Assembly (NCBI RefSeq): GCF_023674465.1
Contig: NZ_CP098400.1
Coordinates: forward strand, 1,116,001 to 1,180,000
Origin: Xiashengella succiniciproducens
Lineage (GTDB): Bacteria > Bacteroidota > Bacteroidia > Bacteroidales > Marinilabiliaceae
DNA length: 64,000 nucleotides
Direction of reading: 5' to 3'
The translations under genes were made by a program, and so were the position numbers. The notes beneath the pieces were generated by a model that was given only the letters and a program-made list of their open reading frames with translations, did no database searches and had not been told where the DNA came from. Shown here piece by piece: positions 1 to 64,000 of the stretch. The stretch's first letter is position 1. Each line of letters opens with the position of its first letter.

Positions 1-66
1 GTAGATTCGTTTATGGTGATGTTGGTTACAAAAGTGTAACTGTCAAGTCTTTACGCTAGCTTGCAT

Positions 67-1542
67 TTAACGTCCTATAAAATACTGGAGTCCGGTATAA
101 AGGCCGGCTGAATAGGGTTTAAACTTTATGGGATACCCTTCGTTGATGCTGTTGAGAAAATAGTTGATGCGTGGTTCAACCCTCAGTGACAGCGGTCCAA
201 CTATTGGCACAGTAACAGCTATCCCTGCATGAGTGCTAAAGTTCATCGTTGACAAGCCCTCAGTTTCCCCAATCTTTTGCCTGCTGCCATCTTCTTTCAA
301 ATAAGCTCCATTGTCTATCAATACATTCGTACTAACTCCTGCAGACAGCGAAAGTCTGGTGCTGTTACTGTTGATTACGTAGTATCTTAAGGTCAAAGGA
401 ATCTCAATGTAGTCAATGTATTGACTGAATCCTGTGGCCCCGGATTCACTATTGCTTTCAGTGTTATATGCAAGCAGCAGAGACTGAGTCTTGGCAGAAG
501 ACTGTATATCTGATGGTATTACCTCAGCAGAGGCCTGATTTTGCCTGATCAGTCCCATAGAATTGTCAAGGGAAATTGTCTTTACGTTTGCATAGCCATT
601 ATTCTGATATGACATTCCATAGACCATGCGATCATCAACTCTGGAGCTAACCTCCTGACCCATTCTGGCATACAGTACGCCTGACTCAATACCCCAGTTT
701 TTGCCAAGTCCTACATTCACATTGAAACCTCCACCTGTACTGATTAGTCCCTTTTCAGAATAAGAAGAACTACTAGATGCTGCAGCCATCATACTACTTC
801 CCGATGTTTGCCGGTAACTGTAAATAGGGGATACCGCTCCGCCAATCTCTACACGACGACGTTGCTCAGCCTTTCTGTGTTCTTCATATATATCTAAGAT
901 TCCGGTTTCCACCCTGGCCCACTCCTTAATATCTTCAGCCTTCCTATTGCTTAGTTTGCTTTGCTCAACCTTTCTGGTTTCCAACAAAGGGTAGCTTTGG
1001 TTATAGCTTATCCTTTCGGCTGAGCTACGGTCGTTAGCTAAGTCCAAAGCGGGACTTACCTTGGTTGTAAAAATCCTGCTTTCGGGTTGATTTGATGTTG
1101 TTGCCGATTCATTGGAACCTAAAGCAGCCTTAGTTGAACTACCTGCAGAAAGGGTATTCTTTGATGCAAGTTTTTCAGAGCCAGCGGTTTTGTTTTCCCC
1201 GGGGTTGAAAACGGGACTATCTCCTGTGGTATGTCCGGAAACATTAACACCTTTACTTGATGTGATACTGAATTCTGATGTGCTTAATGCATCATCAGCC
1301 AACTGAACTCCTGTCTCTTGTTCTATAATGCTGAAAAAACCAATTCCAATGGTCATGATTCCAACGAAAACAGCAGCAATTGCAGCAAATGATTTGCTGT
1401 TAAAAGGAAGTATTAATCCCTTTTTCTTTTGTTTTGCATCAAGTGAAGCCTCGATGCGGTCCCAAACACTGGCGGATGGAAGCACGTCCTGATTGTCAGC
1501 CCATTCTTTGTATTGCTCTTCCAATTTGTTCAAATCTGCCAT
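67..1542 (-). CDS. Membrane-anchored protein with C-terminal outer-membrane beta-barrel (putative anti-sigma partner)
   Basis: The 491-residue protein has a cytoplasmic-looking N-terminus (about 1-50, rich in charged residues), one hydrophobic segment at about 51-72, a long Ser/Thr/Asn-rich periplasmic linker to about 230, and a C-terminal half with alternating aromatic/polar strands and many Gly/Tyr, typical of the Bacteroidetes outer-membrane beta-barrel (PorT-like) family. Its start lies inside the end of the upstream ECF sigma gene (13-base overlap), so the two are probably translationally coupled. By analogy with sigma/anti-sigma pairs the N-terminal segment may hold the sigma factor at the inner membrane while the C-terminus senses or spans the outer envelope. 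The anti-sigma role is inferred from position and topology; there is no clear FecR domain. Confidence 0.7.
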   Translation of the reverse strand: MADLNKLEEQYKEWADNQDVLPSASVWDRIEASLDAKQKKKGLILPFNSKSFAAIAAVFVGIMTIGIGFFSIIEQETGVQLADDALSTSEFSITSSKGVNVSGHTTGDSPVFNPGENKTAGSEKLASKNTLSAGSSTKAALGSNESATTSNQPESRIFTTKVSPALDLANDRSSAERISYNQSYPLLETRKVEQSKLSNRKAEDIKEWARVETGILDIYEEHRKAEQRRRVEIGGAVSPIYSYRQTSGSSMMAAASSSSSYSEKGLISTGGGFNVNVGLGKNWGIESGVLYARMGQEVSSRVDDRMVYGMSYQNNGYANVKTISLDNSMGLIRQNQASAEVIPSDIQSSAKTQSLLLAYNTESNSESGATGFSQYIDYIEIPLTLRYYVINSNSTRLSLSAGVSTNVLIDNGAYLKEDGSRQKIGETEGLSTMNFSTHAGIAVTVPIVGPLSLRVEPRINYFLNSINEGYPIKFKPYSAGLYTGLQYFIGR

Positions 1543-2114
1543 AGTGCTCTTTCTTTTTCAGCTTTTTTTTTATCAATCCGTTTCTGAAGCCATTGACGTG
1601 CTCTTGCCAGGTTGGATTTGCTTGTTCCCACCGAGATATTAAGCGACTTTGCAATGTCTTCATGAGAAAATTGCTCAAGCACATAGAGTTTAAAGACCAG
1701 CTTGTACCTATCGGGCAACTGTTCGATAAGTGCGTGTAGTTCACTCATACTGACTTCTATGCCGTCATCTTCTTCCGTGTCATCATAGCGTTCCGCAAGG
1801 TTGATATCAGAGTCGTCCACAAAGCTGTATTTGGAATTTTTGCGGTAGCTCTCTAGGATATTGTTGACCATTACCCTGCGTAGCCAACCTTCAATGGAGC
1901 CTTTGCTTTCAAATTGGCCTATCTTGTCGAAGATCTTCAGAAAGCCCTCATGCAGAAAGTCCTCAGCCTCCATTCTGTTTTTGGTATAGCGCATGCAAAC
2001 AGCCAACAGGCTCCTGGCATACATCTCATAAAGACGTCGCTGCGAATCCCGCTGCCCCTCCTTACACCCTTGTATTATTTCTTCAATATTACTCACAGAA
2101 TGATTTGGATGCAT
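1530..2114 (-). CDS. ECF-subfamily RNA polymerase sigma factor
   Basis: This 194-residue protein has the two-domain ECF layout. Region 2 (about residues 25-95) includes the run AEDFLHEGFLKIFDKIGQFE and the following W-L-R-R-V-M-V-N-N stretch. Region 4 (about 125-180) has the helix-turn-helix FSHEDIAKSLNISVGTSKSN followed by LARARQWL. It should direct RNA polymerase to a small extracytoplasmic-stress or surface regulon. The stop overlaps the start of the beta-barrel protein, the likely membrane-bound partner. Start chosen at the ATG at the top of the frame; the length is normal for the family. Confidence 0.93.
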   Translation of the reverse strand: MHPNHSVSNIEEIIQGCKEGQRDSQRRLYEMYARSLLAVCMRYTKNRMEAEDFLHEGFLKIFDKIGQFESKGSIEGWLRRVMVNNILESYRKNSKYSFVDDSDINLAERYDDTEEDDGIEVSMSELHALIEQLPDRYKLVFKLYVLEQFSHEDIAKSLNISVGTSKSNLARARQWLQKRIDKKKAEKERALWQI

Positions 2115-2181
2115 TTTGTGCTTACAGCAATTTACGATAAAGATGCTGTTATGATGACAGGGTTGCGTAGATGGTGATAAA

Positions 2182-2637
2182 TTAAAAGCGCTTTACCGCT
2201 CTGTCCATTTCTCGGTTTGTATCCTTCTCCTTGAGTGAATCACGTTTGTCATGCAACTTCTTACCCTTGGCAAGGGCTATTTCAAGTTTTGCATAACCTC
2301 TCTCATTTATAAAGAGACGCAGCGGAATTATGGTAAGTCCGCTTTCTTTGGTCTTACGTTCAAGTTTGATTAATTCCTTCTTCTGAAGGAGCAGCTTGCG
2401 TTCCCTTGCAGGTTGGTGATTATTGTAAGTGCCATAAAAATACTCAGCAATATTCATTCCTTTGACCCACAATTCACCTTTAATAAAGAAACAAAACGAA
2501 TCTACAAGACTTGCCTTTCCAGCACGGATCGACTTGATCTCAGTACCAGCCAGTTGGATTCCGGCATAGAATTTCTCCAGAATCTCAAAATCAAAGTATG
2601 CCCTGCGATTCTTTATATTTATGTTATTTGCAGTCAT
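2182..2637 (-). CDS. smpB: SsrA-binding protein SmpB
   Basis: The 151-residue protein begins with the typical [20 protein letters not shown] segment and carries the family signature [14 protein letters not shown] near residues 32-45, with the basic C-terminal tail ([16 protein letters not shown]) that enters the ribosomal decoding centre. SmpB binds tmRNA and delivers it to stalled ribosomes for trans-translation. Its ATG directly abuts the stop codon of the upstream YIP1-like gene, so the two are likely co-transcribed. No tmRNA gene was seen in the window. Confidence 0.96.
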
Positions 2638-3222
2638 TTATCCAATCAGTTTATTCAGGACTACCTGAATTATTATGGGAGCAGCGTGAATGATTATCGC
2701 TACTGCCAAAGTTATGAGAATCTTTTGTGATTTCTCCGGCTTTTTATCTACTTCAAAGTACTTCCAGACTATATACAGGCTGTAGATTCCAAATAGCTTC
2801 AGTATTAATAGTTCTGATGCCAGCAGTGTAACAAAGGTAACAAGATACCAATAACCTGAGGAATAGGCGACAAAACTAAAGGTTTTGTCGTTTTCACTTT
2901 CAATACCAAATTTTGGAAGCAAATTGCGCAGTATATAATACGCCAGGTACAGACCTCCAAATAAAGAAGTGAATACAATAAGGGCCTTCTTTACTGCAAT
3001 ACCTATTTCAAACCCCTGGTAATTGAATAGATGATCCAGGAATGCTGTCAGGGTCACTATAGCCAGTAGGGGCAAGGTAAACTCCGACAGAACATCATTA
3101 AGGTTCTTGTTTTCGGATACTATTTTTTTCCATTCCGATGCAGGCTTAATTATCAGATTGAACAGCCTGTTGAATAAGTTCTTGTATAAATCCTTTGTTG
3201 AAATATTGTTCAGTTCAGACAT
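2638..3222 (-). CDS. YIP1-family integral membrane protein
   Basis: A protein of 194 residues from the ATG at 3222; a longer frame exists from a TTG at 3264, but the extra 14 residues (MVRDFYTFAVKTGK) look non-native and the ATG gives the usual YIP1 beginning. After a polar N-terminus with N-L-I-I-K-P-A-S-E-W, typical of Bacteroidetes YIP1 proteins, there are about five hydrophobic segments (near 45-65, 75-100, 115-135, 140-155 and 168-190). Function unknown; YIP1/YIPF relatives are inner membrane proteins without known catalysis. It is immediately upstream of smpB on the same strand and divergent from miaA. Confidence 0.7.
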   Translation of the reverse strand: MSELNNISTKDLYKNLFNRLFNLIIKPASEWKKIVSENKNLNDVLSEFTLPLLAIVTLTAFLDHLFNYQGFEIGIAVKKALIVFTSLFGGLYLAYYILRNLLPKFGIESENDKTFSFVAYSSGYWYLVTFVTLLASELLILKLFGIYSLYIVWKYFEVDKKPEKSQKILITLAVAIIIHAAPIIIQVVLNKLIG

Positions 3223-3309
3223 CTTTCCGGTTTTAACTGCAAAAGTATAAAAATCCCGAACCAAGCCGGATTAATTCTTATTTTTGGTCTGGAAAAATAC
3301 AAACTTTCA

Positions 3310-4239
3310 ATGAGCGAATCAAAATATAATCTGGTAGTTATACTCGGACCAACTGCATCAGGAAAGACTTCTCTTGCTGCAAATCTTGCTAGAAAGATAG
3401 ATGGTGAGGTGATAAGCGGGGATTCCAGACAGATTTATCGCAGGATGGACCTTGGAACCGGAAAGGACTACGACGATTATGTGGTTGACGGAGTGGCCGT
3501 ACCCTATCATCTAATAGATATCCGTGAACCGGGTTATAAGTACAATGTGTATGAGTATCAGAATGACTTCTTTAAGGCCTTTGAAGAGGTTCAATCAAGA
3601 GGTAATTGGCCAATATTATGTGGTGGTACGGGTATGTATATTGAGGCTGTTCTTCAGAGATTTAAACTGATACATGTGCCATCCAACCCTGAGTTGAGGA
3701 AGTCGCTTGAAAATAAGTCCCTTAAGGAACTTGAGGAGATTCTTGCCTCATTCAGAATTCTGCACAATTCTACTGATACTGATACCAAGAAGCGCGCCAT
3801 CAGAGCTATTGAGATAGAGACGTACTATTGTACACATCCTGAAATCGAGGTGGAACTACCTGAGGTTAATCCTCTGATTATCGGAGTTAGTATAGACAGG
3901 GATGAACGCCGCAGAAAGATAACTGCCAGACTTAAACAACGCCTTGAATCCGGCTTGATCGAAGAGGTAAAGAAACTGCTGGATGAGGGGATTTCTGCTG
4001 ATGACCTTATTTATTATGGTCTTGAGTATAAGTTTGTTACCCAATATATCCAGGGACAACTGACATACGAGGAGATGTTTGAACAACTCAATATTGCCAT
4101 TCACCAGTTTGCCAAGCGCCAGATGACCTGGTTTAGAGGTATGGAGCGCAGGGGCTTTTCCATTGAGTGGATAGATGTTGCAATCCCTCTTAGTGAACGA
4201 GTAAGCAGGATCAGTCAACTTCTTGAATCTTCTATTTAG
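3310..4239 (+). CDS. miaA: tRNA dimethylallyltransferase MiaA
   Basis: The 309-residue protein opens with the P-loop GPTASGKTSLAANLARK (about residues 13-29), then the GEVISGDSRQIYRRMDLGTGK segment with the Asp that binds the target adenosine. It contains YHLIDIREPG, the CGGTGMYIEAVL motif and the late W-F-R-G-M-E motif. MiaA transfers an isopentenyl group from DMAPP to N6 of A37 in tRNAs that read UNN codons. Length is normal. It is divergent from the YIP1-smpB pair, and a hairpin about 130 bases after its stop may end the transcript. Confidence 0.95.
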   Translation: MSESKYNLVVILGPTASGKTSLAANLARKIDGEVISGDSRQIYRRMDLGTGKDYDDYVVDGVAVPYHLIDIREPGYKYNVYEYQNDFFKAFEEVQSRGNWPILCGGTGMYIEAVLQRFKLIHVPSNPELRKSLENKSLKELEEILASFRILHNSTDTDTKKRAIRAIEIETYYCTHPEIEVELPEVNPLIIGVSIDRDERRRKITARLKQRLESGLIEEVKKLLDEGISADDLIYYGLEYKFVTQYIQGQLTYEEMFEQLNIAIHQFAKRQMTWFRGMERRGFSIEWIDVAIPLSERVSRISQLLESSI

Positions 4240-4365
4240 GAGCGTAATTGTATAAAACGAATATATGAACCAATTGTTATTATGTTCAAATATTGTTTGA
4301 ATTATGCAAAGTAAGAATATTGTATGTGTTATGTAAAATAGAATTACTGTTTGATACTATATTTG

Positions 4366-4405
4366 AAAGCCTTCCATATGCAATCGAGTATGTAGAAGGC
4401 TTTTT
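4366..4405 (+). terminator. Probable intrinsic terminator after miaA
   Basis: AAAGCCTTC at 4366-4374 pairs with GAAGGCTTT at 4395-4403, with inner CATA/TATG pairing, followed by a T run. It lies 127 bases after the miaA stop. The remainder of the 400-base gap between miaA and the next gene (4240-4639) is AT-rich and shows no gene; it probably also holds the promoter of the cyclase-like gene. Confidence 0.6.
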
Positions 4406-4639
4406 TGTTGGTTTTTAATAGAAAATTAACTTATCATAATGCTTGAAGAATGAGCCAATTACGTTAAATAGCATCTGTTATTTTAGAGTTAATCAACAAT
4501 ATTTTATTGAATTTATGTGTATTCTTTTCGAACTTTAGAGTACCTGGTGCGTATATATGTTTGTATGTAGATATGTGAGCGGGATAATTTTTCTCTTAAC
4601 TTCTTGGCCGTGAAATTACTTTTGAATGATCTCTTTTTG

Positions 4640-6040
4640 ATGGATGAGCCTGAGAGCTACATCGAACGGATTCAACGTCTCGCCTCCCAAAACCGTGAGT
4701 TGAAGGAGCAGTTGGATGAGATGGTGAAACGTTTCAATAATCTGGATGAGGTAAATCAGCATTTTCAGAGTTCACTGGTCAAGTATTCTTCAGAAGATGA
4801 GGCGAATGCGAAGGATAAGCGCAGGGCTTCAAGAAGAATCAAAACTGTCTCAATTCTTTTCGTTTCTATAAATGGTTTCGATCAGTTATACAAGATGGAG
4901 GATCAGGTTTATCTGGTCGACCAGCTTGATGAATTGATAATGGATCTTGAAGATATTGCATTTGAATACAATGTTGTAAGGCTTAAGTCTTATGGTGACA
5001 ATATGATTTTCGCTGCCGGTCTGCAGGGTGAGAATCGTACCAACCCTATTGATATGATCAGGGTTGCAATTGAAATGCAAGCCGCTGCAGCTGCAAAGAA
5101 GACCCCGGATGGAAGACAGTTTTGGAATCTTAAAATTGGTATTCATACCGGACCCGTCGTTGCCACTCCGGGCAACAACAATAGCACTGATTACAACTTC
5201 TCCGGTGATAGTATAAATTTTGCCTGTAGAGTGGGAGAGGCAGCACCTCTTAACTCAATTATAGTGACAGGTATGACTTCTGAGTTGATAAAGGAGTTTT
5301 TTAAGATCAGGGAACTGGGAAGCCTTCCGGTCAAGTATAAGGGAAGTCTTAATATTTACGGTGTTGACGGGCTGCTACCAGAGTTGATGGATTTGTCTTC
5401 ATCATTGCTACCCAACCATAATTTCAGGGTTAAATATCTTACACTTAAGTTTATGGATATTCAGGAGGAACTCCTGGATTACCTTGAGCAGAAACTACCA
5501 AGAAATCTTTACTACCATAATATTAAGCATACTATTGACGTCACAACTGAGGTTGAACTAATAGGTTGGGCTGAAGGTGTGTCGGATGAAGAAATCCTGC
5601 TGCTAAAGCTTGCTGCATTGTTTCATGATGCCGGTCATACAATAAGTTACAAGGATCACGAGTACTACAGTACCGTAATGGCACGTGAGAAGCTTGCTGC
5701 TTATGATTTCACACAGGAACAGATTGATACAGTGTGCAGGTTGATAATGGCTACCAAAATGCCACCCAACCCACAGGATATTCTTGAACAGATCATGTGC
5801 GACTCAGACCTTGACTATCTTGGCAGAACTGACTTTATTCCTGTGTCCAACAGCCTTTACATGGAGTTGCAGGAGAGAAATATGATTGGAACATGGCAGG
5901 AATGGAATGAATTGCAACTTAGATTTATCACCAACCACCAGTATTATACAAATACTGCTATCCAACTGAGAGAGGTTAACAAGCAACAGCAAATAGAAAG
6001 ACTTGAGCAGTTGATAAAGGAGTCGGTTCCTCAGTTTTAA
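4640..6040 (+). CDS. Degenerate class III nucleotide cyclase domain fused to an HD domain
   Basis: With the ATG at 4640 the product has 466 residues; an in-frame TTG at 4604 would add 12. Residues about 1-45 are a coiled-coil-like helix. Residues about 65-245 form a class III adenylate/guanylate cyclase homology domain, with LKSYGD (Asp120), TDYNFSGDSINFACR (Asp184, Asn193, Arg197) and I-G-I-H-T-G-P-V-V. The first metal-binding Asp of the usual F-A-D-I-x-G-F motif is replaced by Ser76 (VSINGF). Residues about 285-400 are an HD phosphohydrolase-like domain with H293, H297, H329-D330 and D-S-D-L-D near 390. The cyclase half may therefore be a nucleotide-sensing or pseudoenzyme domain, with the HD half as the candidate catalytic part. 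Cytoplasmic; monocistronic, with a strong terminator after it. Confidence 0.8.
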   Translation: MDEPESYIERIQRLASQNRELKEQLDEMVKRFNNLDEVNQHFQSSLVKYSSEDEANAKDKRRASRRIKTVSILFVSINGFDQLYKMEDQVYLVDQLDELIMDLEDIAFEYNVVRLKSYGDNMIFAAGLQGENRTNPIDMIRVAIEMQAAAAAKKTPDGRQFWNLKIGIHTGPVVATPGNNNSTDYNFSGDSINFACRVGEAAPLNSIIVTGMTSELIKEFFKIRELGSLPVKYKGSLNIYGVDGLLPELMDLSSSLLPNHNFRVKYLTLKFMDIQEELLDYLEQKLPRNLYYHNIKHTIDVTTEVELIGWAEGVSDEEILLLKLAALFHDAGHTISYKDHEYYSTVMAREKLAAYDFTQEQIDTVCRLIMATKMPPNPQDILEQIMCDSDLDYLGRTDFIPVSNSLYMELQERNMIGTWQEWNELQLRFITNHQYYTNTAIQLREVNKQQQIERLEQLIKESVPQF

Positions 6041-6059
6041 CTGTAAACCAAAGACATTA

Positions 6060-6098
6060 AAAAAGGACAAGCCTGGAAATCCAGTGCTTGTCCTTTTT
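6060..6098 (+). terminator. Intrinsic terminator after cyclase-HD gene
   Basis: AAAAAGGACAAGC (6060-6072) is an exact inverted match to GCTTGTCCTTTTT (6086-6098), with an inner CTGG/CCAG pairing and a T run. It follows the stop at 6040 by 19 bases and, because of its A/T flanks, can also serve the convergent metallophosphoesterase gene. Confidence 0.85.
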
Positions 6099-6154
6099 GA
6101 TTTTAGTAGCTGCTGGAGTTGACCAGCTTAAGTCTATCCTTCTGAAGAAATGGC

Positions 6155-7300
6155 TTATTGTTTGAAATAAAGATTAATAACCAAAATCTCTGGTCTGTTG
6201 CCCGTCCTTACAGGAGGGCCCCAGGTTCCAAATCCCGTACTTACATAGTAATGTGTATTCCCCTTTTGCAGGTATCCTCTGCTAAGTTCGAATATCCTAT
6301 CTGTCACATACCCCAAAGGCCAAAGCTGTCCGTAATGAGTATGTCCTGACAATTGCAGGTCAATTCCTGCTATTTCAGCCTCATGTAGGTTTTGCGGCTG
6401 ATGATCCAGCAAAATCAATGGTCTGGACTTGTCTGCATCACTCAATAATTCATCAAGACTCTTTCTTGCCTGACCCGAAGCAAAGCGCTTGTGTAAGTCC
6501 TCCCTTCCCACTACGTAGAAACTGTTGTTGATAAGCAGGGCAGTATCTCTCAGAACCTTAATTCCGTGTCCCTCCAGGTAGGCAATAGGTTTTTCACCTC
6601 CACCTATGTACTCGTGATTCCCTGTACATGCATAGACACCATAGGGGGCATGCAGTTGTAGCAAACTTGCTCCAAGGTTCTGCTTGATTACCGGACCCAC
6701 ATCTTCATCCACTATGTCACCTGCAAAGAGGATTATATCGGGATTCAGACTATTTACTGTATTTACAAGTTTCTCAGTTCTCCGCTTTCCTATAATGGTT
6801 CCCATATGTATGTCACTGGCAGCAACAATCCTTAGGTACTCCATCTGTCCTGCCTGTTTAGGAATAACCAGATCAAGCCTTACAATCTTTGGGGTCCAGG
6901 CATTGATATGTCCCAGTCCCACGGTAAATATTGTAATCATCGAGACAATACCAAAGACGGCTAGTTTCAAAGCCGGTATATTACCACCTGATAGTTTCCC
7001 AACAAAGGGCACAAAGAGGTTTACTATTCTTGCCAGATCCACAAATAGTAATAGCAGCGTAGCATAGAGCATTACGGCAAACCAGAAGGCACCAAACCAG
7101 TGCAAGGAAATTGGTATGGGGTGATACCAAAACTTCTCAAGGATTCGTCCTGCTGGATATGCAAGGAATGCGATTACAATCAAAAAGACAAACCACGGAC
7201 GCAGGGCCGGATAAAATTCCAGAGCCTGCCAGCCACGTATTCCGATGTAGAAATTTACAAGGGCATGAACCGATAAAACTATAATGAAAAACAATGGCAT
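6155..7300 (-). CDS. Membrane-bound metallophosphoesterase
   Basis: The 381-residue protein has four hydrophobic segments in the first ~140 residues, then a calcineurin-type phosphoesterase domain with all metal-binding motifs: ASDIHMG, FAGDIVDED, CTGNHEY, LILLDHQP and LSGHTHYGQLWP. This YkuE/YaeI-type architecture places the catalytic domain on the outer face of the inner membrane. Substrate not deducible. It stands alone on the minus strand, convergent with the cyclase-HD gene and 203 bases from the end of glyA. Confidence 0.88.
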   Translation of the reverse strand: MPLFFIIVLSVHALVNFYIGIRGWQALEFYPALRPWFVFLIVIAFLAYPAGRILEKFWYHPIPISLHWFGAFWFAVMLYATLLLLFVDLARIVNLFVPFVGKLSGGNIPALKLAVFGIVSMITIFTVGLGHINAWTPKIVRLDLVIPKQAGQMEYLRIVAASDIHMGTIIGKRRTEKLVNTVNSLNPDIILFAGDIVDEDVGPVIKQNLGASLLQLHAPYGVYACTGNHEYIGGGEKPIAYLEGHGIKVLRDTALLINNSFYVVGREDLHKRFASGQARKSLDELLSDADKSRPLILLDHQPQNLHEAEIAGIDLQLSGHTHYGQLWPLGYVTDRIFELSRGYLQKGNTHYYVSTGFGTWGPPVRTGNRPEILVINLYFKQ

Positions 7301-7381
7301 CTTAATGTAATTTAAAGTCAGGTTTATATAACCAAAACCTGGTGATAATTGTTTCGGGTTAGAAAGATACTAATTAAGTGC

Positions 7382-7415
7382 AAAATGGGAGTCCCCAGTG
7401 GGGCACTCCCATTTT
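7382..7415 (-). terminator. Probable terminator after glyA
   Basis: AAAATGGGAGT and ACTCCCATTTT form an 11-bp stem extended by CCCC/GGGG around an AGT loop with one unpaired C. It is 88 bases past the glyA stop, in the gap before the metallophosphoesterase gene; on the minus strand it is followed by a short T run. Confidence 0.6.
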
Positions 7416-7503
7416 ACTAATTCCATTTACGGCCAATTCTGAGATCGTGAAAGCTTAATCATGTGTTTTTAATGATTCCGGCCAATGCAGCAAACCTTAC
7501 TCT

Positions 7504-8784
7504 TTATTGTGCAAAGAGCGGGAAGTTCTTCATCATGGCGTTAACCTCGTGGTGGACTTCAGAGATAACCTTTTCGTCATCGGGGTTGGACAGAACGCGG
7601 TCGATAAAATCAACTATCGGTGCGATATGCTCTTCCTTAAGTCCACGTGTTGTAATGGCCGGGGTACCCAGACGGATTCCTGATGTTTGGAAAGGAGATC
7701 TGTCGTCGAATGGCACCATGTTCTTGTTGGCTGTGATGTCAGCAGCTACGAGGCTGTTTTCTGCCTTTTTACCAGTCAGGTCAGGGAACTTAGTACGGAG
7801 GTCAACCAGCATGCTGTGGTTGTCAGTTCCGCCTGAAATAATCTTGTATCCCTTTTCGGTAAGGAGTCTTGCCATTTCTGCGGCATTCCTTTGCACCTGT
7901 TTTTGATAAGCCTTGTACTCGGGTTGCAGTGCTTCGTAGAAAGAAACTGCCTTGGCTGCAATTACGTGTTCCAGTGGACCACCCTGAATTCCTGGGAATA
8001 CGGCTGAGTCAAGCAATGATGACATCTTCCTGATTTCACCCTTCTTGGTAGTCTTGCCAAATGGATTGTCGAAGTCCTTACCCATAAGGATAATACCACC
8101 ACGGGGACCTCTTAGGGTCTTGTGAGTGGTAGAGGTAACTATATGAGCGTATTTAACAGGATTCTTAAGCAAACCGGCAGCTATAAGACCGGCAGGGTGA
8201 GCCATGTCAATCATAAGAAGAGCACCTACCTTGTCGGCAATTGCACGCATACGTTCGTAATCCCAATCACGTGAATATGCAGAAGCACCGCCGATAATCA
8301 GTTTGGGTTTATGCTTGATTGCCAGTTCTTCCATCATATCGTAGTCAACCAGACCTGTATCTTCTTTTACACCATATGCAACTGGATTGTATAGCAAACC
8401 TGAGCTGTTAACCGGTGAACCGTGAGAAAGGTGTCCTCCATGAGCCAGGTCAAGACCCAAAAATGTGTCACCAGGATTCAGAACGGTCATCAGAACGGCC
8501 ATATTAGCTTGAGCACCACTATGTGGTTGGACATTAGCCCACTCTGCATCAAACAATTCCTTCAGTCTTTCTATAGCAAGGCTTTCGCTTTGGTCAACGA
8601 CCTGACAGCCCCCATAGTATCTGGCACCCGGAAGACCCTCGGCATATTTGTTGGTTAGCACTGAGCCCATAGCCTCAAGGACCTGTGGACTTACAAAGTT
8701 TTCCGATGCAATTAGTTCGATACCATTCATCTGACGCTGACGTTCCTTGTCAATCAGCTCAAAGATTTTTTCGTCTCTCTTCAT
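7504..8784 (-). CDS. glyA: Serine hydroxymethyltransferase
   Basis: This 426-residue PLP enzyme has the family landmarks: [43 protein letters not shown], the PLP-lysine motif [15 protein letters not shown] (Lys in T-H-K), and [14 protein letters not shown] near the C-terminus. It interconverts serine plus tetrahydrofolate with glycine plus 5,10-methylene-tetrahydrofolate, feeding one-carbon metabolism. Length is normal and the ATG start is well placed. Confidence 0.97.
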
Positions 8785-8857
8785 GTCTTGATTTTAAATT
8801 GGTTGGGTCGTCGCTTCACCGAGGCTGAAGCGGGTGACAACTATGTCCAAAATTACA

Positions 8858-10642
8858 CTACTCTTCCGAAAAGTGTATAAGTACTTTCCTATAAACTGAA
8901 AATATTTTCGACTTGGATACAAATCCAAGGTATTTACCATCTCTGACAACCGGCAGGTTCCATGCACCCGTGTCATCGAATTTCTTCATAACACTCTCCA
9001 TTGGTTCGTCCTCTTCGATAAAGGCAGGTGGGAATGTCATCAGGCGCTTGACCTTGGTTGTAGTATATAGCTCATTGTTAAACATTATCTCCCTGATATC
9101 ATCAAGTACAACCACACCAAGCAATTTCTGGTTTCTGTCTATTACAGGGAACAGGTTTCTCTTGGATTTCGCAATCACGTTTACAAGTTCACCAAGCGTC
9201 TGTTCCGGATAGATACACATAAAGTCAGTCTCAACTACCTTGTTGAGACGCATCAGTGTCAATACTGCCTTGTCCTTATGATGGGTAATCAGTTCGCCTC
9301 TCCGTGCAAGACGTTTTGTATAGATTGTGTGTGGCTCAAAATACTTGTGTGTAAGAAAGGATAGAGCAGACACCAGAATCAATGGAATAAACAGTGCATA
9401 GCCATTAGTTATCTCTGCAATAAGGAAGATTGCAGTCAGTGGTGCGTGCATAACCCCTGCCATCAGTGCAGCCATTCCAACAAGGGTAAAGTGTGCGACA
9501 GGCACATTAATGTTTAGCAGGTTGAGCAGCAATGCAAGCGAGTAACCTGTTACCGCACCGATAAACAAACTGGGTGCAAAGATACCCCCCACACCACCTC
9601 CGGCATTTGTAAAGGTCGAGGCCACGACCTTAAAGCCGATAATCATGATTAGTACCAGGAAGATAATTCCAATACTATCCTTGAATGAATAGAAGAATGA
9701 GTTTTTCAGAATGTTCTCGATACTCCCCGACAACATGGCTGTTATTGTATCATAACCTTCACCGTAGAGCGGAGGGAAGAGGAAGATCAACAAACTCAGA
9801 ACCAGACCGCAGATCAGCCATTTTGTGAAGGGATTTTTGATCTTACCCATCCTTTTTTCAAGGTAAAAGGTGCCGTAAGTGACATAAAGGGAGACAAAAC
9901 CTCCCAGTACTCCCAGTACAACATAATAGGGTAGGGCCCCAAGTTCAAACGGAGTATCCAGAATAAAAGTAAACTCAGCAGCCTTTCCGAGGAAAAAATA
10001 GGCAACCGATGCTGCACAAACAGCAGAAAGCAGCAAAGGAATTATCGAAGCAGCAGTAAGGTCCAGCATCAAGACCTCCAGAGTAAACATAAGGCCGGCC
10101 ATGGGGGCTTTGAAAATACCTGCGATGGCACCTGCAGCTCCGCACCCGATAAGTATCGTGATGGTCTTGTAGTTCATGTGAAAGATACGGCCCAGGTTCG
10201 AACCGATGGATGCTCCAGTAAGGACTATCGGCGCCTCGGCTCCTACCGAGCCGCCGAAGCCAATGGTGAGGCTACTGCCTATTACAGAGGTGAATGAGTT
10301 ATGAGGTTTGATATTACTGTCTTTTTTCGATATCGCATAAAGGATCTTGGTTACCCCGTGACTGATGTCGTCTTTTACGATATATCTGACAAAGAGCATT
10401 GTGATGAAGATTCCTGCCATTGGATAGAGCAGGTAGAGGTAGTTCCAGCTCGTAAAATCAAATCCCTCAGTAAGTAAATTGTGAATTACGTGGATTGCGT
10501 TTTTTAGAATCACTGCTGCTAGTCCGCTGCAGAGTCCCACAATCATGGCAAGTATAAGCAGGAAGCTTTGATGCGAGATGTTCTTAACTCGCCATATTAC
10601 GAAGCGATTGAACTGATTCCTTATGGTTTCAATAAGCAGCAT
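8858..10642 (-). CDS. ClC-type chloride channel/transporter with C-terminal CBS pair
   Basis: The 594-residue protein has about ten hydrophobic helices (about 25-430), with the ClC signature GFGGSVGAEAPIVLTGA, in which the Glu corresponds to the gating glutamate, followed by GCGAAGAIAGIFKAPMAGLMF, and later NAGGGVGGIFAPSLFIGAVTG. Two CBS domains follow (about 460-590; ICPEQTLGELVNV-type start and DDTGAWNLPVVRDGKYLGFVS), which usually bind adenine nucleotides and regulate transport. The family moves chloride or exchanges chloride for protons. Divergent from the response-regulator gene. Confidence 0.92.
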   Translation of the reverse strand: MLLIETIRNQFNRFVIWRVKNISHQSFLLILAMIVGLCSGLAAVILKNAIHVIHNLLTEGFDFTSWNYLYLLYPMAGIFITMLFVRYIVKDDISHGVTKILYAISKKDSNIKPHNSFTSVIGSSLTIGFGGSVGAEAPIVLTGASIGSNLGRIFHMNYKTITILIGCGAAGAIAGIFKAPMAGLMFTLEVLMLDLTAASIIPLLLSAVCAASVAYFFLGKAAEFTFILDTPFELGALPYYVVLGVLGGFVSLYVTYGTFYLEKRMGKIKNPFTKWLICGLVLSLLIFLFPPLYGEGYDTITAMLSGSIENILKNSFFYSFKDSIGIIFLVLIMIIGFKVVASTFTNAGGGVGGIFAPSLFIGAVTGYSLALLLNLLNINVPVAHFTLVGMAALMAGVMHAPLTAIFLIAEITNGYALFIPLILVSALSFLTHKYFEPHTIYTKRLARRGELITHHKDKAVLTLMRLNKVVETDFMCIYPEQTLGELVNVIAKSKRNLFPVIDRNQKLLGVVVLDDIREIMFNNELYTTTKVKRLMTFPPAFIEEDEPMESVMKKFDDTGAWNLPVVRDGKYLGFVSKSKIFSVYRKVLIHFSEE

Positions 10643-10829
10643 TGTCTTTCTTTGGCGATGCGAATTTAGGCCTATTTTGGGTTTTATGCAAAACTGATGT
10701 TGGTGATATTAAGCTCTTTTAAGATAAATATTGACACTGTCTGCAACCTGAATCCATATTTAACTGTTATTAGTGTTGGAATTAAGCGTTTACTGAACTA
10801 AATTGAGAGATGCTCAACTAAACCCGTAT

Positions 10830-12011
10830 ATGTCAGACAGTAAATCACTTATATTGTTGGTAGATGACAGTCGTCTGAGCATTGAGATACTCAAGGATAT
10901 TCTGCTAAAGCATTATCGCCTTCTAATAGCCGAGAATGGATTGGAGGCGTTGAAGCTGGCCTGTGGAGATCCGCGGCCTGACCTGATACTGATGGATGTC
11001 GTCATGCCTGGTATAGACGGGTTTGAAACATGCAGACGGCTGAAAACTATGCCCGAGTGCTGTGATATTCCGGTGATCTTCCTGACTTCCCAAACCACCG
11101 GTGAGAACATAATACAAGGCTTTGATGCCGGGGCTGTTGATTATATTCCTAAGCCTTTTAACATACCTGAATTGCTGGTAAGAGTAAGGAATCACCTGAC
11201 ACTTAAGTTTGCCCGGGATCAAAACGAAAGGTTGATGGAAAAGGTTGAGACCATCAACAGCAAGTTGACTGCGGGCATCCGCTATGCCCGCAAGATACAG
11301 TCTGCAAGCCTTCCCGATGCAGCACTGATGAAGAGTCTACTGCCACCCCATTTTGTTTTCCTGCAACCAAAAGAAATTGTAAGTGGTGACTTTTATTGGG
11401 TAGGTGAGGTCGAGGACAATGTTGTTGTGGTGGTTGCCGACAGTACAGGACATGGAGTCCCTGGAGCCTTTATGAGCATGTTTGGCATGGCCCAGATTAA
11501 TCAGATAGTGGCTGTGCAAAAGATATGTACACCTTCTGTTATATTAGACACGCTCAGGAAAGAGGTAATCAAGGCATTTAAGCAGACAGAAGCAAGTGAG
11601 ATAAAGGATGGAATGGATATCTCGGTTATAAGCCTGAACCGGGAAAGCCGAACCATACAGTTTGCCGGCGCTTTCAACCCGCTTTACATGGTAAGGGGAG
11701 GGGTGCTGGAAGCTATACCTGCTGATTCTATGCCTATTTCTATTGGCTTGCGGTACAAGAGTTATACAAATCATGTACTTGAGTATCAGACTGGTGACTG
11801 TTTTTACATGGCATCAGACGGTTATGCCAGTCAGTTTGGTGGCCCCAACGACAAGAAGATTAAGACTTCCGGACTCAAGAAGCTGATGGTGGAGTATGCT
11901 CCTCTACCTATGGATGCCCAGAAAAAGGCCTTTACTTCATTCTTTGAAAACTGGAAAGGTAATGGCGAACAAACTGACGATGTACTGCTAATGGGACTTA
12001 GAATGGAATAA
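10830..12011 (+). CDS. Response regulator with PP2C/SpoIIE-type phosphatase output
   Basis: From the ATG at 10830 the product has 393 residues (an in-frame TTG at 10803 adds nine). Residues 1-120 are a receiver domain with the acidic pair VDDS, phospho-acceptor Asp56 in DLILMDVVMPG, the conserved Thr/Ser in FLTSQT and the Lys in YIPKPF. A short coiled coil leads to an RsbU/SpoIIE phosphatase domain (about 190-393) with GDFYW, ADSTGHGVPGAFMSM and the terminal QTDDVLLMGLR metal motif. It probably dephosphorylates an anti-sigma-factor antagonist in response to phosphorylation by an unlinked histidine kinase. Confidence 0.93.
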   Translation: MSDSKSLILLVDDSRLSIEILKDILLKHYRLLIAENGLEALKLACGDPRPDLILMDVVMPGIDGFETCRRLKTMPECCDIPVIFLTSQTTGENIIQGFDAGAVDYIPKPFNIPELLVRVRNHLTLKFARDQNERLMEKVETINSKLTAGIRYARKIQSASLPDAALMKSLLPPHFVFLQPKEIVSGDFYWVGEVEDNVVVVVADSTGHGVPGAFMSMFGMAQINQIVAVQKICTPSVILDTLRKEVIKAFKQTEASEIKDGMDISVISLNRESRTIQFAGAFNPLYMVRGGVLEAIPADSMPISIGLRYKSYTNHVLEYQTGDCFYMASDGYASQFGGPNDKKIKTSGLKKLMVEYAPLPMDAQKKAFTSFFENWKGNGEQTDDVLLMGLRME

Positions 12012-12034
12012 CAAGCAGATTCAGATTCTGCCCT

Positions 12035-12343
12035 TTGCTTTTCAACTTCAAGGTTGAATTTCATCAGCCTTTCCCAGATCCTTATTTCAAATTTAACGAA
12101 GCAGTTTCGTTTGTAATCAACTGCAAAGATCAGGATGAGGTTGATTATTACTGGGAAGCTCTGACTTCAAATGGAGGTGAGGAGGGACCCTGCGGTTGGT
12201 GCAAGGACAAGTATGGACTCTCCTGGCAGGTTATTCCAATAGAGTATTACGAATTGGTCAACAGTGAGGATCCTGCTGTGAGGGAAAAAGCAATGAAAAC
12301 CACCATGATGCAGACTAAGATAATTTTGTCGGAGCTGAAGTAG
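12035..12343 (+). pseudogene. 5'-truncated PhnB-like VOC-family protein
   Basis: The frame encodes the C-terminal two thirds of a PhnB/3-demethylubiquinone-methyltransferase-like glyoxalase-fold protein: FKFNEAVSFVINCKDQDEVDYYW, then CGWCKDKYGLSWQVIP and a helical tail ending L-S-E-L-K. Family members are about 150-160 residues and start with an F-L-W-F-x-x-x-A-E-E-A strand and helix, which is absent here; only a TTG is available as a start. It follows the phosphatase gene by 23 bases. I read it as a decayed gene rather than a functional short protein, although expression from a non-ATG start cannot be excluded. Confidence 0.65.
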
Positions 12344-12374
12344 AGCACTTGTTCAATTCATGATGGAATGAAAC

Positions 12375-12561
12375 CTAATTTCGGGATGCTTGTCTATGTA
12401 GCTCAAACAATCTATAGGCAGCAACAAGAGTCGCATGCCCACACAAATCGACCTCAAGGGTCGGTGTAAACCAGATGTCAAGGATACAAACAGCGGCTGG
12501 ATTGCCTTTAATCTTGGCGGTCGGTGAAGGCATCCACCTGATAGAGATTCAGGGTTTTCAT
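12375..12561 (-). pseudogene. phzF-like remnant (frameshift plus internal deletion)
   Basis: Reading the minus strand from the ATG at 12561 gives [15 protein letters not shown], the start of PhzF-family isomerases. After a one-base-type frameshift near 12515 it continues as [11 protein letters not shown] and then jumps straight to [21 protein letters not shown] before a stop at 12375. In intact PhzF proteins roughly 45 residues, including the catalytic-Glu region, lie between these two blocks. The gene is thus broken by a frameshift, an internal deletion and a 3' truncation. Frame assignments are from hand translation. Confidence 0.75.
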
Positions 12562-12596
12562 ATTTTTCTTGATAGTTTTTCTATTGCTTCTATTTA

Positions 12597-14273
12597 TTAG
12601 TCGGTTACGCAGCCCAATGATGCAGAGCTTACTGAACGTCGGAATTTCTTTAATATTCCTGTAAGTTGTGGGCCTTCAATTCGCTTCCAGAGTTTTCGAC
12701 GCGCCTCCAGTTCCTCATCACTAAGTTTTACATTAATACTATTACTCGTAATATCAATACTTATTATATCTCCATTTTTAATCAGGCCAATTGGTCCCCC
12801 CTCATATGCTTCAGGTGTTATGTGTCCCACCACAAAACCGTGTGATCCTCCAGAAAAGCGACCGTCGGTTATTAGCGCAACTTCCTTACCTAACCCTGCG
12901 CCCATTACTGCACCAGTGGGCTTAAGCATTTCCGGCATCCCTGGTCCGCCTTTGGGGCCGCTATTACGAATCACGATGACTTCTCCCGGTTTTACCTCAT
13001 TCTTAATTCCTTCAATAGCTTCAACTTCATTTTCGAAAACGCGGGCCGGGCCTTCAAAGCTTTCACCCTCTTTACCGGTAATTTTTGCAACGGCACCTTC
13101 TGGTGCCAGGTTGCCATAGAGAATTTGAAGGTGACCTGTTTTCTTGAGCGGGTTGCTCAGAGGTCGTATTATCTTTTGTCCGGATTTTAAATCTGGAACG
13201 TCCTCCAGATTTTCACCAAGAGTTTTTCCGGTAACTGTCATACAGTTGCCATCGAGTAGACCCTCTTTAAGCAAGAATTTCATAACAGCTGGGATGCCAC
13301 CCACATTGTGCAGATCCTCCATGAGGTATTCCCCACTGGGCTTGAGGTCGGCCAGATAGGGCACCCTATCACTAATGGCCTGGAAATCGTCGATACCTAG
13401 CTGAACATCTACTGCCTTAGCCATGGCAATAAGGTGAATCACAGCGTTAGTTGAACCTCCAAGAGCCATTATAAGGGCAATAGCATTTTCAAATGCCTTG
13501 CGGGTCATAATATCACGTGGCTTCAGATCTTTTTCCAATAAGAGCAGCACTGTCTTAGCAATTCGTGATGCTTCATTTTGCTTTTCCGGACTTACAGCTG
13601 GGTTTGACGAAGAATAGGGAAGGCTCATACCCATACATTCAATGGCTGCTGCCATTGAATTGGCGGTGTACATACCTCCGCATGCACCGGCACCTGGAAT
13701 ACTGTGTTTTATGATTCCCTTGTAGTCGAAGTCTGAGATATTTCCTCGCAAACGTTCTCCATATGCCTCAAAAGCAGATACAATATTTAGGTCCTTCCCT
13801 TTCCACGAGCCTTTCATCACTGTTCCCCCATACATCATTAGCCCCGGTCGGTTCAATCGTCCCATGGCAATTAAGGCTCCGGGCATATTCTTATCGCAAC
13901 CCACTATGGGTACTACAGCATCGTAGAATTGTGCTGACACAACTGTTTCAATAGAGTCGGCAATAAGTTCACGTGAGGGGAGGGAGTACATCATGCCTGT
14001 AGTTCCGTTTGTAATGCCGTCGCTAACCCCTATTGTGTGAAATATAAGGCCGTAGAGGTTATCCTGACGGTCAATTTCCTTTTTGAGGGCTGTTGCCAGG
14101 TCGTTGAGATGCATGTTACATGGGTTGCCCTGAAAGCCCGTACTTACTATGCCGATCTGGGCTTTTTTCTGGTCATTATCGTCCATGCCAATTGCATGAA
14201 GCATGGCTTGTGCAGCAGGGAGGCTGTCGTCCTGAGTAATAAGGCGGCTGTATTTATTAAGCTTATGTGACAT
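12597..14273 (-). CDS. ilvD: Dihydroxy-acid dehydratase
   Basis: The 558-residue protein shows the IlvD/Edd landmarks: [20 protein letters not shown], the cluster cysteine motifs VGCDKNMPG and [12 protein letters not shown], and the C-terminal [24 protein letters not shown]. It converts 2,3-dihydroxy-isovalerate and 2,3-dihydroxy-methylvalerate to the 2-oxo acids of valine/isoleucine synthesis. No other ilv gene is adjacent, which is unusual since ilvD often heads an ilvDBNC cluster. Full length. Confidence 0.96.
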
Positions 14274-14452
14274 AGTTGTTATGTGAGATTATATTTCTTA
14301 TATGACAAGTAAGCTAAGCCTTTTGTTGCACATATTAAAGACTAATTTGTCTGCAAAAATGTTTTTTATAACCCATTGCCGTGTTATTGAGAATACTAAT
14401 CGAAAACGTTTATCTATATAACATTCTATCGATATCACTGCCTGCATACCAG

Positions 14453-17400
14453 CTACTCACAAGTAAACCACAGCGTAACCTTTACTTCCTGGCCCGAATA
14501 ATCGGTGCCCGTCAGCGTTTTGGTGGTAGAGCCCGTAACATTGCCCTGACTGTCGAGACTCGAGTCAGTAATGGTATGCTCCAGTTTCTTTAGCGTGGAC
14601 TGTGTATGGTAGGTTCCGGTTGTCTCGTAACTATGGGCCTTATCCGAGATATTGGATATCGGACCAGTAATAAAGTTGAACACGTCCTCAACTACCATGT
14701 GGTGCATTTCTTCTGTACGGCGGTAGGTATTGGCTGCATGGGGGACGTTCTCATAATCGTAGTAAGCCCCCCAGGATGAGGTCGTTTCAGTACTTTGCAT
14801 GATTTCCATTCTACCAGTGATAAGGTTGTAGAAAATGCTCTGGCGCTTCTTCCATTCTTTGATAGTATTTGGCAAAGCCTTGCCATTTGTGATGTCAATA
14901 CGCTCGTTAAATGAGGTTTCTATTACTACTGTAGAATCATTTAGCATACGCTTTGTACGGTTGTAATCGTTCAACTCCCAGGCATAGCTCAAAGTCAGGT
15001 TGCGCCAGATATCCATGCGTCCCGTTACAATAAAGGCTCCCTTACTGCCATCGTCGTAATGGTGGATTGCCTGGTCGCTGACGTTTGCGTACAGCAAGGC
15101 ATCGATATTGATGACCGGTGTAGCGGTCAGTTTTATGTCCGCCGAAAAGTTGGCCGACAGGGCCACCACATCGGGGCACTTTTGGTTGACAAAGAGCAGG
15201 AGGGCCATGTGCTGAAAGTTTTTTTCGGCTTCCTCTGTGCGGGCATCCAGTATAACGGCGTAGTTGGTAGAGTCCGATAAGTCCTCAAAGACCATGCGTT
15301 TCGCCTCATGATCCCACCAGCCGTAATACACCATTTCCTCCGGGTTCTTTTCGTCCCGCCGCTCGTAGTTGACGACCAGACTGCGGTCGGCCGTCTGGTT
15401 GTGCAGCAGCACCACGCGTGAGGCGAGGTGCGGCACGGTAAATTGCAAGACCTCCTCCCTGGGTACATCGTCGCCAGAGGTGAAGAGCCAGGACGCATGG
15501 GTTGCGAAAGTGCCTTTGTTTTCGGAGCCTGCATTGCTAATCAGCGGGGTAAAAGGATTTCCGCCGGCGGTATTGATGATGGTGAAATTCTCGTTTTTAC
15601 CCTCCAGCAGGTAGCGCACCCAGGCATCGTACTCCTTGCCAATGGTCGATCCCAGGTCGCTTTGTATTTGACTGTTGAGATAGGTCCGCCAGCTCCAATT
15701 GGTGATGATGCCCAGACTCAGCAGATGTTCTCTCAGTATTTTTGCCACGTTGAGCGGAGTCCCGTTTCGATAGCTGCGCATGTAGTGCAAAAAGGCACTC
15801 GAAGTATTGGCATCGGCCGAGTTGATGGTGAACTTTTCTGCCAGTGAAAACAGGCTCGCTGTCCCCGCATCCCACGAAGTCCCCAGCAAATCGTAAATGC
15901 TGAGACCGTTCTTTGTGCTCGTCAAAGCCCCCATCAGATTAAGTTCCGGCTCCGTATCCTCCATTTCATCTGCAGTCCACACCAGCCGGTCGGCCAGCGG
16001 CGCGTGTGCCTCGGCAAAGAAATAATTGCCGGCCACAACGTTAAAGTATCCATGTTGGGTATAATGCATATACTCGTGTGCCAGAGTCCTTCGCACATCA
16101 TCGGTCTCATAGGCATAGGACGAGTTGAGGTAGAAATATCCTTCAGCGTAACCCGACATTGTGATGTAGCCTAAGGCATCCCCGGATCCTAAAATTCTAT
16201 TAACAATGCCGGATCCGGTATCACCCACATAGACAATAAACTTGCGAAGGCCCATGTATGGCAATCCTGCTCCTTCAAAGGCATCCATGATCTCCTTCAT
16301 GTAGTGGGCCACATCCTGAACCAGATAGGGAGTACCATCCTGATCGGGATCTGTGTTGCTGTCATGCCAGGGCTTTGTCCCACCTTTGGCGATATTGAGT
16401 AAATAATAGGCATGGTATTGGCCATCTTCCTTAGAGTGAGGTTTATAACGGTAAATAACCTTCACACGGTCGTTCTCAAAGCTATGCGTGTAAGACCCGT
16501 GTTGTATTTCCCACCAGCCTAGCTTCGTAAGGTGGAAGGTTTTAAAGTACAGCTCATTCTTACCCATTATTAAGCCCCCCTCATTATAGGCTTCCCATTT
16601 TTGCTCAGCTTCATTAAAGAATACCGGACGGTAATTGGGAATATCTTTGTCATCAATGCCCTCAACGTCGATATTCTTCAGTTTTATTTCCAGGGGTAAG
16701 GTAAATACAGAGCCAAAGCTAACAGTAAGGTCATATACCGAGCCCATCCGGTGGCCCTCAGGGGCTGCCGGAGGATTCTCCAGCTTAGTAATCACCAGCC
16801 GGAAATCACCCTGGGATAATCCTTTTGGTAAAGTCACTTCAATACTGTCCACCTCCACAGTAAAATCCTCAAGGTCTACATTAACTATTTCATCAAAGAG
16901 GGTTTGTCCCAAAGATGAGACCTTCAAAGGCGTTCCATACAAGGGATCGCAATTATTCTCCTCAAGCACACAACGATACCAGGCTGTAGTCATCGGTTCC
17001 AGCACCAGTTGCGTACTACTGTAGCTGACGACATTGACTGCCAGGTCGTTTTGGCTCATCTGCCCGTCTATACGATACCAGGTGGTACCATCTACAGAAG
17101 CCTCCCAGGCTATGTCGCCCCTTGTGCTGAAAGGAGGCACCAGAACCACCCTGCGGTCATTAAGGCTGGCATTGGGAATCTGCTGTAGATCCAGTACCAC
17201 GCTTTCGGGGTAGCTTGCTTCGAGTTGCTCCTGCTCTGTCATTGGCAGCACTGTAATAGCTTGGGTGTTCAAATAGTTTAACAATGGGGATCTCTCCGGA
17301 TTCCCCTGAAATTCCCAATCGTACCTTGGTGCCTCGTCATTGAAAATCTTGCAGTAGTATCGTTGGGCTTTGTCACCTTCAGACATCTCAATTGTCAGTA

Positions 17401-19915
17401 CAGGACTCTCGTTTTTGAAAAAGTCCTCGTTGTGGAAAGTATAATCCCATTGTTCAGGATACTTCATCCAGTAATAACGGTTTCCCGGATGGTCCATACC
17501 CGTAAGCTCCCTGATGTCGATGTGGATGCTTTCTCCCGCCGGTACCTTAAAAAGACTGTCGCGCAACAAAACCTCTTTTTGGTTGCCCAGCCCTTGCTGG
17601 TAGGCATCCCCTTCCGGGATGTTTTCATAGCGCAGTCGGTTCCAGCCCATAAACAGGGTGTGGTCGCCCTGCAAAAAGGCAAGGGGAATGTTGTCGCTGA
17701 GTTCGTTGTTGTTGAGTTTCAGCAGCGCAGGGACCCTAAAGCCATCAACGCCCGCGGGCAGTCGTTCAATGCGGTTGTGGCTGAGGTCCAACTCTTCCAG
17801 CTTACGCAAGTTGCACAGCTCTTCGGGAAAGACCGTAAGGCGGTTGTGCGACAGATTCAGCACCCTTAAGTCTCGCCAGGCCCCAAAGTTAGTGGGTAGG
17901 GTCGCAATAGCATTATTGGCCGCCTGCAGTATCTTGAGTCCACTCAGTTGCTGCAAGCCCTCCGGGAGACTTGTAAGTTGGTTGTTGTTCAGGTTGATGT
18001 TTGTAAGGCCTTGTAATTGCCCAATTTCATCGGGCAGACTGCTGAATTGGTTGTCCTGAAAAGGCAGGCGAGATAGTCGGCTCAGCGCCCCCAGTTCGGG
18101 TGGAATGGCACCCTCCAGCAGGTTGTTTTGCAAATCAAGCACCAGCAGCTCCCGGCAGTTGCCCAGCGAAGCCGGAATTTCTCCACTGAAACGGTTGTTT
18201 GCCAAATGGAGTCCGATCAACCCGGTCAGTTCGCCCAGCGACTCAGGAAGCGGCCCCTCCAGCCGATTGCCGTCCAGGTAAATGCTTTGTAAAGCACTGA
18301 GTCGCCCAATGTCTATGGGCAGTCCACCTTCTATTCCACATGAGGATATAGTAAGGGAACGTAGTTTGCTTAGATTTGTAATTGATGTGGGCAGCGTCCC
18401 ACTCAAGTTGTTATCATACAAATAGATCTCGCGCAGATTGCCAAGTTGTCCCAATGCCTCCGGTAAAGGCCCTTCCAGCAGGTGCGAAATGTCGATGCTT
18501 TCCAGCTTTTGCAGCTGCACGAGCTTTTCCGACAACTGTCCTTTTAGCGTGCTGCCGTACACTGCATCCAGGGTCAGCTCCCGCAACTGTGGTAAATCGT
18601 ACAGCGCATCCGGCAGTGTGCCGTGTAATTTTCCGGTGACATATAGGGTGCGCAATTCGCTGAGTTGGCCGAGTTCCTCAGGCAGGTAGCCCTCAAAGGG
18701 ATCGTTGTAACGGTCAATTTTAAGGCCCACCACCCGTCCGTTCATCACCAGTACCCCCGGCCACCTAATCACAGGCAATTGGAGGTCCCAGTCCAAGGCT
18801 CCCCCAAAAGCTTCGTTGATAGCCAAGAGAGCCAGAGAATCAGTCTCGTTGACAGTAATGGGCTCAGGAGATAAATAAACGGCCTGAGCAACGTTGGCAA
18901 AGAATTCCTTATTTCCGGTAAGTATAGTGTCGCTACTTAAAAGATCAAAGTAACCGTTGTAGGCGCCTCCCCAGCCAAAGTTCACGTGAAAACGTCCATC
19001 GCTGTCCATTCCGTCCACAACCACGGCATGATATGCACTCTTGCCAGGTATTACAACATATATTGGTCGTTCCTGCTCCAGTTCATTTTGCATGTACCAC
19101 GATTGGGTGCTGCTCATATGCATATGGTAGCCAAAATTGTTTTGCATTACCCATTCGTAATTGGGACGCCCGGGTGCACTACCGATCATCTCATATGACA
19201 AGCAATATTGCATTTCCATTGCTATACCCAACTGAAGTGACAAGGCTTCATAGTCATCCTCTGTCATAGTATTCCAGTCGTAGTAGCTGTTTTCCATATC
19301 GGTACATAGTTGCCCTATGACCGGATGGTTATAGCAGTGAGAGCCCTTACCTTTTGCCGGGTATTGATGGTAAGCCATTATTTGTAAGAAAGCCGTAGCC
19401 GCACAGCCTGTAGCACAGTTTCCTGTTTCAGGATGCAGAAACTGGTTGAGTGCTATACCACGTTGATCCAACATTGGTGCGATAGGTGTGTATGAGCTGC
19501 CCGACTTGAGTAGGGCATGAGACTGGCTTATCGGAATCTCCTCGTACCAGCTTAATATCGCAACAAGTGCCTCAGGTGCCTGGTAGTAATTGAATTTCCC
19601 ATTGTCAACATAGCCCACAACCTTATGTTGCTCATCATCTCCGGCAATAAGTACAAATCCATTATTCTCACTTTCAAATACAGCGACGCGTGTTGTAACC
19701 TCTCCTGTACTTTCGTACTTAAGATAGACGTCAGAGGCTGATTTTAACGAGCTGCTGGATTGCAGAAAATCTTGTGCAGTTTGCATCCGGCTTTGCGCCA
19801 ACATTGAAAAGGGGAGGATACACAGCAAAAGCGTTAGACATGTAATAGACAAGACGTTGTTAGCCCCTTTGGAGAAGTTCTGAGGGGTGTAAGTATTTGG
19901 AGTGGAATTTTCCAT
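14453..19915 (-). CDS. Giant secreted protein: C10 cysteine peptidase, leucine-rich repeats, HExxH zincin-like region
   Basis: 1820 residues. A hydrophobic segment at about 22-40 ending in SMLAQS looks like a signal peptide with a longer N-terminal tail. A Spi-like propeptide (about 45-130) precedes a streptopain (C10) domain with nucleophile Cys171 in GCAATAFLQIM, His296 in AYHAVVVDG and the NFGWGG Trp loop. Residues about 360-760 are repeated LRR units (LxxLxxLxLxxNxLxGxLPxxL pattern). A beta-rich region follows, then LAHEYMHYTQHG with H1280, E1281, H1284 and a possible third ligand Glu1302 in FFAEAHAP. The C-terminal ~300 residues are of unknown fold. Last gene of a three-gene secreted operon. 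Fusion of two protease-like sites is unusual; I see no canonical T9SS tail. Confidence 0.85.
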   Translation of the reverse strand: MENSTPNTYTPQNFSKGANNVLSITCLTLLLCILPFSMLAQSRMQTAQDFLQSSSSLKSASDVYLKYESTGEVTTRVAVFESENNGFVLIAGDDEQHKVVGYVDNGKFNYYQAPEALVAILSWYEEIPISQSHALLKSGSSYTPIAPMLDQRGIALNQFLHPETGNCATGCAATAFLQIMAYHQYPAKGKGSHCYNHPVIGQLCTDMENSYYDWNTMTEDDYEALSLQLGIAMEMQYCLSYEMIGSAPGRPNYEWVMQNNFGYHMHMSSTQSWYMQNELEQERPIYVVIPGKSAYHAVVVDGMDSDGRFHVNFGWGGAYNGYFDLLSSDTILTGNKEFFANVAQAVYLSPEPITVNETDSLALLAINEAFGGALDWDLQLPVIRWPGVLVMNGRVVGLKIDRYNDPFEGYLPEELGQLSELRTLYVTGKLHGTLPDALYDLPQLRELTLDAVYGSTLKGQLSEKLVQLQKLESIDISHLLEGPLPEALGQLGNLREIYLYDNNLSGTLPTSITNLSKLRSLTISSCGIEGGLPIDIGRLSALQSIYLDGNRLEGPLPESLGELTGLIGLHLANNRFSGEIPASLGNCRELLVLDLQNNLLEGAIPPELGALSRLSRLPFQDNQFSSLPDEIGQLQGLTNINLNNNQLTSLPEGLQQLSGLKILQAANNAIATLPTNFGAWRDLRVLNLSHNRLTVFPEELCNLRKLEELDLSHNRIERLPAGVDGFRVPALLKLNNNELSDNIPLAFLQGDHTLFMGWNRLRYENIPEGDAYQQGLGNQKEVLLRDSLFKVPAGESIHIDIRELTGMDHPGNRYYWMKYPEQWDYTFHNEDFFKNESPVLTIEMSEGDKAQRYYCKIFNDEAPRYDWEFQGNPERSPLLNYLNTQAITVLPMTEQEQLEASYPESVVLDLQQIPNASLNDRRVVLVPPFSTRGDIAWEASVDGTTWYRIDGQMSQNDLAVNVVSYSSTQLVLEPMTTAWYRCVLEENNCDPLYGTPLKVSSLGQTLFDEIVNVDLEDFTVEVDSIEVTLPKGLSQGDFRLVITKLENPPAAPEGHRMGSVYDLTVSFGSVFTLPLEIKLKNIDVEGIDDKDIPNYRPVFFNEAEQKWEAYNEGGLIMGKNELYFKTFHLTKLGWWEIQHGSYTHSFENDRVKVIYRYKPHSKEDGQYHAYYLLNIAKGGTKPWHDSNTDPDQDGTPYLVQDVAHYMKEIMDAFEGAGLPYMGLRKFIVYVGDTGSGIVNRILGSGDALGYITMSGYAEGYFYLNSSYAYETDDVRRTLAHEYMHYTQHGYFNVVAGNYFFAEAHAPLADRLVWTADEMEDTEPELNLMGALTSTKNGLSIYDLLGTSWDAGTASLFSLAEKFTINSADANTSSAFLHYMRSYRNGTPLNVAKILREHLLSLGIITNWSWRTYLNSQIQSDLGSTIGKEYDAWVRYLLEGKNENFTIINTAGGNPFTPLISNAGSENKGTFATHASWLFTSGDDVPREEVLQFTVPHLASRVVLLHNQTADRSLVVNYERRDEKNPEEMVYYGWWDHEAKRMVFEDLSDSTNYAVILDARTEEAEKNFQHMALLLFVNQKCPDVVALSANFSADIKLTATPVINIDALLYANVSDQAIHHYDDGSKGAFIVTGRMDIWRNLTLSYAWELNDYNRTKRMLNDSTVVIETSFNERIDITNGKALPNTIKEWKKRQSIFYNLITGRMEIMQSTETTSSWGAYYDYENVPHAANTYRRTEEMHHMVVEDVFNFITGPISNISDKAHSYETTGTYHTQSTLKKLEHTITDSSLDSQGNVTGSTTKTLTGTDYSGQEVKVTLWFTCE

Positions 19916-19939
19916 ATCATAGAGATTTACATGATTAGG

Positions 19940-20545
19940 TTAAGGAAGCATGTGTTTCGATACATAATGCTTTTCACCGCACTTCTGCAAAATAAGATAG
20001 TTACCGGGAGACAGATTTAGCGGAATTTCGGTCTCTCCCGAAATTCGCGCGTGCATGAGGCGTTGCCCCAGCACATTCATCAGGTACACATCCATTGATC
20101 CTTCAAAGTCTCTCGGAGGGATAATTCGCAATTGCTGTCTTGATAGAATCAGACTGGCAACAGATGCTTCATCTTCAGGTAAAATGCCGCCTTTAATTCC
20201 GCTTACGTTAATTGGCACCTTCACTGAGCAATTGTTTTCGTCAGTGACATGTAAGTAATAATTCTTCCCGGCTTTTGGTTGCAGCAAAAAGGTCTCTTCC
20301 TGTTTGAGGACAGTTTCGTCTTCCAGCCAGGAGTAGGAATATGGGGCAGTACCCCCAATTATATCGTATCCCAATATCCCAATTGCAGATGCAATATTGG
20401 TTGGCAGGGCTTCATCAAACAAGACCTCCACGCTAAGAGGTAGTTCTGCCTGTTGGGGCAGAGGCATTCTAACGACAGTCTGTGCATCAAGCTTGTTAAG
20501 AAGGCCCAGCAGTTCAATCAAAAAGTAGATGTAAAGCTGTTTCAT
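19940..20545 (-). CDS. Small secreted protein with SprB-like segment and T9SS-type C-terminus
   Basis: The 201-residue protein has an N-terminal hydrophobic signal (about 2-20), a SprB/PKD-like stretch (GGTAPYSYSWLED ... YYLHVTDENNCSVKVPINV, about 64-115), and a C-terminal region (about 150-201) with the strand pattern V-Y-L-M-N-V-L-G-Q-R ... L-N-L-S-P-G-N-Y-L-I ... H-Y-V-S-K-H-M typical of type A sorting domains read by the type IX secretion system. Gaps to its neighbours are 18 and 24 bases, so it is co-transcribed with the lipoprotein and the giant peptidase. No enzymatic domain is recognisable. Confidence 0.7.
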   Translation of the reverse strand: MKQLYIYFLIELLGLLNKLDAQTVVRMPLPQQAELPLSVEVLFDEALPTNIASAIGILGYDIIGGTAPYSYSWLEDETVLKQEETFLLQPKAGKNYYLHVTDENNCSVKVPINVSGIKGGILPEDEASVASLILSRQQLRIIPPRDFEGSMDVYLMNVLGQRLMHARISGETEIPLNLSPGNYLILQKCGEKHYVSKHMLP

Positions 20546-20563
20546 GATTTGGAATTTTTGTCA

Positions 20564-21769
20564 TTAAAAGGCCAGCACTATACGAAAGCCTGTTTTATCA
20601 CATCTGAAACATTCCGGCTCATCGGGGTGCCCTGAGTTCCCCCAGCACCCGTCGTAGCAACCGGGTACAATAGGGTAGCGATAGCGTATATAGCAGGTTC
20701 CCAGACCAAACAGCTCCTGTTCAGAAAAGTCACCACCACGTGTTATCTTGTGTGTGCCTGTAGCTGGTCCTGTCGGATCGCTTACACCATCTTCCATTTG
20801 GTATGGCGCTATATACCAGTCGCTGCACCATTCACTTACATTACCACTCATATCGTAGAGACCAAGTGCATTTGGCATCAATTGACCCACCTCCTGTTTG
20901 TCGTCACAATTGCGGTAGTTCCATGCCACATCGTTGAGTGTGTTACTGCCGGAATAGATAAAGCCCTCTTTGTATTTCCCACCACCTGCAGCATATTCCC
21001 ATTCTGCCTCAGTAGGCAGGCGGAAGTTTATCTCTGTTTGCCTCCTTAGTTCAGGAAAGAATATTTCATTTACAAGAGTCCAGCTTACGCCGCTAACAGG
21101 ATGATTAGGGCGATCATACTCCATATGGCCTTCAAAATCCTCCAGGTCATCGTATGGCAGAGAGCCTGTAACAGCCTCCCAAAGGGCATTAGTAGTCTCT
21201 GTAGTTGCCATATAGAAGCTGCTTACATTGACCGAGGTACGGTACCGGGATTCAGGAAGATCCGAATCCCCCATCAGGAAGTTGCCGCCTTCTACAAGGA
21301 CGAAGTCCGCCTGAATACCATCGATTGTAAGTCTGAGTTGTGGAGCTCCACTCTGATCGATTGTCATTATGTGGGTTTTGTTACCCGATTTGAATGTTAT
21401 CGTGCCACTGCGAGGAATGAAATCATTTTTAGCAAATCCGGCAATAAGTCCCATTTTTCCAGCTTCACCTTCATAACTGGCAAGTTTGATCCAATCAGCA
21501 CTGGCAGTGGCTGTCCATCCGGGTTCGGTTTCAAGTATTAGTAATATTGCATCCTTGCGATAACCAAGTTCCAGAGTTGAACTATTTTGGTAACTGTCAC
21601 CGCCAAAGCGAATTATTAGTGTTTGTGAAGGACCAGTTGGCCCCGGATCATCGGGATCGTCGGGGACTTCCACAACAGGTTTGTCCTTGGGCTTCTCAGA
21701 GGATTTGCTGCAAGAGGCTATACCAATCAGTCCAAGAAGTAGGAATGGCAGGAGTAACCGTATTTTCAT
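20564..21769 (-). CDS. Lipoprotein with BACON domain and formylglycine-generating-enzyme-like domain
   Basis: 401 residues. A type II signal ends in IASC (Cys20) followed by a Pro/Asp-rich linker. Residues about 50-145 resemble a BACON domain (WTATASADWIKL ... GTITFKSGNKTHIMTIDQSG), a Bacteroidetes carbohydrate- or mucin-associated module. Residues about 155-401 are an FGE/SUMF1-like domain: FLMGDSD, ATTETTNALWEAVTG, HPVSGVSW, RLPTEAEWEYAAGG, GLYDMSGNVSEW, ITRGGDFS and the ending GFRIVLAF. A Cys-rich insert lies just before the end (C-Y-D-G-C ... C-F-R-C). Many such lipoproteins are non-catalytic surface proteins, so enzymatic activity is uncertain. First gene of the operon. Confidence 0.82.
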   Translation of the reverse strand: MKIRLLLPFLLLGLIGIASCSKSSEKPKDKPVVEVPDDPDDPGPTGPSQTLIIRFGGDSYQNSSTLELGYRKDAILLILETEPGWTATASADWIKLASYEGEAGKMGLIAGFAKNDFIPRSGTITFKSGNKTHIMTIDQSGAPQLRLTIDGIQADFVLVEGGNFLMGDSDLPESRYRTSVNVSSFYMATTETTNALWEAVTGSLPYDDLEDFEGHMEYDRPNHPVSGVSWTLVNEIFFPELRRQTEINFRLPTEAEWEYAAGGGKYKEGFIYSGSNTLNDVAWNYRNCDDKQEVGQLMPNALGLYDMSGNVSEWCSDWYIAPYQMEDGVSDPTGPATGTHKITRGGDFSEQELFGLGTCYIRYRYPIVPGCYDGCWGNSGHPDEPECFRCDKTGFRIVLAF

Positions 21770-22091
21770 AGGTAAGGCATTTGGTATTTATAATAATACG
21801 AAATTATTCACCTAAAGTTGCATTTGGTTGAAGCTCAATTTTATGCCCAAAAAAGACACTTGTCTCATTCGTAATATTTATGTTGATTAATATCAGAATC
21901 TTGCTGCTAAGCACATCACAAAACTTTCACACATTTCCTAAATCTGCCGGCATGGATGATATTCAATAATATAGCCGTCTCGTCATGTACTGAGGTAAGA
22001 AAGATGAACTTCTGTCGATAAAAATCGAATAATAACCTGCCTGAAATTTTCTCTTTCAGAAATGACTCCTGGTGTAACACATTAGTTAACA
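21770..22091. other. Intergenic stretch without a gene
   Basis: About 320 AT-rich bases between the lipoprotein start and the first IS4-type element. It should contain the promoter of the minus-strand secreted-protein operon, but I cannot point to a convincing promoter. I see no open frame or remnant worth calling. It marks the border between the core chromosome and the accessory island. Confidence 0.5.
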
Positions 22092-23407
22092 CACTAGTGT
22101 CCCGTTAAAGAATTTTTGACTCCCTGTAATTCACAGAAGCATAGAGTTTTATGCACCCTTTTCGGTTTCAACGATTTGAAATTGTATTTTCAATTTTCAA
22201 TCCGAAGACCGATTAGGCTATGCATACCGGAAAAACCGTCTTTTCTCAATTAATGACCATGCTTCCAGAGTATGAGTTTGACAAATGTGTAGCCCGTTAT
22301 AAAGGCAATTATCGAGTTAGGAATTTCACTTGCCGTGATCATTTCTACGTTATGAGCTTTGCTCAATTAACCAGGCGGGAAAGCCTTCGGGATATTGAGA
22401 ACTGCCTGACCGCCTTCTCTTCAAAGCTCTACCATTGCGGAATCAAGCATGCCGTTCCCCGTAATACCTTAGCTAAGGCAAATGAGCTTAGAAACTGGCA
22501 GATTTACTCTGATTTAGCTCAAGTGCTTATTGGGATAGCGAGACCGTTGTACAAACATGATAAGGATTTTCATCTGGACGTGGACAACCTCGTATATGCG
22601 TTCGATAGTTCGACCATCAGTTTATGTTTGAATCTTTGTCCCTGGGCTAATTTCCGTGAACATAAGGGGGGCGTAAAAATGCATACACTTTTAGATATGC
22701 GCGGTCAAATACCAGTATTTGTGCATCTTACGGACGCTTCTGTTCATGATGTGAAAGCACTGGATAAACTCTATGTTGAACCTGCAGCTATCTACGTCAT
22801 GGATAAAGGCTATCTCGACTTTTTCCGATTGTTTAATCTGGTTCATCAAAAAAGAGCCTACTTTGTAACAAGAGCCAAAGACAACATGGCTTATAAAGTG
22901 CTAGGAGTTAATGAAGTTGACAATCAGACTGGGGTTATTAGTGATGAGTATATTAAGCTTAAGGGCTATAAGTCATCAAAAGAATATCCAGAGAAAATAA
23001 GAATGGTTGTTTATGAGGATTTCTCCACCAGTACGGTTTACCGTTTCATTACCAACAATTTTGAACTCCCATCTTTAACTATATCCGAACTTTATCGGGA
23101 AAGATGGAGCGTAGAACTATTCTTTAAATGGATCAAACAGCATCTCAAAATAAAGTCCTTTTATGGGACCTCTCGAAACGCCGTTTACTCTCAGATATGG
23201 ATTGCCATTTGCACCTATCTTCTCATTGCTATAGCAAAGAAAAAAATGCGTATAGAACAATCCTTATATACATTCTCTAAACTTTGGGCTTAACTCTTTT
23301 TGAGAAAATACCTATAAATGAGATATTTAACAAAGTTGACGCAACAAAAACTAAGAGCAACTATCCTATGTTATTCAGTCCCAGCGACTTTTAACGGGAC
23401 AGCAGTG
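22092..23407 (+). mobile_element. IS4-family insertion sequence (copy type A)
   Basis: A 1316-bp element with imperfect terminal inverted repeats: CACTAGTGTCCCGTTAAA on the left and, read inward from the right, CACTGCTGTCCCGTTAAA (16 of 18 match). It contains one transposase gene. The flanks show no target-site duplication (left TTAGTTAACA, right AAGATTTCTA). The right end cuts abiEii. Lack of a duplication together with loss of the rest of abiEii suggests an IS-mediated deletion or recombination after insertion. Confidence 0.85.
22220..23293 (+). CDS. IS4-family transposase (DUF4372-type N-terminus)
   Basis: The 357-residue protein begins with the DUF4372-like block (F-S-Q-L-M-T-M-L-P-E-Y-E-F, then RDHFYVMSFAQLTRRESLRDIE). 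The DDE residues fall in YAFDSSTISLCL (Asp), VMDKGYLDFFRL (Asp) and ELYRERWSVELFFKWIKQHLKIK (Y-(2)-R-(3)-E-(6)-K signature). It is a close relative in design of the transposase at 26249-27418. Complete, so potentially active. Confidence 0.92.
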   Translation: MHTGKTVFSQLMTMLPEYEFDKCVARYKGNYRVRNFTCRDHFYVMSFAQLTRRESLRDIENCLTAFSSKLYHCGIKHAVPRNTLAKANELRNWQIYSDLAQVLIGIARPLYKHDKDFHLDVDNLVYAFDSSTISLCLNLCPWANFREHKGGVKMHTLLDMRGQIPVFVHLTDASVHDVKALDKLYVEPAAIYVMDKGYLDFFRLFNLVHQKRAYFVTRAKDNMAYKVLGVNEVDNQTGVISDEYIKLKGYKSSKEYPEKIRMVVYEDFSTSTVYRFITNNFELPSLTISELYRERWSVELFFKWIKQHLKIKSFYGTSRNAVYSQIWIAICTYLLIAIAKKKMRIEQSLYTFSKLWA

Positions 23408-23514
23408 AAGATTTCTACCAAGGCACGGCATATCACCAGGTCTTGCTCCACCTGTTCGTTGGTTTGCCAGGGCACCTGACTAGCCCATTCTGTTATGTAT
23501 GCCTGTGGTATCAT
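23408..23514 (-). pseudogene. abiEii: 5' fragment of abiEii nucleotidyltransferase toxin
   Basis: Hand translation of the minus strand from the ATG at 23514 gives MIPQAYITEWASQVPWQTNE and then QVEQDLVICRALVEIF, the typical N-terminus of AbiEii/AbiGii (DUF1814) toxins. The ATG overlaps the abiEi stop (ATGA). After 36 codons the frame runs into the right end of the IS4-type element, so the nucleotidyltransferase active site is missing. The toxin is therefore dead. Confidence 0.85.
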
Positions 23515-24332
23515 TCGTCAATCTCTATTTCTGTGTTTACGATTACTTTCCATCTTTCGTCTGATGCAAAACCTTTGGCCGGAGCTGAGGCTTTCAGCGG
23601 TATCCGAAACAATGGGGCATTGTTATTTTGCAAGGCCATGTATAAGGCATTGGCCAGCGGCTGATTGTCAAATACTTTATCCAGCAAATAGCCCAAACGC
23701 TGCAAGGCAGTTACAGGAACATGCTGCAGCAGATTGGCATCAAATGCATTAGGTTGAATACTTTCGGCTAATTCAGCCAAAACGGTGGCCACCCTGTTGA
23801 TGCCACCTACCCGTTTGGCGTATTGTATCAGATCGGTGGCTGTTAGGGCAGGGTTTGAAATTTTTAAGTATCCGGCCTCGGTTTTTCGGGTGTCTAATAG
23901 TGTTGCCGGTATTTCTTTTTTGCTGATGTAGTTCAGCTTCAGCCCTTTTTTCTGCATAGGCCGCAGCACAGGAAAACCGGTAACCACAAAGAACTCCTGT
24001 GGCTGCTGGTGCGATGCTCCATGATAGGCGGCTGCGTTTAACAAAGCCAGGTAATAAGACCGGTCCAATTCCTTCATAAACGCATCTAAAAACAAGGTGG
24101 GGGGAAGGATTCCCTTTGACCTGTATTGGGGCGGTATGATGAGGTAATACCCTTTGTGGATGGAAATAATCTGCTCTTTATCTACCAGCCTTTTCAAGGC
24201 AAACTTATTGGCCGTATCTGACTGCTCAGGAAAATCCGCACGGAACTGGTGCAGAGCAAAAGCATATTTACCCTTTGCAAGCAGGTGGTTTACCCAATCT
24301 TCTGCACTTTTATATTGCCTTGAATCTTCCAA
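23511..24332 (-). CDS. abiEi: AbiEi-family type IV antitoxin / transcriptional repressor
   Basis: The 273-residue protein has the AbiEi layout: an N-terminal winged helix-turn-helix (about 15-75; FALKRLVDKEQIISIHKGYYLIIPPQY), then a DUF4095-like central region (YYLALLNAAAYHGASHQQPQEFFVVT) and an AbiEi_3-like C-terminal part with TATDLIQYAKRVGGINRVATVLAEL. AbiEi proteins repress their own operon and neutralise AbiEii. The start is a TTG at 24332; no ATG is available nearby. The partner toxin is truncated, leaving an orphan antitoxin. A perfect inverted repeat lies 11 bases upstream. Confidence 0.87.
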   Translation of the reverse strand: MEDSRQYKSAEDWVNHLLAKGKYAFALHQFRADFPEQSDTANKFALKRLVDKEQIISIHKGYYLIIPPQYRSKGILPPTLFLDAFMKELDRSYYLALLNAAAYHGASHQQPQEFFVVTGFPVLRPMQKKGLKLNYISKKEIPATLLDTRKTEAGYLKISNPALTATDLIQYAKRVGGINRVATVLAELAESIQPNAFDANLLQHVPVTALQRLGYLLDKVFDNQPLANALYMALQNNNAPLFRIPLKASAPAKGFASDERWKVIVNTEIEIDE

Positions 24333-24343
24333 GAGAGTAATTT

Positions 24344-24380
24344 TTTGCGAAAGGTAGTGAAATCCGCTACCTTTCGCAAA
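24344..24380. promoter_or_regulatory. Probable AbiEi operator (14-bp perfect inverted repeat)
   Basis: TTTGCGAAAGGTAG at 24344-24357 and CTACCTTTCGCAAA at 24367-24380 are exact reverse complements with a 9-base spacer. The repeat sits directly in front of abiEi. AbiE operons are known to be autorepressed through inverted repeats bound by AbiEi, so this is the likely binding site; the assignment is inferred from position and symmetry. Confidence 0.65.
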
Positions 24381-24569
24381 TGTTTTCTCTTTTTTCCCTT
24401 TGTTCGATTTTAGGGGGATTATGGGTTTTCAGGATTTTGAGGAAACGGAGGAACCTAAGGGCGGTTAGCCCTTAGCTTCCCTTAAATCCTGAGTTTCCTT
24501 AGCATTGGGATTCAGGTAATGGGGATCACCAGTAAAAACCTGTGGAATTAAACTCTGTATCAAGCATTA

Positions 24570-24980
24570 TTGTATTGTCTTTTCAACCTTGGCGTTGTAG
24601 CTTTAGTACCAACGAACAAGACCACTATGAATGCTTACATTGAATTAGCCAAGCTGATGCTCCCAGAGGAGATCAGCAAATCGTTCAGTTTAGTGAAAGT
24701 CGAAGAGGAAAAGGTTGAGCAGGACAAACGTCTTCACCTCTATCTGGAAGAACTAAACATCCCTCCGGACCATGTTGATGTGCTTAAGCCAAATGGTTTT
24801 TATCCTGAATCCTTAATGGGAGATTTTCCTATACGAGACAGGCAGGCAGTGCTTCACTTACGCCGACGGCGATGGCTTGATGCTCGAGGCCAGAGCGTTT
24901 CACGAGATTGGAGCCTGATATGTAAGGGCACCCGCTACTCCAATGAGTTTGCGGCTTTTTTAAAAGAATTTGTTGGATAA
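24570..24980 (+). CDS. ISAon1-like transposase N-terminal region (orfA), copy 1
   Basis: A 136-residue basic protein with a helical N-terminus (MNAYIELAKLMLPEEISKSF, an internal ATG, may be the real start) and a basic RRRRWLDARGQSVSRDW block that resembles DNA-binding regions of ISL3-type transposases. The second frame begins 11 bases before its stop in the +1 frame, so the catalytic part may be made by re-initiation or frameshifting. Confidence 0.8.
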   Translation: MYCLFNLGVVALVPTNKTTMNAYIELAKLMLPEEISKSFSLVKVEEEKVEQDKRLHLYLEELNIPPDHVDVLKPNGFYPESLMGDFPIRDRQAVLHLRRRRWLDARGQSVSRDWSLICKGTRYSNEFAAFLKEFVG

Positions 24981-26028
24981 ACACCCCATAACAGGGCGAT
25001 CTCTTGAGCGTTATTATCCTATACAGGGCGACCAATTTGAGCGGGCCTACAAAGAGCATTTAAGTGGTTTTTCTGAGTGGTCTGATGCTGAACATGCGCA
25101 ATCATGGCTTCTATTTCCTGAGAATATGGGAGCCTCTCTCAGTATCGATGAAACATCACTTTCCAGAGGAGAGCTCTACACGATAATATCAAACAAGAGT
25201 GCTCGCGGGCGCAAAGGCACCATCGTTGCTATTGTTAAAGGAACGAAGATAAACGATGTTGTTAAAGTAGTAAAGACACTCCCGTTTGAAACGCGCCTGC
25301 TGGTTAAAGAGGTCACAATGGACTTTTCTGACAGCATGCATGCCATTGTAGAAAAGTGCTTTCCGGATGCCATAATAACGCTGGATCGCTTTCATGTTCA
25401 GCAGTTATGTAATGAGGCTATGCAGGAGACCAGGCTGCAAATAAAGCGTGAGGCGCGCAAAATGGAAATTGAGAATCGAGAGCAGCACAAAATGAAGTTG
25501 CATCGGAGAATGGTCAGCAGAAAGAAAAATAAGGTTAGTAACCGTGGCAGGAAACCTAATCGCAAGAATGAAGCCTATAAACCCGAATACCTTGAAAATG
25601 GAGACACCTTATGTGAATTGGTTACACGCAGCAGATACCTTCTTATGACCTCTGCCGACAACTGGACCGAGACTCAAAAGCTAAGAGCTGAGCTTCTATT
25701 TAAGTACTTTCCAAAACTGAGAACCGCCTATAGCCTGACACACTCCTTACGCATGATCTTTTCCAACAAGATGGCAACAAAGGAGTCGGCGGCAGAGGCA
25801 CTAAAGAAGTGGTATAACAAAGTGACTGATTTTGAAAATGACGCATTCAATACGGTTTCAGCAACAATCTATCAAAGAGAAAAGGAGATCTTGAACTACT
25901 TTGTTAACCGGTCAACCAATGCATCAGCAGAATCCCTTAATGCGAAAATCAAACACTTTAGGACCCAACTTAGAGGAGTCATTGATGTTAACTTCTTTCT
26001 CTACAGGTTAACTCTAATTTATGCATGA
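24970..26028 (+). CDS. ISAon1-like DDE transposase (orfB), copy 1
   Basis: The 352-residue protein carries ISL3-type DDE residues: SIDETSLSRGELYTI (Asp), VTMDFSDSMHAIVEKCFPDA followed by I-T-L-D-R-F-H-V-Q (Asp), and TNASAESLNAKIKHF (Glu). A basic insert (R-R-M-V-S-R-K-K-N-K) lies mid-protein. Starts at TTG. Complete and identical to the copy at 45373-46431. Confidence 0.88.
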   Translation: MLDKHPITGRSLERYYPIQGDQFERAYKEHLSGFSEWSDAEHAQSWLLFPENMGASLSIDETSLSRGELYTIISNKSARGRKGTIVAIVKGTKINDVVKVVKTLPFETRLLVKEVTMDFSDSMHAIVEKCFPDAIITLDRFHVQQLCNEAMQETRLQIKREARKMEIENREQHKMKLHRRMVSRKKNKVSNRGRKPNRKNEAYKPEYLENGDTLCELVTRSRYLLMTSADNWTETQKLRAELLFKYFPKLRTAYSLTHSLRMIFSNKMATKESAAEALKKWYNKVTDFENDAFNTVSATIYQREKEILNYFVNRSTNASAESLNAKIKHFRTQLRGVIDVNFFLYRLTLIYA

Positions 26029-26056
26029 GCTAAACACATGTTTTTGCGGGTGATCC

Positions 26057-26131
26057 TATTTTTATCCTCTTCTAGCAAATACTTTTTTAGAGTTATGTCA
26101 CTTTTATAAGTTATAACTTTATTTGCAAAAA
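26057..26131 (-). pseudogene. Displaced fragment of the brxL-downstream membrane-protein gene
   Basis: These 75 bases lie between ISAon1-like copy 1 and the second IS4 element. If that IS4 element and one copy of its 9-bp duplication are removed, the minus-strand frame of the membrane protein (27449-27749) continues in phase as NKVITYKSDITLKKYLLEED and then meets the end of ISAon1-like copy 1. The gene was therefore cut first by the ISAon1-like element and later split by the IS4 element. Confidence 0.7.
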
Positions 26132-27448
26132 CATTACTGTCCCATTAAAATCTAAAAAAGTTCTTTGAAATATTTGAAATTTAGTTAATTACAGAGGTTT
26201 TTAGAGCGAACGGACTTGAATTTTTAGTTTTGCATCAGATAAATCTGAATGCATATGTATCAAGACAAATACGTTTTCGCTCAACTGGTCTCGTTTCTAA
26301 ATCGAAGCAAATTCAATCGTATTGTTGCCAAATACAATGGAGACAAATACGTGAAGCATTTCACTTGTTGGAATCAATTGCTTTCTTTGATGTTCGGGCA
26401 ATTGTCAAATCGTGAAAGTCTTAGAGATTTGATTGTCGCACTTGATGCTCATCACTCCAAATCTTATCATCTGGGCTTGGGCAAGAATATATCAAAATCA
26501 TCTCTGGCCAGAGCCAATCAAGACAGAGACTATCACATCTTTGAAGAGTATGCTTACTATCTGGTAAACGAAGCCAGACAGAAACGAGTTGCTGACATCT
26601 TCAAAATTGAAGGCAATGTCTATGCTTTTGATTCAACGACGATTGACTTGTGCCTTTCCGTATTCTGGTGGGCGAAGTTTCGTAAGAAAAAAGGCGGAAT
26701 CAAAGTGCATACATTATATGATGTGGAGACACAGATACCAGCATTTTTCCATATCACGGAAGCTTCTGTTCACGACTCTACTGCAATGAAAGAAATCCCT
26801 TATGAATCAGGCTCATATTACATATTTGACCGTGCATATAATCACTTCAAAATGTTGTTTAAGATTCATCAGATAGGAGCTTTCTATGTTTTAAGAGCCA
26901 AAAAGAATCTACAATGCAAGATGATAAAATGGAAACGAAGATTGCCCAAGAACGTACTTTCAGACGTAACAATTGAATTGACAGGTTTTTATCCTAAACA
27001 ATACTATCCAGAACATCTTAGATTGGTCAGATATTGGGATGAAGAACAAAAGCGTGAGCTTGTATTCTTAACCAATGCGATGCACATTTCTGCACTTCAA
27101 GTTGCTGACCTTTACAAGAACCGCTGGCAAGTCGAGCTTTTCTTCAAGTGGCTAAAGCAACATCTAAAAGTCAAGAAATTCTGGGGAACTACTGAAAATG
27201 CTGTTCGAATTCAAATCTACGCCGCGATGTGCACTTATTGCTTGGTGGCAATCGTCCAAAAAGACATGCAACTTGACAGAAGTACATATGAGGTTTTGCA
27301 GATACTGAGTATTTCTTTAACAGATAAAACTCATCTTCGAGACCTATTTGAGAGAACTAAATTTCAAAATGATAAAGAACGTTTTAGGCTTAGTGAGCCA
27401 AATTTGTTTAATTTTTAATACCGTCCCAATTTTAATGGGACACTAGTG
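26132..27448 (+). mobile_element. IS4-family insertion sequence (copy type B) with 9-bp target duplication
   Basis: A 1317-bp element with ends CATTACTGTCCCATTAAAA (left) and CACTAGTGTCCCATTAAAA (right, read inward). TTGCAAAAA occurs immediately left (26123-26131) and right (27449-27457), a perfect 9-bp target-site duplication, so this is a simple and probably recent insertion. It contains one complete transposase gene. Confidence 0.93.
26249..27418 (+). CDS. IS4-family transposase (second type)
   Basis: The 389-residue protein has the DUF4372-like N-terminus (F-A-Q-L-V-S-F-L-N-R-S-K-F, then NQLLSLMFGQLSNRESLRDL) and DDE motifs VYAFDSTTIDLCL, YIFDRAYNHFKML and DLYKNRWQVELFFKWLKQHLKVK. It is clearly related to but distinct from the transposase at 22220-23293, so these are two different elements of one family rather than copies. 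Confidence 0.93.
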   Translation: MHMYQDKYVFAQLVSFLNRSKFNRIVAKYNGDKYVKHFTCWNQLLSLMFGQLSNRESLRDLIVALDAHHSKSYHLGLGKNISKSSLARANQDRDYHIFEEYAYYLVNEARQKRVADIFKIEGNVYAFDSTTIDLCLSVFWWAKFRKKKGGIKVHTLYDVETQIPAFFHITEASVHDSTAMKEIPYESGSYYIFDRAYNHFKMLFKIHQIGAFYVLRAKKNLQCKMIKWKRRLPKNVLSDVTIELTGFYPKQYYPEHLRLVRYWDEEQKRELVFLTNAMHISALQVADLYKNRWQVELFFKWLKQHLKVKKFWGTTENAVRIQIYAAMCTYCLVAIVQKDMQLDRSTYEVLQILSISLTDKTHLRDLFERTKFQNDKERFRLSEPNLFNF

Positions 27449-27749
27449 TTGCAAAAAGAATAAGAAAAGCTGATAGTAATATTGAAAAAATAAATATAGT
27501 CCAAATTAAAAGATGATTGTATCTAATACTAAATCCGAAAACTCTTCCAGATATATAGACAGCAATCAAAAGCAACGAGCAAATAAGAAGATAATAAAAT
27601 ACCTTCCAACCAAACTCCTTTCTAAAAATCTCTACTATTCTTTCGGAATTATACTTTGAGTTTATACTTCCAATCTCATTAATTGCTAGAGGAAAGGCCA
27701 TAGCAAAAATAGCTATAACCAAAGGGATACAAATCTGTAAAATTTCCAA
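27449..27749 (-). pseudogene. Truncated small membrane protein, last gene of the BREX operon
   Basis: A TTG start at 27749 lies one base after the brxL stop, with a good GGAGGG ribosome-binding sequence inside the end of brxL. About 100 native codons remain: a hydrophobic N-terminus (about 4-24), a charged stretch, and two strongly hydrophobic segments (about 50-72 and 80-100). The IS4 element interrupts it after L-F-A, and a further ~24 codons lie at 26057-26131. Family not recognised. Its tight coupling to brxL suggests a role linked to BREX or an accessory defence function. Confidence 0.65.
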
Positions 27750-27750
27750 A

Positions 27751-29784
27751 CTACTTCCCTCCTCTAACTATATACATACTAAACTCCTTGCATATCCTCT
27801 TTTCTTGATAATACTCGGCAAAATCCAGCATTCCACCAGTTCGTTGCCAAATATCTAAGCCTCGACCTAGTGAGATAGTCCATCCATTATCCAGAGAAAT
27901 ACTGCGATCATGAATGCTTTCATCAAACTCGTATGTGAAATTTACATCCATATCCATTAGAGAATCATGCAAGTCATCAAACGTATCAATCATTTCTGGT
28001 ATTTTATCATCTGAATTGAATGTTTTAAGGTGGATAGCAATCAATTCTTCATCCACTCTTTTTGAAATGATTAAACGTATCAATTCCATTAAATTTCGTA
28101 CTTGGTATGGCATTCGGATGTAAGGGTCTACTATTGTAACTTGATGAACTCCAACTAGATATTCGCCGAATAATTTATCATAACTAACATTCGATTGATT
28201 CTCTCTTATGGTTACTGTTTTAGGAGCTAAATCAATTACTTTTAAATGTGTACTGATAGGGGTAGTAATTTCATCGATACTTTCTTTCGTTTCCACAATT
28301 GAATTTTCTGAAAGTATTAAATGTTTACCGTATTCCAGTTCTTCCAAGGTCTGAATATACGTTACTTTACTATCAGCATCTTCATAACTAAATGTTACAG
28401 GATCTTCATTAAAAGTTTCATCCATTTTAATCAATTGATCCTTAACTCGCTTACGACATTCTATCGCAAAATCAAGAATCAGTTTGACATCTTCTTTGCT
28501 CACATTTAAATCCGGATGAAGAATTTTAATTAAACCAGAAAACGTTTTTTCAATACCTACTTTATCACGTGTGGTTATAGAATTAGAAAGAGTGAAATAC
28601 TGTTGGTATAATTTACTATAATCCTCTTTTCTTAGTGCTTTAAGTACTTCTGCTATGTAATCAACAATAAATCCGAAATCTGAAGTAAATAATTCATTTC
28701 TTAACTTCGAAACCTCCCAACCTGGGATGTAGGCATGAATACGATCTAAGAATGCCGTATCTTGATAATCCTTTGGTAAAGCATCGAATAGGTGACTATG
28801 CTTCATCATATAACTTACCGAATGGTCTGTATTCCCTACGAAAACCATGGAAGCCTCTGCTTGATATACATCTGTCCCCCTAGAAAATGATTTATTGGCC
28901 ATGTAGTTTTTCATGATATCGACCAAGCCACGATCTACTTTTTTCGATTTCCCTGCAAATTCATCATAAGCAATGACGTCCCAATAACCAACTAAACCAA
29001 TATTACCATTGGAGTTATTAACAAATAACTTTGCTTTTGATACTTCACCTCCAGAAATTAAAATACCATGAGGTGATAACTCTGAATAGATATGAGACTT
29101 TCCTGTCCCTTTTGGACCTAATTCAATTAAATTATAATTGTTTTCCGTAAATGGAATTAAGCGAGCTAACTGAATAAGTTTAGATCTTGTAGAAAATTCC
29201 TCTGGATTAAGACCTATGGATTGCATCAATAAATCCATCCATTCGGTTGTAGAAAATTGACTACGTACCTCTTTATAATATTGAATATCTACATTAGAAA
29301 TTTGAATAGGCTTTACACTCTCAATAATCCAAGGTGGTGTATTTCTTTCTTCAACAGCTAAATACGCTACATTGATTAAAGACCAAACTCCTTCGGTTAA
29401 AATCTTCGGATTGTCTTTAACAATTTGATCTGCAATAGGAATATTATTTAGCCCTAAATTACTAAAACGAGCTTCGTAGCGATCTGCCTTATCATTTAGT
29501 TTAACCGAAATTTTATCGATGATTCTATGATTACCTTTTTCACGAATCACTGATTTGATCACTTCCGCTTCATCACGATGAACAAAGTGATTAGAAATGA
29601 TGGACTTTACTTTTTCAATCCCGTGTTTAATGATTTCTTCATCGTTGGTAGAACAATGTTGTCCTAAAAGATATTCTAATACATAAGACGGAACTACGGC
29701 ATTACCTTTCAGTAATTTCGTTAAATCTTTTCGAACGACTTTACCTTCGAAATGTTCGATTGTTTTTTTATCAAGTTCTTTCAT
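27751..29784 (-). CDS. brxL: BREX protein BrxL (AAA+ ATPase with MITD1-like C-terminal domain)
   Basis: 677 residues. N-terminal BrxL region (about 1-215), then an AAA+ core with Walker A GPKGTGKS (223-230), Walker B-like DVIAYDEFAG and the sensor-like VFVGNTD. A linker follows to about 525. Residues about 525-677 resemble the MITD1 C-terminal (MIT_C, phospholipase-D-like) domain: VDPYIR (552-557), IHDR (624-627), then DNGWTISLGRGLDIWQ. I see no Lon Ser-Lys protease site, which the family name would imply. In type 1 BREX, BrxL is required for phage defence; related BrxL proteins form DNA-binding ring assemblies. Its ATG overlaps the pglZ stop (TAATG). Confidence 0.92.
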   Translation of the reverse strand: MKELDKKTIEHFEGKVVRKDLTKLLKGNAVVPSYVLEYLLGQHCSTNDEEIIKHGIEKVKSIISNHFVHRDEAEVIKSVIREKGNHRIIDKISVKLNDKADRYEARFSNLGLNNIPIADQIVKDNPKILTEGVWSLINVAYLAVEERNTPPWIIESVKPIQISNVDIQYYKEVRSQFSTTEWMDLLMQSIGLNPEEFSTRSKLIQLARLIPFTENNYNLIELGPKGTGKSHIYSELSPHGILISGGEVSKAKLFVNNSNGNIGLVGYWDVIAYDEFAGKSKKVDRGLVDIMKNYMANKSFSRGTDVYQAEASMVFVGNTDHSVSYMMKHSHLFDALPKDYQDTAFLDRIHAYIPGWEVSKLRNELFTSDFGFIVDYIAEVLKALRKEDYSKLYQQYFTLSNSITTRDKVGIEKTFSGLIKILHPDLNVSKEDVKLILDFAIECRKRVKDQLIKMDETFNEDPVTFSYEDADSKVTYIQTLEELEYGKHLILSENSIVETKESIDEITTPISTHLKVIDLAPKTVTIRENQSNVSYDKLFGEYLVGVHQVTIVDPYIRMPYQVRNLMELIRLIISKRVDEELIAIHLKTFNSDDKIPEMIDTFDDLHDSLMDMDVNFTYEFDESIHDRSISLDNGWTISLGRGLDIWQRTGGMLDFAEYYQEKRICKEFSMYIVRGGK

Positions 29785-32336
29785 TAGAATTCATCAATTT
29801 CGGTTAATGTATTGATCTTAATTAAATCATTAATGATAGGATTTAAACGGTCTAAATCTTTCGTGTTATACGCTTTTAAATAGGCTGTTTGGGTACTAGA
29901 ACCCAAGGCATTTAAATCCAGTTTGAACTCAAACATGCGTTCAGAAGGTTGTTCACTTACCGCTTCTAACTTTATCTCCACTTCATTTGAGATTAGATGA
30001 TTGTCCAGGTCGTATAGAGCAAAGAGTACACTAGTGCCTTTGTACTTATCACCCACCGCTTGATCTTGTAATATTTTGAATTTAGCAGAACTTGTTGCCA
30101 TCGATCTTACTTGATCCAAACGAGTAAAAGTGACCTCTTCGAATTTTGTATTTCTTTGTCTAGATAGTTGAATTACCGGAACAATTAATTCTTGTAAGGA
30201 AGCACCTCCATGCACAAATTGCACTCCAAAACCACCTAATTTACGGAAGCGATTGATACCTTTTGGTAAAAGGACTGCTGCTTCTGTTTGTATATTGGTT
30301 GTGTTTTCTAAAGGTACTGTAAATAGATCTTTCGACTTTTGCTTGTCTAAGGTTATACAAAAGCGTGTATGTTCTTTTAAACAATTAGTTACTGATGGAA
30401 ATACTTGTCTCGAATTTTCTTTTATCTCATTGTAATTGAACAAGAAACCATGATCTGCCGTCACATAAATGTTGTATATATTTAAGCTGCTGTAAAGTTT
30501 CTTAATCAATAATTTTAATTGATCCACACACTGCTCTGCTGCTTCAAAGGTATAATACTCAGAACTGCGTTTGTCTCCAATATTATCCATCCAGTTATGA
30601 TAAATATACACCAAACGAGCCGGTTTCAAAATCTCTCTTTGCCCTACAACACCTAACCGCATAAAACTTGCATAATCTAAAACCAGCGCATTAGGTTCCA
30701 CTTGTTGCAATATCTTTTCTCTGTTCGTGCTATTTGTTTTAATTCCATTAATTGCATAATCAATGGAATTCTCTCCCACTATCGCTTCAATACCATTGTT
30801 CGGTAATAGATTGGACATTCCTAAATTGGTGTACGAAGGAATAGAAGCAACTATTGCCTCAAGATCAATCGCATTTGTAGCATCTACTTTTAATTCGTTG
30901 ATTAAATCTTTTGCGAGTTCAAATCTAAATCCATCGGAGATGATGACCACTTTTTTATTTGGATTTACAGCAACGAAATCCTTATAGAAATTGTACTGCT
31001 TTTTTATTTTTGTCGCGTTTAAATTGAAATCATTTTCGGCTAAAATCTTCATCCATGCTTGATTGATTTCAATTAAAAATTGATCGTAATTTTTATTTAA
31101 CTCTTGAAAAACTTCCGTAAAATCTTTAGCCTCTTTTTCCTTTTCTATGTGTTGATATGCTGTATACGCATGTCTGTAGTAGCCATCTAGTTTATAAAGT
31201 TCCTGTTGGTATTTTTGAATATAATCTTCAATAAAATTAAAATCGAAATCGCTGTAATTCCTACGTAAGCGATAATACAACGCCGTATATTTTATAAAAT
31301 CAATTTCTTGATCAAAATCTTCATTAACTTCATTATTCACCTGCCAATCTTTTAGTGTTTCCACTACTTGATTAGGATTGTCTTTGATGTCAGCCAGCAA
31401 TTTTTTGATTTCATGCTGCATAATTTGCTGGGTTTTGATACCAAAAGTTAGTGTACCATCATAGGCTTCTACAATTTTAGTTTCATCAATACCTTTACCC
31501 AGATTTAACATTACCTCTTCTAATTGAGCCCCTTTCGTTTTATCGTCGCTCCATTCCTTAAAGAAAACATCAATTTTAGATAAGGTTACATCGTCTGTAA
31601 TCTTCAGTTGCTTGTATGGATCTTTTGAACTGGCTTCTTTACTATTTTTAGTAATGATATTGTACTTCAATTTTAAGAATAGCGATTGTAGTGCATTGGC
31701 ACTTACTTCTTCTAGCTGTATATGTGTACAATTGTAAACGATTTCTGTAATAACATCAGTAAGCTTTTCTCTTGTAATTGCTTTCCATTGTTTGTCCCAT
31801 TGCTCTTCCGATTGGTTAAGCAATTCAAATAAACCAATGAGGTTAAAGGTATCATTTGCTATTTTCTTTTCATTTAGAATTAAAGAAAGAATAGCATTTT
31901 TGAATTTATATTCATTAAATGGTTTTGCTGTTAAAACAGGCAATAGCTTGGTTTGATATTTTGCTGCTTTCACAAAACGTTTGTATTGTAAAATTAGCGG
32001 AGCATGCGCATGATGAATGGCATATTTTGATAGAATATCCGCTGACTCGTCTACAATTAATTCTTGATTGGCATATAATAAATCCGCCAAAGGGTATTCC
32101 TTTATCGAGTACTTTGATGGTCTAGCAAACGGATGATACAACAGGAATTTAGATCCAGGATGAAGTATTTCTATTTCATATTTTACTTTAAAGTAGTTGT
32201 TGTTTACTTCCAACACTTTAAAATCAGGTTCATCTATAGCCAAAACTTCTTCTCTATATTCTTGTTCCGGATCAAAGAACAATAATATAGGCGTGGTAAT
32301 TTCTTTAAACTTATTGCGTATTTTATCTATTATCAT
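29784..32336 (-). CDS. pglZ: BREX protein PglZ (alkaline-phosphatase-superfamily)
   Basis: 850 residues. After an N-terminal region of mixed helices, the PglZ domain (about 440-740) shows phosphatase-superfamily metal-binding motifs VVIISDGFRFELAKDL and YVTADHGFLFNY, with FVHGGASLQELIVPVI following. A short beta-rich tail ends the protein. PglZ is a core component of every BREX type and interacts with PglX in the methylation/restriction complex. Its ATG overlaps the hipA stop, so it is translated from the hipBA transcript. Full length for the type 1 family. Confidence 0.94.
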   Translation of the reverse strand: MIIDKIRNKFKEITTPILLFFDPEQEYREEVLAIDEPDFKVLEVNNNYFKVKYEIEILHPGSKFLLYHPFARPSKYSIKEYPLADLLYANQELIVDESADILSKYAIHHAHAPLILQYKRFVKAAKYQTKLLPVLTAKPFNEYKFKNAILSLILNEKKIANDTFNLIGLFELLNQSEEQWDKQWKAITREKLTDVITEIVYNCTHIQLEEVSANALQSLFLKLKYNIITKNSKEASSKDPYKQLKITDDVTLSKIDVFFKEWSDDKTKGAQLEEVMLNLGKGIDETKIVEAYDGTLTFGIKTQQIMQHEIKKLLADIKDNPNQVVETLKDWQVNNEVNEDFDQEIDFIKYTALYYRLRRNYSDFDFNFIEDYIQKYQQELYKLDGYYRHAYTAYQHIEKEKEAKDFTEVFQELNKNYDQFLIEINQAWMKILAENDFNLNATKIKKQYNFYKDFVAVNPNKKVVIISDGFRFELAKDLINELKVDATNAIDLEAIVASIPSYTNLGMSNLLPNNGIEAIVGENSIDYAINGIKTNSTNREKILQQVEPNALVLDYASFMRLGVVGQREILKPARLVYIYHNWMDNIGDKRSSEYYTFEAAEQCVDQLKLLIKKLYSSLNIYNIYVTADHGFLFNYNEIKENSRQVFPSVTNCLKEHTRFCITLDKQKSKDLFTVPLENTTNIQTEAAVLLPKGINRFRKLGGFGVQFVHGGASLQELIVPVIQLSRQRNTKFEEVTFTRLDQVRSMATSSAKFKILQDQAVGDKYKGTSVLFALYDLDNHLISNEVEIKLEAVSEQPSERMFEFKLDLNALGSSTQTAYLKAYNTKDLDRLNPIINDLIKINTLTEIDEF

Positions 32337-33619
32337 TTCATTTCTTTTATTAATTCACCTGCTATTTGCTGTGCCAATGTTGGCTCTACTTGAAACATCT
32401 CCGCATATTGCTTCCAGTTTTTTACTAAATCTAGTGCTTGATCGATGATTTTTTCTGGATTGCGAATCGAGTTTTGTTCGGCAATACTTATTAAATCTTT
32501 GCGTTCAAAGTTTTTGCGTTTTCCGTTGATACTCAAGTTGTGCTGGCTCACCCATACACTATCTGGACGATAGGCAAAACAAATATCATAAGCAGGTGCT
32601 AATTTCCATTTTCCTTGCGTATCCATTAAGAATGCAAAGTTTTTGGTGTGATCGTCACAATTGCGTGCTACGACATTAAACACCATACGTTTATACATTT
32701 GTTCTGCCTCTGCATAAGATAAGCGCAATAAACGCATCGTCTGAAACACTTGTTCATAGCTGTAGGACGTGATATTAGCAAAATCGTAATGCTGTAAGGC
32801 ACATAACGTTTGGCTATGTACTTTTTGATTGCCACCTATACGATCAAAACGTTTGGTCATAAAATGCACCCGATTGTTTTCTTCAACCAATCGAGATTCC
32901 ATCATGTCGATCCCAAAATCTGTAGCCATTTTGTAATACGCCATTTCTACACGACCATAACCTTTAGAAATTCCAAATTGCACATCGCTGATTTCATCAA
33001 ATTTGATTAACCAATGCTCGAATCCCTCTTGAGCTAAGGTTTGGCCCGATTTGATTTTACCTGTTTTTTCGTTGTAGGCAATGATTGCTTTTGGGCGCGC
33101 TCCACCGGCAGAAGTTCCCATCTTTAGTACATCCAACATGACATCTTCCATGTTGTGTTGGGTACTAATGTGTAGTTCTTCTTTTTTTTCTAATAACGCT
33201 TTGGTAGTTTCTATTAAATCCGATAATTCCAAATCGTAAGAATTTGATTCCTTGCCTGTAACCGGCTCAAATTCTAAGGCGCCCATTCCTCTTTTTCCGA
33301 TGAAGCATAACAACTCTACCGGATTTAAACTATTCTCCGGACGACCTTGACGCGCTAACCATGCATTGATTAATTCTTTCCCATAACGATCGGGCAATGC
33401 ATCGGCTAACAAGCCAGGCAATCCTTTAAAAGTTTCGTTATCTCTAAATTCCGGAAAACTATAAATACGGTTTTTGTTGGGCATTTTAATGGGGGCAATC
33501 GGAAGCTCCTCTAACTTGAATTGAGGATCATACTCAAAACTTGCTAATCCTCTATTGGAATCCCAAGCTACAGCCCCTACACGTTTCCCATATATATTCA
33601 CAAATGCGGTTGTTACCAT
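32333..33619 (-). CDS. hipA: HipA-family serine/threonine kinase toxin inside the BREX locus
   Basis: 428 residues, full length. N-subdomain (about 5-120) with FKGLPGLLADALPDRYG; then GTSAGGARPK (168-177, ATP-binding loop), FMTKRFDR, the catalytic loop N320-C-D-D-H-T-K-N and the metal Asp in APAYD (Asp345). All kinase residues look intact. Known HipA toxins phosphorylate glutamyl- or other aminoacyl-tRNA synthetases and stop growth until neutralised by HipB. It overlaps hipB by 7 bases and pglZ by 4, so the toxin-antitoxin pair is built into the BREX operon. Confidence 0.93.
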   Translation of the reverse strand: MVTTAFVNIYGKRVGAVAWDSNRGLASFEYDPQFKLEELPIAPIKMPNKNRIYSFPEFRDNETFKGLPGLLADALPDRYGKELINAWLARQGRPENSLNPVELLCFIGKRGMGALEFEPVTGKESNSYDLELSDLIETTKALLEKKEELHISTQHNMEDVMLDVLKMGTSAGGARPKAIIAYNEKTGKIKSGQTLAQEGFEHWLIKFDEISDVQFGISKGYGRVEMAYYKMATDFGIDMMESRLVEENNRVHFMTKRFDRIGGNQKVHSQTLCALQHYDFANITSYSYEQVFQTMRLLRLSYAEAEQMYKRMVFNVVARNCDDHTKNFAFLMDTQGKWKLAPAYDICFAYRPDSVWVSQHNLSINGKRKNFERKDLISIAEQNSIRNPEKIIDQALDLVKNWKQYAEMFQVEPTLAQQIAGELIKEMK

Positions 33620-33960
33620 CCTAAATCTGAATTGTCTTGTTGTGGGTTAGGTGCTTTTGATGCTCTTTGTCGTTTTTGCTTTTCGCCTTTAGCTAAGGCT
33701 ATTGGACTCAATTCTTCCTGCACATCAAAGCTGTTTAGTACATATAAAGCATTTAGGATACGTAAGATTTTGATGAGATTACTCAACGAAATATTTTCAC
33801 CACGCTCTAGCAAGCTTAAAGTGGTGCGGCTGATAGCCGCTTGTTGTGCTAACTCACCTTGCGTAAGATTTTCCTTAATACGTGTTTGCTGCACAAAAAA
33901 ACCTATTTTTTGTAAAATAGCTTTATCTGATAAAGCAGCAATGTCTATTATATTGTTCAT
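33613..33960 (-). CDS. hipB: HipB-family antitoxin, XRE-type helix-turn-helix
   Basis: 115 residues. Residues about 18-72 are an XRE HTH (LTQGELAQQAAISRTTLSLLERGENISLSNLIKIL); the C-terminal tail is basic and disordered (KGEKQKRQRASKAPNPQQDN). HipB proteins neutralise HipA and repress their own promoter. The gene starts a new transcription unit: an intrinsic terminator after pglX lies upstream, and the 140-base gap holds two TGTACA half-sites. It may therefore also repress pglZ and brxL. Confidence 0.9.
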   Translation of the reverse strand: MNNIIDIAALSDKAILQKIGFFVQQTRIKENLTQGELAQQAAISRTTLSLLERGENISLSNLIKILRILNALYVLNSFDVQEELSPIALAKGEKQKRQRASKAPNPQQDNSDLGW

Positions 33961-33994
33961 AAAGCATAAATAAAACTATTAATGAATTGTATTC

Positions 33995-34037
33995 TGTACA
34001 ATAAAAAATATAATTTTTATTCTATAGCTAATGTACA
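33995..34037 (-). promoter_or_regulatory. Putative HipB operator/promoter region
   Basis: The short palindrome TGTACA occurs at 33995-34000 and 34032-34037 in the AT-rich gap upstream of hipB, 37 bases apart. HipB proteins of other bacteria bind paired symmetric sites in their promoter. The match is short, so this is a suggestion only. Confidence 0.3.
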
Positions 34038-34078
34038 AAAAAAAACGCATAAACCAAATATAATTCAGTTTATGCGTT
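34036..34078 (-). terminator. Intrinsic terminator at the end of pglX
   Basis: AACGCATAAAC (34044-34054) and GTTTATGCGTT (34068-34078) are exact reverse complements with a 13-base loop. On the minus strand the stem is followed by a run of T (plus-strand A run 34036-34043). It lies 23 bases after the pglX stop and separates brxABC-pglX from hipBA-pglZ-brxL. Confidence 0.8.
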
Positions 34079-34100
34079 ATATATTGTTCATTAAAACGAC

Positions 34101-35775
34101 TTACTTAATTACCGCAACTACACCTTCAAACTTAGCATAGTTCACCTTAACGCCATCGTCAAGGTCGAATGTGATTTGCTGGTTGGCAACTTCTTTTAGC
34201 TTTTGCTCGTATTCTTTTAGCTCTGAAATTTGTTTGGCTAAATTTTCATAGGCCTTGAATTCTTGCTTGGTTAAGTTCGCCTCGTTGGCATGCATTTCCT
34301 CATACTTTCCTTTTACGTACTCGATGTGCGGATGCAAATAGTTACGTAAAATTTTCTGTACGGTGTACGCATCCATGCGGTGCATGTACACTAACACACG
34401 GAAAGCTGATTTTTGTGGTGATTTTGGATTAGAACAGAATAACCAATAGATCGGTTTTTTCTTGTACATGGTTCCCGAAATATGGTACGCCCAAAACTGC
34501 TCGCACATCCATTTTTCATAATCCATGCCTAAACATTGGTTGATGAAGTTGAGGTTTTCGGTATGGGATGCATCGCCCCAAATGCGGTGGATGATATCAT
34601 CTACCCGTTTTACCGCATCGTCTGGGAAGGCACAAGTGCTACCCATGATCGGAATAATCGCATCTTCATCGATTTCCATTTGGAAAGGTAAAGCGACATT
34701 ATCTACTGGGTACGGTGCCAATTCTTCATCCGTTGGATTCGGATGCGCGATATGCAAGCCTTTACGCCCTAAACGGTAACGACCTAATAAAGTACCTACG
34801 AGATAAGATAAAAACTGCTGCATCACTACATTAGCCTGAATAGGCAGTACTACCTTTTCGCCTGCTCTGAAGGCTGGCTCTAACGCTTCTAAATCCTCGG
34901 CTTTGAGCTCGTCTTGTAAGATGGTAATGTCTTTTAGAGCTACTTCTGGCGTTAGCTCGTCTTGTAGACCATAGATATCGATAAAAATACGGTTGAGTTC
35001 TTCTTCGTTGGTGTGCAATTGAAAGAAATCTTGGCTCACTTCTGCTACCCAAGCTTCATAAGCCGCTTTCAACGAAACACTTCCCTTACCACTATTCCCT
35101 AATCCCTTTTCCCTGTCTACAAATCCCTTATCACTCTCCACTACTCCCTGTTCCCTAATCCCTAACAAAGGACTTTGCTCAAAATCCCAAGAGATTTCGC
35201 GAGAATCCCAGTCTTTTTTGGAAATGGAATAACAATTTTCAGTTATTTCACTGATATTAGTATTAAGAATATTATCATCTAAAGGTATATTTTGTACATC
35301 AATAGATTGGTAATTCATTGTGGGATTAAAAATATCTAAAATTTTTTGGCATAAATTTGAATTAACTAATGCTAAATATGAATATTTTTGCTTATCATTT
35401 TCAAAAATTGCAGGTGATCCAGCTACATCCCATAAAAAACCTTTAGGTAAAATTCTCGCATTAAATTTTCCTGTTGTAATAAAAGACCAGGTAAAACCTT
35501 CCTTAAAATAAAGATGTTGCAAAGTTGTTTTTGATCTATTAAATTCAGTTTTTCTATTCCAATTAACAAAATATTCTAAATTTCCATACCATTTTCTAAA
35601 ATTTCCCCCTTTTGAATATGGAATCCAATTCTTATTTTCAGAAAAATCAGAAATGTTGATTAAATCTAAATTAATTTTATTTCTTGATAATTCATGCCAT
35701 AATTTTAAGAATATGTCATTCTTACCTGTTGTAATACCTGTTATTATTTGTCCTTTATCCCCTAATTTATTTTTA
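34101..35775 (-). pseudogene. pglX: pglX 3' part (target-recognition half), separated by IS1380
   Basis: C-terminal half of the BREX adenine methyltransferase, beginning NKLGDKGQIITGITTGKNDI, which matches the post-catalytic region of PglX proteins, and ending with a helical segment. An apparent start nine residues earlier (MYKSLNIGK) is encoded by the terminal repeat of the inserted element, not by pglX. Residues coded by 35073-35156 form four 7-residue repeats (REQGVVE, SDKGFVD, REKGLGN, SGKGSVS). The fragment lacks the SAM-binding and NPPY motifs, so it cannot methylate alone. Confidence 0.9.
35073..35156 (-). repeat. Four degenerate 21-bp tandem repeats in pglX
   Basis: On the coding strand the units begin AGGGAACAGGGA, AGTGATAAGGGA, AGGGAAAAGGGA and AGTGGTAAGGGA, each 21 bases long, encoding seven residues with a central Q/K-G. 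They fall between the catalytic and the recognition parts of PglX. Such purine-rich in-frame repeats can change copy number without breaking the frame. Confidence 0.6.
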
Positions 35776-37509
35776 CCTATATTGAGCGATTTATACAAAA
35801 AAAAATAAAAGATAGCTTGCTTATAACCTTGATAATGTGTATTTTAGAGGTATTAAAATAAAAAAACAACACTTCACCATTTAGGTGCACAAGACTATCT
35901 TTTATGAGTACGAAGATAACAAAAATCGGCATTACAACCAATAAAATTTCTGGTCGTGGAGGGCTCCCTTTATTTCTTCGCTACACTGAGCAAATTGGCT
36001 TATATGGGCTAATATCGCGTAATGTTTCTTCTCTGCTTACTGGAAACAGCAAAGGCTTGCAGCTTCAACAGTTTGTAAAACAGATTGTTGCATTTTTTAT
36101 AGATGGCACAAATATGGCCATAAGCAGTTTTGATCAAAGTAAAAAGGATGAAGGATATGCATGTTTGCTTGAATGCAAGACCGACCAATTGGCCTCTTCT
36201 CACCAGGTCAAACGTTTTTTTGGGAAGCTGTCCGTTATTTCAAACTCGGTATTCAATAAGATACTTAATGAACTGTTTATCTGGAGGCTTCACATATCCA
36301 AACCCAAAGTTATAGAACTGGGCATTGACACCATGGTTTTGGATAATGACGATGCTGCGAAACGCGAAGGTTGCGAGGTCACTTACAAGCGTAAGAAAGG
36401 GTTTCAGCCACTTCATATATGCTGGGGCTCGTTTCTGATAGACGTGACCTTTAGAAAAGGAAGTGCTCATTCCAATCATGGATCAGATTACACCGACAGG
36501 GTACGCTCTATAGTAAATCTGATACGCAAGAGATACTCCAAAGAAGTCCCTATTGTGGTGTGCGCCGATAGTGGGTTTGCGGATCAGAAAGCGTACGAGA
36601 TATTCGAGCAAGAGCTTAATATACATTACATTACAACAGGAAAATTGTACAATGATGTTACTGAATATGTAAAGGCTTTACCCATTGACACTTTGGGCAA
36701 AATCACTAAAAATAAAGCAGTCTGGCAATTTGCGGAATTTGCCAGCAAGTTGAAATCCTGGTCCAAGTTTCGTCGTTGCTTTTTTACCAGATTGCACCGG
36801 GATGATACCGGGCAGTACGTAATGGAATTTGGTAAGCCTGACAGCGTCATCTATACCAATATCGGGAACTGTCCTGTCGCTGACAAAAGGCTTCGGGCAT
36901 CCGGTGGAGATGAGTGGTTTAAAGCTGATACCATCATACGAAAATCACACCAAAGAGGAGCCGACGAGTTGATACATCGTAGCATTAAAGAGCTTGCTAC
37001 CAGAGAACAACTTCCTTTTAAATCCTTTGGAATGAACAGAGCCTATTATTTTATGCTGGTAGTTACACACTTTATTTTCGAAGCATACAAACAAGATGTT
37101 ACCGCAGAGGTTATTCCGGTAACCGTATATCCTAATACATTCAGAAGAAAGCTTATTGATTTTGCTGTCAAGATAACCTCAAGGGCAAGGAGTATTGTCC
37201 TGAATGTCACCAGAGTAATTTATGAAACGATAAATATTGAAGAGTTATGGGAACGGTGTCAGTCACCGCCGAAAATTCAGTTTGCATAAGGCAGAACAAC
37301 ATACCTCAGGATTGTAAACCCGTAGTGGTAATGGGAGACTTATGTCCAGACCCATAGAAAATGCGATAAAGTTCGGTTTGAGTGAAAAACAGAACTGAAT
37401 TTTCGTTGAAAAAGTACACGAAAGAAGCCTACCTCTGAGAAAATTTCCGTTTTTTTGAAATCAAGTGAGACGACGGGGGCAGGTGAAATTACGAATCGCT
37501 CAATTTAGG
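35776..37509 (+). mobile_element. IS1380-family insertion sequence inside pglX
   Basis: A 1734-bp element. The left end CCTATATTGAGCGATT and the right end read inward CCTAAATTGAGCGATT differ by one base over 16. TTTTA is duplicated at 35771-35775 and 37510-37514, a 5-bp target duplication. It carries one complete transposase on the plus strand, opposite to pglX. Removing the element and one duplication joins the two pglX parts in frame. Confidence 0.93.
35904..37289 (+). CDS. IS1380-family transposase
   Basis: The 461-residue protein has the IS1380 layout: SGRGGLPLFLRYTEQIGL at the start, DDE-type Asp in ELGIDTMVLDNDDA, Asp in VPIVVCADSGFADQKAYEIF, and Glu in the C-terminal helix near RGADELIHRSIKELATREQLPFK. 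Complete, so the element is probably still mobile. Confidence 0.92.
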   Translation: MSTKITKIGITTNKISGRGGLPLFLRYTEQIGLYGLISRNVSSLLTGNSKGLQLQQFVKQIVAFFIDGTNMAISSFDQSKKDEGYACLLECKTDQLASSHQVKRFFGKLSVISNSVFNKILNELFIWRLHISKPKVIELGIDTMVLDNDDAAKREGCEVTYKRKKGFQPLHICWGSFLIDVTFRKGSAHSNHGSDYTDRVRSIVNLIRKRYSKEVPIVVCADSGFADQKAYEIFEQELNIHYITTGKLYNDVTEYVKALPIDTLGKITKNKAVWQFAEFASKLKSWSKFRRCFFTRLHRDDTGQYVMEFGKPDSVIYTNIGNCPVADKRLRASGGDEWFKADTIIRKSHQRGADELIHRSIKELATREQLPFKSFGMNRAYYFMLVVTHFIFEAYKQDVTAEVIPVTVYPNTFRRKLIDFAVKITSRARSIVLNVTRVIYETINIEELWERCQSPPKIQFA

Positions 37510-39475
37510 TTTTATTAAAAATTTTTATTATATTCTTACTCACCCAATACGCAATCGGGCTACCTGGTATTTTATCAAAATTGGTTTGTGGGATGTTGGG
37601 GTAAAAATTAGTACCTTTTAAAAATTGTTCTTCTTTCTCGTTATTGGATTTGTAATCCACCAAACGATAGTAAGAACCTTTGGCGTTTTGAGGTGTTCTA
37701 TTTTCTAACACAAAAGCCGTAGACTGTACCACTTCACCCGATAATTCTTCAAATGTACGTGGACCCAAGTGCAACATACTTTGTATGGTCTGGTTTAAAA
37801 GTAAGTGTGTTCTGTAATTCTCAAAAGAAGACAAGAACATCCAAGAGTGTTGGTTGATCATCCCCATCAATCCATTTGAACGGTTCAATGCCAAACACAC
37901 CTCCATAAATACAGCAAATAAATCCGCCTTAGTCATCGGATACTGTGCATTTACATAATCCTTTAATTGCGCATTCATAGATTTTTGCCCCATATACGGC
38001 GGGTTTGCTACTACAGCGGCGTATTTTTTAGAAAGCACTAAAGCTACTTCGGTATAGCTTTTTAGTTTGTACCAAACTCCAATTTCTTCTATATCCAATG
38101 TTCCTTGTTTGTCTTTGTTGCTCCACGCATAGTATTGCGCTATTAAAACCTCGCGAGCTGTATCGCTTAAGCTAATTTTTAAAGCCGAACCAATGTTTTT
38201 TCCTTCGCGTAAGGCCTCAAATGCTTTGTACACCTCTTGTACGTGTTGGTTTTGCGTAAACAAGGCTACTTCTTCCGACGTAAAGCCTATACTTTCTGGG
38301 AAAGCATAGATATGCGGTATCACATCCAATGGGTTGTTCATCAACTCCATCGCTTGGCTGATATCTACTTGCTGTAGCTGTTGTGCTGCTTTGAGCAATA
38401 CTGCAAAACGTGCCAATTGCATGGCTCTATCGTCAATATCCAAACCATACAAATTGTTTTTCAAGATGCTTTCAATCGCATTTTTAGCCGTATAGCCTTG
38501 TTCTCGGTACATTTTGTACAACCACTCAAAACCTACTACTAAAATATGCCCCGATCCACAGGCCGGATCAATCAACGTTAATTGTTCGATATCGTCAATT
38601 AAAGCACCTTTGCCTTCGGTTTCATTTTCCACCAAATACTTCATTTGGTCTTTTAAATCCGAATCTTCTTCAAAATCCAGATAGATTTTACCCACGGTAT
38701 TTTCTACCATGTAGTTTACTATCCATTTTGGTGTAAAGATTTGGGTAGCAGCAGGAATATCTTCAGGACGTGCTTTTTTATTCGCTTTAAAACCTTTGAA
38801 GACCTCGTCTTTTTTGTCAGAAATGTAAAACTGATACAACCAACCGATCAATTCTACTTCTTTGAAATCTTCTTCGGCAATTTCGGTATTCAACGCTAAC
38901 AAAAAGCCATCAATACTCAACAAATTTTGAGGAATCAACAATTCGGTATAATCGTTCACTCGCCCAAACACCTGATTGAGCAACGGATGAGTATTACAAA
39001 AATTGATCAACAGTATAGAAAATGCGGTTTCTTCATCATTCTCTAACAAAGCCTTTTTTAAATTGGCTTTTAAGGTAGAATGCGTTACTGTATGGTTCCC
39101 AGCTTTGGCATTTTGCAGAGCAATCGGACTTTGTGTACCATCGGCAAATTGTAAAAAGGGTTCGATGAAACCATTTTCTTCTAATACTTTGATGGCAACC
39201 AAACGGTTGAACCAGGTATAAGCCGCCTCTTCAGCAACATCTTTAAAAGCTTCTTTGTTTGAAGTTATTTTTTCTTTCAGGCGTTGCCATTTGGGTATTA
39301 CGGTTGTGTCATTATATGGTTCGCCACGATGAACATATCCCCCTTGCGTTGCTGTCGGTTCATTTTCTACTTCTCCTTTTTGAGAAAAGCCCCAATATAG
39401 TATTTGCTTCGCCACAGCATCCACTAACTGGATGCGCGCAGCTTTTGCAAACGATTTTAATGCGTTTGTATTCAT
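37510..39475 (-). pseudogene. pglX: pglX 5' part (catalytic half), separated by IS1380
   Basis: The N-terminal 655 codons of the BREX adenine-specific DNA methyltransferase. SAM-binding motif DPACGSGH (303-310), then NNLYGLDIDDRAMQLARFAV and the catalytic NPPY (491-494) in AAVVANPPYMGQ are intact. The frame breaks in SKNIIKIFNK, where the IS1380 element sits, and ends two codons later in IS sequence. Rejoined to the downstream part it gives 1211 residues, the normal PglX length. PglX marks host DNA and is also needed for phage restriction in characterised type 1 systems. Start is one base after the brxC stop. Confidence 0.92.
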
Positions 39476-39476
39476 G

Positions 39477-42400
39477 TTATTTCAAGAATATTTTACCGTT
39501 TTTACTTAATTCAACCATTAGCTTATTGCGTAGTTTTTCTACCAATGCATCCACCTGTTCTGGCGTTTCGATGGTATTCCCCGCAATGATATCTGCAGAA
39601 ACTTGAACGGTATGTATGGTTTTAGGTACATAGGTTTCTCCTTTTTCAGCCGCTACTTTTTTAGCACTTGCATCTTGTAAAAGCTTTAGATTATCCAGTT
39701 TAAAATCGGTCGCTTTTAATTGAAAAATCTCCAGCTCGCTTACTTGTTTTGCTTTTTCAATTTTACCCAATATAGTTGCTTTATCTGCAATGATATGCGG
39801 CTCTGTGATGTTCAGTTCTTGCTTTTTCGCATCCAATTCATTAAAAATAGCTTCATACAATGCGATGACTTCTGCTTTCAACTCCGTTAAACGTTTTTCT
39901 AAAGCTTGTGTTATTTTTTTATTCGTTTTACGAATAATAGGGAAACTGTCCCCTGGTTGATCTTCCGTTTGGAAGTATTGAATCAAGTTTTGTAAATCAT
40001 CTGCAAGATCTACCTTTTCGATGTTTTGTTTGTTATCGAAAACATAGTTTCTCATTTCGTTGTAGCTTTCAAAATTACTATCCACAAACTCCTTGGTAGC
40101 CACATACACATCACGAAATGCTTTCAATTCCTTTTGCTTACTACTTACCAAGGTCATCACCTTTTCTTCGCTACGCGTTTCGTAGATTTCTCTGAGAGCA
40201 GCGTGGAAGTTGTTGAAATGTTTAGCAAACGGATAGCCTGCGTATTCTTCTTTGTAGTGATTTGCTTCTATCAAATAAACAGCAAGTGCTTCTTTAAATT
40301 GCTTAATCAGCTCTGTTACTTCTGCCGAATTTGCAAAAGATAAGGTGATAAAAATATCTTTCACCGCATTTTTGAACTGTGCAACTTCCTCTTGATTGTA
40401 AGCCTTTAGATTTTTGATAATGATGGCCTCACGATCTCTGCTATTAATCGCTTTGGCATAAAAGTCTTTTAGTTCTAACACCTCATTTTGGTATTCAATT
40501 TGGCGGTGTTTTTTATGCGCTAGGTTGAATACGATATGTAGGGTTGCTAAATCTTTCCAACCGTACGGCGCTTTTTCAAACATTTTAACCAAGTCAGCTA
40601 ATGATACTTCATTGCCTAACATGGTAATTTTGCTGTTTACCTCGTTTTCGGCAACATTTAATTCAACATCCATAGATGTTTGCATTAAACCACGTTTGAT
40701 CGCCTCTTGCAAATCGTTGTTACTTTGCGCAAAATTTGCACTCCACGCATGGTTTTTATATAACGACTGAATATGGTAGTTTACCATATCAGTGAATCGC
40801 TGTGCTGGGTTGCTGCTCGAAATATCAGATGCATCTACCACATTTTGATTCGAAATGAATGGCGTAGAGGCAAATAATTTCTCAAAACGAATGATTAAAT
40901 CTTTTAGTAAAACTTCGTTACGTCCGTGAAACTCTTCAAGTGTTTTCGCGCGTGTACCTGTAGCTGATGCACGGTTATCTGATAAATATTGCGCTGTTTT
41001 GCAATACGTAAAAAAGTCTTTTTTGAAATCGTTTTGTTGATGGAACCACTGGTTGATGTTGATACATAATTCATTTGATGCTACTGTCATAGCCAACTGA
41101 TGGATATCAGCCGCCTCAAAAACCATGAACTTGATTTTAAAAGCATCTCCATTGACCAAAATTTTATCATCAATCGCTAATTCAGCTTTGATAGTTCTAT
41201 TTCCTAAGTTAATCGCTGCATCTGGTTTCACCACCTTTTTGATGATACTATCAAAAAAGTATGTTAAACGAGAGTTGGATTTTACTTCTGAATCTGAAAT
41301 GGCATTGGCTACTTTAATTCCTTCGTCATCTAGGAATTTATACTTCCCTTCCGATACTTGAATGATATTTTTATCTACAAGAATATCCAATACTTTCTGA
41401 ACTTTTTCTTGTAGATTTATTTTAACCTCATTGACATTGTTTAATAGCAATATGGTTAAGTTTTCTATGGTAGCAGGTAAATTTACACTTGTATCTTCGG
41501 TAAGATTGGAAATCATGAATAAAACCTTAATCACACGGTCAGCGAAAGGTTTTAAGTCTCCATCGAACTGAATTTGTAAGGCTTTATTCAGAATTGAATT
41601 GGCTGCATGGGTTAGGTTTTTACTGAATTGATCGTTAAAGAAATTATCAAAAGAAATAAAATACCCTAACTCATTCAACTTGTGTTTTTCCGCTGTATAA
41701 TGTGTAATCCCCAGAATTGCACGTTCGGTATTTTTAACGCCTTCGCCCACATAACCAACCGTACTGAATGATTGGAATACATCCGAAATCAATCGGAATT
41801 GGTACGGAACAAATGGATAAGACAAATAAAAATCTTCGGCATTCTTGTAATTGTTGTACAAGTCATGATCGAAAACAAATTGATTTTCAATCGCGCCTTT
41901 GTTTTCTTTATAAAATGGAACTAAGGCTTTTAATCCTTCTTCGTTTTTCTCAAGAATTCTTTTTTGTGTAATATACGCTGCATCCTGAGAATCTAGTGAA
42001 ATCATAGTCTCAAAACGCCCCATGATTTTACCAAAATCCTCTGATTTTCTATCGGTATTGTTAACTAAGTTCTTTAAATCTTGTTGTGCGGTACATACAA
42101 TCCAAACTTTGTTACCAATTTTAGAGCCTATTTCTTCTACAATGGTTTGTAGATTCAATAATAAATCCGTGTTAGCCCCAATGTATTGAGACACCTCGTC
42201 CATCAAGAAAATTAATTTGTGATTATCGCCTTTTTGATTGACATAATCTTTCAATTCTTGGATCAACTCATCTATACGATAATCTTGATCTTCTTTGATG
42301 GCATTTCGTAAGGCGTCTTTATCGATCGTAGCATCCAATTCATAAGCAATATCAATCACTTTAGCTAATCGCATACGAATGATGTCACGAATTTTAGACT

Positions 42401-42998
42401 CGTGCCAATCTTCGCCAATTACTGCCTTAACCTTCTCTTTAAATGTTTCGAAAAGTCCTTTTTGATCAAAGTGCTTTTCTATCAATAAAGCTACTGCAAT
42501 GTTCGTGGTATTGTAACCACGTTTGGCATTTAACTGATTAAATAAAATACGCGTGATGGTATTGTTATTTTTAACAGTACCCGAAACAGCATCAACATTG
42601 AAAATTATTTCATTGACATCTGTTTTGTCTAAGCTATTTTGGATTAGTTGAACATTTGAAAGTGTAACCTCTGAAAGATCATCTAATTTTAAATCTATCA
42701 ATGCTTTTTTGAAACGATCAAAAGCAAATGCACGGGTTTCTTTATTTAAGCAATAGAAGAGATATTTTATAAAGTGAGATTTACCACTCCCATAATAACC
42801 AGAAATCCAAACTCCAGTTTTACCTTCCTTTTTGTTGGTAATGGCATTTAAGAATTTATATAAATTTTTGACGATATCTTGTGTAAAGACATACTCACCA
42901 ATCTCCTGTTCAATTTTATTTTCTTCAAGTTCACTTACTACTACAGCCGGGTTGATATGACGTGTAATATCCTTTTCATAAATATATTGTAGAATCAT
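39477..42998 (-). CDS. brxC: BREX protein BrxC (large P-loop ATPase)
   Basis: 1173 residues. Walker A GYYGSGKSHFIKYL (67-74 core) and Walker B LIFLMDEVSQYIG lie in the N-terminal ATPase half; the remainder is long helical and coiled-coil sequence with several QxLxxK segments. BrxC (DUF499/PglY-like) is an essential core component of type 1 BREX, thought to couple ATP hydrolysis to assembly of the PglX/PglZ complex. It follows brxB by 10 bases and precedes pglX by one base. Full length; no frame disruption seen. Confidence 0.94.
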   Translation of the reverse strand: MILQYIYEKDITRHINPAVVVSELEENKIEQEIGEYVFTQDIVKNLYKFLNAITNKKEGKTGVWISGYYGSGKSHFIKYLFYCLNKETRAFAFDRFKKALIDLKLDDLSEVTLSNVQLIQNSLDKTDVNEIIFNVDAVSGTVKNNNTITRILFNQLNAKRGYNTTNIAVALLIEKHFDQKGLFETFKEKVKAVIGEDWHESKIRDIIRMRLAKVIDIAYELDATIDKDALRNAIKEDQDYRIDELIQELKDYVNQKGDNHKLIFLMDEVSQYIGANTDLLLNLQTIVEEIGSKIGNKVWIVCTAQQDLKNLVNNTDRKSEDFGKIMGRFETMISLDSQDAAYITQKRILEKNEEGLKALVPFYKENKGAIENQFVFDHDLYNNYKNAEDFYLSYPFVPYQFRLISDVFQSFSTVGYVGEGVKNTERAILGITHYTAEKHKLNELGYFISFDNFFNDQFSKNLTHAANSILNKALQIQFDGDLKPFADRVIKVLFMISNLTEDTSVNLPATIENLTILLLNNVNEVKINLQEKVQKVLDILVDKNIIQVSEGKYKFLDDEGIKVANAISDSEVKSNSRLTYFFDSIIKKVVKPDAAINLGNRTIKAELAIDDKILVNGDAFKIKFMVFEAADIHQLAMTVASNELCININQWFHQQNDFKKDFFTYCKTAQYLSDNRASATGTRAKTLEEFHGRNEVLLKDLIIRFEKLFASTPFISNQNVVDASDISSSNPAQRFTDMVNYHIQSLYKNHAWSANFAQSNNDLQEAIKRGLMQTSMDVELNVAENEVNSKITMLGNEVSLADLVKMFEKAPYGWKDLATLHIVFNLAHKKHRQIEYQNEVLELKDFYAKAINSRDREAIIIKNLKAYNQEEVAQFKNAVKDIFITLSFANSAEVTELIKQFKEALAVYLIEANHYKEEYAGYPFAKHFNNFHAALREIYETRSEEKVMTLVSSKQKELKAFRDVYVATKEFVDSNFESYNEMRNYVFDNKQNIEKVDLADDLQNLIQYFQTEDQPGDSFPIIRKTNKKITQALEKRLTELKAEVIALYEAIFNELDAKKQELNITEPHIIADKATILGKIEKAKQVSELEIFQLKATDFKLDNLKLLQDASAKKVAAEKGETYVPKTIHTVQVSADIIAGNTIETPEQVDALVEKLRNKLMVELSKNGKIFLK

Positions 42999-43008
42999 GT
43001 CTTTTATA

Positions 43009-43614
43009 TTATAGTAGTTGATTTAAATGGTTAGCTCTGTATAAATTATCATCATTGAATTCTCCAAACAATGAGTAATTTGAATGTTTAAAGTCTCCTG
43101 GATAGAAAACAATCAATTTATGATTTACCGCTGATTTTTCGATATTTTTCAAGAAATGTGAAACACGTAAATAAGGGAAAATAGTCCCAAATCCGTAAAC
43201 CAAAAAATACACCTTATCACTTGATTTTTCTTTGAAATACGATGTGATTTTTTCTCGGATATAATTTAGGAATTCACTCTCTTCTTGTGCTTTTTCTTTG
43301 ATGTATTCTAGCGCTTCCTCTGGAGCTTCACTTTCTAAATTGATAATTTCATCAATTAAAGGTTGACCAGCAAAAGTTTGAGATTCAAGATAGGCAATAA
43401 ACTCCTGGTAAATATTAATTACCAAACAATTTAAGCTATTGGAAGGGCGCTTAAGTTGCTCGTTTAATATGTTTATTTCTTCACGAATTTGGTATTCATC
43501 TTTCGGATCATACGTATACATATATACTGGAAAGAACAATAAACCCGTATTGGGATCTTTGAATGCTTCGTCAGAAAGCAAATTAAAGATTCTTTCAATT
43601 CTATTTATTTCCAT
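43009..43614 (-). CDS. brxB: BREX protein BrxB (DUF1788)
   Basis: 201 residues with the DUF1788 pattern: an N-terminal RIERIFNLLSDEAFKDP, FPVYMYTYDPKDEYQIREEI in the middle of the first third, DKVYFLVYGFGTIFPYLRVSHFL, and the C-terminal LIVFYPGDF ... YSLFGEFNDDNLYRANHL. Function is unknown beyond being required for defence in characterised type 1 BREX. It overlaps brxA at the stop/start. Confidence 0.93.
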   Translation of the reverse strand: MEINRIERIFNLLSDEAFKDPNTGLLFFPVYMYTYDPKDEYQIREEINILNEQLKRPSNSLNCLVINIYQEFIAYLESQTFAGQPLIDEIINLESEAPEEALEYIKEKAQEESEFLNYIREKITSYFKEKSSDKVYFLVYGFGTIFPYLRVSHFLKNIEKSAVNHKLIVFYPGDFKHSNYSLFGEFNDDNLYRANHLNQLL

Positions 43615-44216
43615 TATTCTGTATCTTCTACATTAGGGTTTAAGATACAAGGTAAAAACCAAGCATCTCCTTTCGTTTTCAATAACTCAACTAATTCATC
43701 AGAAATATGAACAGTAGACAACTTATCTTCTTTAAATACTCCTACATCTTTAAACATTTTCACTGCTACTTGCGATAATTTATAAAGCGAGTGTTCAGAA
43801 ATTGAATTCAACTGTTCTTCAGATAATTTAGAAGATAAGAAGTATTTAAAATCATACGTACTTAGCTCGTTATCGAAGTTTTTCCATTTGTTGAATACGA
43901 CTTCTAGTGCGAATTCTGTAATAATGGAATAGGTTTTACAAATCGCTAAAAACAAGATTACTTTTTGATCTTGCTCCGTGAATAGAGAAAATTTATTTAA
44001 ATAATCGACATCTAAATTCTTTAATCGCTTATCTAATTCACTTTTTATTCTTTTCCGTGAAGACTCTGCATTGGTTACTAAAACATCACTATGTACAGAA
44101 AATTCATTTTTCAAATAATCTTCTGTATAATCAATCGCTTGTATGAAATAAAGAGATTCATTATACAAAAGCGCACCTGCTGTAAATGCTAAATTATATT
44201 TCATCTCTTTTTTCAT
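43614..44216 (-). CDS. brxA: BREX protein BrxA (DUF1819)
   Basis: 200 residues, matching the DUF1819 pattern: N-terminal K-Y-N-L-A-F-T-A-G-A-L-L-Y-N-E-S, mid-region QDQKVILFLAICKTYSIITEF and FVLEVVFNKW-like segment, then the winged C-terminal region with QVAVKMFKDVGVF. Structural work on other BrxA proteins shows a NusB-like, DNA-binding fold. Its start lies 23 bases inside the end of the small XRE regulator, so the two are translationally coupled. Confidence 0.92.
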   Translation of the reverse strand: MKKEMKYNLAFTAGALLYNESLYFIQAIDYTEDYLKNEFSVHSDVLVTNAESSRKRIKSELDKRLKNLDVDYLNKFSLFTEQDQKVILFLAICKTYSIITEFALEVVFNKWKNFDNELSTYDFKYFLSSKLSEEQLNSISEHSLYKLSQVAVKMFKDVGVFKEDKLSTVHISDELVELLKTKGDAWFLPCILNPNVEDTE

Positions 44217-44403
44217 CGTTATCTACTAATAAATCCTTTACACTCACATTGAGTATTGCAGCAATTTTGTACAAAGTCTCCAAACTAGGCTGATGCCTAT
44301 TTTGTACATAACCATTAACCATATTAAAGCTTTTGCCTAACTTTTCAGCTAGCCAAGTTTGCTTAATACCCTTTTCATCTATAACTTCTTTAATCCTATT
44401 CAT
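44194..44403 (-). CDS. Small XRE-family regulator heading the BREX operon
   Basis: 69 residues, essentially one HTH_3 domain (GIKQTWLAEKLGKSFNMVNGY, then QNRHQPSLETLYKIAAILNVSVKDLL). It overlaps brxA by 23 bases. The position is that of BREX repressors such as BrxR, but this is a different, much smaller protein without a WYL domain. It may control brxABC-pglX from the 218-base gap upstream. Confidence 0.85.
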   Translation of the reverse strand: MNRIKEVIDEKGIKQTWLAEKLGKSFNMVNGYVQNRHQPSLETLYKIAAILNVSVKDLLVDNDEKRDEI

Positions 44404-44621
44404 TTAACTTTAGGTAATGATTCAAGGTAAAAATAGTGAATTATTTGAGATAAAAAGCGTTAATTTTTTCAATAAATAATCGTATGGAATAATGCTCAAT
44501 AAAAATAAATAAGAACTAATTAAGTGTAATACGGTAAACCGCACAATGCACGGTTTTATTCAATAATATTTATCTTTATACACTATTAATCATTTATTAT
44601 TAACTGATACAAATCTTTAAG

Positions 44622-44925
44622 TTGAAAGCATTAGAAATTTTTAAAACAATTTTTGATAATCCTTTATTCAAATTGATAATTCTATTAATCGTATTATCAA
44701 TTGTTTTTCAAATTTTAAAACCCAAAATAAAAGGTTTTTTAGGAGAATTACTTATCCGATTTGTACTCTTATTTCTGAATAAAAAAGAATATAAAATAAT
44801 ACACGATGTCAAATTGTTTTACAATGGACTAATGTCTCAAATAGATCATGTCGTAGTATCCAAATACGGTATATTTGTCATAGAAACCAAAAACTATAAA
44901 GGTTGGATATTTGGTAGTGAAAACG
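44622..44925 (+). pseudogene. NERD-domain protein, 3' end removed by ISAon1-like copy 2
   Basis: From the TTG at 44622 about 101 native codons remain: a hydrophobic N-terminal helix (about 16-30), then KIKGFLGELLIRF and the start of a NERD (nuclease-related) domain, IIHDVKLFYNGLMSQIDHVVVS followed by KYGIFVIETKNYKGWIFG. The E-T-K-N motif of the restriction-endonuclease-like core is visible. The frame then enters the terminal repeat of the IS. The rest of the gene is absent from the window. It is divergent from the BREX operon. Confidence 0.8.
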
Positions 44926-44972
44926 GGATCACCAGTAAAAACCTGTGGAATTAAACTCTGTATCAAGCATTA

Positions 44973-45383
44973 TTGTATTGTCTTTTCAACCTTGGCGTTG
45001 TAGCTTTAGTACCAACGAACAAGACCACTATGAATGCTTACATTGAATTAGCCAAGCTGATGCTCCCAGAGGAGATCAGCAAATCGTTCAGTTTAGTGAA
45101 AGTCGAAGAGGAAAAGGTTGAGCAGGACAAACGTCTTCACCTCTATCTGGAAGAACTAAACATCCCTCCGGACCATGTTGATGTGCTTAAGCCAAATGGT
45201 TTTTATCCTGAATCCTTAATGGGAGATTTTCCTATACGAGACAGGCAGGCAGTGCTTCACTTACGCCGACGGCGATGGCTTGATGCTCGAGGCCAGAGCG
45301 TTTCACGAGATTGGAGCCTGATATGTAAGGGCACCCGCTACTCCAATGAGTTTGCGGCTTTTTTAAAAGAATTTGTTGGATAA
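44973..45383 (+). CDS. ISAon1-like transposase N-terminal region (orfA), copy 2
   Basis: 136 residues, identical to the protein at 24570-24980. An internal ATG (MNAYIELAKL) may be the real start. The catalytic frame overlaps its end in the +1 frame. Confidence 0.8.
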   Translation: MYCLFNLGVVALVPTNKTTMNAYIELAKLMLPEEISKSFSLVKVEEEKVEQDKRLHLYLEELNIPPDHVDVLKPNGFYPESLMGDFPIRDRQAVLHLRRRRWLDARGQSVSRDWSLICKGTRYSNEFAAFLKEFVG

Positions 45384-46431
45384 ACACCCCATAACAGGGC
45401 GATCTCTTGAGCGTTATTATCCTATACAGGGCGACCAATTTGAGCGGGCCTACAAAGAGCATTTAAGTGGTTTTTCTGAGTGGTCTGATGCTGAACATGC
45501 GCAATCATGGCTTCTATTTCCTGAGAATATGGGAGCCTCTCTCAGTATCGATGAAACATCACTTTCCAGAGGAGAGCTCTACACGATAATATCAAACAAG
45601 AGTGCTCGCGGGCGCAAAGGCACCATCGTTGCTATTGTTAAAGGAACGAAGATAAACGATGTTGTTAAAGTAGTAAAGACACTCCCGTTTGAAACGCGCC
45701 TGCTGGTTAAAGAGGTCACAATGGACTTTTCTGACAGCATGCATGCCATTGTAGAAAAGTGCTTTCCGGATGCCATAATAACGCTGGATCGCTTTCATGT
45801 TCAGCAGTTATGTAATGAGGCTATGCAGGAGACCAGGCTGCAAATAAAGCGTGAGGCGCGCAAAATGGAAATTGAGAATCGAGAGCAGCACAAAATGAAG
45901 TTGCATCGGAGAATGGTCAGCAGAAAGAAAAATAAGGTTAGTAACCGTGGCAGGAAACCTAATCGCAAGAATGAAGCCTATAAACCCGAATACCTTGAAA
46001 ATGGAGACACCTTATGTGAATTGGTTACACGCAGCAGATACCTTCTTATGACCTCTGCCGACAACTGGACCGAGACTCAAAAGCTAAGAGCTGAGCTTCT
46101 ATTTAAGTACTTTCCAAAACTGAGAACCGCCTATAGCCTGACACACTCCTTACGCATGATCTTTTCCAACAAGATGGCAACAAAGGAGTCGGCGGCAGAG
46201 GCACTAAAGAAGTGGTATAACAAAGTGACTGATTTTGAAAATGACGCATTCAATACGGTTTCAGCAACAATCTATCAAAGAGAAAAGGAGATCTTGAACT
46301 ACTTTGTTAACCGGTCAACCAATGCATCAGCAGAATCCCTTAATGCGAAAATCAAACACTTTAGGACCCAACTTAGAGGAGTCATTGATGTTAACTTCTT
46401 TCTCTACAGGTTAACTCTAATTTATGCATGA
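45373..46431 (+). CDS. ISAon1-like DDE transposase (orfB), copy 2
   Basis: 352 residues, identical to the protein at 24970-26028, with the same DDE residues (SIDET, TMDFSD, SAESL). Identity between the copies argues for recent transposition or gene conversion. Confidence 0.88.
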   Translation: MLDKHPITGRSLERYYPIQGDQFERAYKEHLSGFSEWSDAEHAQSWLLFPENMGASLSIDETSLSRGELYTIISNKSARGRKGTIVAIVKGTKINDVVKVVKTLPFETRLLVKEVTMDFSDSMHAIVEKCFPDAIITLDRFHVQQLCNEAMQETRLQIKREARKMEIENREQHKMKLHRRMVSRKKNKVSNRGRKPNRKNEAYKPEYLENGDTLCELVTRSRYLLMTSADNWTETQKLRAELLFKYFPKLRTAYSLTHSLRMIFSNKMATKESAAEALKKWYNKVTDFENDAFNTVSATIYQREKEILNYFVNRSTNASAESLNAKIKHFRTQLRGVIDVNFFLYRLTLIYA

Positions 46432-46498
46432 GCTAAACACATGTTTTTGCGGGTGATCCTAAATACCTGCAAACAAACATAATGAAAACGTAACAAAA

Positions 46499-46527
46499 AA
46501 CGCTGAAAATATTTCATTTTCAGCGTT
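46499..46527 (-). terminator. Intrinsic terminator after mnmE
   Basis: AACGCTGAAAAT (46499-46510) and ATTTTCAGCGTT (46516-46527) form a 12-bp perfect stem with a 5-base loop; on the minus strand it is followed by six T. It ends the mnmE transcript 45 bases past the stop and marks the right border of the island. Confidence 0.88.
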
Positions 46528-46571
46528 TTACTTACTATTGTTTGTTATTGTTTATCGTTATTTTCCGCCGG

Positions 46572-47984
46572 TTACTTTCCGATACAAAAGTTCCTAAAGA
46601 TATTGCCCAATATCTCGTCGGTAGAGATCTGGCCGGTGATTGAGCCGATATGGTGCAATACTTCGCGGATGTCCTGGGCCAGGAAATCGCCTGAGATGCC
46701 CTGTTCCAGTCCTCCTTTAACACGCAGCAGGCTGTTGAGAGCCAGGCTCAATGCCTCATGATGGCGGACGTTGGTGACTATCACCTCGTCACTGTCAATG
46801 GCTCTTGTATCAACGGTCTTGAGGAGTTCTGCAATCAGCTTATCCAGATTTTGCCTATATTTTGCTGAGATTGCTACCAGTCCGTCGCTACCGCTTAATT
46901 CACTAAACTCAGAAAGCGCAAACCGTCTGACTATGGTATCTGTATCACTTAGGTCACACTTGTTAATCACTACAAGCAATTGCTGACTGTTACTGTCTAT
47001 GAGGCTCTTGATATGCTCAACGGCCTTGTGAAGCTTCTCGTCACTATCGCCTGCATCAAGCAATAACAGCACTATGCTTGCCTGCTTGATCTTGTTGTAG
47101 GTGATATTGATCCCTATACTCTCAATCTTGTCGGCTGTTTCCCTAATTCCGGCAGTATCTATAAAGCGGAAACTAAAGCCTCCAAGGTTCACAACATCCT
47201 CAATTGCATCGCGGGTGGTGCCATGGATGTCTGATACAATGGCTCTTTCCTCATTCAGCAAGGCATTTAGCAGCGTGCTCTTACCCACGTTTGTATGCCC
47301 CACGATAGCTACTGGAATACCATTTTTGATAGCATTACCCAGTGAAAAGGAGTTTACCAGTTTTCTGATATGAGCTTCAATCTCGTCAACCAGAGCCCTA
47401 AGCTGGGAACGGTCGGCAAACTCCACATCTTCCTCACTAAAATCTAGTTCCAGTTCGATAAGCGATATAAACCAAAGCAAACGATCCCTCAGATTCATCA
47501 ACTCATCCGAAAAACCACCCCGCATCTGTTGCAAAGCCACCCTCCGGGCGGCTTCGCTTCTAGCTGCAATAAGGTCGGCTACGGCCTCAGCCTGGCTAAG
47601 GTCCATCTTGCCATTAAGGAAGGCGCGCTGGGTAAACTCGCCCGGCTCTGCGAGACGGGCGCCACTGCCGGTTAGCAGTTTCAGTATCTGCTGCTGTATG
47701 TAGGGGGCTCCGTGACAGGCTATTTCCACAACGTTTTCTCCGGTAAAACTGTGTGGTCCACGAAATACACTTACCAGAACTTCATCAATATCTTTTTCTC
47801 CATCATTTATTCTGCCGAAATGGATCGAGTTGCCCGGCTGGTCAACAATTTTTTTGCCTTTAGCTGCGGCCTTGAATATCTTGTCGCATATTTCGAATGC
47901 CTTTGGTCCTGAAAGCCTCAGTACTGCTATTGCTCCCATTCCGGGCGCCGTTGAAATGGCGCATATAGTGTCGTTATGATTCAT
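46572..47984 (-). CDS. mnmE: tRNA uridine-5-carboxymethylaminomethyl(34) synthesis GTPase MnmE
   Basis: 470 residues. N-terminal folate-binding domain (TICAISTAPGMGAIAVLRLSG), helical domain, and an embedded GTPase with G1 GHTNVGKST, G2/G3 in GTTRDAIEDVV and FIDTAGIRET, and G4 NKCD. It ends with the invariant CIGK motif whose Cys is needed for modification. Together with MnmG it modifies U34 of certain tRNAs. Full length; it stands alone and has a strong terminator. Confidence 0.97.
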   Translation of the reverse strand: MNHNDTICAISTAPGMGAIAVLRLSGPKAFEICDKIFKAAAKGKKIVDQPGNSIHFGRINDGEKDIDEVLVSVFRGPHSFTGENVVEIACHGAPYIQQQILKLLTGSGARLAEPGEFTQRAFLNGKMDLSQAEAVADLIAARSEAARRVALQQMRGGFSDELMNLRDRLLWFISLIELELDFSEEDVEFADRSQLRALVDEIEAHIRKLVNSFSLGNAIKNGIPVAIVGHTNVGKSTLLNALLNEERAIVSDIHGTTRDAIEDVVNLGGFSFRFIDTAGIRETADKIESIGINITYNKIKQASIVLLLLDAGDSDEKLHKAVEHIKSLIDSNSQQLLVVINKCDLSDTDTIVRRFALSEFSELSGSDGLVAISAKYRQNLDKLIAELLKTVDTRAIDSDEVIVTNVRHHEALSLALNSLLRVKGGLEQGISGDFLAQDIREVLHHIGSITGQISTDEILGNIFRNFCIGK

Positions 47985-48097
47985 CGCTCATCATTTCCAG
48001 CAAAATTAAGCTTATTTTTCTTGTGAACTATTAGACTTTCCCGGTGTTGTAAATAATGTTAACTTTAAGAATATACGAATTCTAACAATCAGTTAAT

Positions 48098-48982
48098 ATG
48101 AGTGTATTGATCGACCAGAATTCAAAGGTTATAGTTCAGGGCTTTACCGGTAGCGAAGGAACATTCCATGCCGGACAGATGCTTGAATACGGTACTGATG
48201 TTGTAGGTGGGGTTACCCCCGGAAAAGGAGGGATTGTTCACCTGGGACTGCCTGTATTCAATACAGTAAAGGAGGCAGTGAATGCCACCGGTGCCGATAC
48301 TTCAGTTGTATTTGTGCCGCCTGCCTTTGCGGCAGACGCCATTATGGAAGCTGCCGAAGCCGGCATATCTGTTATTGTTGCCATTACAGAGGGTATCCCT
48401 GTTGGCGACATGGTGAGGGTAAAGTACTACCTGCGCGACAAAGAAGTCAGACTGATAGGTCCCAACTGTCCCGGGGTGATTTCTCCAGGTAAGGCCAAGG
48501 TCGGTATTATGCCGGGCTTTATCCATAAACAGGGAACGATTGGCGTTGTAAGCCGCTCGGGTACTCTTACCTATGAGGCAGTTGACCAGCTTACAAAACA
48601 AGGTCTTGGTCAAAGTTCCTGCATCGGAATAGGTGGTGACCCGGTAATTGGCACTTCAACTCTTGAAGCGGTCAAGCTGCTTATGGAAGACCCCGATACC
48701 GAAGGTATTATTATGATAGGGGAGATCGGTGGAAGCATGGAGTCGGATGCAGCTGAGTGGATCAGGGATCATGGAACCAAGCCTGTGGTAGGTTTTATTG
48801 CTGGACAAACAGCTCCTCCCGGACGCCGTATGGGCCATGCCGGTGCGATAGTTGGAGGTGCTGCTGACACAGCGGCGGCCAAGATGGAAATCATGCGTAA
48901 ATGCGGTATCTACGTTGTTGAGTCGCCTGCCGAAATCGGCGTTACTATGGTCAAGGCCCTCCAGTCCAGAAAAGCTGTGTAG
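48098..48982 (+). CDS. sucD: Succinyl-CoA ligase, alpha subunit
   Basis: 294 residues with the SucD signatures: [20 protein letters not shown] (CoA-binding Rossmann domain), [35 protein letters not shown] and the phospho-histidine loop [12 protein letters not shown]. Makes succinyl-CoA or succinate plus NTP in the TCA cycle or succinate/propionate fermentation. The partner sucC is not adjacent, so the subunits are encoded apart in this genome or sucC lies elsewhere. Confidence 0.96.
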
Positions 48983-49076
48983 CTCCGGAAAACTGTAAAT
49001 GCTAAGCTAGGCAATAAGTCTGTTCAAGGTCTGATAGTTTTTGCTAATTTTAAGGTCTTCTTGAAAGCTATCAACA

Positions 49077-49823
49077 ATGGATAAAGATTTATTTATTGAA
49101 GTTGCCTCCCTGATCAGGAAAGCCAGGTATTGCATGGCTTTTACAGGTGCCGGTATCTCAGTTGAAAGTGGTATTCCTCCTTTCAGAGGAGAAAACAGTA
49201 TCTGGTCCCGCTATGACCCGCATATACTGGAACTAGATTATTTTAGGACCCGACCCGAGGAATCATGGCCTGTGGTACGGGAGATTTTTTACGATTTTTT
49301 CGGAAAGGCTAAACCCAACAAGGCGCATCAGGTGCTGGCACGTATGGAGGCTGCAGGTATGCTCAAATGCGTTGTTACCCAAAATATTGACAACCTCCAT
49401 CAGGAGGCCGGTTCGAAGGTGGTTTACGAGTTTCATGGCAATGCCCAAAAACTGATTTGTCTGGGATGCAAAGACCGAATCAGTGCAGCAGATGCTGATT
49501 TCAGTGTAATGCCCCTGAGATGCAAGAAGTGCGGAGGCCTTATGAAGCCGGATTTTGTCTTTTTTGGTGAGAGTATCCCGGAGAAGGCTTACGCCGACAG
49601 TCTGGAAGCGGCCCGCAAGGCGGATGTTTGTCTGATCATGGGCAGTACCGGAGAGGTGATGCCGGCTGCGCTTATTCCGCAGGAGGCGCGAAGAAACGGG
49701 GCGGTGGTTATTGAAATTAATCCCGAAGACTCGCTTTTTACCCGGGATGTTACGCATATTCACTTAACGGGTAAAGCCGGGGAGGTAATGGCTGCGCTGG
49801 AACCTTTGTTGTTTGATGCTTAA
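49077..49823 (+). CDS. cobB: Sir2-family NAD-dependent protein deacylase
   Basis: 248 residues. NAD-binding GAGISVESGIPPFRG, TQNIDNLHQEAG, catalytic His120 in FHGNA, and a zinc site from Cys128, Cys131, Cys149 and Cys152. CobB-type sirtuins remove acetyl or acyl groups from lysines, for instance on acetyl-CoA synthetase; this fits a chromosome region that also encodes acetate metabolism. It ends 11 bases before the MscS-like gene, so the two may be co-transcribed. Confidence 0.94.
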   Translation: MDKDLFIEVASLIRKARYCMAFTGAGISVESGIPPFRGENSIWSRYDPHILELDYFRTRPEESWPVVREIFYDFFGKAKPNKAHQVLARMEAAGMLKCVVTQNIDNLHQEAGSKVVYEFHGNAQKLICLGCKDRISAADADFSVMPLRCKKCGGLMKPDFVFFGESIPEKAYADSLEAARKADVCLIMGSTGEVMPAALIPQEARRNGAVVIEINPEDSLFTRDVTHIHLTGKAGEVMAALEPLLFDA

Positions 49824-49834
49824 AAAAAGTAATT

Positions 49835-50893
49835 ATGCTACAGGAATGGATGACGGAAGCAGGTTGGTGGTCGGAGCTGCTGGTTGCGGCATTGATGTTG
49901 CTGGCTGGTTTTGTGGCGGCCATTTGGTTGTTTCGCCTTTTTAAACGGGTGCTGCGCCGTTACAAAAACCCGGCATTGCGCAGGGTGGCCGGCTTTGTGC
50001 AGTACCCTTTAAAGGTATTGGTGCTGTTGGTTGCCCTTAATTTTGTGCGCTTGCGTTTTCAGGGGGTGCTGATGGAGGGACTTGATTTGGGACAGTTGTT
50101 TTATGTCTTGTTTCTTGCGGTGCTCAGTTGGCTGGCCATAGCGGTGGTTAAGGCGGTGAAGGAGGTCATTTTGTTGAGCTACGATTTGGGGGTGGCCGAT
50201 AATCTAAAGGCGCGTAAGATTCATACCCAGTTAAAGGTTTTTGAGCGCATAGTGGTGTTCTTAATTCTCTTCTTTTTTGTGGTCACTGTTTTACTCAGTT
50301 TTGAGTCCATTCGACAGATTGGGGTAAGTCTGCTGGCTTCGGCGGGTATTGCGGGCATCATTATTGGTTTTGCCGCACAAAAAAGTATTTCTATGCTGCT
50401 GGCGGGTTTTCAGTTGGCCATAACGCAGCCCATACGACTCGACGATGTGGTGATTGTTGAGGGGGAGTGGGGACGCATTGAGGAAATTACCCTGACTTAC
50501 GTGGTGGTGGCGATTTGGGACAAGCGGCGCCTGGTGGTGCCGGTAAATTACTTTATAGAGAGGCCTTTTCAGAATTGGACGCGGCAAACGGCGGAGATTT
50601 TGGGTACGGTTTTTATTTATGTGGATTATGGTTTTCCTGTGCCGGCCCTGCGTGAATTCATGACCCAGGCCCTGGCCGACAATCCGCATTGGGACGGTAA
50701 GGTGAATGTGTTGCAGGTGACCAATGCTACGGAAAATACTATGGAGTTGCGGGCCCTGGCCAGTGCTAAGGATTCGGGTACGGCCTGGGATCTTCGGGTT
50801 AAATTGCGCGAAGACTTGATTGAGTTCATTCGTGTGAATTATCCGCAATTTTTGCCCCGAAAGCGGGTGCAGATGGAGGAGGGAGGTCGCTAG
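49835..50893 (+). CDS. MscS-family mechanosensitive channel
   Basis: 352 residues with about four hydrophobic segments (near 15-35, 55-75, 85-105, 130-155) and the MscS pore/beta core (LLASAGIAGIIIGFAAQKSI, then L-L-A-G-F-Q-L-A-I-T-Q-P-I-R and V-V-I-V-E-G-E-W-G-R-I-E-E-I). The C-terminal part is an alpha/beta domain. Such channels release solutes on osmotic downshift. Base composition is more G-rich than neighbouring genes. Confidence 0.92.
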   Translation: MLQEWMTEAGWWSELLVAALMLLAGFVAAIWLFRLFKRVLRRYKNPALRRVAGFVQYPLKVLVLLVALNFVRLRFQGVLMEGLDLGQLFYVLFLAVLSWLAIAVVKAVKEVILLSYDLGVADNLKARKIHTQLKVFERIVVFLILFFFVVTVLLSFESIRQIGVSLLASAGIAGIIIGFAAQKSISMLLAGFQLAITQPIRLDDVVIVEGEWGRIEEITLTYVVVAIWDKRRLVVPVNYFIERPFQNWTRQTAEILGTVFIYVDYGFPVPALREFMTQALADNPHWDGKVNVLQVTNATENTMELRALASAKDSGTAWDLRVKLREDLIEFIRVNYPQFLPRKRVQMEEGGR

Positions 50894-51006
50894 CTTGTTG
50901 CAAAGGCATTTTTTTCTAACTTTGTGGAGCCCAGCGGGCCCAAGCTAAAACTTATGTAAGATGCGATGCCCTTGGGTATGTGCACATTAACTAAAAAAGT
51001 AAAGAG

Positions 51007-51753
51007 ATGAAATTACTCGAAGGAAAAACAGCGATTATTACCGGCGCTGCCCGGGGTATTGGAAAAGCCATTGCCGTCCGTTACGCGCAGGAAGGCTGTA
51101 ATATTGCTTTTACCGATTTGGCCATCAACGAGTCGGCGGAGCAGACCGAGAAGGAAATTGCCGCTTTGGGGGTTAAGGTAAAGGGTTATGCTTCCAACGC
51201 CGCCAATTACGACGACACCATGCGTGTGGTGGAGGAGATTGTGAAGGAGTTTGGAAGGGTTGATATATTAGTTAACAATGCAGGGATCACCAAGGACGGT
51301 GCCCTGAAGCGTATGACTGAAGATCAGTGGGATGCCGTGATCGCAGTTAACCTGAAATCAGTTTTCAACTTCACCAAGGCGGTGCAGCCCATTATGTGGA
51401 AGCAGGCCGGTGGCAGCGTCATCAACATGAGTTCGGTGGTGGGTGTTTCGGGTAATGCCAACCAAATCAACTATTCGGCTTCAAAGGCGGGCATCATTGG
51501 TTTTACCAAGTCGGCCGCCAAGGAAATGGGTGTACGCGGAATCCGTCACAATGCAGTAGCTCCTGGCTTTATCATCACCGAAATGACAGGTGTATTGCCC
51601 GAGGATGTTAAGAAGGCATGGGAAGCTCAAATCCCGATGAAGAGGGGAGGAACTCCCGAAGATGTAGCAAATGTTTGCGTGTTTCTGGCATCAGACCTGT
51701 CGTCGTATGTTACAGGTCAGGTAATCAACGTTTGCGGTGGTATGAATACCTAA
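51007..51753 (+). CDS. fabG: 3-oxoacyl-[acyl-carrier-protein] reductase
   Basis: 248 residues of the classical SDR type: TGAARGIGKAIAVRYA (NADP-binding), NNAGIT, catalytic Ser in NMSSVVGVSGNANQINYS with Y-S-A-S-K, and the C-terminal ASDLSSYVTGQVINVCGGM. It reduces 3-oxoacyl-ACP in fatty-acid synthesis. It stands alone here, without other fab genes, so the assignment of substrate rests on family similarity. Confidence 0.92.
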   Translation: MKLLEGKTAIITGAARGIGKAIAVRYAQEGCNIAFTDLAINESAEQTEKEIAALGVKVKGYASNAANYDDTMRVVEEIVKEFGRVDILVNNAGITKDGALKRMTEDQWDAVIAVNLKSVFNFTKAVQPIMWKQAGGSVINMSSVVGVSGNANQINYSASKAGIIGFTKSAAKEMGVRGIRHNAVAPGFIITEMTGVLPEDVKKAWEAQIPMKRGGTPEDVANVCVFLASDLSSYVTGQVINVCGGMNT

Positions 51754-51781
51754 TAGGTTCAAACATAGTAGTATCATAGAA

Positions 51782-53590
51782 GAGGTTGTCCAATTAAGGG
51801 CAACCTCTTTTTCAATTTAAGCAACTTGATAAGAATAGATTTCGATTTTTAGATGAACATGTTTACGAAAATTCCATATTCCTTTTTGGATTTTTGCATA
51901 TAGGGGTTCAAACAAGAAGAAAATTGCATTTTGAAGTACTGTTTTTGAAACACACGCACCTTTGCCTATGATTTTTCTTAAGTTATGAGCAATAGCTATC
52001 AGGCCAAACTCGATTTCAACTTTCTTAAGGCCTTTCAGTGTAAATCTGGTGAACTTGTTGTTGTGTTTTATTTGTCCAAACACTGCTTCCGGTTCTATTG
52101 GGCGTCTACTTCTGTGATATAGGCCCTGTTCACTTAATAGCTGTTCCCTGGCCTTCTTTTTTAGGATCCTTAACCTGTGATTGATCTCTATTATTCGATT
52201 ACCGGTAGCTTGAAAACAAAGTCCGCGCAACGGGCATCCAGTACAGTTTTGCGCTTGATAACGTGTCACCTTTGATACATACCCATTCTCAGAAGTCACT
52301 TTTCTTTCACCTTTATTGGTCATATGCTGTCCCATCGGGCATACATAATAATCTTCATGTTCGTTGTAATATAGGTTTTGGCTTAGAAATGCATTCTTTT
52401 TAAATGCTCTTTTCTGTTCTTTGTGGAAGTAGTTGTACTTGACAAAGTACTCTATATTATTTGCTTCCAGGTATTCATAATTCTCCTCGCTTCCGTAGCC
52501 GGCGTCTGCAACGACCGTAGAGCTATGACTTCCATATTGGTTTTTAAATCCCTCCAGATGACACTTTAATGTTCTTGTATCACCTGGGGTTTGATGGATA
52601 CTGTAATGGGTAATAATCTGGTTCTCTGTACTAATCTGAGGATTATAAGCTGGTTTCAGCTGCCCATTCTTCATATGATCTTCTTTCATTCGCATGAAAG
52701 TAGCATCCTCGTCAGTCTTGCTAAAACTGTTGCGATCCCCCAGAGTGTCAAGTTGCTTCTCGTATTTCTCCAACCGTGGCAGATGTTCCTCCTGTAATTG
52801 CTTTAGTTGCTTAGATGTGGACTTATTTGTATCCTTAAGCCTGGTGTTAAGCTCAGCTATTTTGCTTTTTAATAAATCTGAGTCTATTGATTGGGGCAAA
52901 TCTTCTTTGTTGAGAGTTTTTGAGTCCTCTTTAATTTGACTATCAATATCTTTAAGAATACTCCTTATCCTTTCTTCCAGTTTTGCTTTGTTTTTCTCAA
53001 CTGTGCCTCGCCATACAAAGGTGTACCTGTTTGAGGTAGCTTCTATTTTTGTTCCATCAACATACTGTACCTGAAGACTCACAAACCCCATACCATGCAG
53101 TAATCTAACTACTTCTGCAAAGATGGTCTTAATTTCTCCCTGCAAACGGGTACTCCTAAAATAATTGATTGTTCTAAAGTCTGGAACACAGCCCTTTGAT
53201 AACCAGATAAAATGAATATTCTCTTGTAAAGCCTTTTCAATCTTTCTGCACGAAAATATGTTGTTTAAATAACTGTAGAACAGTATTTTAACCATCATTC
53301 TTGGATGAAAACTGCTAGCACCACCACCTTTGTATTTATTTAGTATAGAAGAGATATCCAGTTGATCTACAACCTTATCAACCAGACGAACTGGATGGTC
53401 TGCTGGTATGCGATCCAAGAGGTTTTCAGGGAATAACTGAGCTTGATTGTTTGGAAGCTCTTTGAAAACAACTTTTTTCATTATGGATTGATTTATAGCA
53501 TTAATATACTATATATCAATTATATAACCAACTTTTTCGAGAAAAAAATCAAACAAAAAAAGAGACTGCCTAATCTTTTTAGACAGCCTC
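51782..53590 (-). mobile_element. IS1182-family insertion sequence, copy A
   Basis: 1809 bp. The left end GAGGTTGTCCAATTAA and the right end (read inward) GAGGCTGTCTAAAAAG are related repeats, and each end can itself fold into a hairpin. Inserted between fabG and the alcohol dehydrogenase gene, disrupting neither. The flanks show no clear target duplication. A second copy in opposite orientation is at 57468-59276. Confidence 0.9.
51817..53481 (-). CDS. IS1182-family transposase, copy A
   Basis: 554 residues. N-terminal DUF772-like domain ([27 protein letters not shown]), DDE-type core with [37 protein letters not shown] and a late [20 protein letters not shown] four-Cys cluster C-P-M-G ... 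[10 protein letters not shown] is visible. Complete. It differs from copy B at a few residues only (Ser/Thr in DQLDI-x-S, Val/Leu near the end). Confidence 0.93.
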
Positions 53591-53689
53591 TTTCTTATGG
53601 TGTTATCAGAATGATAATATAGCCCCAGAGGGTGCGCATAAGGGAAAATCTTAGTACTTTTATATGTAAATAATAAACACTGATTCACA

Positions 53690-54853
53690 ATGAGAAATTT
53701 TACGTATAGCATTCCTACCACGATTTATTTCGGTAAGGATAAGCTAGAAGAGATCATTCCGGAGGTTAAAAGGTATGGTAAGAGGGTTTTGATTACCTAT
53801 GGAGGAGGTTCGATTAAACGTATAGGGCTGTACGACAAGCTTACCGCTCTGTTTAAGCAGAACGATATCTTTTATGTAGAGCTCGGAGGTATTCAGCCCA
53901 ATCCCCGCGTGTCTTCTGTTCGCGAGGGAATAGCCCTTTGCCGTGAGCACAAGGTGGACTTCATCCTTGCAGTGGGTGGCGGTAGCGTTATCGATGCTTC
54001 CAAGGCTATTGCTGCAGGTGTTACCTATGACGGAGATGTATGGGACTTTATGATTGGAAAGGCCACTGTTAAGGATCCGCTGCCACTGGGTTCTGTCCTG
54101 ACCCTGGCAGCTACAGGATCTGAAATGAATGGCAGCGCTGTTATCAGCAACGAAGAAACTCAGGATAAGCGTCCAATGGGCGACCCGGCACTGCGTCCTG
54201 TATTCTCTGTGCTCGACCCTGTTTACACTTACAGCGTAAACAAGTGGCACACAGCAGCGGGAACTACCGATATTATGAGCCACATTTTCGAGGCTTATTA
54301 CACGGTTGACAAGGATGTTGAAGTAGCCGACTATATGGCTGAAGCTCTGCTTAAGGTCTGTATCAAGTACGGTCCCATTGCAGTTGAAGAGCCGGAAAAC
54401 TATGAAGCACGTGCAAATCTGATGTGGGCCGGTACTTTAGCTATCAACGGTTTGATCAGCTATGGTAAGGCTGGAGGCGACTGGGCTACACATATGATTG
54501 AGCACGAAGTGAGCGCTATTTACGACCTTACACACGGTGCTGGACTGGCAATTCTCTTCCCTGTATGGATGGAATACGTTTTAGATGAAAGAAATTCCTG
54601 GAGATTTGCACAAATGGCCCGAAATGTGTGGGGAGTTTCTGAGATTGATGATATGAAGGCAGCCCGCTTAGGTATCGCAGAGATCAGGAAGTTCTTCTCA
54701 AGCCTTGGAATGCCGGCCACTCTCAAGGACGTCAATATCGACGGCCAGCATATTCCCGTAATGGCTAAGAAAGCTACTATCTTCGGTGCTCTGGGCAATA
54801 TCAAAAAACTTCAACAGGCAGATGTTGAAGAAATTCTCAGAAGAGCATTGTAG
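53690..54853 (+). CDS. Iron-containing alcohol dehydrogenase (butanol-dehydrogenase-like)
   Basis: 387 residues. NAD(P)-binding GGGSVIDASKAIA and LTLAATGSEMNGSAVISN, and metal ligands in the HIFEAYY, WATHMIEHEVSAIYDLTHGAGLA region. It resembles the BdhA/YqhD group that reduces aldehydes to alcohols with NAD(P)H. In a fermenter it could act in alcohol production or detoxification. Followed at 17 bases by the lipoprotein gene, so possibly co-transcribed. Confidence 0.93.
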   Translation: MRNFTYSIPTTIYFGKDKLEEIIPEVKRYGKRVLITYGGGSIKRIGLYDKLTALFKQNDIFYVELGGIQPNPRVSSVREGIALCREHKVDFILAVGGGSVIDASKAIAAGVTYDGDVWDFMIGKATVKDPLPLGSVLTLAATGSEMNGSAVISNEETQDKRPMGDPALRPVFSVLDPVYTYSVNKWHTAAGTTDIMSHIFEAYYTVDKDVEVADYMAEALLKVCIKYGPIAVEEPENYEARANLMWAGTLAINGLISYGKAGGDWATHMIEHEVSAIYDLTHGAGLAILFPVWMEYVLDERNSWRFAQMARNVWGVSEIDDMKAARLGIAEIRKFFSSLGMPATLKDVNIDGQHIPVMAKKATIFGALGNIKKLQQADVEEILRRAL

Positions 54854-54870
54854 AACTTATTTGCAATTAC

Positions 54871-55926
54871 ATGGGATCCATTAAAAGAACATTGATGCTA
54901 TTGGCCTTGGGGCCAATAGCATTCTATTCCTGTACATCGGTTTCCACCGTTTCACTGGATGTGATGAGACCAGCTGAGGTTACTATCCCCCCGGAAATCT
55001 TGTCTGCAGTCGTTGTGGACAATTCCTATCCCTACTCAGGTGATAGTCTTCACCTGTTTGTCTCAGGTGCTGACACTCTTATTGTTGATTCTATCAGGGT
55101 GGATGACTTTGGGAATCGGCTTGTGCAAGCTGCAACCAAAAGTCTGCATAACAGGATGTTCTTTGATAATGTGTATATGTATCCCGAACCGCTCTACAAA
55201 GTCCTCAATGGTAAGGCCGGCCAATCTCTGAGTAGGGAGCAAATCAACGAACTACTTGACAGTTTCAACGCTCAGGTTGTAATATCCCTTGAGCAGGTTA
55301 GCTACCAGACTATTACATCGACCCTGCAGTTTGAGAATTTCTTGTATTTGACCGTGGATGCTCAAGGAAGTGCTCTATGGAAGGTTTATAACCGCGATGG
55401 CGGGATGCTTGATGTCTTCCTCCAGAGGGATTCTATATACTGGGACAATGAAGGACGCCCTCAGAGTAAGGAGGATCCAAAGATGCCCTCACTACGCAGT
55501 ACTGTGTATTCACTGGCAGATTTTATGGGTGACTATTATCCTGACAGGATAGTTCCATACTGGGAGAAAAAAAACAGATATTACTTCTCGTCCGGACACT
55601 ACTTATACGGCAGGGCTGATGACCTTGTGAAGGCCAATAACTGGGAGTCGGCTGCCAGAGTGTGGTACTATGTATTTGAGGAAGGCAACAAGAAGCAAAA
55701 GGCTATGAGTGCTTTCAATATTGCCCTGTCTTACGAGATACGGGGTGATTACGAAGAGGCTGCTGCCTGGGCAAAGAAGAGTGTTGATATAGTAAAAGAT
55801 CGAGGTCACTTTCTGGCTGCGTCCGGGACTATGGATGAGACTATAATTTTCGAGTATTACGATGATTTGGTAAAGAGGGCCAAGGAGGCTAAAAAACTGG
55901 AAGAACAGGTGGGATTGGGTTATTAA
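54871..55926 (+). CDS. DUF6340-type lipoprotein with TPR-like end
   Basis: 351 residues. A type II signal ends at Cys21 (AFYSCTS). Residues about 25-220 match the DUF6340 pattern as I know it (L-D-V-M-R-P-A-E-V-T-I-P, S-L-E-Q-V-S-Y ... D-A-Q-G-S-A-L-W-K-V-Y). The end (about 240-345) resembles TPR hairpins (A-A-R-V-W-Y-Y-V-F-E, A-M-S-A-F-N-I-A-L-S-Y-E-I-R-G-D-Y-E-E-A). Function unknown; outer-membrane or periplasmic. Confidence 0.75.
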   Translation: MGSIKRTLMLLALGPIAFYSCTSVSTVSLDVMRPAEVTIPPEILSAVVVDNSYPYSGDSLHLFVSGADTLIVDSIRVDDFGNRLVQAATKSLHNRMFFDNVYMYPEPLYKVLNGKAGQSLSREQINELLDSFNAQVVISLEQVSYQTITSTLQFENFLYLTVDAQGSALWKVYNRDGGMLDVFLQRDSIYWDNEGRPQSKEDPKMPSLRSTVYSLADFMGDYYPDRIVPYWEKKNRYYFSSGHYLYGRADDLVKANNWESAARVWYYVFEEGNKKQKAMSAFNIALSYEIRGDYEEAAAWAKKSVDIVKDRGHFLAASGTMDETIIFEYYDDLVKRAKEAKKLEEQVGLGY

Positions 55927-55935
55927 ATTTAGACT

Positions 55936-56718
55936 GTGAGTGAGGAACTGAACATATCGCTAGTGCAGTATGATATTGCGTGGGAAGATCCGGAAGCCAA
56001 CTATGAGAGGGTTGAAAAACTGATCCTTGAACGTGAGCTTAGGAGCGATATTATTGTCCTTCCGGAAATGTTTAATACAGGCTTTACTATGGAGCCGGCA
56101 AAGATAGTCGATGAAGTGGTGTGTAGCCGAGCTTTGGATAAAATGAAAGCCTGGGCGGAAAAAACCGGAGCTGTGATTGCCGGATCTATCGCATTCCCGG
56201 AGTCTGGCAGGTTTTACAACCGCTTTGTTGCCATCTTTCCTTCCGGAAAGATGGTTCATTACGACAAAAGACATCTATTCAGAATGGGGGATGAGCACAA
56301 GACCTATTCCCCGGGTTTCGGACAATCTATATTTGAATTAAAGGGATGGCGCATTGCCCCCTTTATCTGCTATGATCTGAGGTTTCCCGTGTGGAACCGC
56401 AACGTCAATAATAGCTACGACCTGGCTTTATATTCGGCTAACTGGCCGGAAAACCGAAAGTCTGTCTGGTTTACCCTTCTTAATGCCAGGGCTATTGAAA
56501 ATCAGTGCTATGTGGCTGGAGTAAACCGGATTGGTATGGATCCGGCTTGCACCTATCCGGGAGGCTCAATACTTATTGACTACAAGGGCAATGTGCTTTC
56601 TGAAGCTTCCTCTTCAGATGAAGGACTCCTGGAACAGACTTTCAGTCTGGAATCGCTGCGACGTTTCCGGGAGAAGTTTCCCGCATGGATGGATGCTGAT
56701 CCGTTTGATATCCTGTAA
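55936..56718 (+). CDS. Nitrilase-superfamily amidase (omega-amidase/YafV-like)
   Basis: 260 residues from a GTG start 9 bases after the preceding gene. The catalytic triad is visible: Glu44 in LPEMFNTGF, Lys111 in YDKRHLF and Cys145 in FICYDLRFPVW. Residue spacing matches the omega-amidase/YafV group that hydrolyses 2-oxoglutaramate or 2-oxosuccinamate in metabolite repair. The exact substrate is not provable from sequence. Last gene of the dehydrogenase-lipoprotein-amidase cluster. Confidence 0.9.
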   Translation: MSEELNISLVQYDIAWEDPEANYERVEKLILERELRSDIIVLPEMFNTGFTMEPAKIVDEVVCSRALDKMKAWAEKTGAVIAGSIAFPESGRFYNRFVAIFPSGKMVHYDKRHLFRMGDEHKTYSPGFGQSIFELKGWRIAPFICYDLRFPVWNRNVNNSYDLALYSANWPENRKSVWFTLLNARAIENQCYVAGVNRIGMDPACTYPGGSILIDYKGNVLSEASSSDEGLLEQTFSLESLRRFREKFPAWMDADPFDIL

Positions 56719-57138
56719 AGACAATCTAATCATCAGTTTATTGTTGTATTAAACATCAATTCTGTTCCTACTTAACAGAATCTTAGCCTATTTAACTGCT
56801 GCTATTTTAGTTTGTCTAAATCAATGATTTATTTGTGTTTGTCCTTATTAATCTGTCGCATATCAAAATTTGGAACGATATAGTATAAACTTTCACCCTG
56901 ATTTAATCTTTTTTTATTTAAAAAATCATAAATTGAAATAAAGCGCTTATTCAAAGAGGTGCTTTAATGGAGTTTTTTGACATAACTTACTGTGAGGCAA
57001 TTGGGTAGTCCCCCAAGTGTAATAGTGGAAGTGATTGGCTGAGGTTTTGCAGCAAAATGTAGTTGTAGTGAATATAATTTTAATACAATTAACCTTGACC
57101 CGTGAATATTGAGTGAGTTTACTTTTTAATTGCGAGGT
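56719..57138. other. Intergenic stretch without a gene
   Basis: About 420 AT-rich bases. A minus-strand frame of 108 codons crossing this stretch overlaps the small gene at 57139 and has no recognisable features, so I do not call it. The block TTTCACCCTGATTT at about 56894 resembles TTACACCCTGATTT at about 59390, upstream of the TonB-like gene; a shared promoter or repeat element is possible. Confidence 0.4.
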
Positions 57139-57411
57139 ATGAAGAATTACAGAGTAAGAGTGGCGGAGGAGAAGATGGCATTCTTCGAGGAGTTGATGAG
57201 TTATTTGGATTTCTGTGATTACGAGGGGATCGAAGACACAGTCGAGTCCGGAGCATTCGGTGATGTTAAACATTCAAAATCAGGTAGAAAAACACTATCC
57301 AAAGACAAAATAAAACCTGGACCCAATGTTGGTGATACAGAAAGTAAGTTTGCTAACTTGCGTGAGGTGATGGCTAAGATTGAGGCACTTAGGGATAAAG
57401 ACAAAAAGTGA
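57139..57411 (+). CDS. Small hypothetical protein, antitoxin-like N-terminus
   Basis: 90 residues from the ATG at 57139 (a TTG at 57130 adds three). The first 30 residues, M-K-N-Y-R-V-R-V-A-E-E-K-M-A-F-F-E-E-L-M, then S-Y-L-D-F-C-D-Y-E, have the strand-helix pattern of small Bacteroidetes proteins that precede RelE-like toxins; the rest is Lys/Gly-rich and charged. No toxin gene follows: an IS1182 element begins 56 bases after the stop. The antitoxin reading is an inference. Confidence 0.55.
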   Translation: MKNYRVRVAEEKMAFFEELMSYLDFCDYEGIEDTVESGAFGDVKHSKSGRKTLSKDKIKPGPNVGDTESKFANLREVMAKIEALRDKDKK

Positions 57412-57467
57412 CTCCGTTATTCTTTCCTTTCATTGTGTTAAACCGTATCACCGGTTAATTTCCTATG

Positions 57468-59276
57468 GAGGCTGTCTAAAAAGATTAGGCAGTCTCTTTT
57501 TTTGTTTGATTTTTTTCTCGAAAAAGTTGGTTATATAATTGATATATAGTATATTAATACTATAAATCAATCCATAATGAAAAAAGTTGTTTTCAAAGAG
57601 CTTCCAAACAATCAAGCTCAGTTATTCCCTGAAAACCTCTTGGATCGCATACCAGCAGACCATCCAGTTCGTCTGGTTGATAAGGTTGTAGATCAACTGG
57701 ATATCACATCTATACTAAATAAATACAAAGGTGGTGGTGCTAGCAGTTTTCATCCAAGAATGATGGTTAAAATACTGTTCTACAGTTATTTAAACAACAT
57801 ATTTTCGTGCAGAAAGATTGAAAAGGCTTTACAAGAGAATATTCATTTTATCTGGTTATCAAAGGGCTGTGTTCCAGACTTTAGAACAATCAATTATTTT
57901 AGGAGTACCCGTTTGCAGGGAGAAATTAAGACCATCTTTGCAGAAGTAGTTAGATTACTGCATGGTATGGGGTTTGTGAGTCTTCAGGTACAGTATGTTG
58001 ATGGAACAAAAATAGAAGCTACCTCAAACAGGTACACCTTTGTATGGCGAGGCACAGTTGAGAAAAACAAAGCAAAACTGGAAGAAAGGATAAGGAGTAT
58101 TCTTAAAGATATTGATAGTCAAATTAAAGAGGACTCAAAAACTCTCAACAAAGAAGATTTGCCCCAATCAATAGACTCAGATTTATTAAAAAGCAAAATA
58201 GCTGAGCTTAACACCAGGCTTAAGGATACAAATAAGTCCACATCTAAGCAACTAAAGCAATTACAGGAGGAACATCTGCCACGGTTGGAGAAATACGAGA
58301 AGCAACTTGACACTCTGGGTGATCGCAACAGTTTTAGCAAGACTGACGAGGATGCTACTTTCATGCGAATGAAAGAAGATCATATGAAGAATGGGCAGCT
58401 GAAACCAGCTTATAATCCTCAGATTAGTACAGAGAACCAGATTATTACCCATTACAGTATCCATCAAACCCCAGGTGATACAAGAACATTAAAGTGTCAT
58501 CTGGAGGGATTTAAAAACCAATATGGAAGTCATAGCTCTACGGTCGTTGCAGACGCCGGCTACGGAAGCGAGGAGAATTATGAATACCTGGAAGCAAATA
58601 ATATAGAGTACTTTGTCAAGTACAACTACTTCCACAAAGAACAGAAAAGAGCATTTAAAAAGAATGCATTTCTAAGCCAAAACCTATATTACAACGAACA
58701 TGAAGATTATTATGTATGCCCGATGGGACAGCATATGACCAATAAAGGTGAAAGAAAAGTGACTTCTGAGAATGGGTATGTATCAAAGGTGACACGTTAT
58801 CAAGCGCAAAACTGTACTGGATGCCCGTTGCGCGGACTTTGTTTTCAAGCTACCGGTAATCGAATAATAGAGATCAATCACAGGTTAAGGATCCTAAAAA
58901 AGAAGGCCAGGGAACAGCTATTAAGTGAACAGGGCCTATATCACAGAAGTAGACGCCCAATAGAACCGGAAGCAGTGTTTGGACAAATAAAACACAACAA
59001 CAAGTTCACCAGATTTACACTGAAAGGCCTTAAGAAAGTTGAAATCGAGTTTGGCCTGATAGCTATTGCTCATAACTTAAGAAAAATCATAGGCAAAGGT
59101 GCGTGTGTTTCAAAAACAGTACTCCAAAATGCAATTTTCTTCTTGTTTGAACCCCTATATGCAAAAATCCAAAAAGGAATATGGAATTTTCGTAAACATG
59201 TTCATCTAAAAATCGAAATCTATTCTTATCAACTTGCTTAAATTGAAAAAGAGGTTGCCCTTAATTGGACAACCTC
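57468..59276 (+). mobile_element. IS1182-family insertion sequence, copy B
   Basis: 1809 bp, the same length and ends as copy A (51782-53590) but opposite orientation. Hairpins at both ends: GAGGCTGTCTAA / TTAGGCAGTCTC on the left and GAGGTTGCCC / GGACAACCTC on the right. No clear target duplication. Confidence 0.9.
57577..59241 (+). CDS. IS1182-family transposase, copy B
   Basis: 554 residues, nearly identical to the protein at 51817-53481; I noticed two residue changes (Thr for Ser near residue 47 and Leu for Val at the penultimate position). Same DUF772/DDE architecture and Cys cluster. Complete. Confidence 0.93.
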
Positions 59277-59450
59277 TTTTTTTTGTAACAAATACCAGTC
59301 ACTTGCTCTCCCTCTGTTACTATGCATAACTTTCTGGGGAGGTTCTGTCCAATGATACCTAAATGTGTCTAGAATATTGAAACTTACACCCTGATTTGGT
59401 ATGATTATTGCGCCATAAAGTTTATAAACCAGCTCATAATCCTAGTTGCC

Positions 59451-60101
59451 ATGAGAAAGATATTTATCACTTCATCCAAAATTGCGATTGCACTGTTGTC
59501 AGTCGCTTTGCTGCCGGCATTTGTAATGGCAGAAAATCCCAACTCTGTAGTAAACGATTCAGTTTACACAGTGGTGGATAAAGCACCTAAGTTTAACGGC
59601 AAACCTTCTCGAATTGACCGTTTTATCAGGGAGAACTTAATATATCCTGATGATGCCTGGATGGAAGGAATTGAAGGAGTAGTCACAGTCTCTTTTGTAG
59701 TGACTCGTGAGGGACAACTGATGGATGCTAAAATTGAGTCGGGTGTTGAACCCCTTCTTGATATGGAGGCTCTAAGGGTAGTCGAACTGATGCAGTCATG
59801 GACTCCTGCTAAGAAAAATGGTCAATTGGTGCATTCCAGAATGGTGGTACCTGTTTCTTTCTCCCTGACTGAAGATGAAAAGGCATTTGCAGAAACATTG
59901 ATAAACCACGGTCTTGAGAAAAATCCTCCGCTTTTTGTGCTTGATAATAAGATAGTACGCAGCAGAGTTCACCTGCCTTCATACAATGTGCAGTCAATCA
60001 GAGTGCTGAAGGGGGAAGAGGCTGTTAAACGCTTTGGTGAAGAGGGCAAAAACGGGGTTGTTATAATTACTACCAAGAGGGGAACTCCTCCAATCAGGTA
60101 A
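59451..60101 (+). CDS. TonB C-terminal-domain protein with plug-like tail
   Basis: 216 residues. A signal peptide ends around VMAENP. Residues about 60-145 form a TonB_C domain (LIYPDDAWMEGIEGVVTVSF, V-T-R-E-G-Q-L, D-M-E-A-L-R-V-V ... W-T-P-A-K-K-N-G-Q). The last ~35 residues (IRVLKGEEAVKRFGEEG, then KNGVVIITTKRG) look like the start of a TonB-dependent-receptor plug (Lys-Gly ... N-G-V-I-I-I-T-T-K). Combined TonB and plug pieces occur in Bacteroidetes proteins. No transmembrane anchor besides the signal, so it is likely periplasmic. Confidence 0.8.
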   Translation: MRKIFITSSKIAIALLSVALLPAFVMAENPNSVVNDSVYTVVDKAPKFNGKPSRIDRFIRENLIYPDDAWMEGIEGVVTVSFVVTREGQLMDAKIESGVEPLLDMEALRVVELMQSWTPAKKNGQLVHSRMVVPVSFSLTEDEKAFAETLINHGLEKNPPLFVLDNKIVRSRVHLPSYNVQSIRVLKGEEAVKRFGEEGKNGVVIITTKRGTPPIR

Positions 60102-60280
60102 CATTATTTTTGGCCGCTAATGCTTGGTCAATAATTAACTTCAGCATTCCAATCCCAGAGGTGACCTACGACGAAAAATTGGTTTATAGGGCATTTGCTT
60201 TCAATTTGTAAGTTTGGTCCTTTGTCAACTTCTGAGAAATGGCTTCTGCATAGGCTTTTCATTTCCATGTTGTAATCCCG

Positions 60281-60311
60281 GGTGCCTCGCTCGAGCGAGG
60301 CACCTTTTTTT
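60281..60311 (+). terminator. Intrinsic terminator after the TonB-like gene
   Basis: A 24-base perfect palindrome at 60281-60304 (arms GGTGCCTCGCTC / GAGCGAGGCACC) followed by seven T. It is about 180 bases after the TonB-like stop. The loopless stem is long and GC-rich, so it must open a few base pairs at its tip. Confidence 0.8.
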
Positions 60312-60462
60312 GAAATATTTAACCTTTTAGGATGTGATTGTCCGATATATAGCTGAAAGATCTGCAAATATAGGCTTTACATTCCACGACGATTTTTAGC
60401 TGCTTAAGCATAATAATACATTAATAGACTTTTTTAATATGTGCAAATCCTTATTTTTTGGT

Positions 60463-60470
60463 TAATTTTG
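60463..60470 (+). promoter_or_regulatory. Candidate -7 box for the pta operon
   Basis: TAATTTTG fits the Bacteroidetes -7 consensus TAnnTTTG and lies about 150 bases before pta. No convincing -33 TTTG is present at the right distance, so confidence is low. The rest of the ~500-base gap (60102-60620) shows no gene. Confidence 0.3.
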
Positions 60471-60620
60471 ACGCCTGAATCCCGGACAAACTATCCCATG
60501 AATGTTTAAATCTCTTGGCGACTCCAATAAATCTCGCTTCTGATTGTTGTAACGGTATAGTTTGCAACACTTTAGTGGTGTCGAACCGGTTTCGTATTAA
60601 CTAAAACATTTACTGAATAA

Positions 60621-61625
60621 ATGGATTTTATTGAAGGATTGAAAGCGAAGGCTCGTGAAGGCAAGGCAAGGATAGTATTGCCAGAGGGACTGGAGGAGCG
60701 TACGCTTAAAGCTGCTGATGTGATTTTAGCTGAAGGTTTTGCTGAAATCATCCTTATAGGTAACCCCGATGATATCAAAAAGTCGGCTACTACATTTGAC
60801 CTCAGGAATATTGATAAGGCTAAAATTGTTGATCCAGACAACCACGAAAAACTTGAGGCTTATACCCAGTTTCTGTATGAACTGCGTAAGAACAAAGGCC
60901 TGACAATGGAACAGGCTGCCAGACTGGTGAGGGATCCTCTGTATCTTGGCCCCCTGATGATCAAGAATGGCGATGCTGATGGTGAGGTTTCCGGTGCTGA
61001 AAATGCTACTGGTGACGTACTGCGTCCTGCATTCCAGATTGTAAAGACTCTTCCGGGCATCAGTGTAGTTTCCGGTGCTTTTATTATGATTCTTAAGGAT
61101 AAGGAATTTGGTGACAACGGCATTATGATATTTGCCGACTGTGCTGTAAATCCTGATCCGGATGCTTTACAACTTGCAGAAATTGCCGTATCTTCTGCTA
61201 TCACTGCAAAAAGCATAGCAGGTATCGATCCCCGCGTCTCATTGCTGAGCTTTTCTACCAAGGGTAGTGCAAAGCACGCTCTTGTTGACAAGGTTGTTGA
61301 GGCAACAGAAAAGGCAAAGGCAATGCGTCCTGATCTGATGATAGATGGTGAATTGCAGGCTGATGCTTCGATAATCGAAGCAATTGGCAAAAAGAAGGCT
61401 CCTGGAAGCAAAATCGCAGGTAAAGCCAACGTCCTTGTATTCCCTGATCTTCAATCAGGAAATATTTGCTACAAGCTGGTTCAGCGCCTTGCACATGCTG
61501 AGGCTATCGGCCCCATCCTGCAAGGTATGGCAGCACCTATCAACGACCTTTCAAGAGGTTGTTCGGTCAGCGACATCGTCAACCTGGTAGTAATTACTTG
61601 CAATCAGGCTTTAGGCTTGAAATAA
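60621..61625 (+). CDS. pta: Phosphate acetyltransferase
   Basis: 334 residues, the short Pta form without the N-terminal regulatory domain. Motifs: R-I-V-L-P-E-G-L-E-E-R-T, G-D-A-D-G-E-V-S-G-A-E-N-A-T, FADCAVNPDPDA, V-S-L-L-S-F-S-T-K-G-S-A and LQGMAAPINDLSRGCSVSD. It interconverts acetyl-CoA and acetyl phosphate; with AckA downstream this makes acetate and ATP. First gene of a three-gene operon. Confidence 0.94.
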   Translation: MDFIEGLKAKAREGKARIVLPEGLEERTLKAADVILAEGFAEIILIGNPDDIKKSATTFDLRNIDKAKIVDPDNHEKLEAYTQFLYELRKNKGLTMEQAARLVRDPLYLGPLMIKNGDADGEVSGAENATGDVLRPAFQIVKTLPGISVVSGAFIMILKDKEFGDNGIMIFADCAVNPDPDALQLAEIAVSSAITAKSIAGIDPRVSLLSFSTKGSAKHALVDKVVEATEKAKAMRPDLMIDGELQADASIIEAIGKKKAPGSKIAGKANVLVFPDLQSGNICYKLVQRLAHAEAIGPILQGMAAPINDLSRGCSVSDIVNLVVITCNQALGLK

Positions 61626-61658
61626 GCAGAGAGACATAAACAAAACATATATAGATAA

Positions 61659-62615
61659 ATGGCAGAAATAGTAGTTGAACCCATTGAGAAATATGCACTG
61701 AGCAATAAGAAGCGCGAGAAGACGCTTTTCTCCAAGATCGGTGTTGTGGGTTGCGGTAAAGAAGGACATAGCATTGCCAGAATAGCATCCTGGCATGGTA
61801 TGGAGGTTGTCTTTATTGAACTCAGCCTCGAGAAGATCGAAAGTGCAATCCAGGGTATCAGTAAGGAGCTTGATCAGCGTATTGAAAACTGGGGTTTGAC
61901 AGTTAGTGAAAAGAGAGCAATTATGAGTCGCATCCGCGGGTCCCTTGATTACAAGGATCTGGCAGGTTGCGACTTCGTTATTGAGGCCATCCGTTCGGAT
62001 GAGAAGACAGGACGTCGCAGCATTGACCAACGCAAAGAGGTTTTCAAGGCTATCGAGGCAGTAGTTGACCGCGATGCAATCATTGCAACCAACGCAACAA
62101 CCATAGTAATCTCTGAATTGGCTTCCGAACTGGTTTACCGCGACAGATGCGTAAGCCTGCACTTCTTTGTTACATCCTCTGAAGCTAAGATCATTGAGGT
62201 TGTAAAGGGACTTTATACTACCGATGACGTATACAACAAGGTATGCACCTTCGTGAAACTGATCAACAGGGATGTAATCCCGGTTGAGGAATCAGCAGGT
62301 CTGATCAGTGTGCGCCTCTATGTGACCCTGCTCAATGAGGCATGTCAGGCCCTTATGGAAGGCGTTGCAAAAATGGAGGATATAGACAAGACCATGGTAA
62401 TAGGTCTCGGTATGAGATTCGGACCTTTCCACATGGCTGATATTATTGGTCTGAACAAAGTCATTAAATGGATGGATAACCTTTTTGAAGAGTTTGGCGA
62501 TTCTAAGTACAAGGCTGCTCCGATTATCAAGAGAATGGTTAGAGCCAAAAGACTTGGAGTACAGACAGGCGAAGGTTTCTATAGATATGACAGCGAAGGC
62601 CGCCGCTTGAGCTGA
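61659..62615 (+). CDS. 3-hydroxyacyl-CoA dehydrogenase-like protein with altered active-site motifs
   Basis: 318 residues. Rossmann NAD site GVVGCGKEG (G31-x-G33-x-x-G36), then a C-terminal 3HCDH domain ending GVQTGEGFYRYD. His168 and Glu180 keep the spacing of the catalytic dyad, but the usual H-F-F-N-P is HFFVT (168-172), and the usual A-G-F-x-x-N-R is AGLISVRL, so both conserved Asn residues are gone. It may act on a different substrate or be a sensor or partner of the acetate enzymes. It sits between pta (33 bases) and ackA (49 bases), a tight operon position. Short-chain hydroxybutyryl-CoA dehydrogenase is the nearest family. Confidence 0.8.
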   Translation: MAEIVVEPIEKYALSNKKREKTLFSKIGVVGCGKEGHSIARIASWHGMEVVFIELSLEKIESAIQGISKELDQRIENWGLTVSEKRAIMSRIRGSLDYKDLAGCDFVIEAIRSDEKTGRRSIDQRKEVFKAIEAVVDRDAIIATNATTIVISELASELVYRDRCVSLHFFVTSSEAKIIEVVKGLYTTDDVYNKVCTFVKLINRDVIPVEESAGLISVRLYVTLLNEACQALMEGVAKMEDIDKTMVIGLGMRFGPFHMADIIGLNKVIKWMDNLFEEFGDSKYKAAPIIKRMVRAKRLGVQTGEGFYRYDSEGRRLS

Positions 62616-62664
62616 TCAGCCTTCAGAAAGGAACTTATTATCAATACACAGAAGACAGTTTAAA

Positions 62665-63882
62665 ATGAAAATATTAGTAATGAACTGCGGAAGTTCATCC
62701 ATTAAGTACCAGCTTTTTAACATGGACTCCAACAACTGGAGTGTCATGGCCAAGGGAGGGGTCGAAAAGGTAGGTCTTAAGGGTTCCTTCCTCAAACACG
62801 AAAAGGAAAACGGAGAAAAGGTACTGCTCGAAGGTGAAATCATGGACCATGCAACAGGTATCGACTACATACTTGGTGTAATGACCAGCGAACGCCACGG
62901 CTGTATCAAAAGCCTTGAAGAGATTGATGCTGTAGGACACCGTGTTGTACACGGAGGTGAGACCTTCAACTCAAGTGTATTCATCACTGATGAGGTGATT
63001 ACTAAGATGAAGGATTGTATCGAGCTTGCCCCATTGCATAATCCGCCGAACCTCAAGGGTATCTTCGCTATATCGTCATTGCTGCCGCATGTGCCTCAGG
63101 TGGGTGTCTTCGACACAGCCTTCCACCAGACCATGCCTAAGCATGCGTATATGTATGCCATACCCAACTCACTGTACAAGAAATATGGTGTGCGTCGCTA
63201 CGGATTTCACGGAACAAGCCACCGCTATGTTAGTAAAAGGGCTGCCGAAATCCTGAATGAGGACTATGCAAACCTGCGCATTATATCCTGCCACCTTGGT
63301 AATGGTGCTTCAATAGCAGCCATCATGGGAGGTAAGTCTATCGATACTTCAATGGGTTTTACCCCGCTTGAAGGTCTGATGATGGGTACCCGCAGCGGTG
63401 ACCTTGATGTGGGCGCTGTTACCTATATCATGGAAAAGGAAATGATCGGCACCAAGTCGGCCAGTGTATTGTTCAACAAGCACAGTGGTATGTTGGGTGT
63501 AACCGGTATCTCTTCTGACATGCGTGAGATTGAGTCCGCCATCGAGAAGGGTGACGAGCTGGCCAAGATCGGTATGGAAATGTACACCTACAGGGTTAAG
63601 AAATATATAGGAAGCTACGCTGCTGCAATGGGTGGTGTTGACGTGGTTATCTTTACCGGTGGCGTGGGTGAGAATGGAGACGATACTCGTGCTTCAATCT
63701 GCCAAGGACTTGAGTTTATCGGTGTTGAAGTGGATCCTGCAAAGAACAAGAAACTCAGAAGCAAGGAAGCTGTGATCTCTAAGGATGGAGCAAAGGTTAA
63801 GGTAATGGTTGTTCCAACCAACGAGGAACTTGTAATCGCTCAGGATACAATGCAAATTGTAGAGGAACTGGTGAGGAAATAG
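62665..63882 (+). CDS. ackA: Acetate kinase
   Basis: 405 residues with the AckA landmarks: MNCGSSSIKYQLFN (Asn and phosphate loop), GHRVVHGGE, FDTAFHQTMP, RYGFHGTSHRYV, CHLGNGASIAAI, G-F-T-P-L-E-G-L-M-M-G-T-R-S-G-D and FTGGVGENGD. It converts acetyl phosphate plus ADP to acetate plus ATP. Last gene of the pta operon. Confidence 0.97.
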   Translation: MKILVMNCGSSSIKYQLFNMDSNNWSVMAKGGVEKVGLKGSFLKHEKENGEKVLLEGEIMDHATGIDYILGVMTSERHGCIKSLEEIDAVGHRVVHGGETFNSSVFITDEVITKMKDCIELAPLHNPPNLKGIFAISSLLPHVPQVGVFDTAFHQTMPKHAYMYAIPNSLYKKYGVRRYGFHGTSHRYVSKRAAEILNEDYANLRIISCHLGNGASIAAIMGGKSIDTSMGFTPLEGLMMGTRSGDLDVGAVTYIMEKEMIGTKSASVLFNKHSGMLGVTGISSDMREIESAIEKGDELAKIGMEMYTYRVKKYIGSYAAAMGGVDVVIFTGGVGENGDDTRASICQGLEFIGVEVDPAKNKKLRSKEAVISKDGAKVKVMVVPTNEELVIAQDTMQIVEELVRK

Positions 63883-63902
63883 TTTTAATTTTGACTATGA
63901 GC

Positions 63903-63932
63903 AAAAAGGGGTGCTTTGCAGCGCCCCTTTTT
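63903..63932 (+). terminator. Intrinsic terminator after ackA
   Basis: AAAAAGGGGTGCT (63903-63915) pairs with AGCGCCCCTTTTT (63920-63932) over 13 positions with one T-G wobble and a 4-base loop. It ends the pta-ackA operon 20 bases after the ackA stop. Confidence 0.85.
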
Positions 63933-63935
63933 ATT

Positions 63936-63998
63936 TTAAACCAAACCCCTTAGTATGATTTCCCTATCACCATACAGGTAGTCGATTGGTGCAATTTC
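63936..63998 (-). CDS. Possible 3' end of a minus-strand gene running off the window
   Basis: The last ~60 bases read on the minus strand give E-I-A-P-I-D-Y-L-Y-G-D-R-E-I-I-L-R-G-L-V followed by TAA. The composition looks protein-like and the terminator before it would suit a convergent gene. Only 20 codons are visible, so family and reality are uncertain. Confidence 0.35.
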   Translation of the reverse strand, partial: EIAPIDYLYGDREIILRGLV

Positions 63999-64000
63999 GG

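Follow-up and report, generated by a model that had tools for sequence, protein, structure and literature searches.

A MITD1-family phospholipase D-fold domain replaces the Lon-like C-terminal domain in a type 1 BREX BrxL

A BREX operon was found on the minus strand of the window, the whole stretch of 64,000 nucleotides from Xiashengella succiniciproducens that was analysed, with the gene order BrxA, BrxB, BrxC, PglX, HipB/HipA, PglZ, BrxL. The brxA (43614..44216; PF08849, E=6.9e-29), brxB (43009..43614; PF08747, E=6.6e-24), brxC (39477..42998; NF033441, E=8e-205) and type A pglZ (29784..32336; TIGR02687, E=1.7e-117) genes were assigned by profile matches. The pglX gene is split into a 5' part (37505..39475, profile positions 1-654) and a 3' part (34101..35798, profile positions 655-1170), both on the minus strand and both matching PADLOC PDLC02521, by a plus-strand insertion sequence (35772..37510, ends approximate) that carries a DDE_Tnp_1_4 transposase at 35904-37289. 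When the pglX flanks were joined without the insertion sequence, a single open frame of about 1209 codons was obtained. Because pglX is cut in this way, this BREX copy is probably inactive, and the findings on BrxL described below therefore concern the BrxL family rather than this strain. A second copy of the same transposase is present in the genome (locus L095, 13003-14388). A HipB/HipA-type pair (32333-33960) is inserted between pglX and pglZ, and an AbiEi-type antitoxin gene (23511-24332) lies near several insertion sequences. The same genome also encodes a type 4 BREX system with BrxP, BrxC, PglZ and BrxL (L095, 105-9412; G000:C1, about 1463104-1472411), whose BrxL has 476 aa and no tail.

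The brxL gene (27751..29784, minus strand) encodes a protein of 677 aa that matches the PADLOC BrxL model PDLC02508 with E=1.5e-290. It contains a BrxL_N domain (residues 10-141, 29362..29757; PF20442, E=3.5e-47) and an AAA+ ATPase domain, Pfam BrxL_ATPase (residues 152-460, 28405..29331; PF13337, E=6.5e-133), with intact Walker A (GPKGTGKSH) and Walker B (DVIAYDEF) motifs that align to those of the Acinetobacter BrxL structure (PDB ID 8emc). These domains, together with the adjoining pglZ in a BREX operon, identify the protein as a type 1 BREX BrxL. Its C-terminal residues 533-673 (27766..28188) match the MIT_C family (PF16565, E=4.8e-42; 143.7 bits against a cut-off of 25), and the match covers model positions 2-141 of 142. 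When the whole protein was used as one phmmer query, residues 2-482 matched Acinetobacter BrxL (8emc, E=3e-146), whereas the match to MITD1 covered residues 522-667; the tail has thus been exchanged where the AAA+ module stops. The N-terminal and AAA+ domains are thus like those of Acinetobacter BrxL (PDB IDs 8emc, 8emh and 8eil), but the tail of the latter is an inactive Lon-like domain, unrelated to the MIT_C tail by profile comparison. The Lon-like C-terminal domain of type 1 BREX BrxL is replaced here by a phospholipase D (PLD)-fold domain of the MIT_C (MITD1) family.

A phmmer search with the tail alone retrieved human MITD1 (PDB IDs 4a5z, E=5.3e-18, and 2ymb, E=6.7e-18) with 144-146 residues aligned. 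A model of the full-length BrxL predicted from the single sequence reached a pLDDT of only 35 and was set aside; the tail was predicted from a 66-row tail alignment, whose rows were picked by an HxR pattern, with a pLDDT of 95.5 and a pTM of 0.90. The top five Foldseek matches of this model were all MITD1 (TM-score 0.81-0.83 by query, E about 1e-16), and superposition on MITD1 gave TM-scores of 0.83/0.88. In VIA-align, the Z-score was 22.5 for MITD1 and dropped sharply to a second tier of the PLD superfamily, i.e., phosphatidylserine synthase (8.9), SauUSI (8.8), NucT (8.7), Tdp1 (8.5) and NgoAVII (8.0). Z-scores of about 8 are weak on their own, but they are backed by the sequence homology to MITD1, which is itself an established PLD fold; the modelled tail accordingly has the predicted fold of the PLD-superfamily nucleases. 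The Pfam model PLDc_2 matched just two of the 66 tail domains, and weakly. The first-pass annotation had proposed, from the order and spacing of four motifs, that the BrxL tail has an MITD1-like PLD fold rather than a Lon fold, and both the profile searches and the structure prediction bear this out. The motifs do occur in that order, VDPYIR at residues 552-557, IHDR at 624-627, DNGW at 632-635 and GRGLD at 640-644, and by sequence comparison their agreement with MITD1 is no accident.

No Lon_C match was found in the window BrxL up to E=1 in a Pfam search. The NCBIfam model of Lon-tailed BrxL, TIGR02653, gave a match that stops at position 488 of its 675 and scores 617.9 bits, under the cut-off of 628.25, and an hhalign comparison of the MIT_C tails with Lon-type BrxL tails gave a probability of 0.9%. 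As controls, Lon-type BrxLs of Bacteroidota matched Lon_C (E=1e-10 and 4e-16) as well as the solved Lon and BrxL tails. A Lon-like fold was therefore ruled out by the missing Lon_C match and the hhalign result, and the window BrxL lacks the Lon-like C-terminal domain of characterised BrxLs, a domain that is not universal in BrxL (PMC12839542). The window protein also has no Lon_C domain with the Ser-Lys dyad that defines the Lon protease (S16), so the first-pass annotation was right that a Ser-Lys motif is absent. As an argument against Lon, however, this observation fails, because the ordinary Lon-like BrxL tail is also without the dyad (PMC10164562, PMC12839542) and its absence cannot tell the two tail types apart.

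How many BrxL homologues carry the domain, a question raised with the initial proposal, was addressed in several collections. A sample of 395 Bacteroidota genomes contained 30 with MIT_C and 40 with BrxL_ATPase, and MIT_C ends 25 of the 37 full-length BrxLs, counted by hand from the two tables as BrxL open frames of at least 640 aa. A GTDB scan yielded at least 573 confirmed relatives; most of the 80 that were kept have a whole BrxL, and in the others the contig ends within the gene or no ATPase motif could be recognised in the reading frame examined. Plasmid searches with tblastn added members from Gammaproteobacteria, Alphaproteobacteria and Actinomycetota; a Methylomonas plasmid carries an intact BREX operon of the MIT_C type. 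Nearly all prokaryotic MIT_C domains among the matches listed lie within BrxL. In IMG/VR, 29 contigs (L177-L205) encode MIT_C BrxLs, and these may be host or prophage sequence; no MIT_C BrxL was found in a phage collection of 50,697 records.

The domain swap itself is already published. A paper of January 2026 described a C-terminal "HKD-endoDNase" that replaces LonP in 1030 of 2913 type 1 BrxLs with Lys changed to Arg, stated that the resulting HRD motif "likely preserves its enzymatic activity" and credited the tail to the Menshen paper (NAR 2025 gkaf357) (PMC12839542, NAR 2026). The protein, the position of the swap and the H-x-R substitution are the same as in the window BrxL, and since position, fold and substitution agree, the published domain is almost certainly the MIT_C tail. 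MITD1 has no occurrence in PMC12839542, and a literature search found no publication naming both MITD1 and BrxL; the NCBI product name of some MIT_C BrxLs is "MIT C-terminal domain-containing". What is new here is the kinship with MITD1, the nesting of human MITD1 among BrxL tails, and a conserved pocket unlike that of active HKD enzymes.

This pocket was defined on 144 unique domains, human MITD1 included, which were aligned with the HMM and span Bacteroidota, Spirochaetota, Pseudomonadota and Actinomycetota. On one side lies the DPYIR motif (residues 553-557, 28114..28128, minus strand), where D553 is conserved in 141/144 domains and R557 in 140/144. The HxRxxxxD motif, HDRSISLD in the window (residues 625-632, 27889..27912, minus strand), has H625 in 141/144 and R627 in 142/144. 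At the place of the GSxN of active PLDs stands GRGLD (residues 640-644, 27853..27867, minus strand), with R641 in 140/144 and D644 in 143/144; these RGLD counts are biased upward by the RGLD-containing pattern with which the GTDB loci were found, a bias from which the HMM-found members of the Bacteroidota sample and the tblastn-found plasmid members are free. Two further pocket residues, Q561 (142) and R663 (141), are equally conserved. In the modelled tail, the pocket residues are predicted to lie in or by strand-end loops (after 38-42, before 118-121, after 125-129 and before 158-164), and the order and place of these loops in the model secondary structure are those of the PLD catalytic edge. 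Near-invariant residues at this edge imply that the PLD site is strongly constrained. A near-invariant charged pocket of D553, R557, Q561, H625, R627, R641, D644 and R663 is thus shown at the phosphate-holding site of the PLD fold, in a domain that is acidic overall (net charge -9 in the window tail, mean -5.6).

The pocket nevertheless differs from that of active HKD enzymes. In place of HxK(x)4D, the domains have HxR (142/144), and the residue at position 632 is Asp in 105 and Asn in 36 (25% Asn), including human MITD1; GSxN after the HKD motif is replaced by GRGLD or DRGLD. The equivalent Lys-to-Arg substitution (PLD1 K898R, PLD2 K758R) is the standard way of killing PLD enzymes and serves as the dead control in mammalian PLD. 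The PLD-fold restriction nucleases SauUSI, NgoAVII R protein, BfiI and NucT share the fold with the BrxL tail (Z-scores 7-8.8) and have the His in the same motif order, but they carry HxK...GSxN whereas the BrxL tail has HxR...GRGLD. The replacement of Lys by Arg, of Asp by Asn in 36/144 and of GSxN by GRGLD puts the published statement on HRD activity in doubt; on motif grounds, nuclease activity of the MIT_C tail appears possible but doubtful. PMC12839542 treats activity as likely, whereas in the present analysis the Asp varies and the pocket is common to a eukaryotic membrane-binding protein.

The C-terminal domain of human MITD1 (PDB IDs 4a5z and 2ymb; MIT_C) is 30-32% identical to the window tail domain-wide and has all the pocket residues of the BrxL tails, with Asn at the position of D632. 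The two differ in context, as the human domain is fused to a MIT domain in a protein that partners ESCRT-III, whereas the BrxL tail sits on an AAA+ ATPase. Human MITD1 is known as a membrane-binding cytokinesis factor and not as a nuclease, and by its title, Hadders et al. 2012 (as cited in PMC9477494) reports that the PLD-fold domain of MITD1 binds membranes.

A few prokaryotic MIT_C domains lie outside BrxL. A plasmid of Ca. Thiodictyon syntrophicum (L229, 3628-6468) encodes a 947-aa fusion of MIT_C with a dynamin-like GTPase, in which Dynamin_N matches over the full model (E=2.8e-20) and the R557 equivalent is Ala. At L082 (6113-9310), about 17 Sel1 repeats come after MIT_C, and the neighbouring genes encode a DNA methylase and an Mrr-type nuclease; at L085 (4868-7706) and L086 (1919-4188), a MIT_C-like protein comes directly after an AAA ATPase, for which the best PADLOC match at L085 was NsnB (Menshen). 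Some of the non-BrxL domains lie in defence loci, either by NsnB or by a DNA methylase and Mrr nuclease. A candidate BrxL at a Paenarthrobacter locus (L227) was rejected, being an IF2_N-MIT_C fusion.

The open frame directly downstream of brxL encodes a putative membrane protein, which the first-pass annotation had taken as co-transcribed and as a hint at membrane recruitment of BrxL. It proved to be a 5' fragment of codons 1-103 (27441..27749, minus strand), 80.6% identical to residues 1-103 of an intact 451-aa gene with a membrane N-terminus that directly follows brxL in Sphingobacterium cellulitidis; the listed open frame extends to 27432, into the end of an insertion sequence. This plus-strand insertion sequence (26133..27440, ends approximate), which has inverted ends with TCCCATTAAAAT and by Pfam contains a DUF4372/DDE_Tnp_1 transposase at 26249-27418, breaks the gene, and a further fragment of codons 98-131 (26031..26132, minus strand; tblastn E=2.9e-6) lies past it, beside a second insertion sequence. 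Among the loci searched for this pairing, about 98 of them with more than 900 nt downstream, only one besides the window (L097) has the membrane-protein gene after a MIT_C BrxL, there intact, and relatives elsewhere stand beside type I or type III restriction genes or alone. A conserved pairing of BrxL with the membrane protein was accordingly rejected, as there is a single other case and the gene family also occurs away from BrxL. With the gene broken, the pairing nearly absent and the intact gene found in unrelated contexts, the window locus offers no evidence for a membrane protein dedicated to BrxL. Members of this protein family at L097 (4481-5836) and L085 (2445-4685) have a membrane-spanning N-terminus and no Pfam match, and the family has BREX, type I or type III restriction genes as neighbours.

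BrxL is required for phage restriction in some BREX systems. With moderate confidence, we favour the reading that the MIT_C tail engages DNA phosphate on the BrxL ring, possibly as a nuclease. BrxL encircles the DNA that it binds, and two of its rings are joined through their tails (PMC10164562); an independent group has read a tail of this kind as a DNase (PMC12839542). Like Acinetobacter BrxL, the MIT_C BrxL would form ATP-dependent rings that hold duplex DNA and meet at their tails, and the tails, at the ring equator, would use the pocket to contact the phosphodiester backbone of this DNA. They may then act as a PLD nuclease of an unusual HxR type, two tails together forming a single active site, or they may hold on to the DNA and thereby regulate the BrxL ring. 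The former is the catalytic branch of this reading and coincides with the published proposal, made for 1030 BrxLs, that HRD keeps its activity and the tail is an HKD-type endoDNase that would degrade phage DNA (PMC12839542), so that the confidence placed in the two overlaps. The fold shared with the SauUSI, NucT and NgoAVII nucleases and the almost invariant His and Arg are consistent with such an enzyme; since essentially all domains have Arg for Lys, a quarter have Asn for Asp and GSxN is absent, we regard it only as a tentative candidate. Against the DNA reading as a whole, every pocket residue is also present in human MITD1. About one-third of surveyed BrxLs bear this DNase-labelled tail, with a motif unlike that of active PLD enzymes and common to a human membrane-binding protein.

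Two other explanations were considered. The tail may have a purely structural, non-catalytic role, as an exchangeable part through which two BrxL rings meet tail to tail and the ATPase is tuned. This is the role of the Lon-like tail that it replaces, which has no catalytic activity left and holds ring dimers together by their tails (PMC10164562); two unrelated folds taking the same position and the tailless type 4 BrxL of the same genome also fit this explanation. However, a bare interface would need no His/Arg/Asp pocket that is nearly invariant in at least four bacterial phyla and also kept in human MITD1, and we consider this explanation rather unlikely. Least probable to us is that the tail binds membrane phospholipids as MITD1 does and brings BrxL to the membrane. 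Its closest solved homologue is indeed a membrane-binding PLD-fold domain with the whole pocket in common, and one bacterial MIT_C domain is fused to a dynamin-like GTPase, but BrxL is a DNA-loaded ring (PMC10164562), the domain is acidic, the neighbouring membrane-protein gene is broken here and intact after one other MIT_C BrxL only, and several of the other prokaryotic MIT_C contexts are DNA-defence loci.

The kinship with MITD1 also points to a possible bacterial origin of part of a protein that acts in human abscission. We tentatively consider, at somewhat less than even chances, that a bacterial BREX effector was the source, through its C-terminal domain, of the membrane-binding domain of MITD1 and that the same pocket was kept in both; if true, a phage-defence DNA module became an ESCRT-linked cell-division module. 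A 59-row tree of the domain sequences suggests that the eukaryotic MITD1 tail may have been acquired from a bacterial BrxL, the reverse direction also being possible. Human MITD1 falls within the spread of BrxL tails and is sister to a subclade of five of them (L002, L003, L203, L226 and L228) with 98/98 support, in a tree of a short domain with a single eukaryote and a long-branch outgroup. The tails of this subclade are 43-50% identical to human MITD1, above the 30% identity of the window tail.
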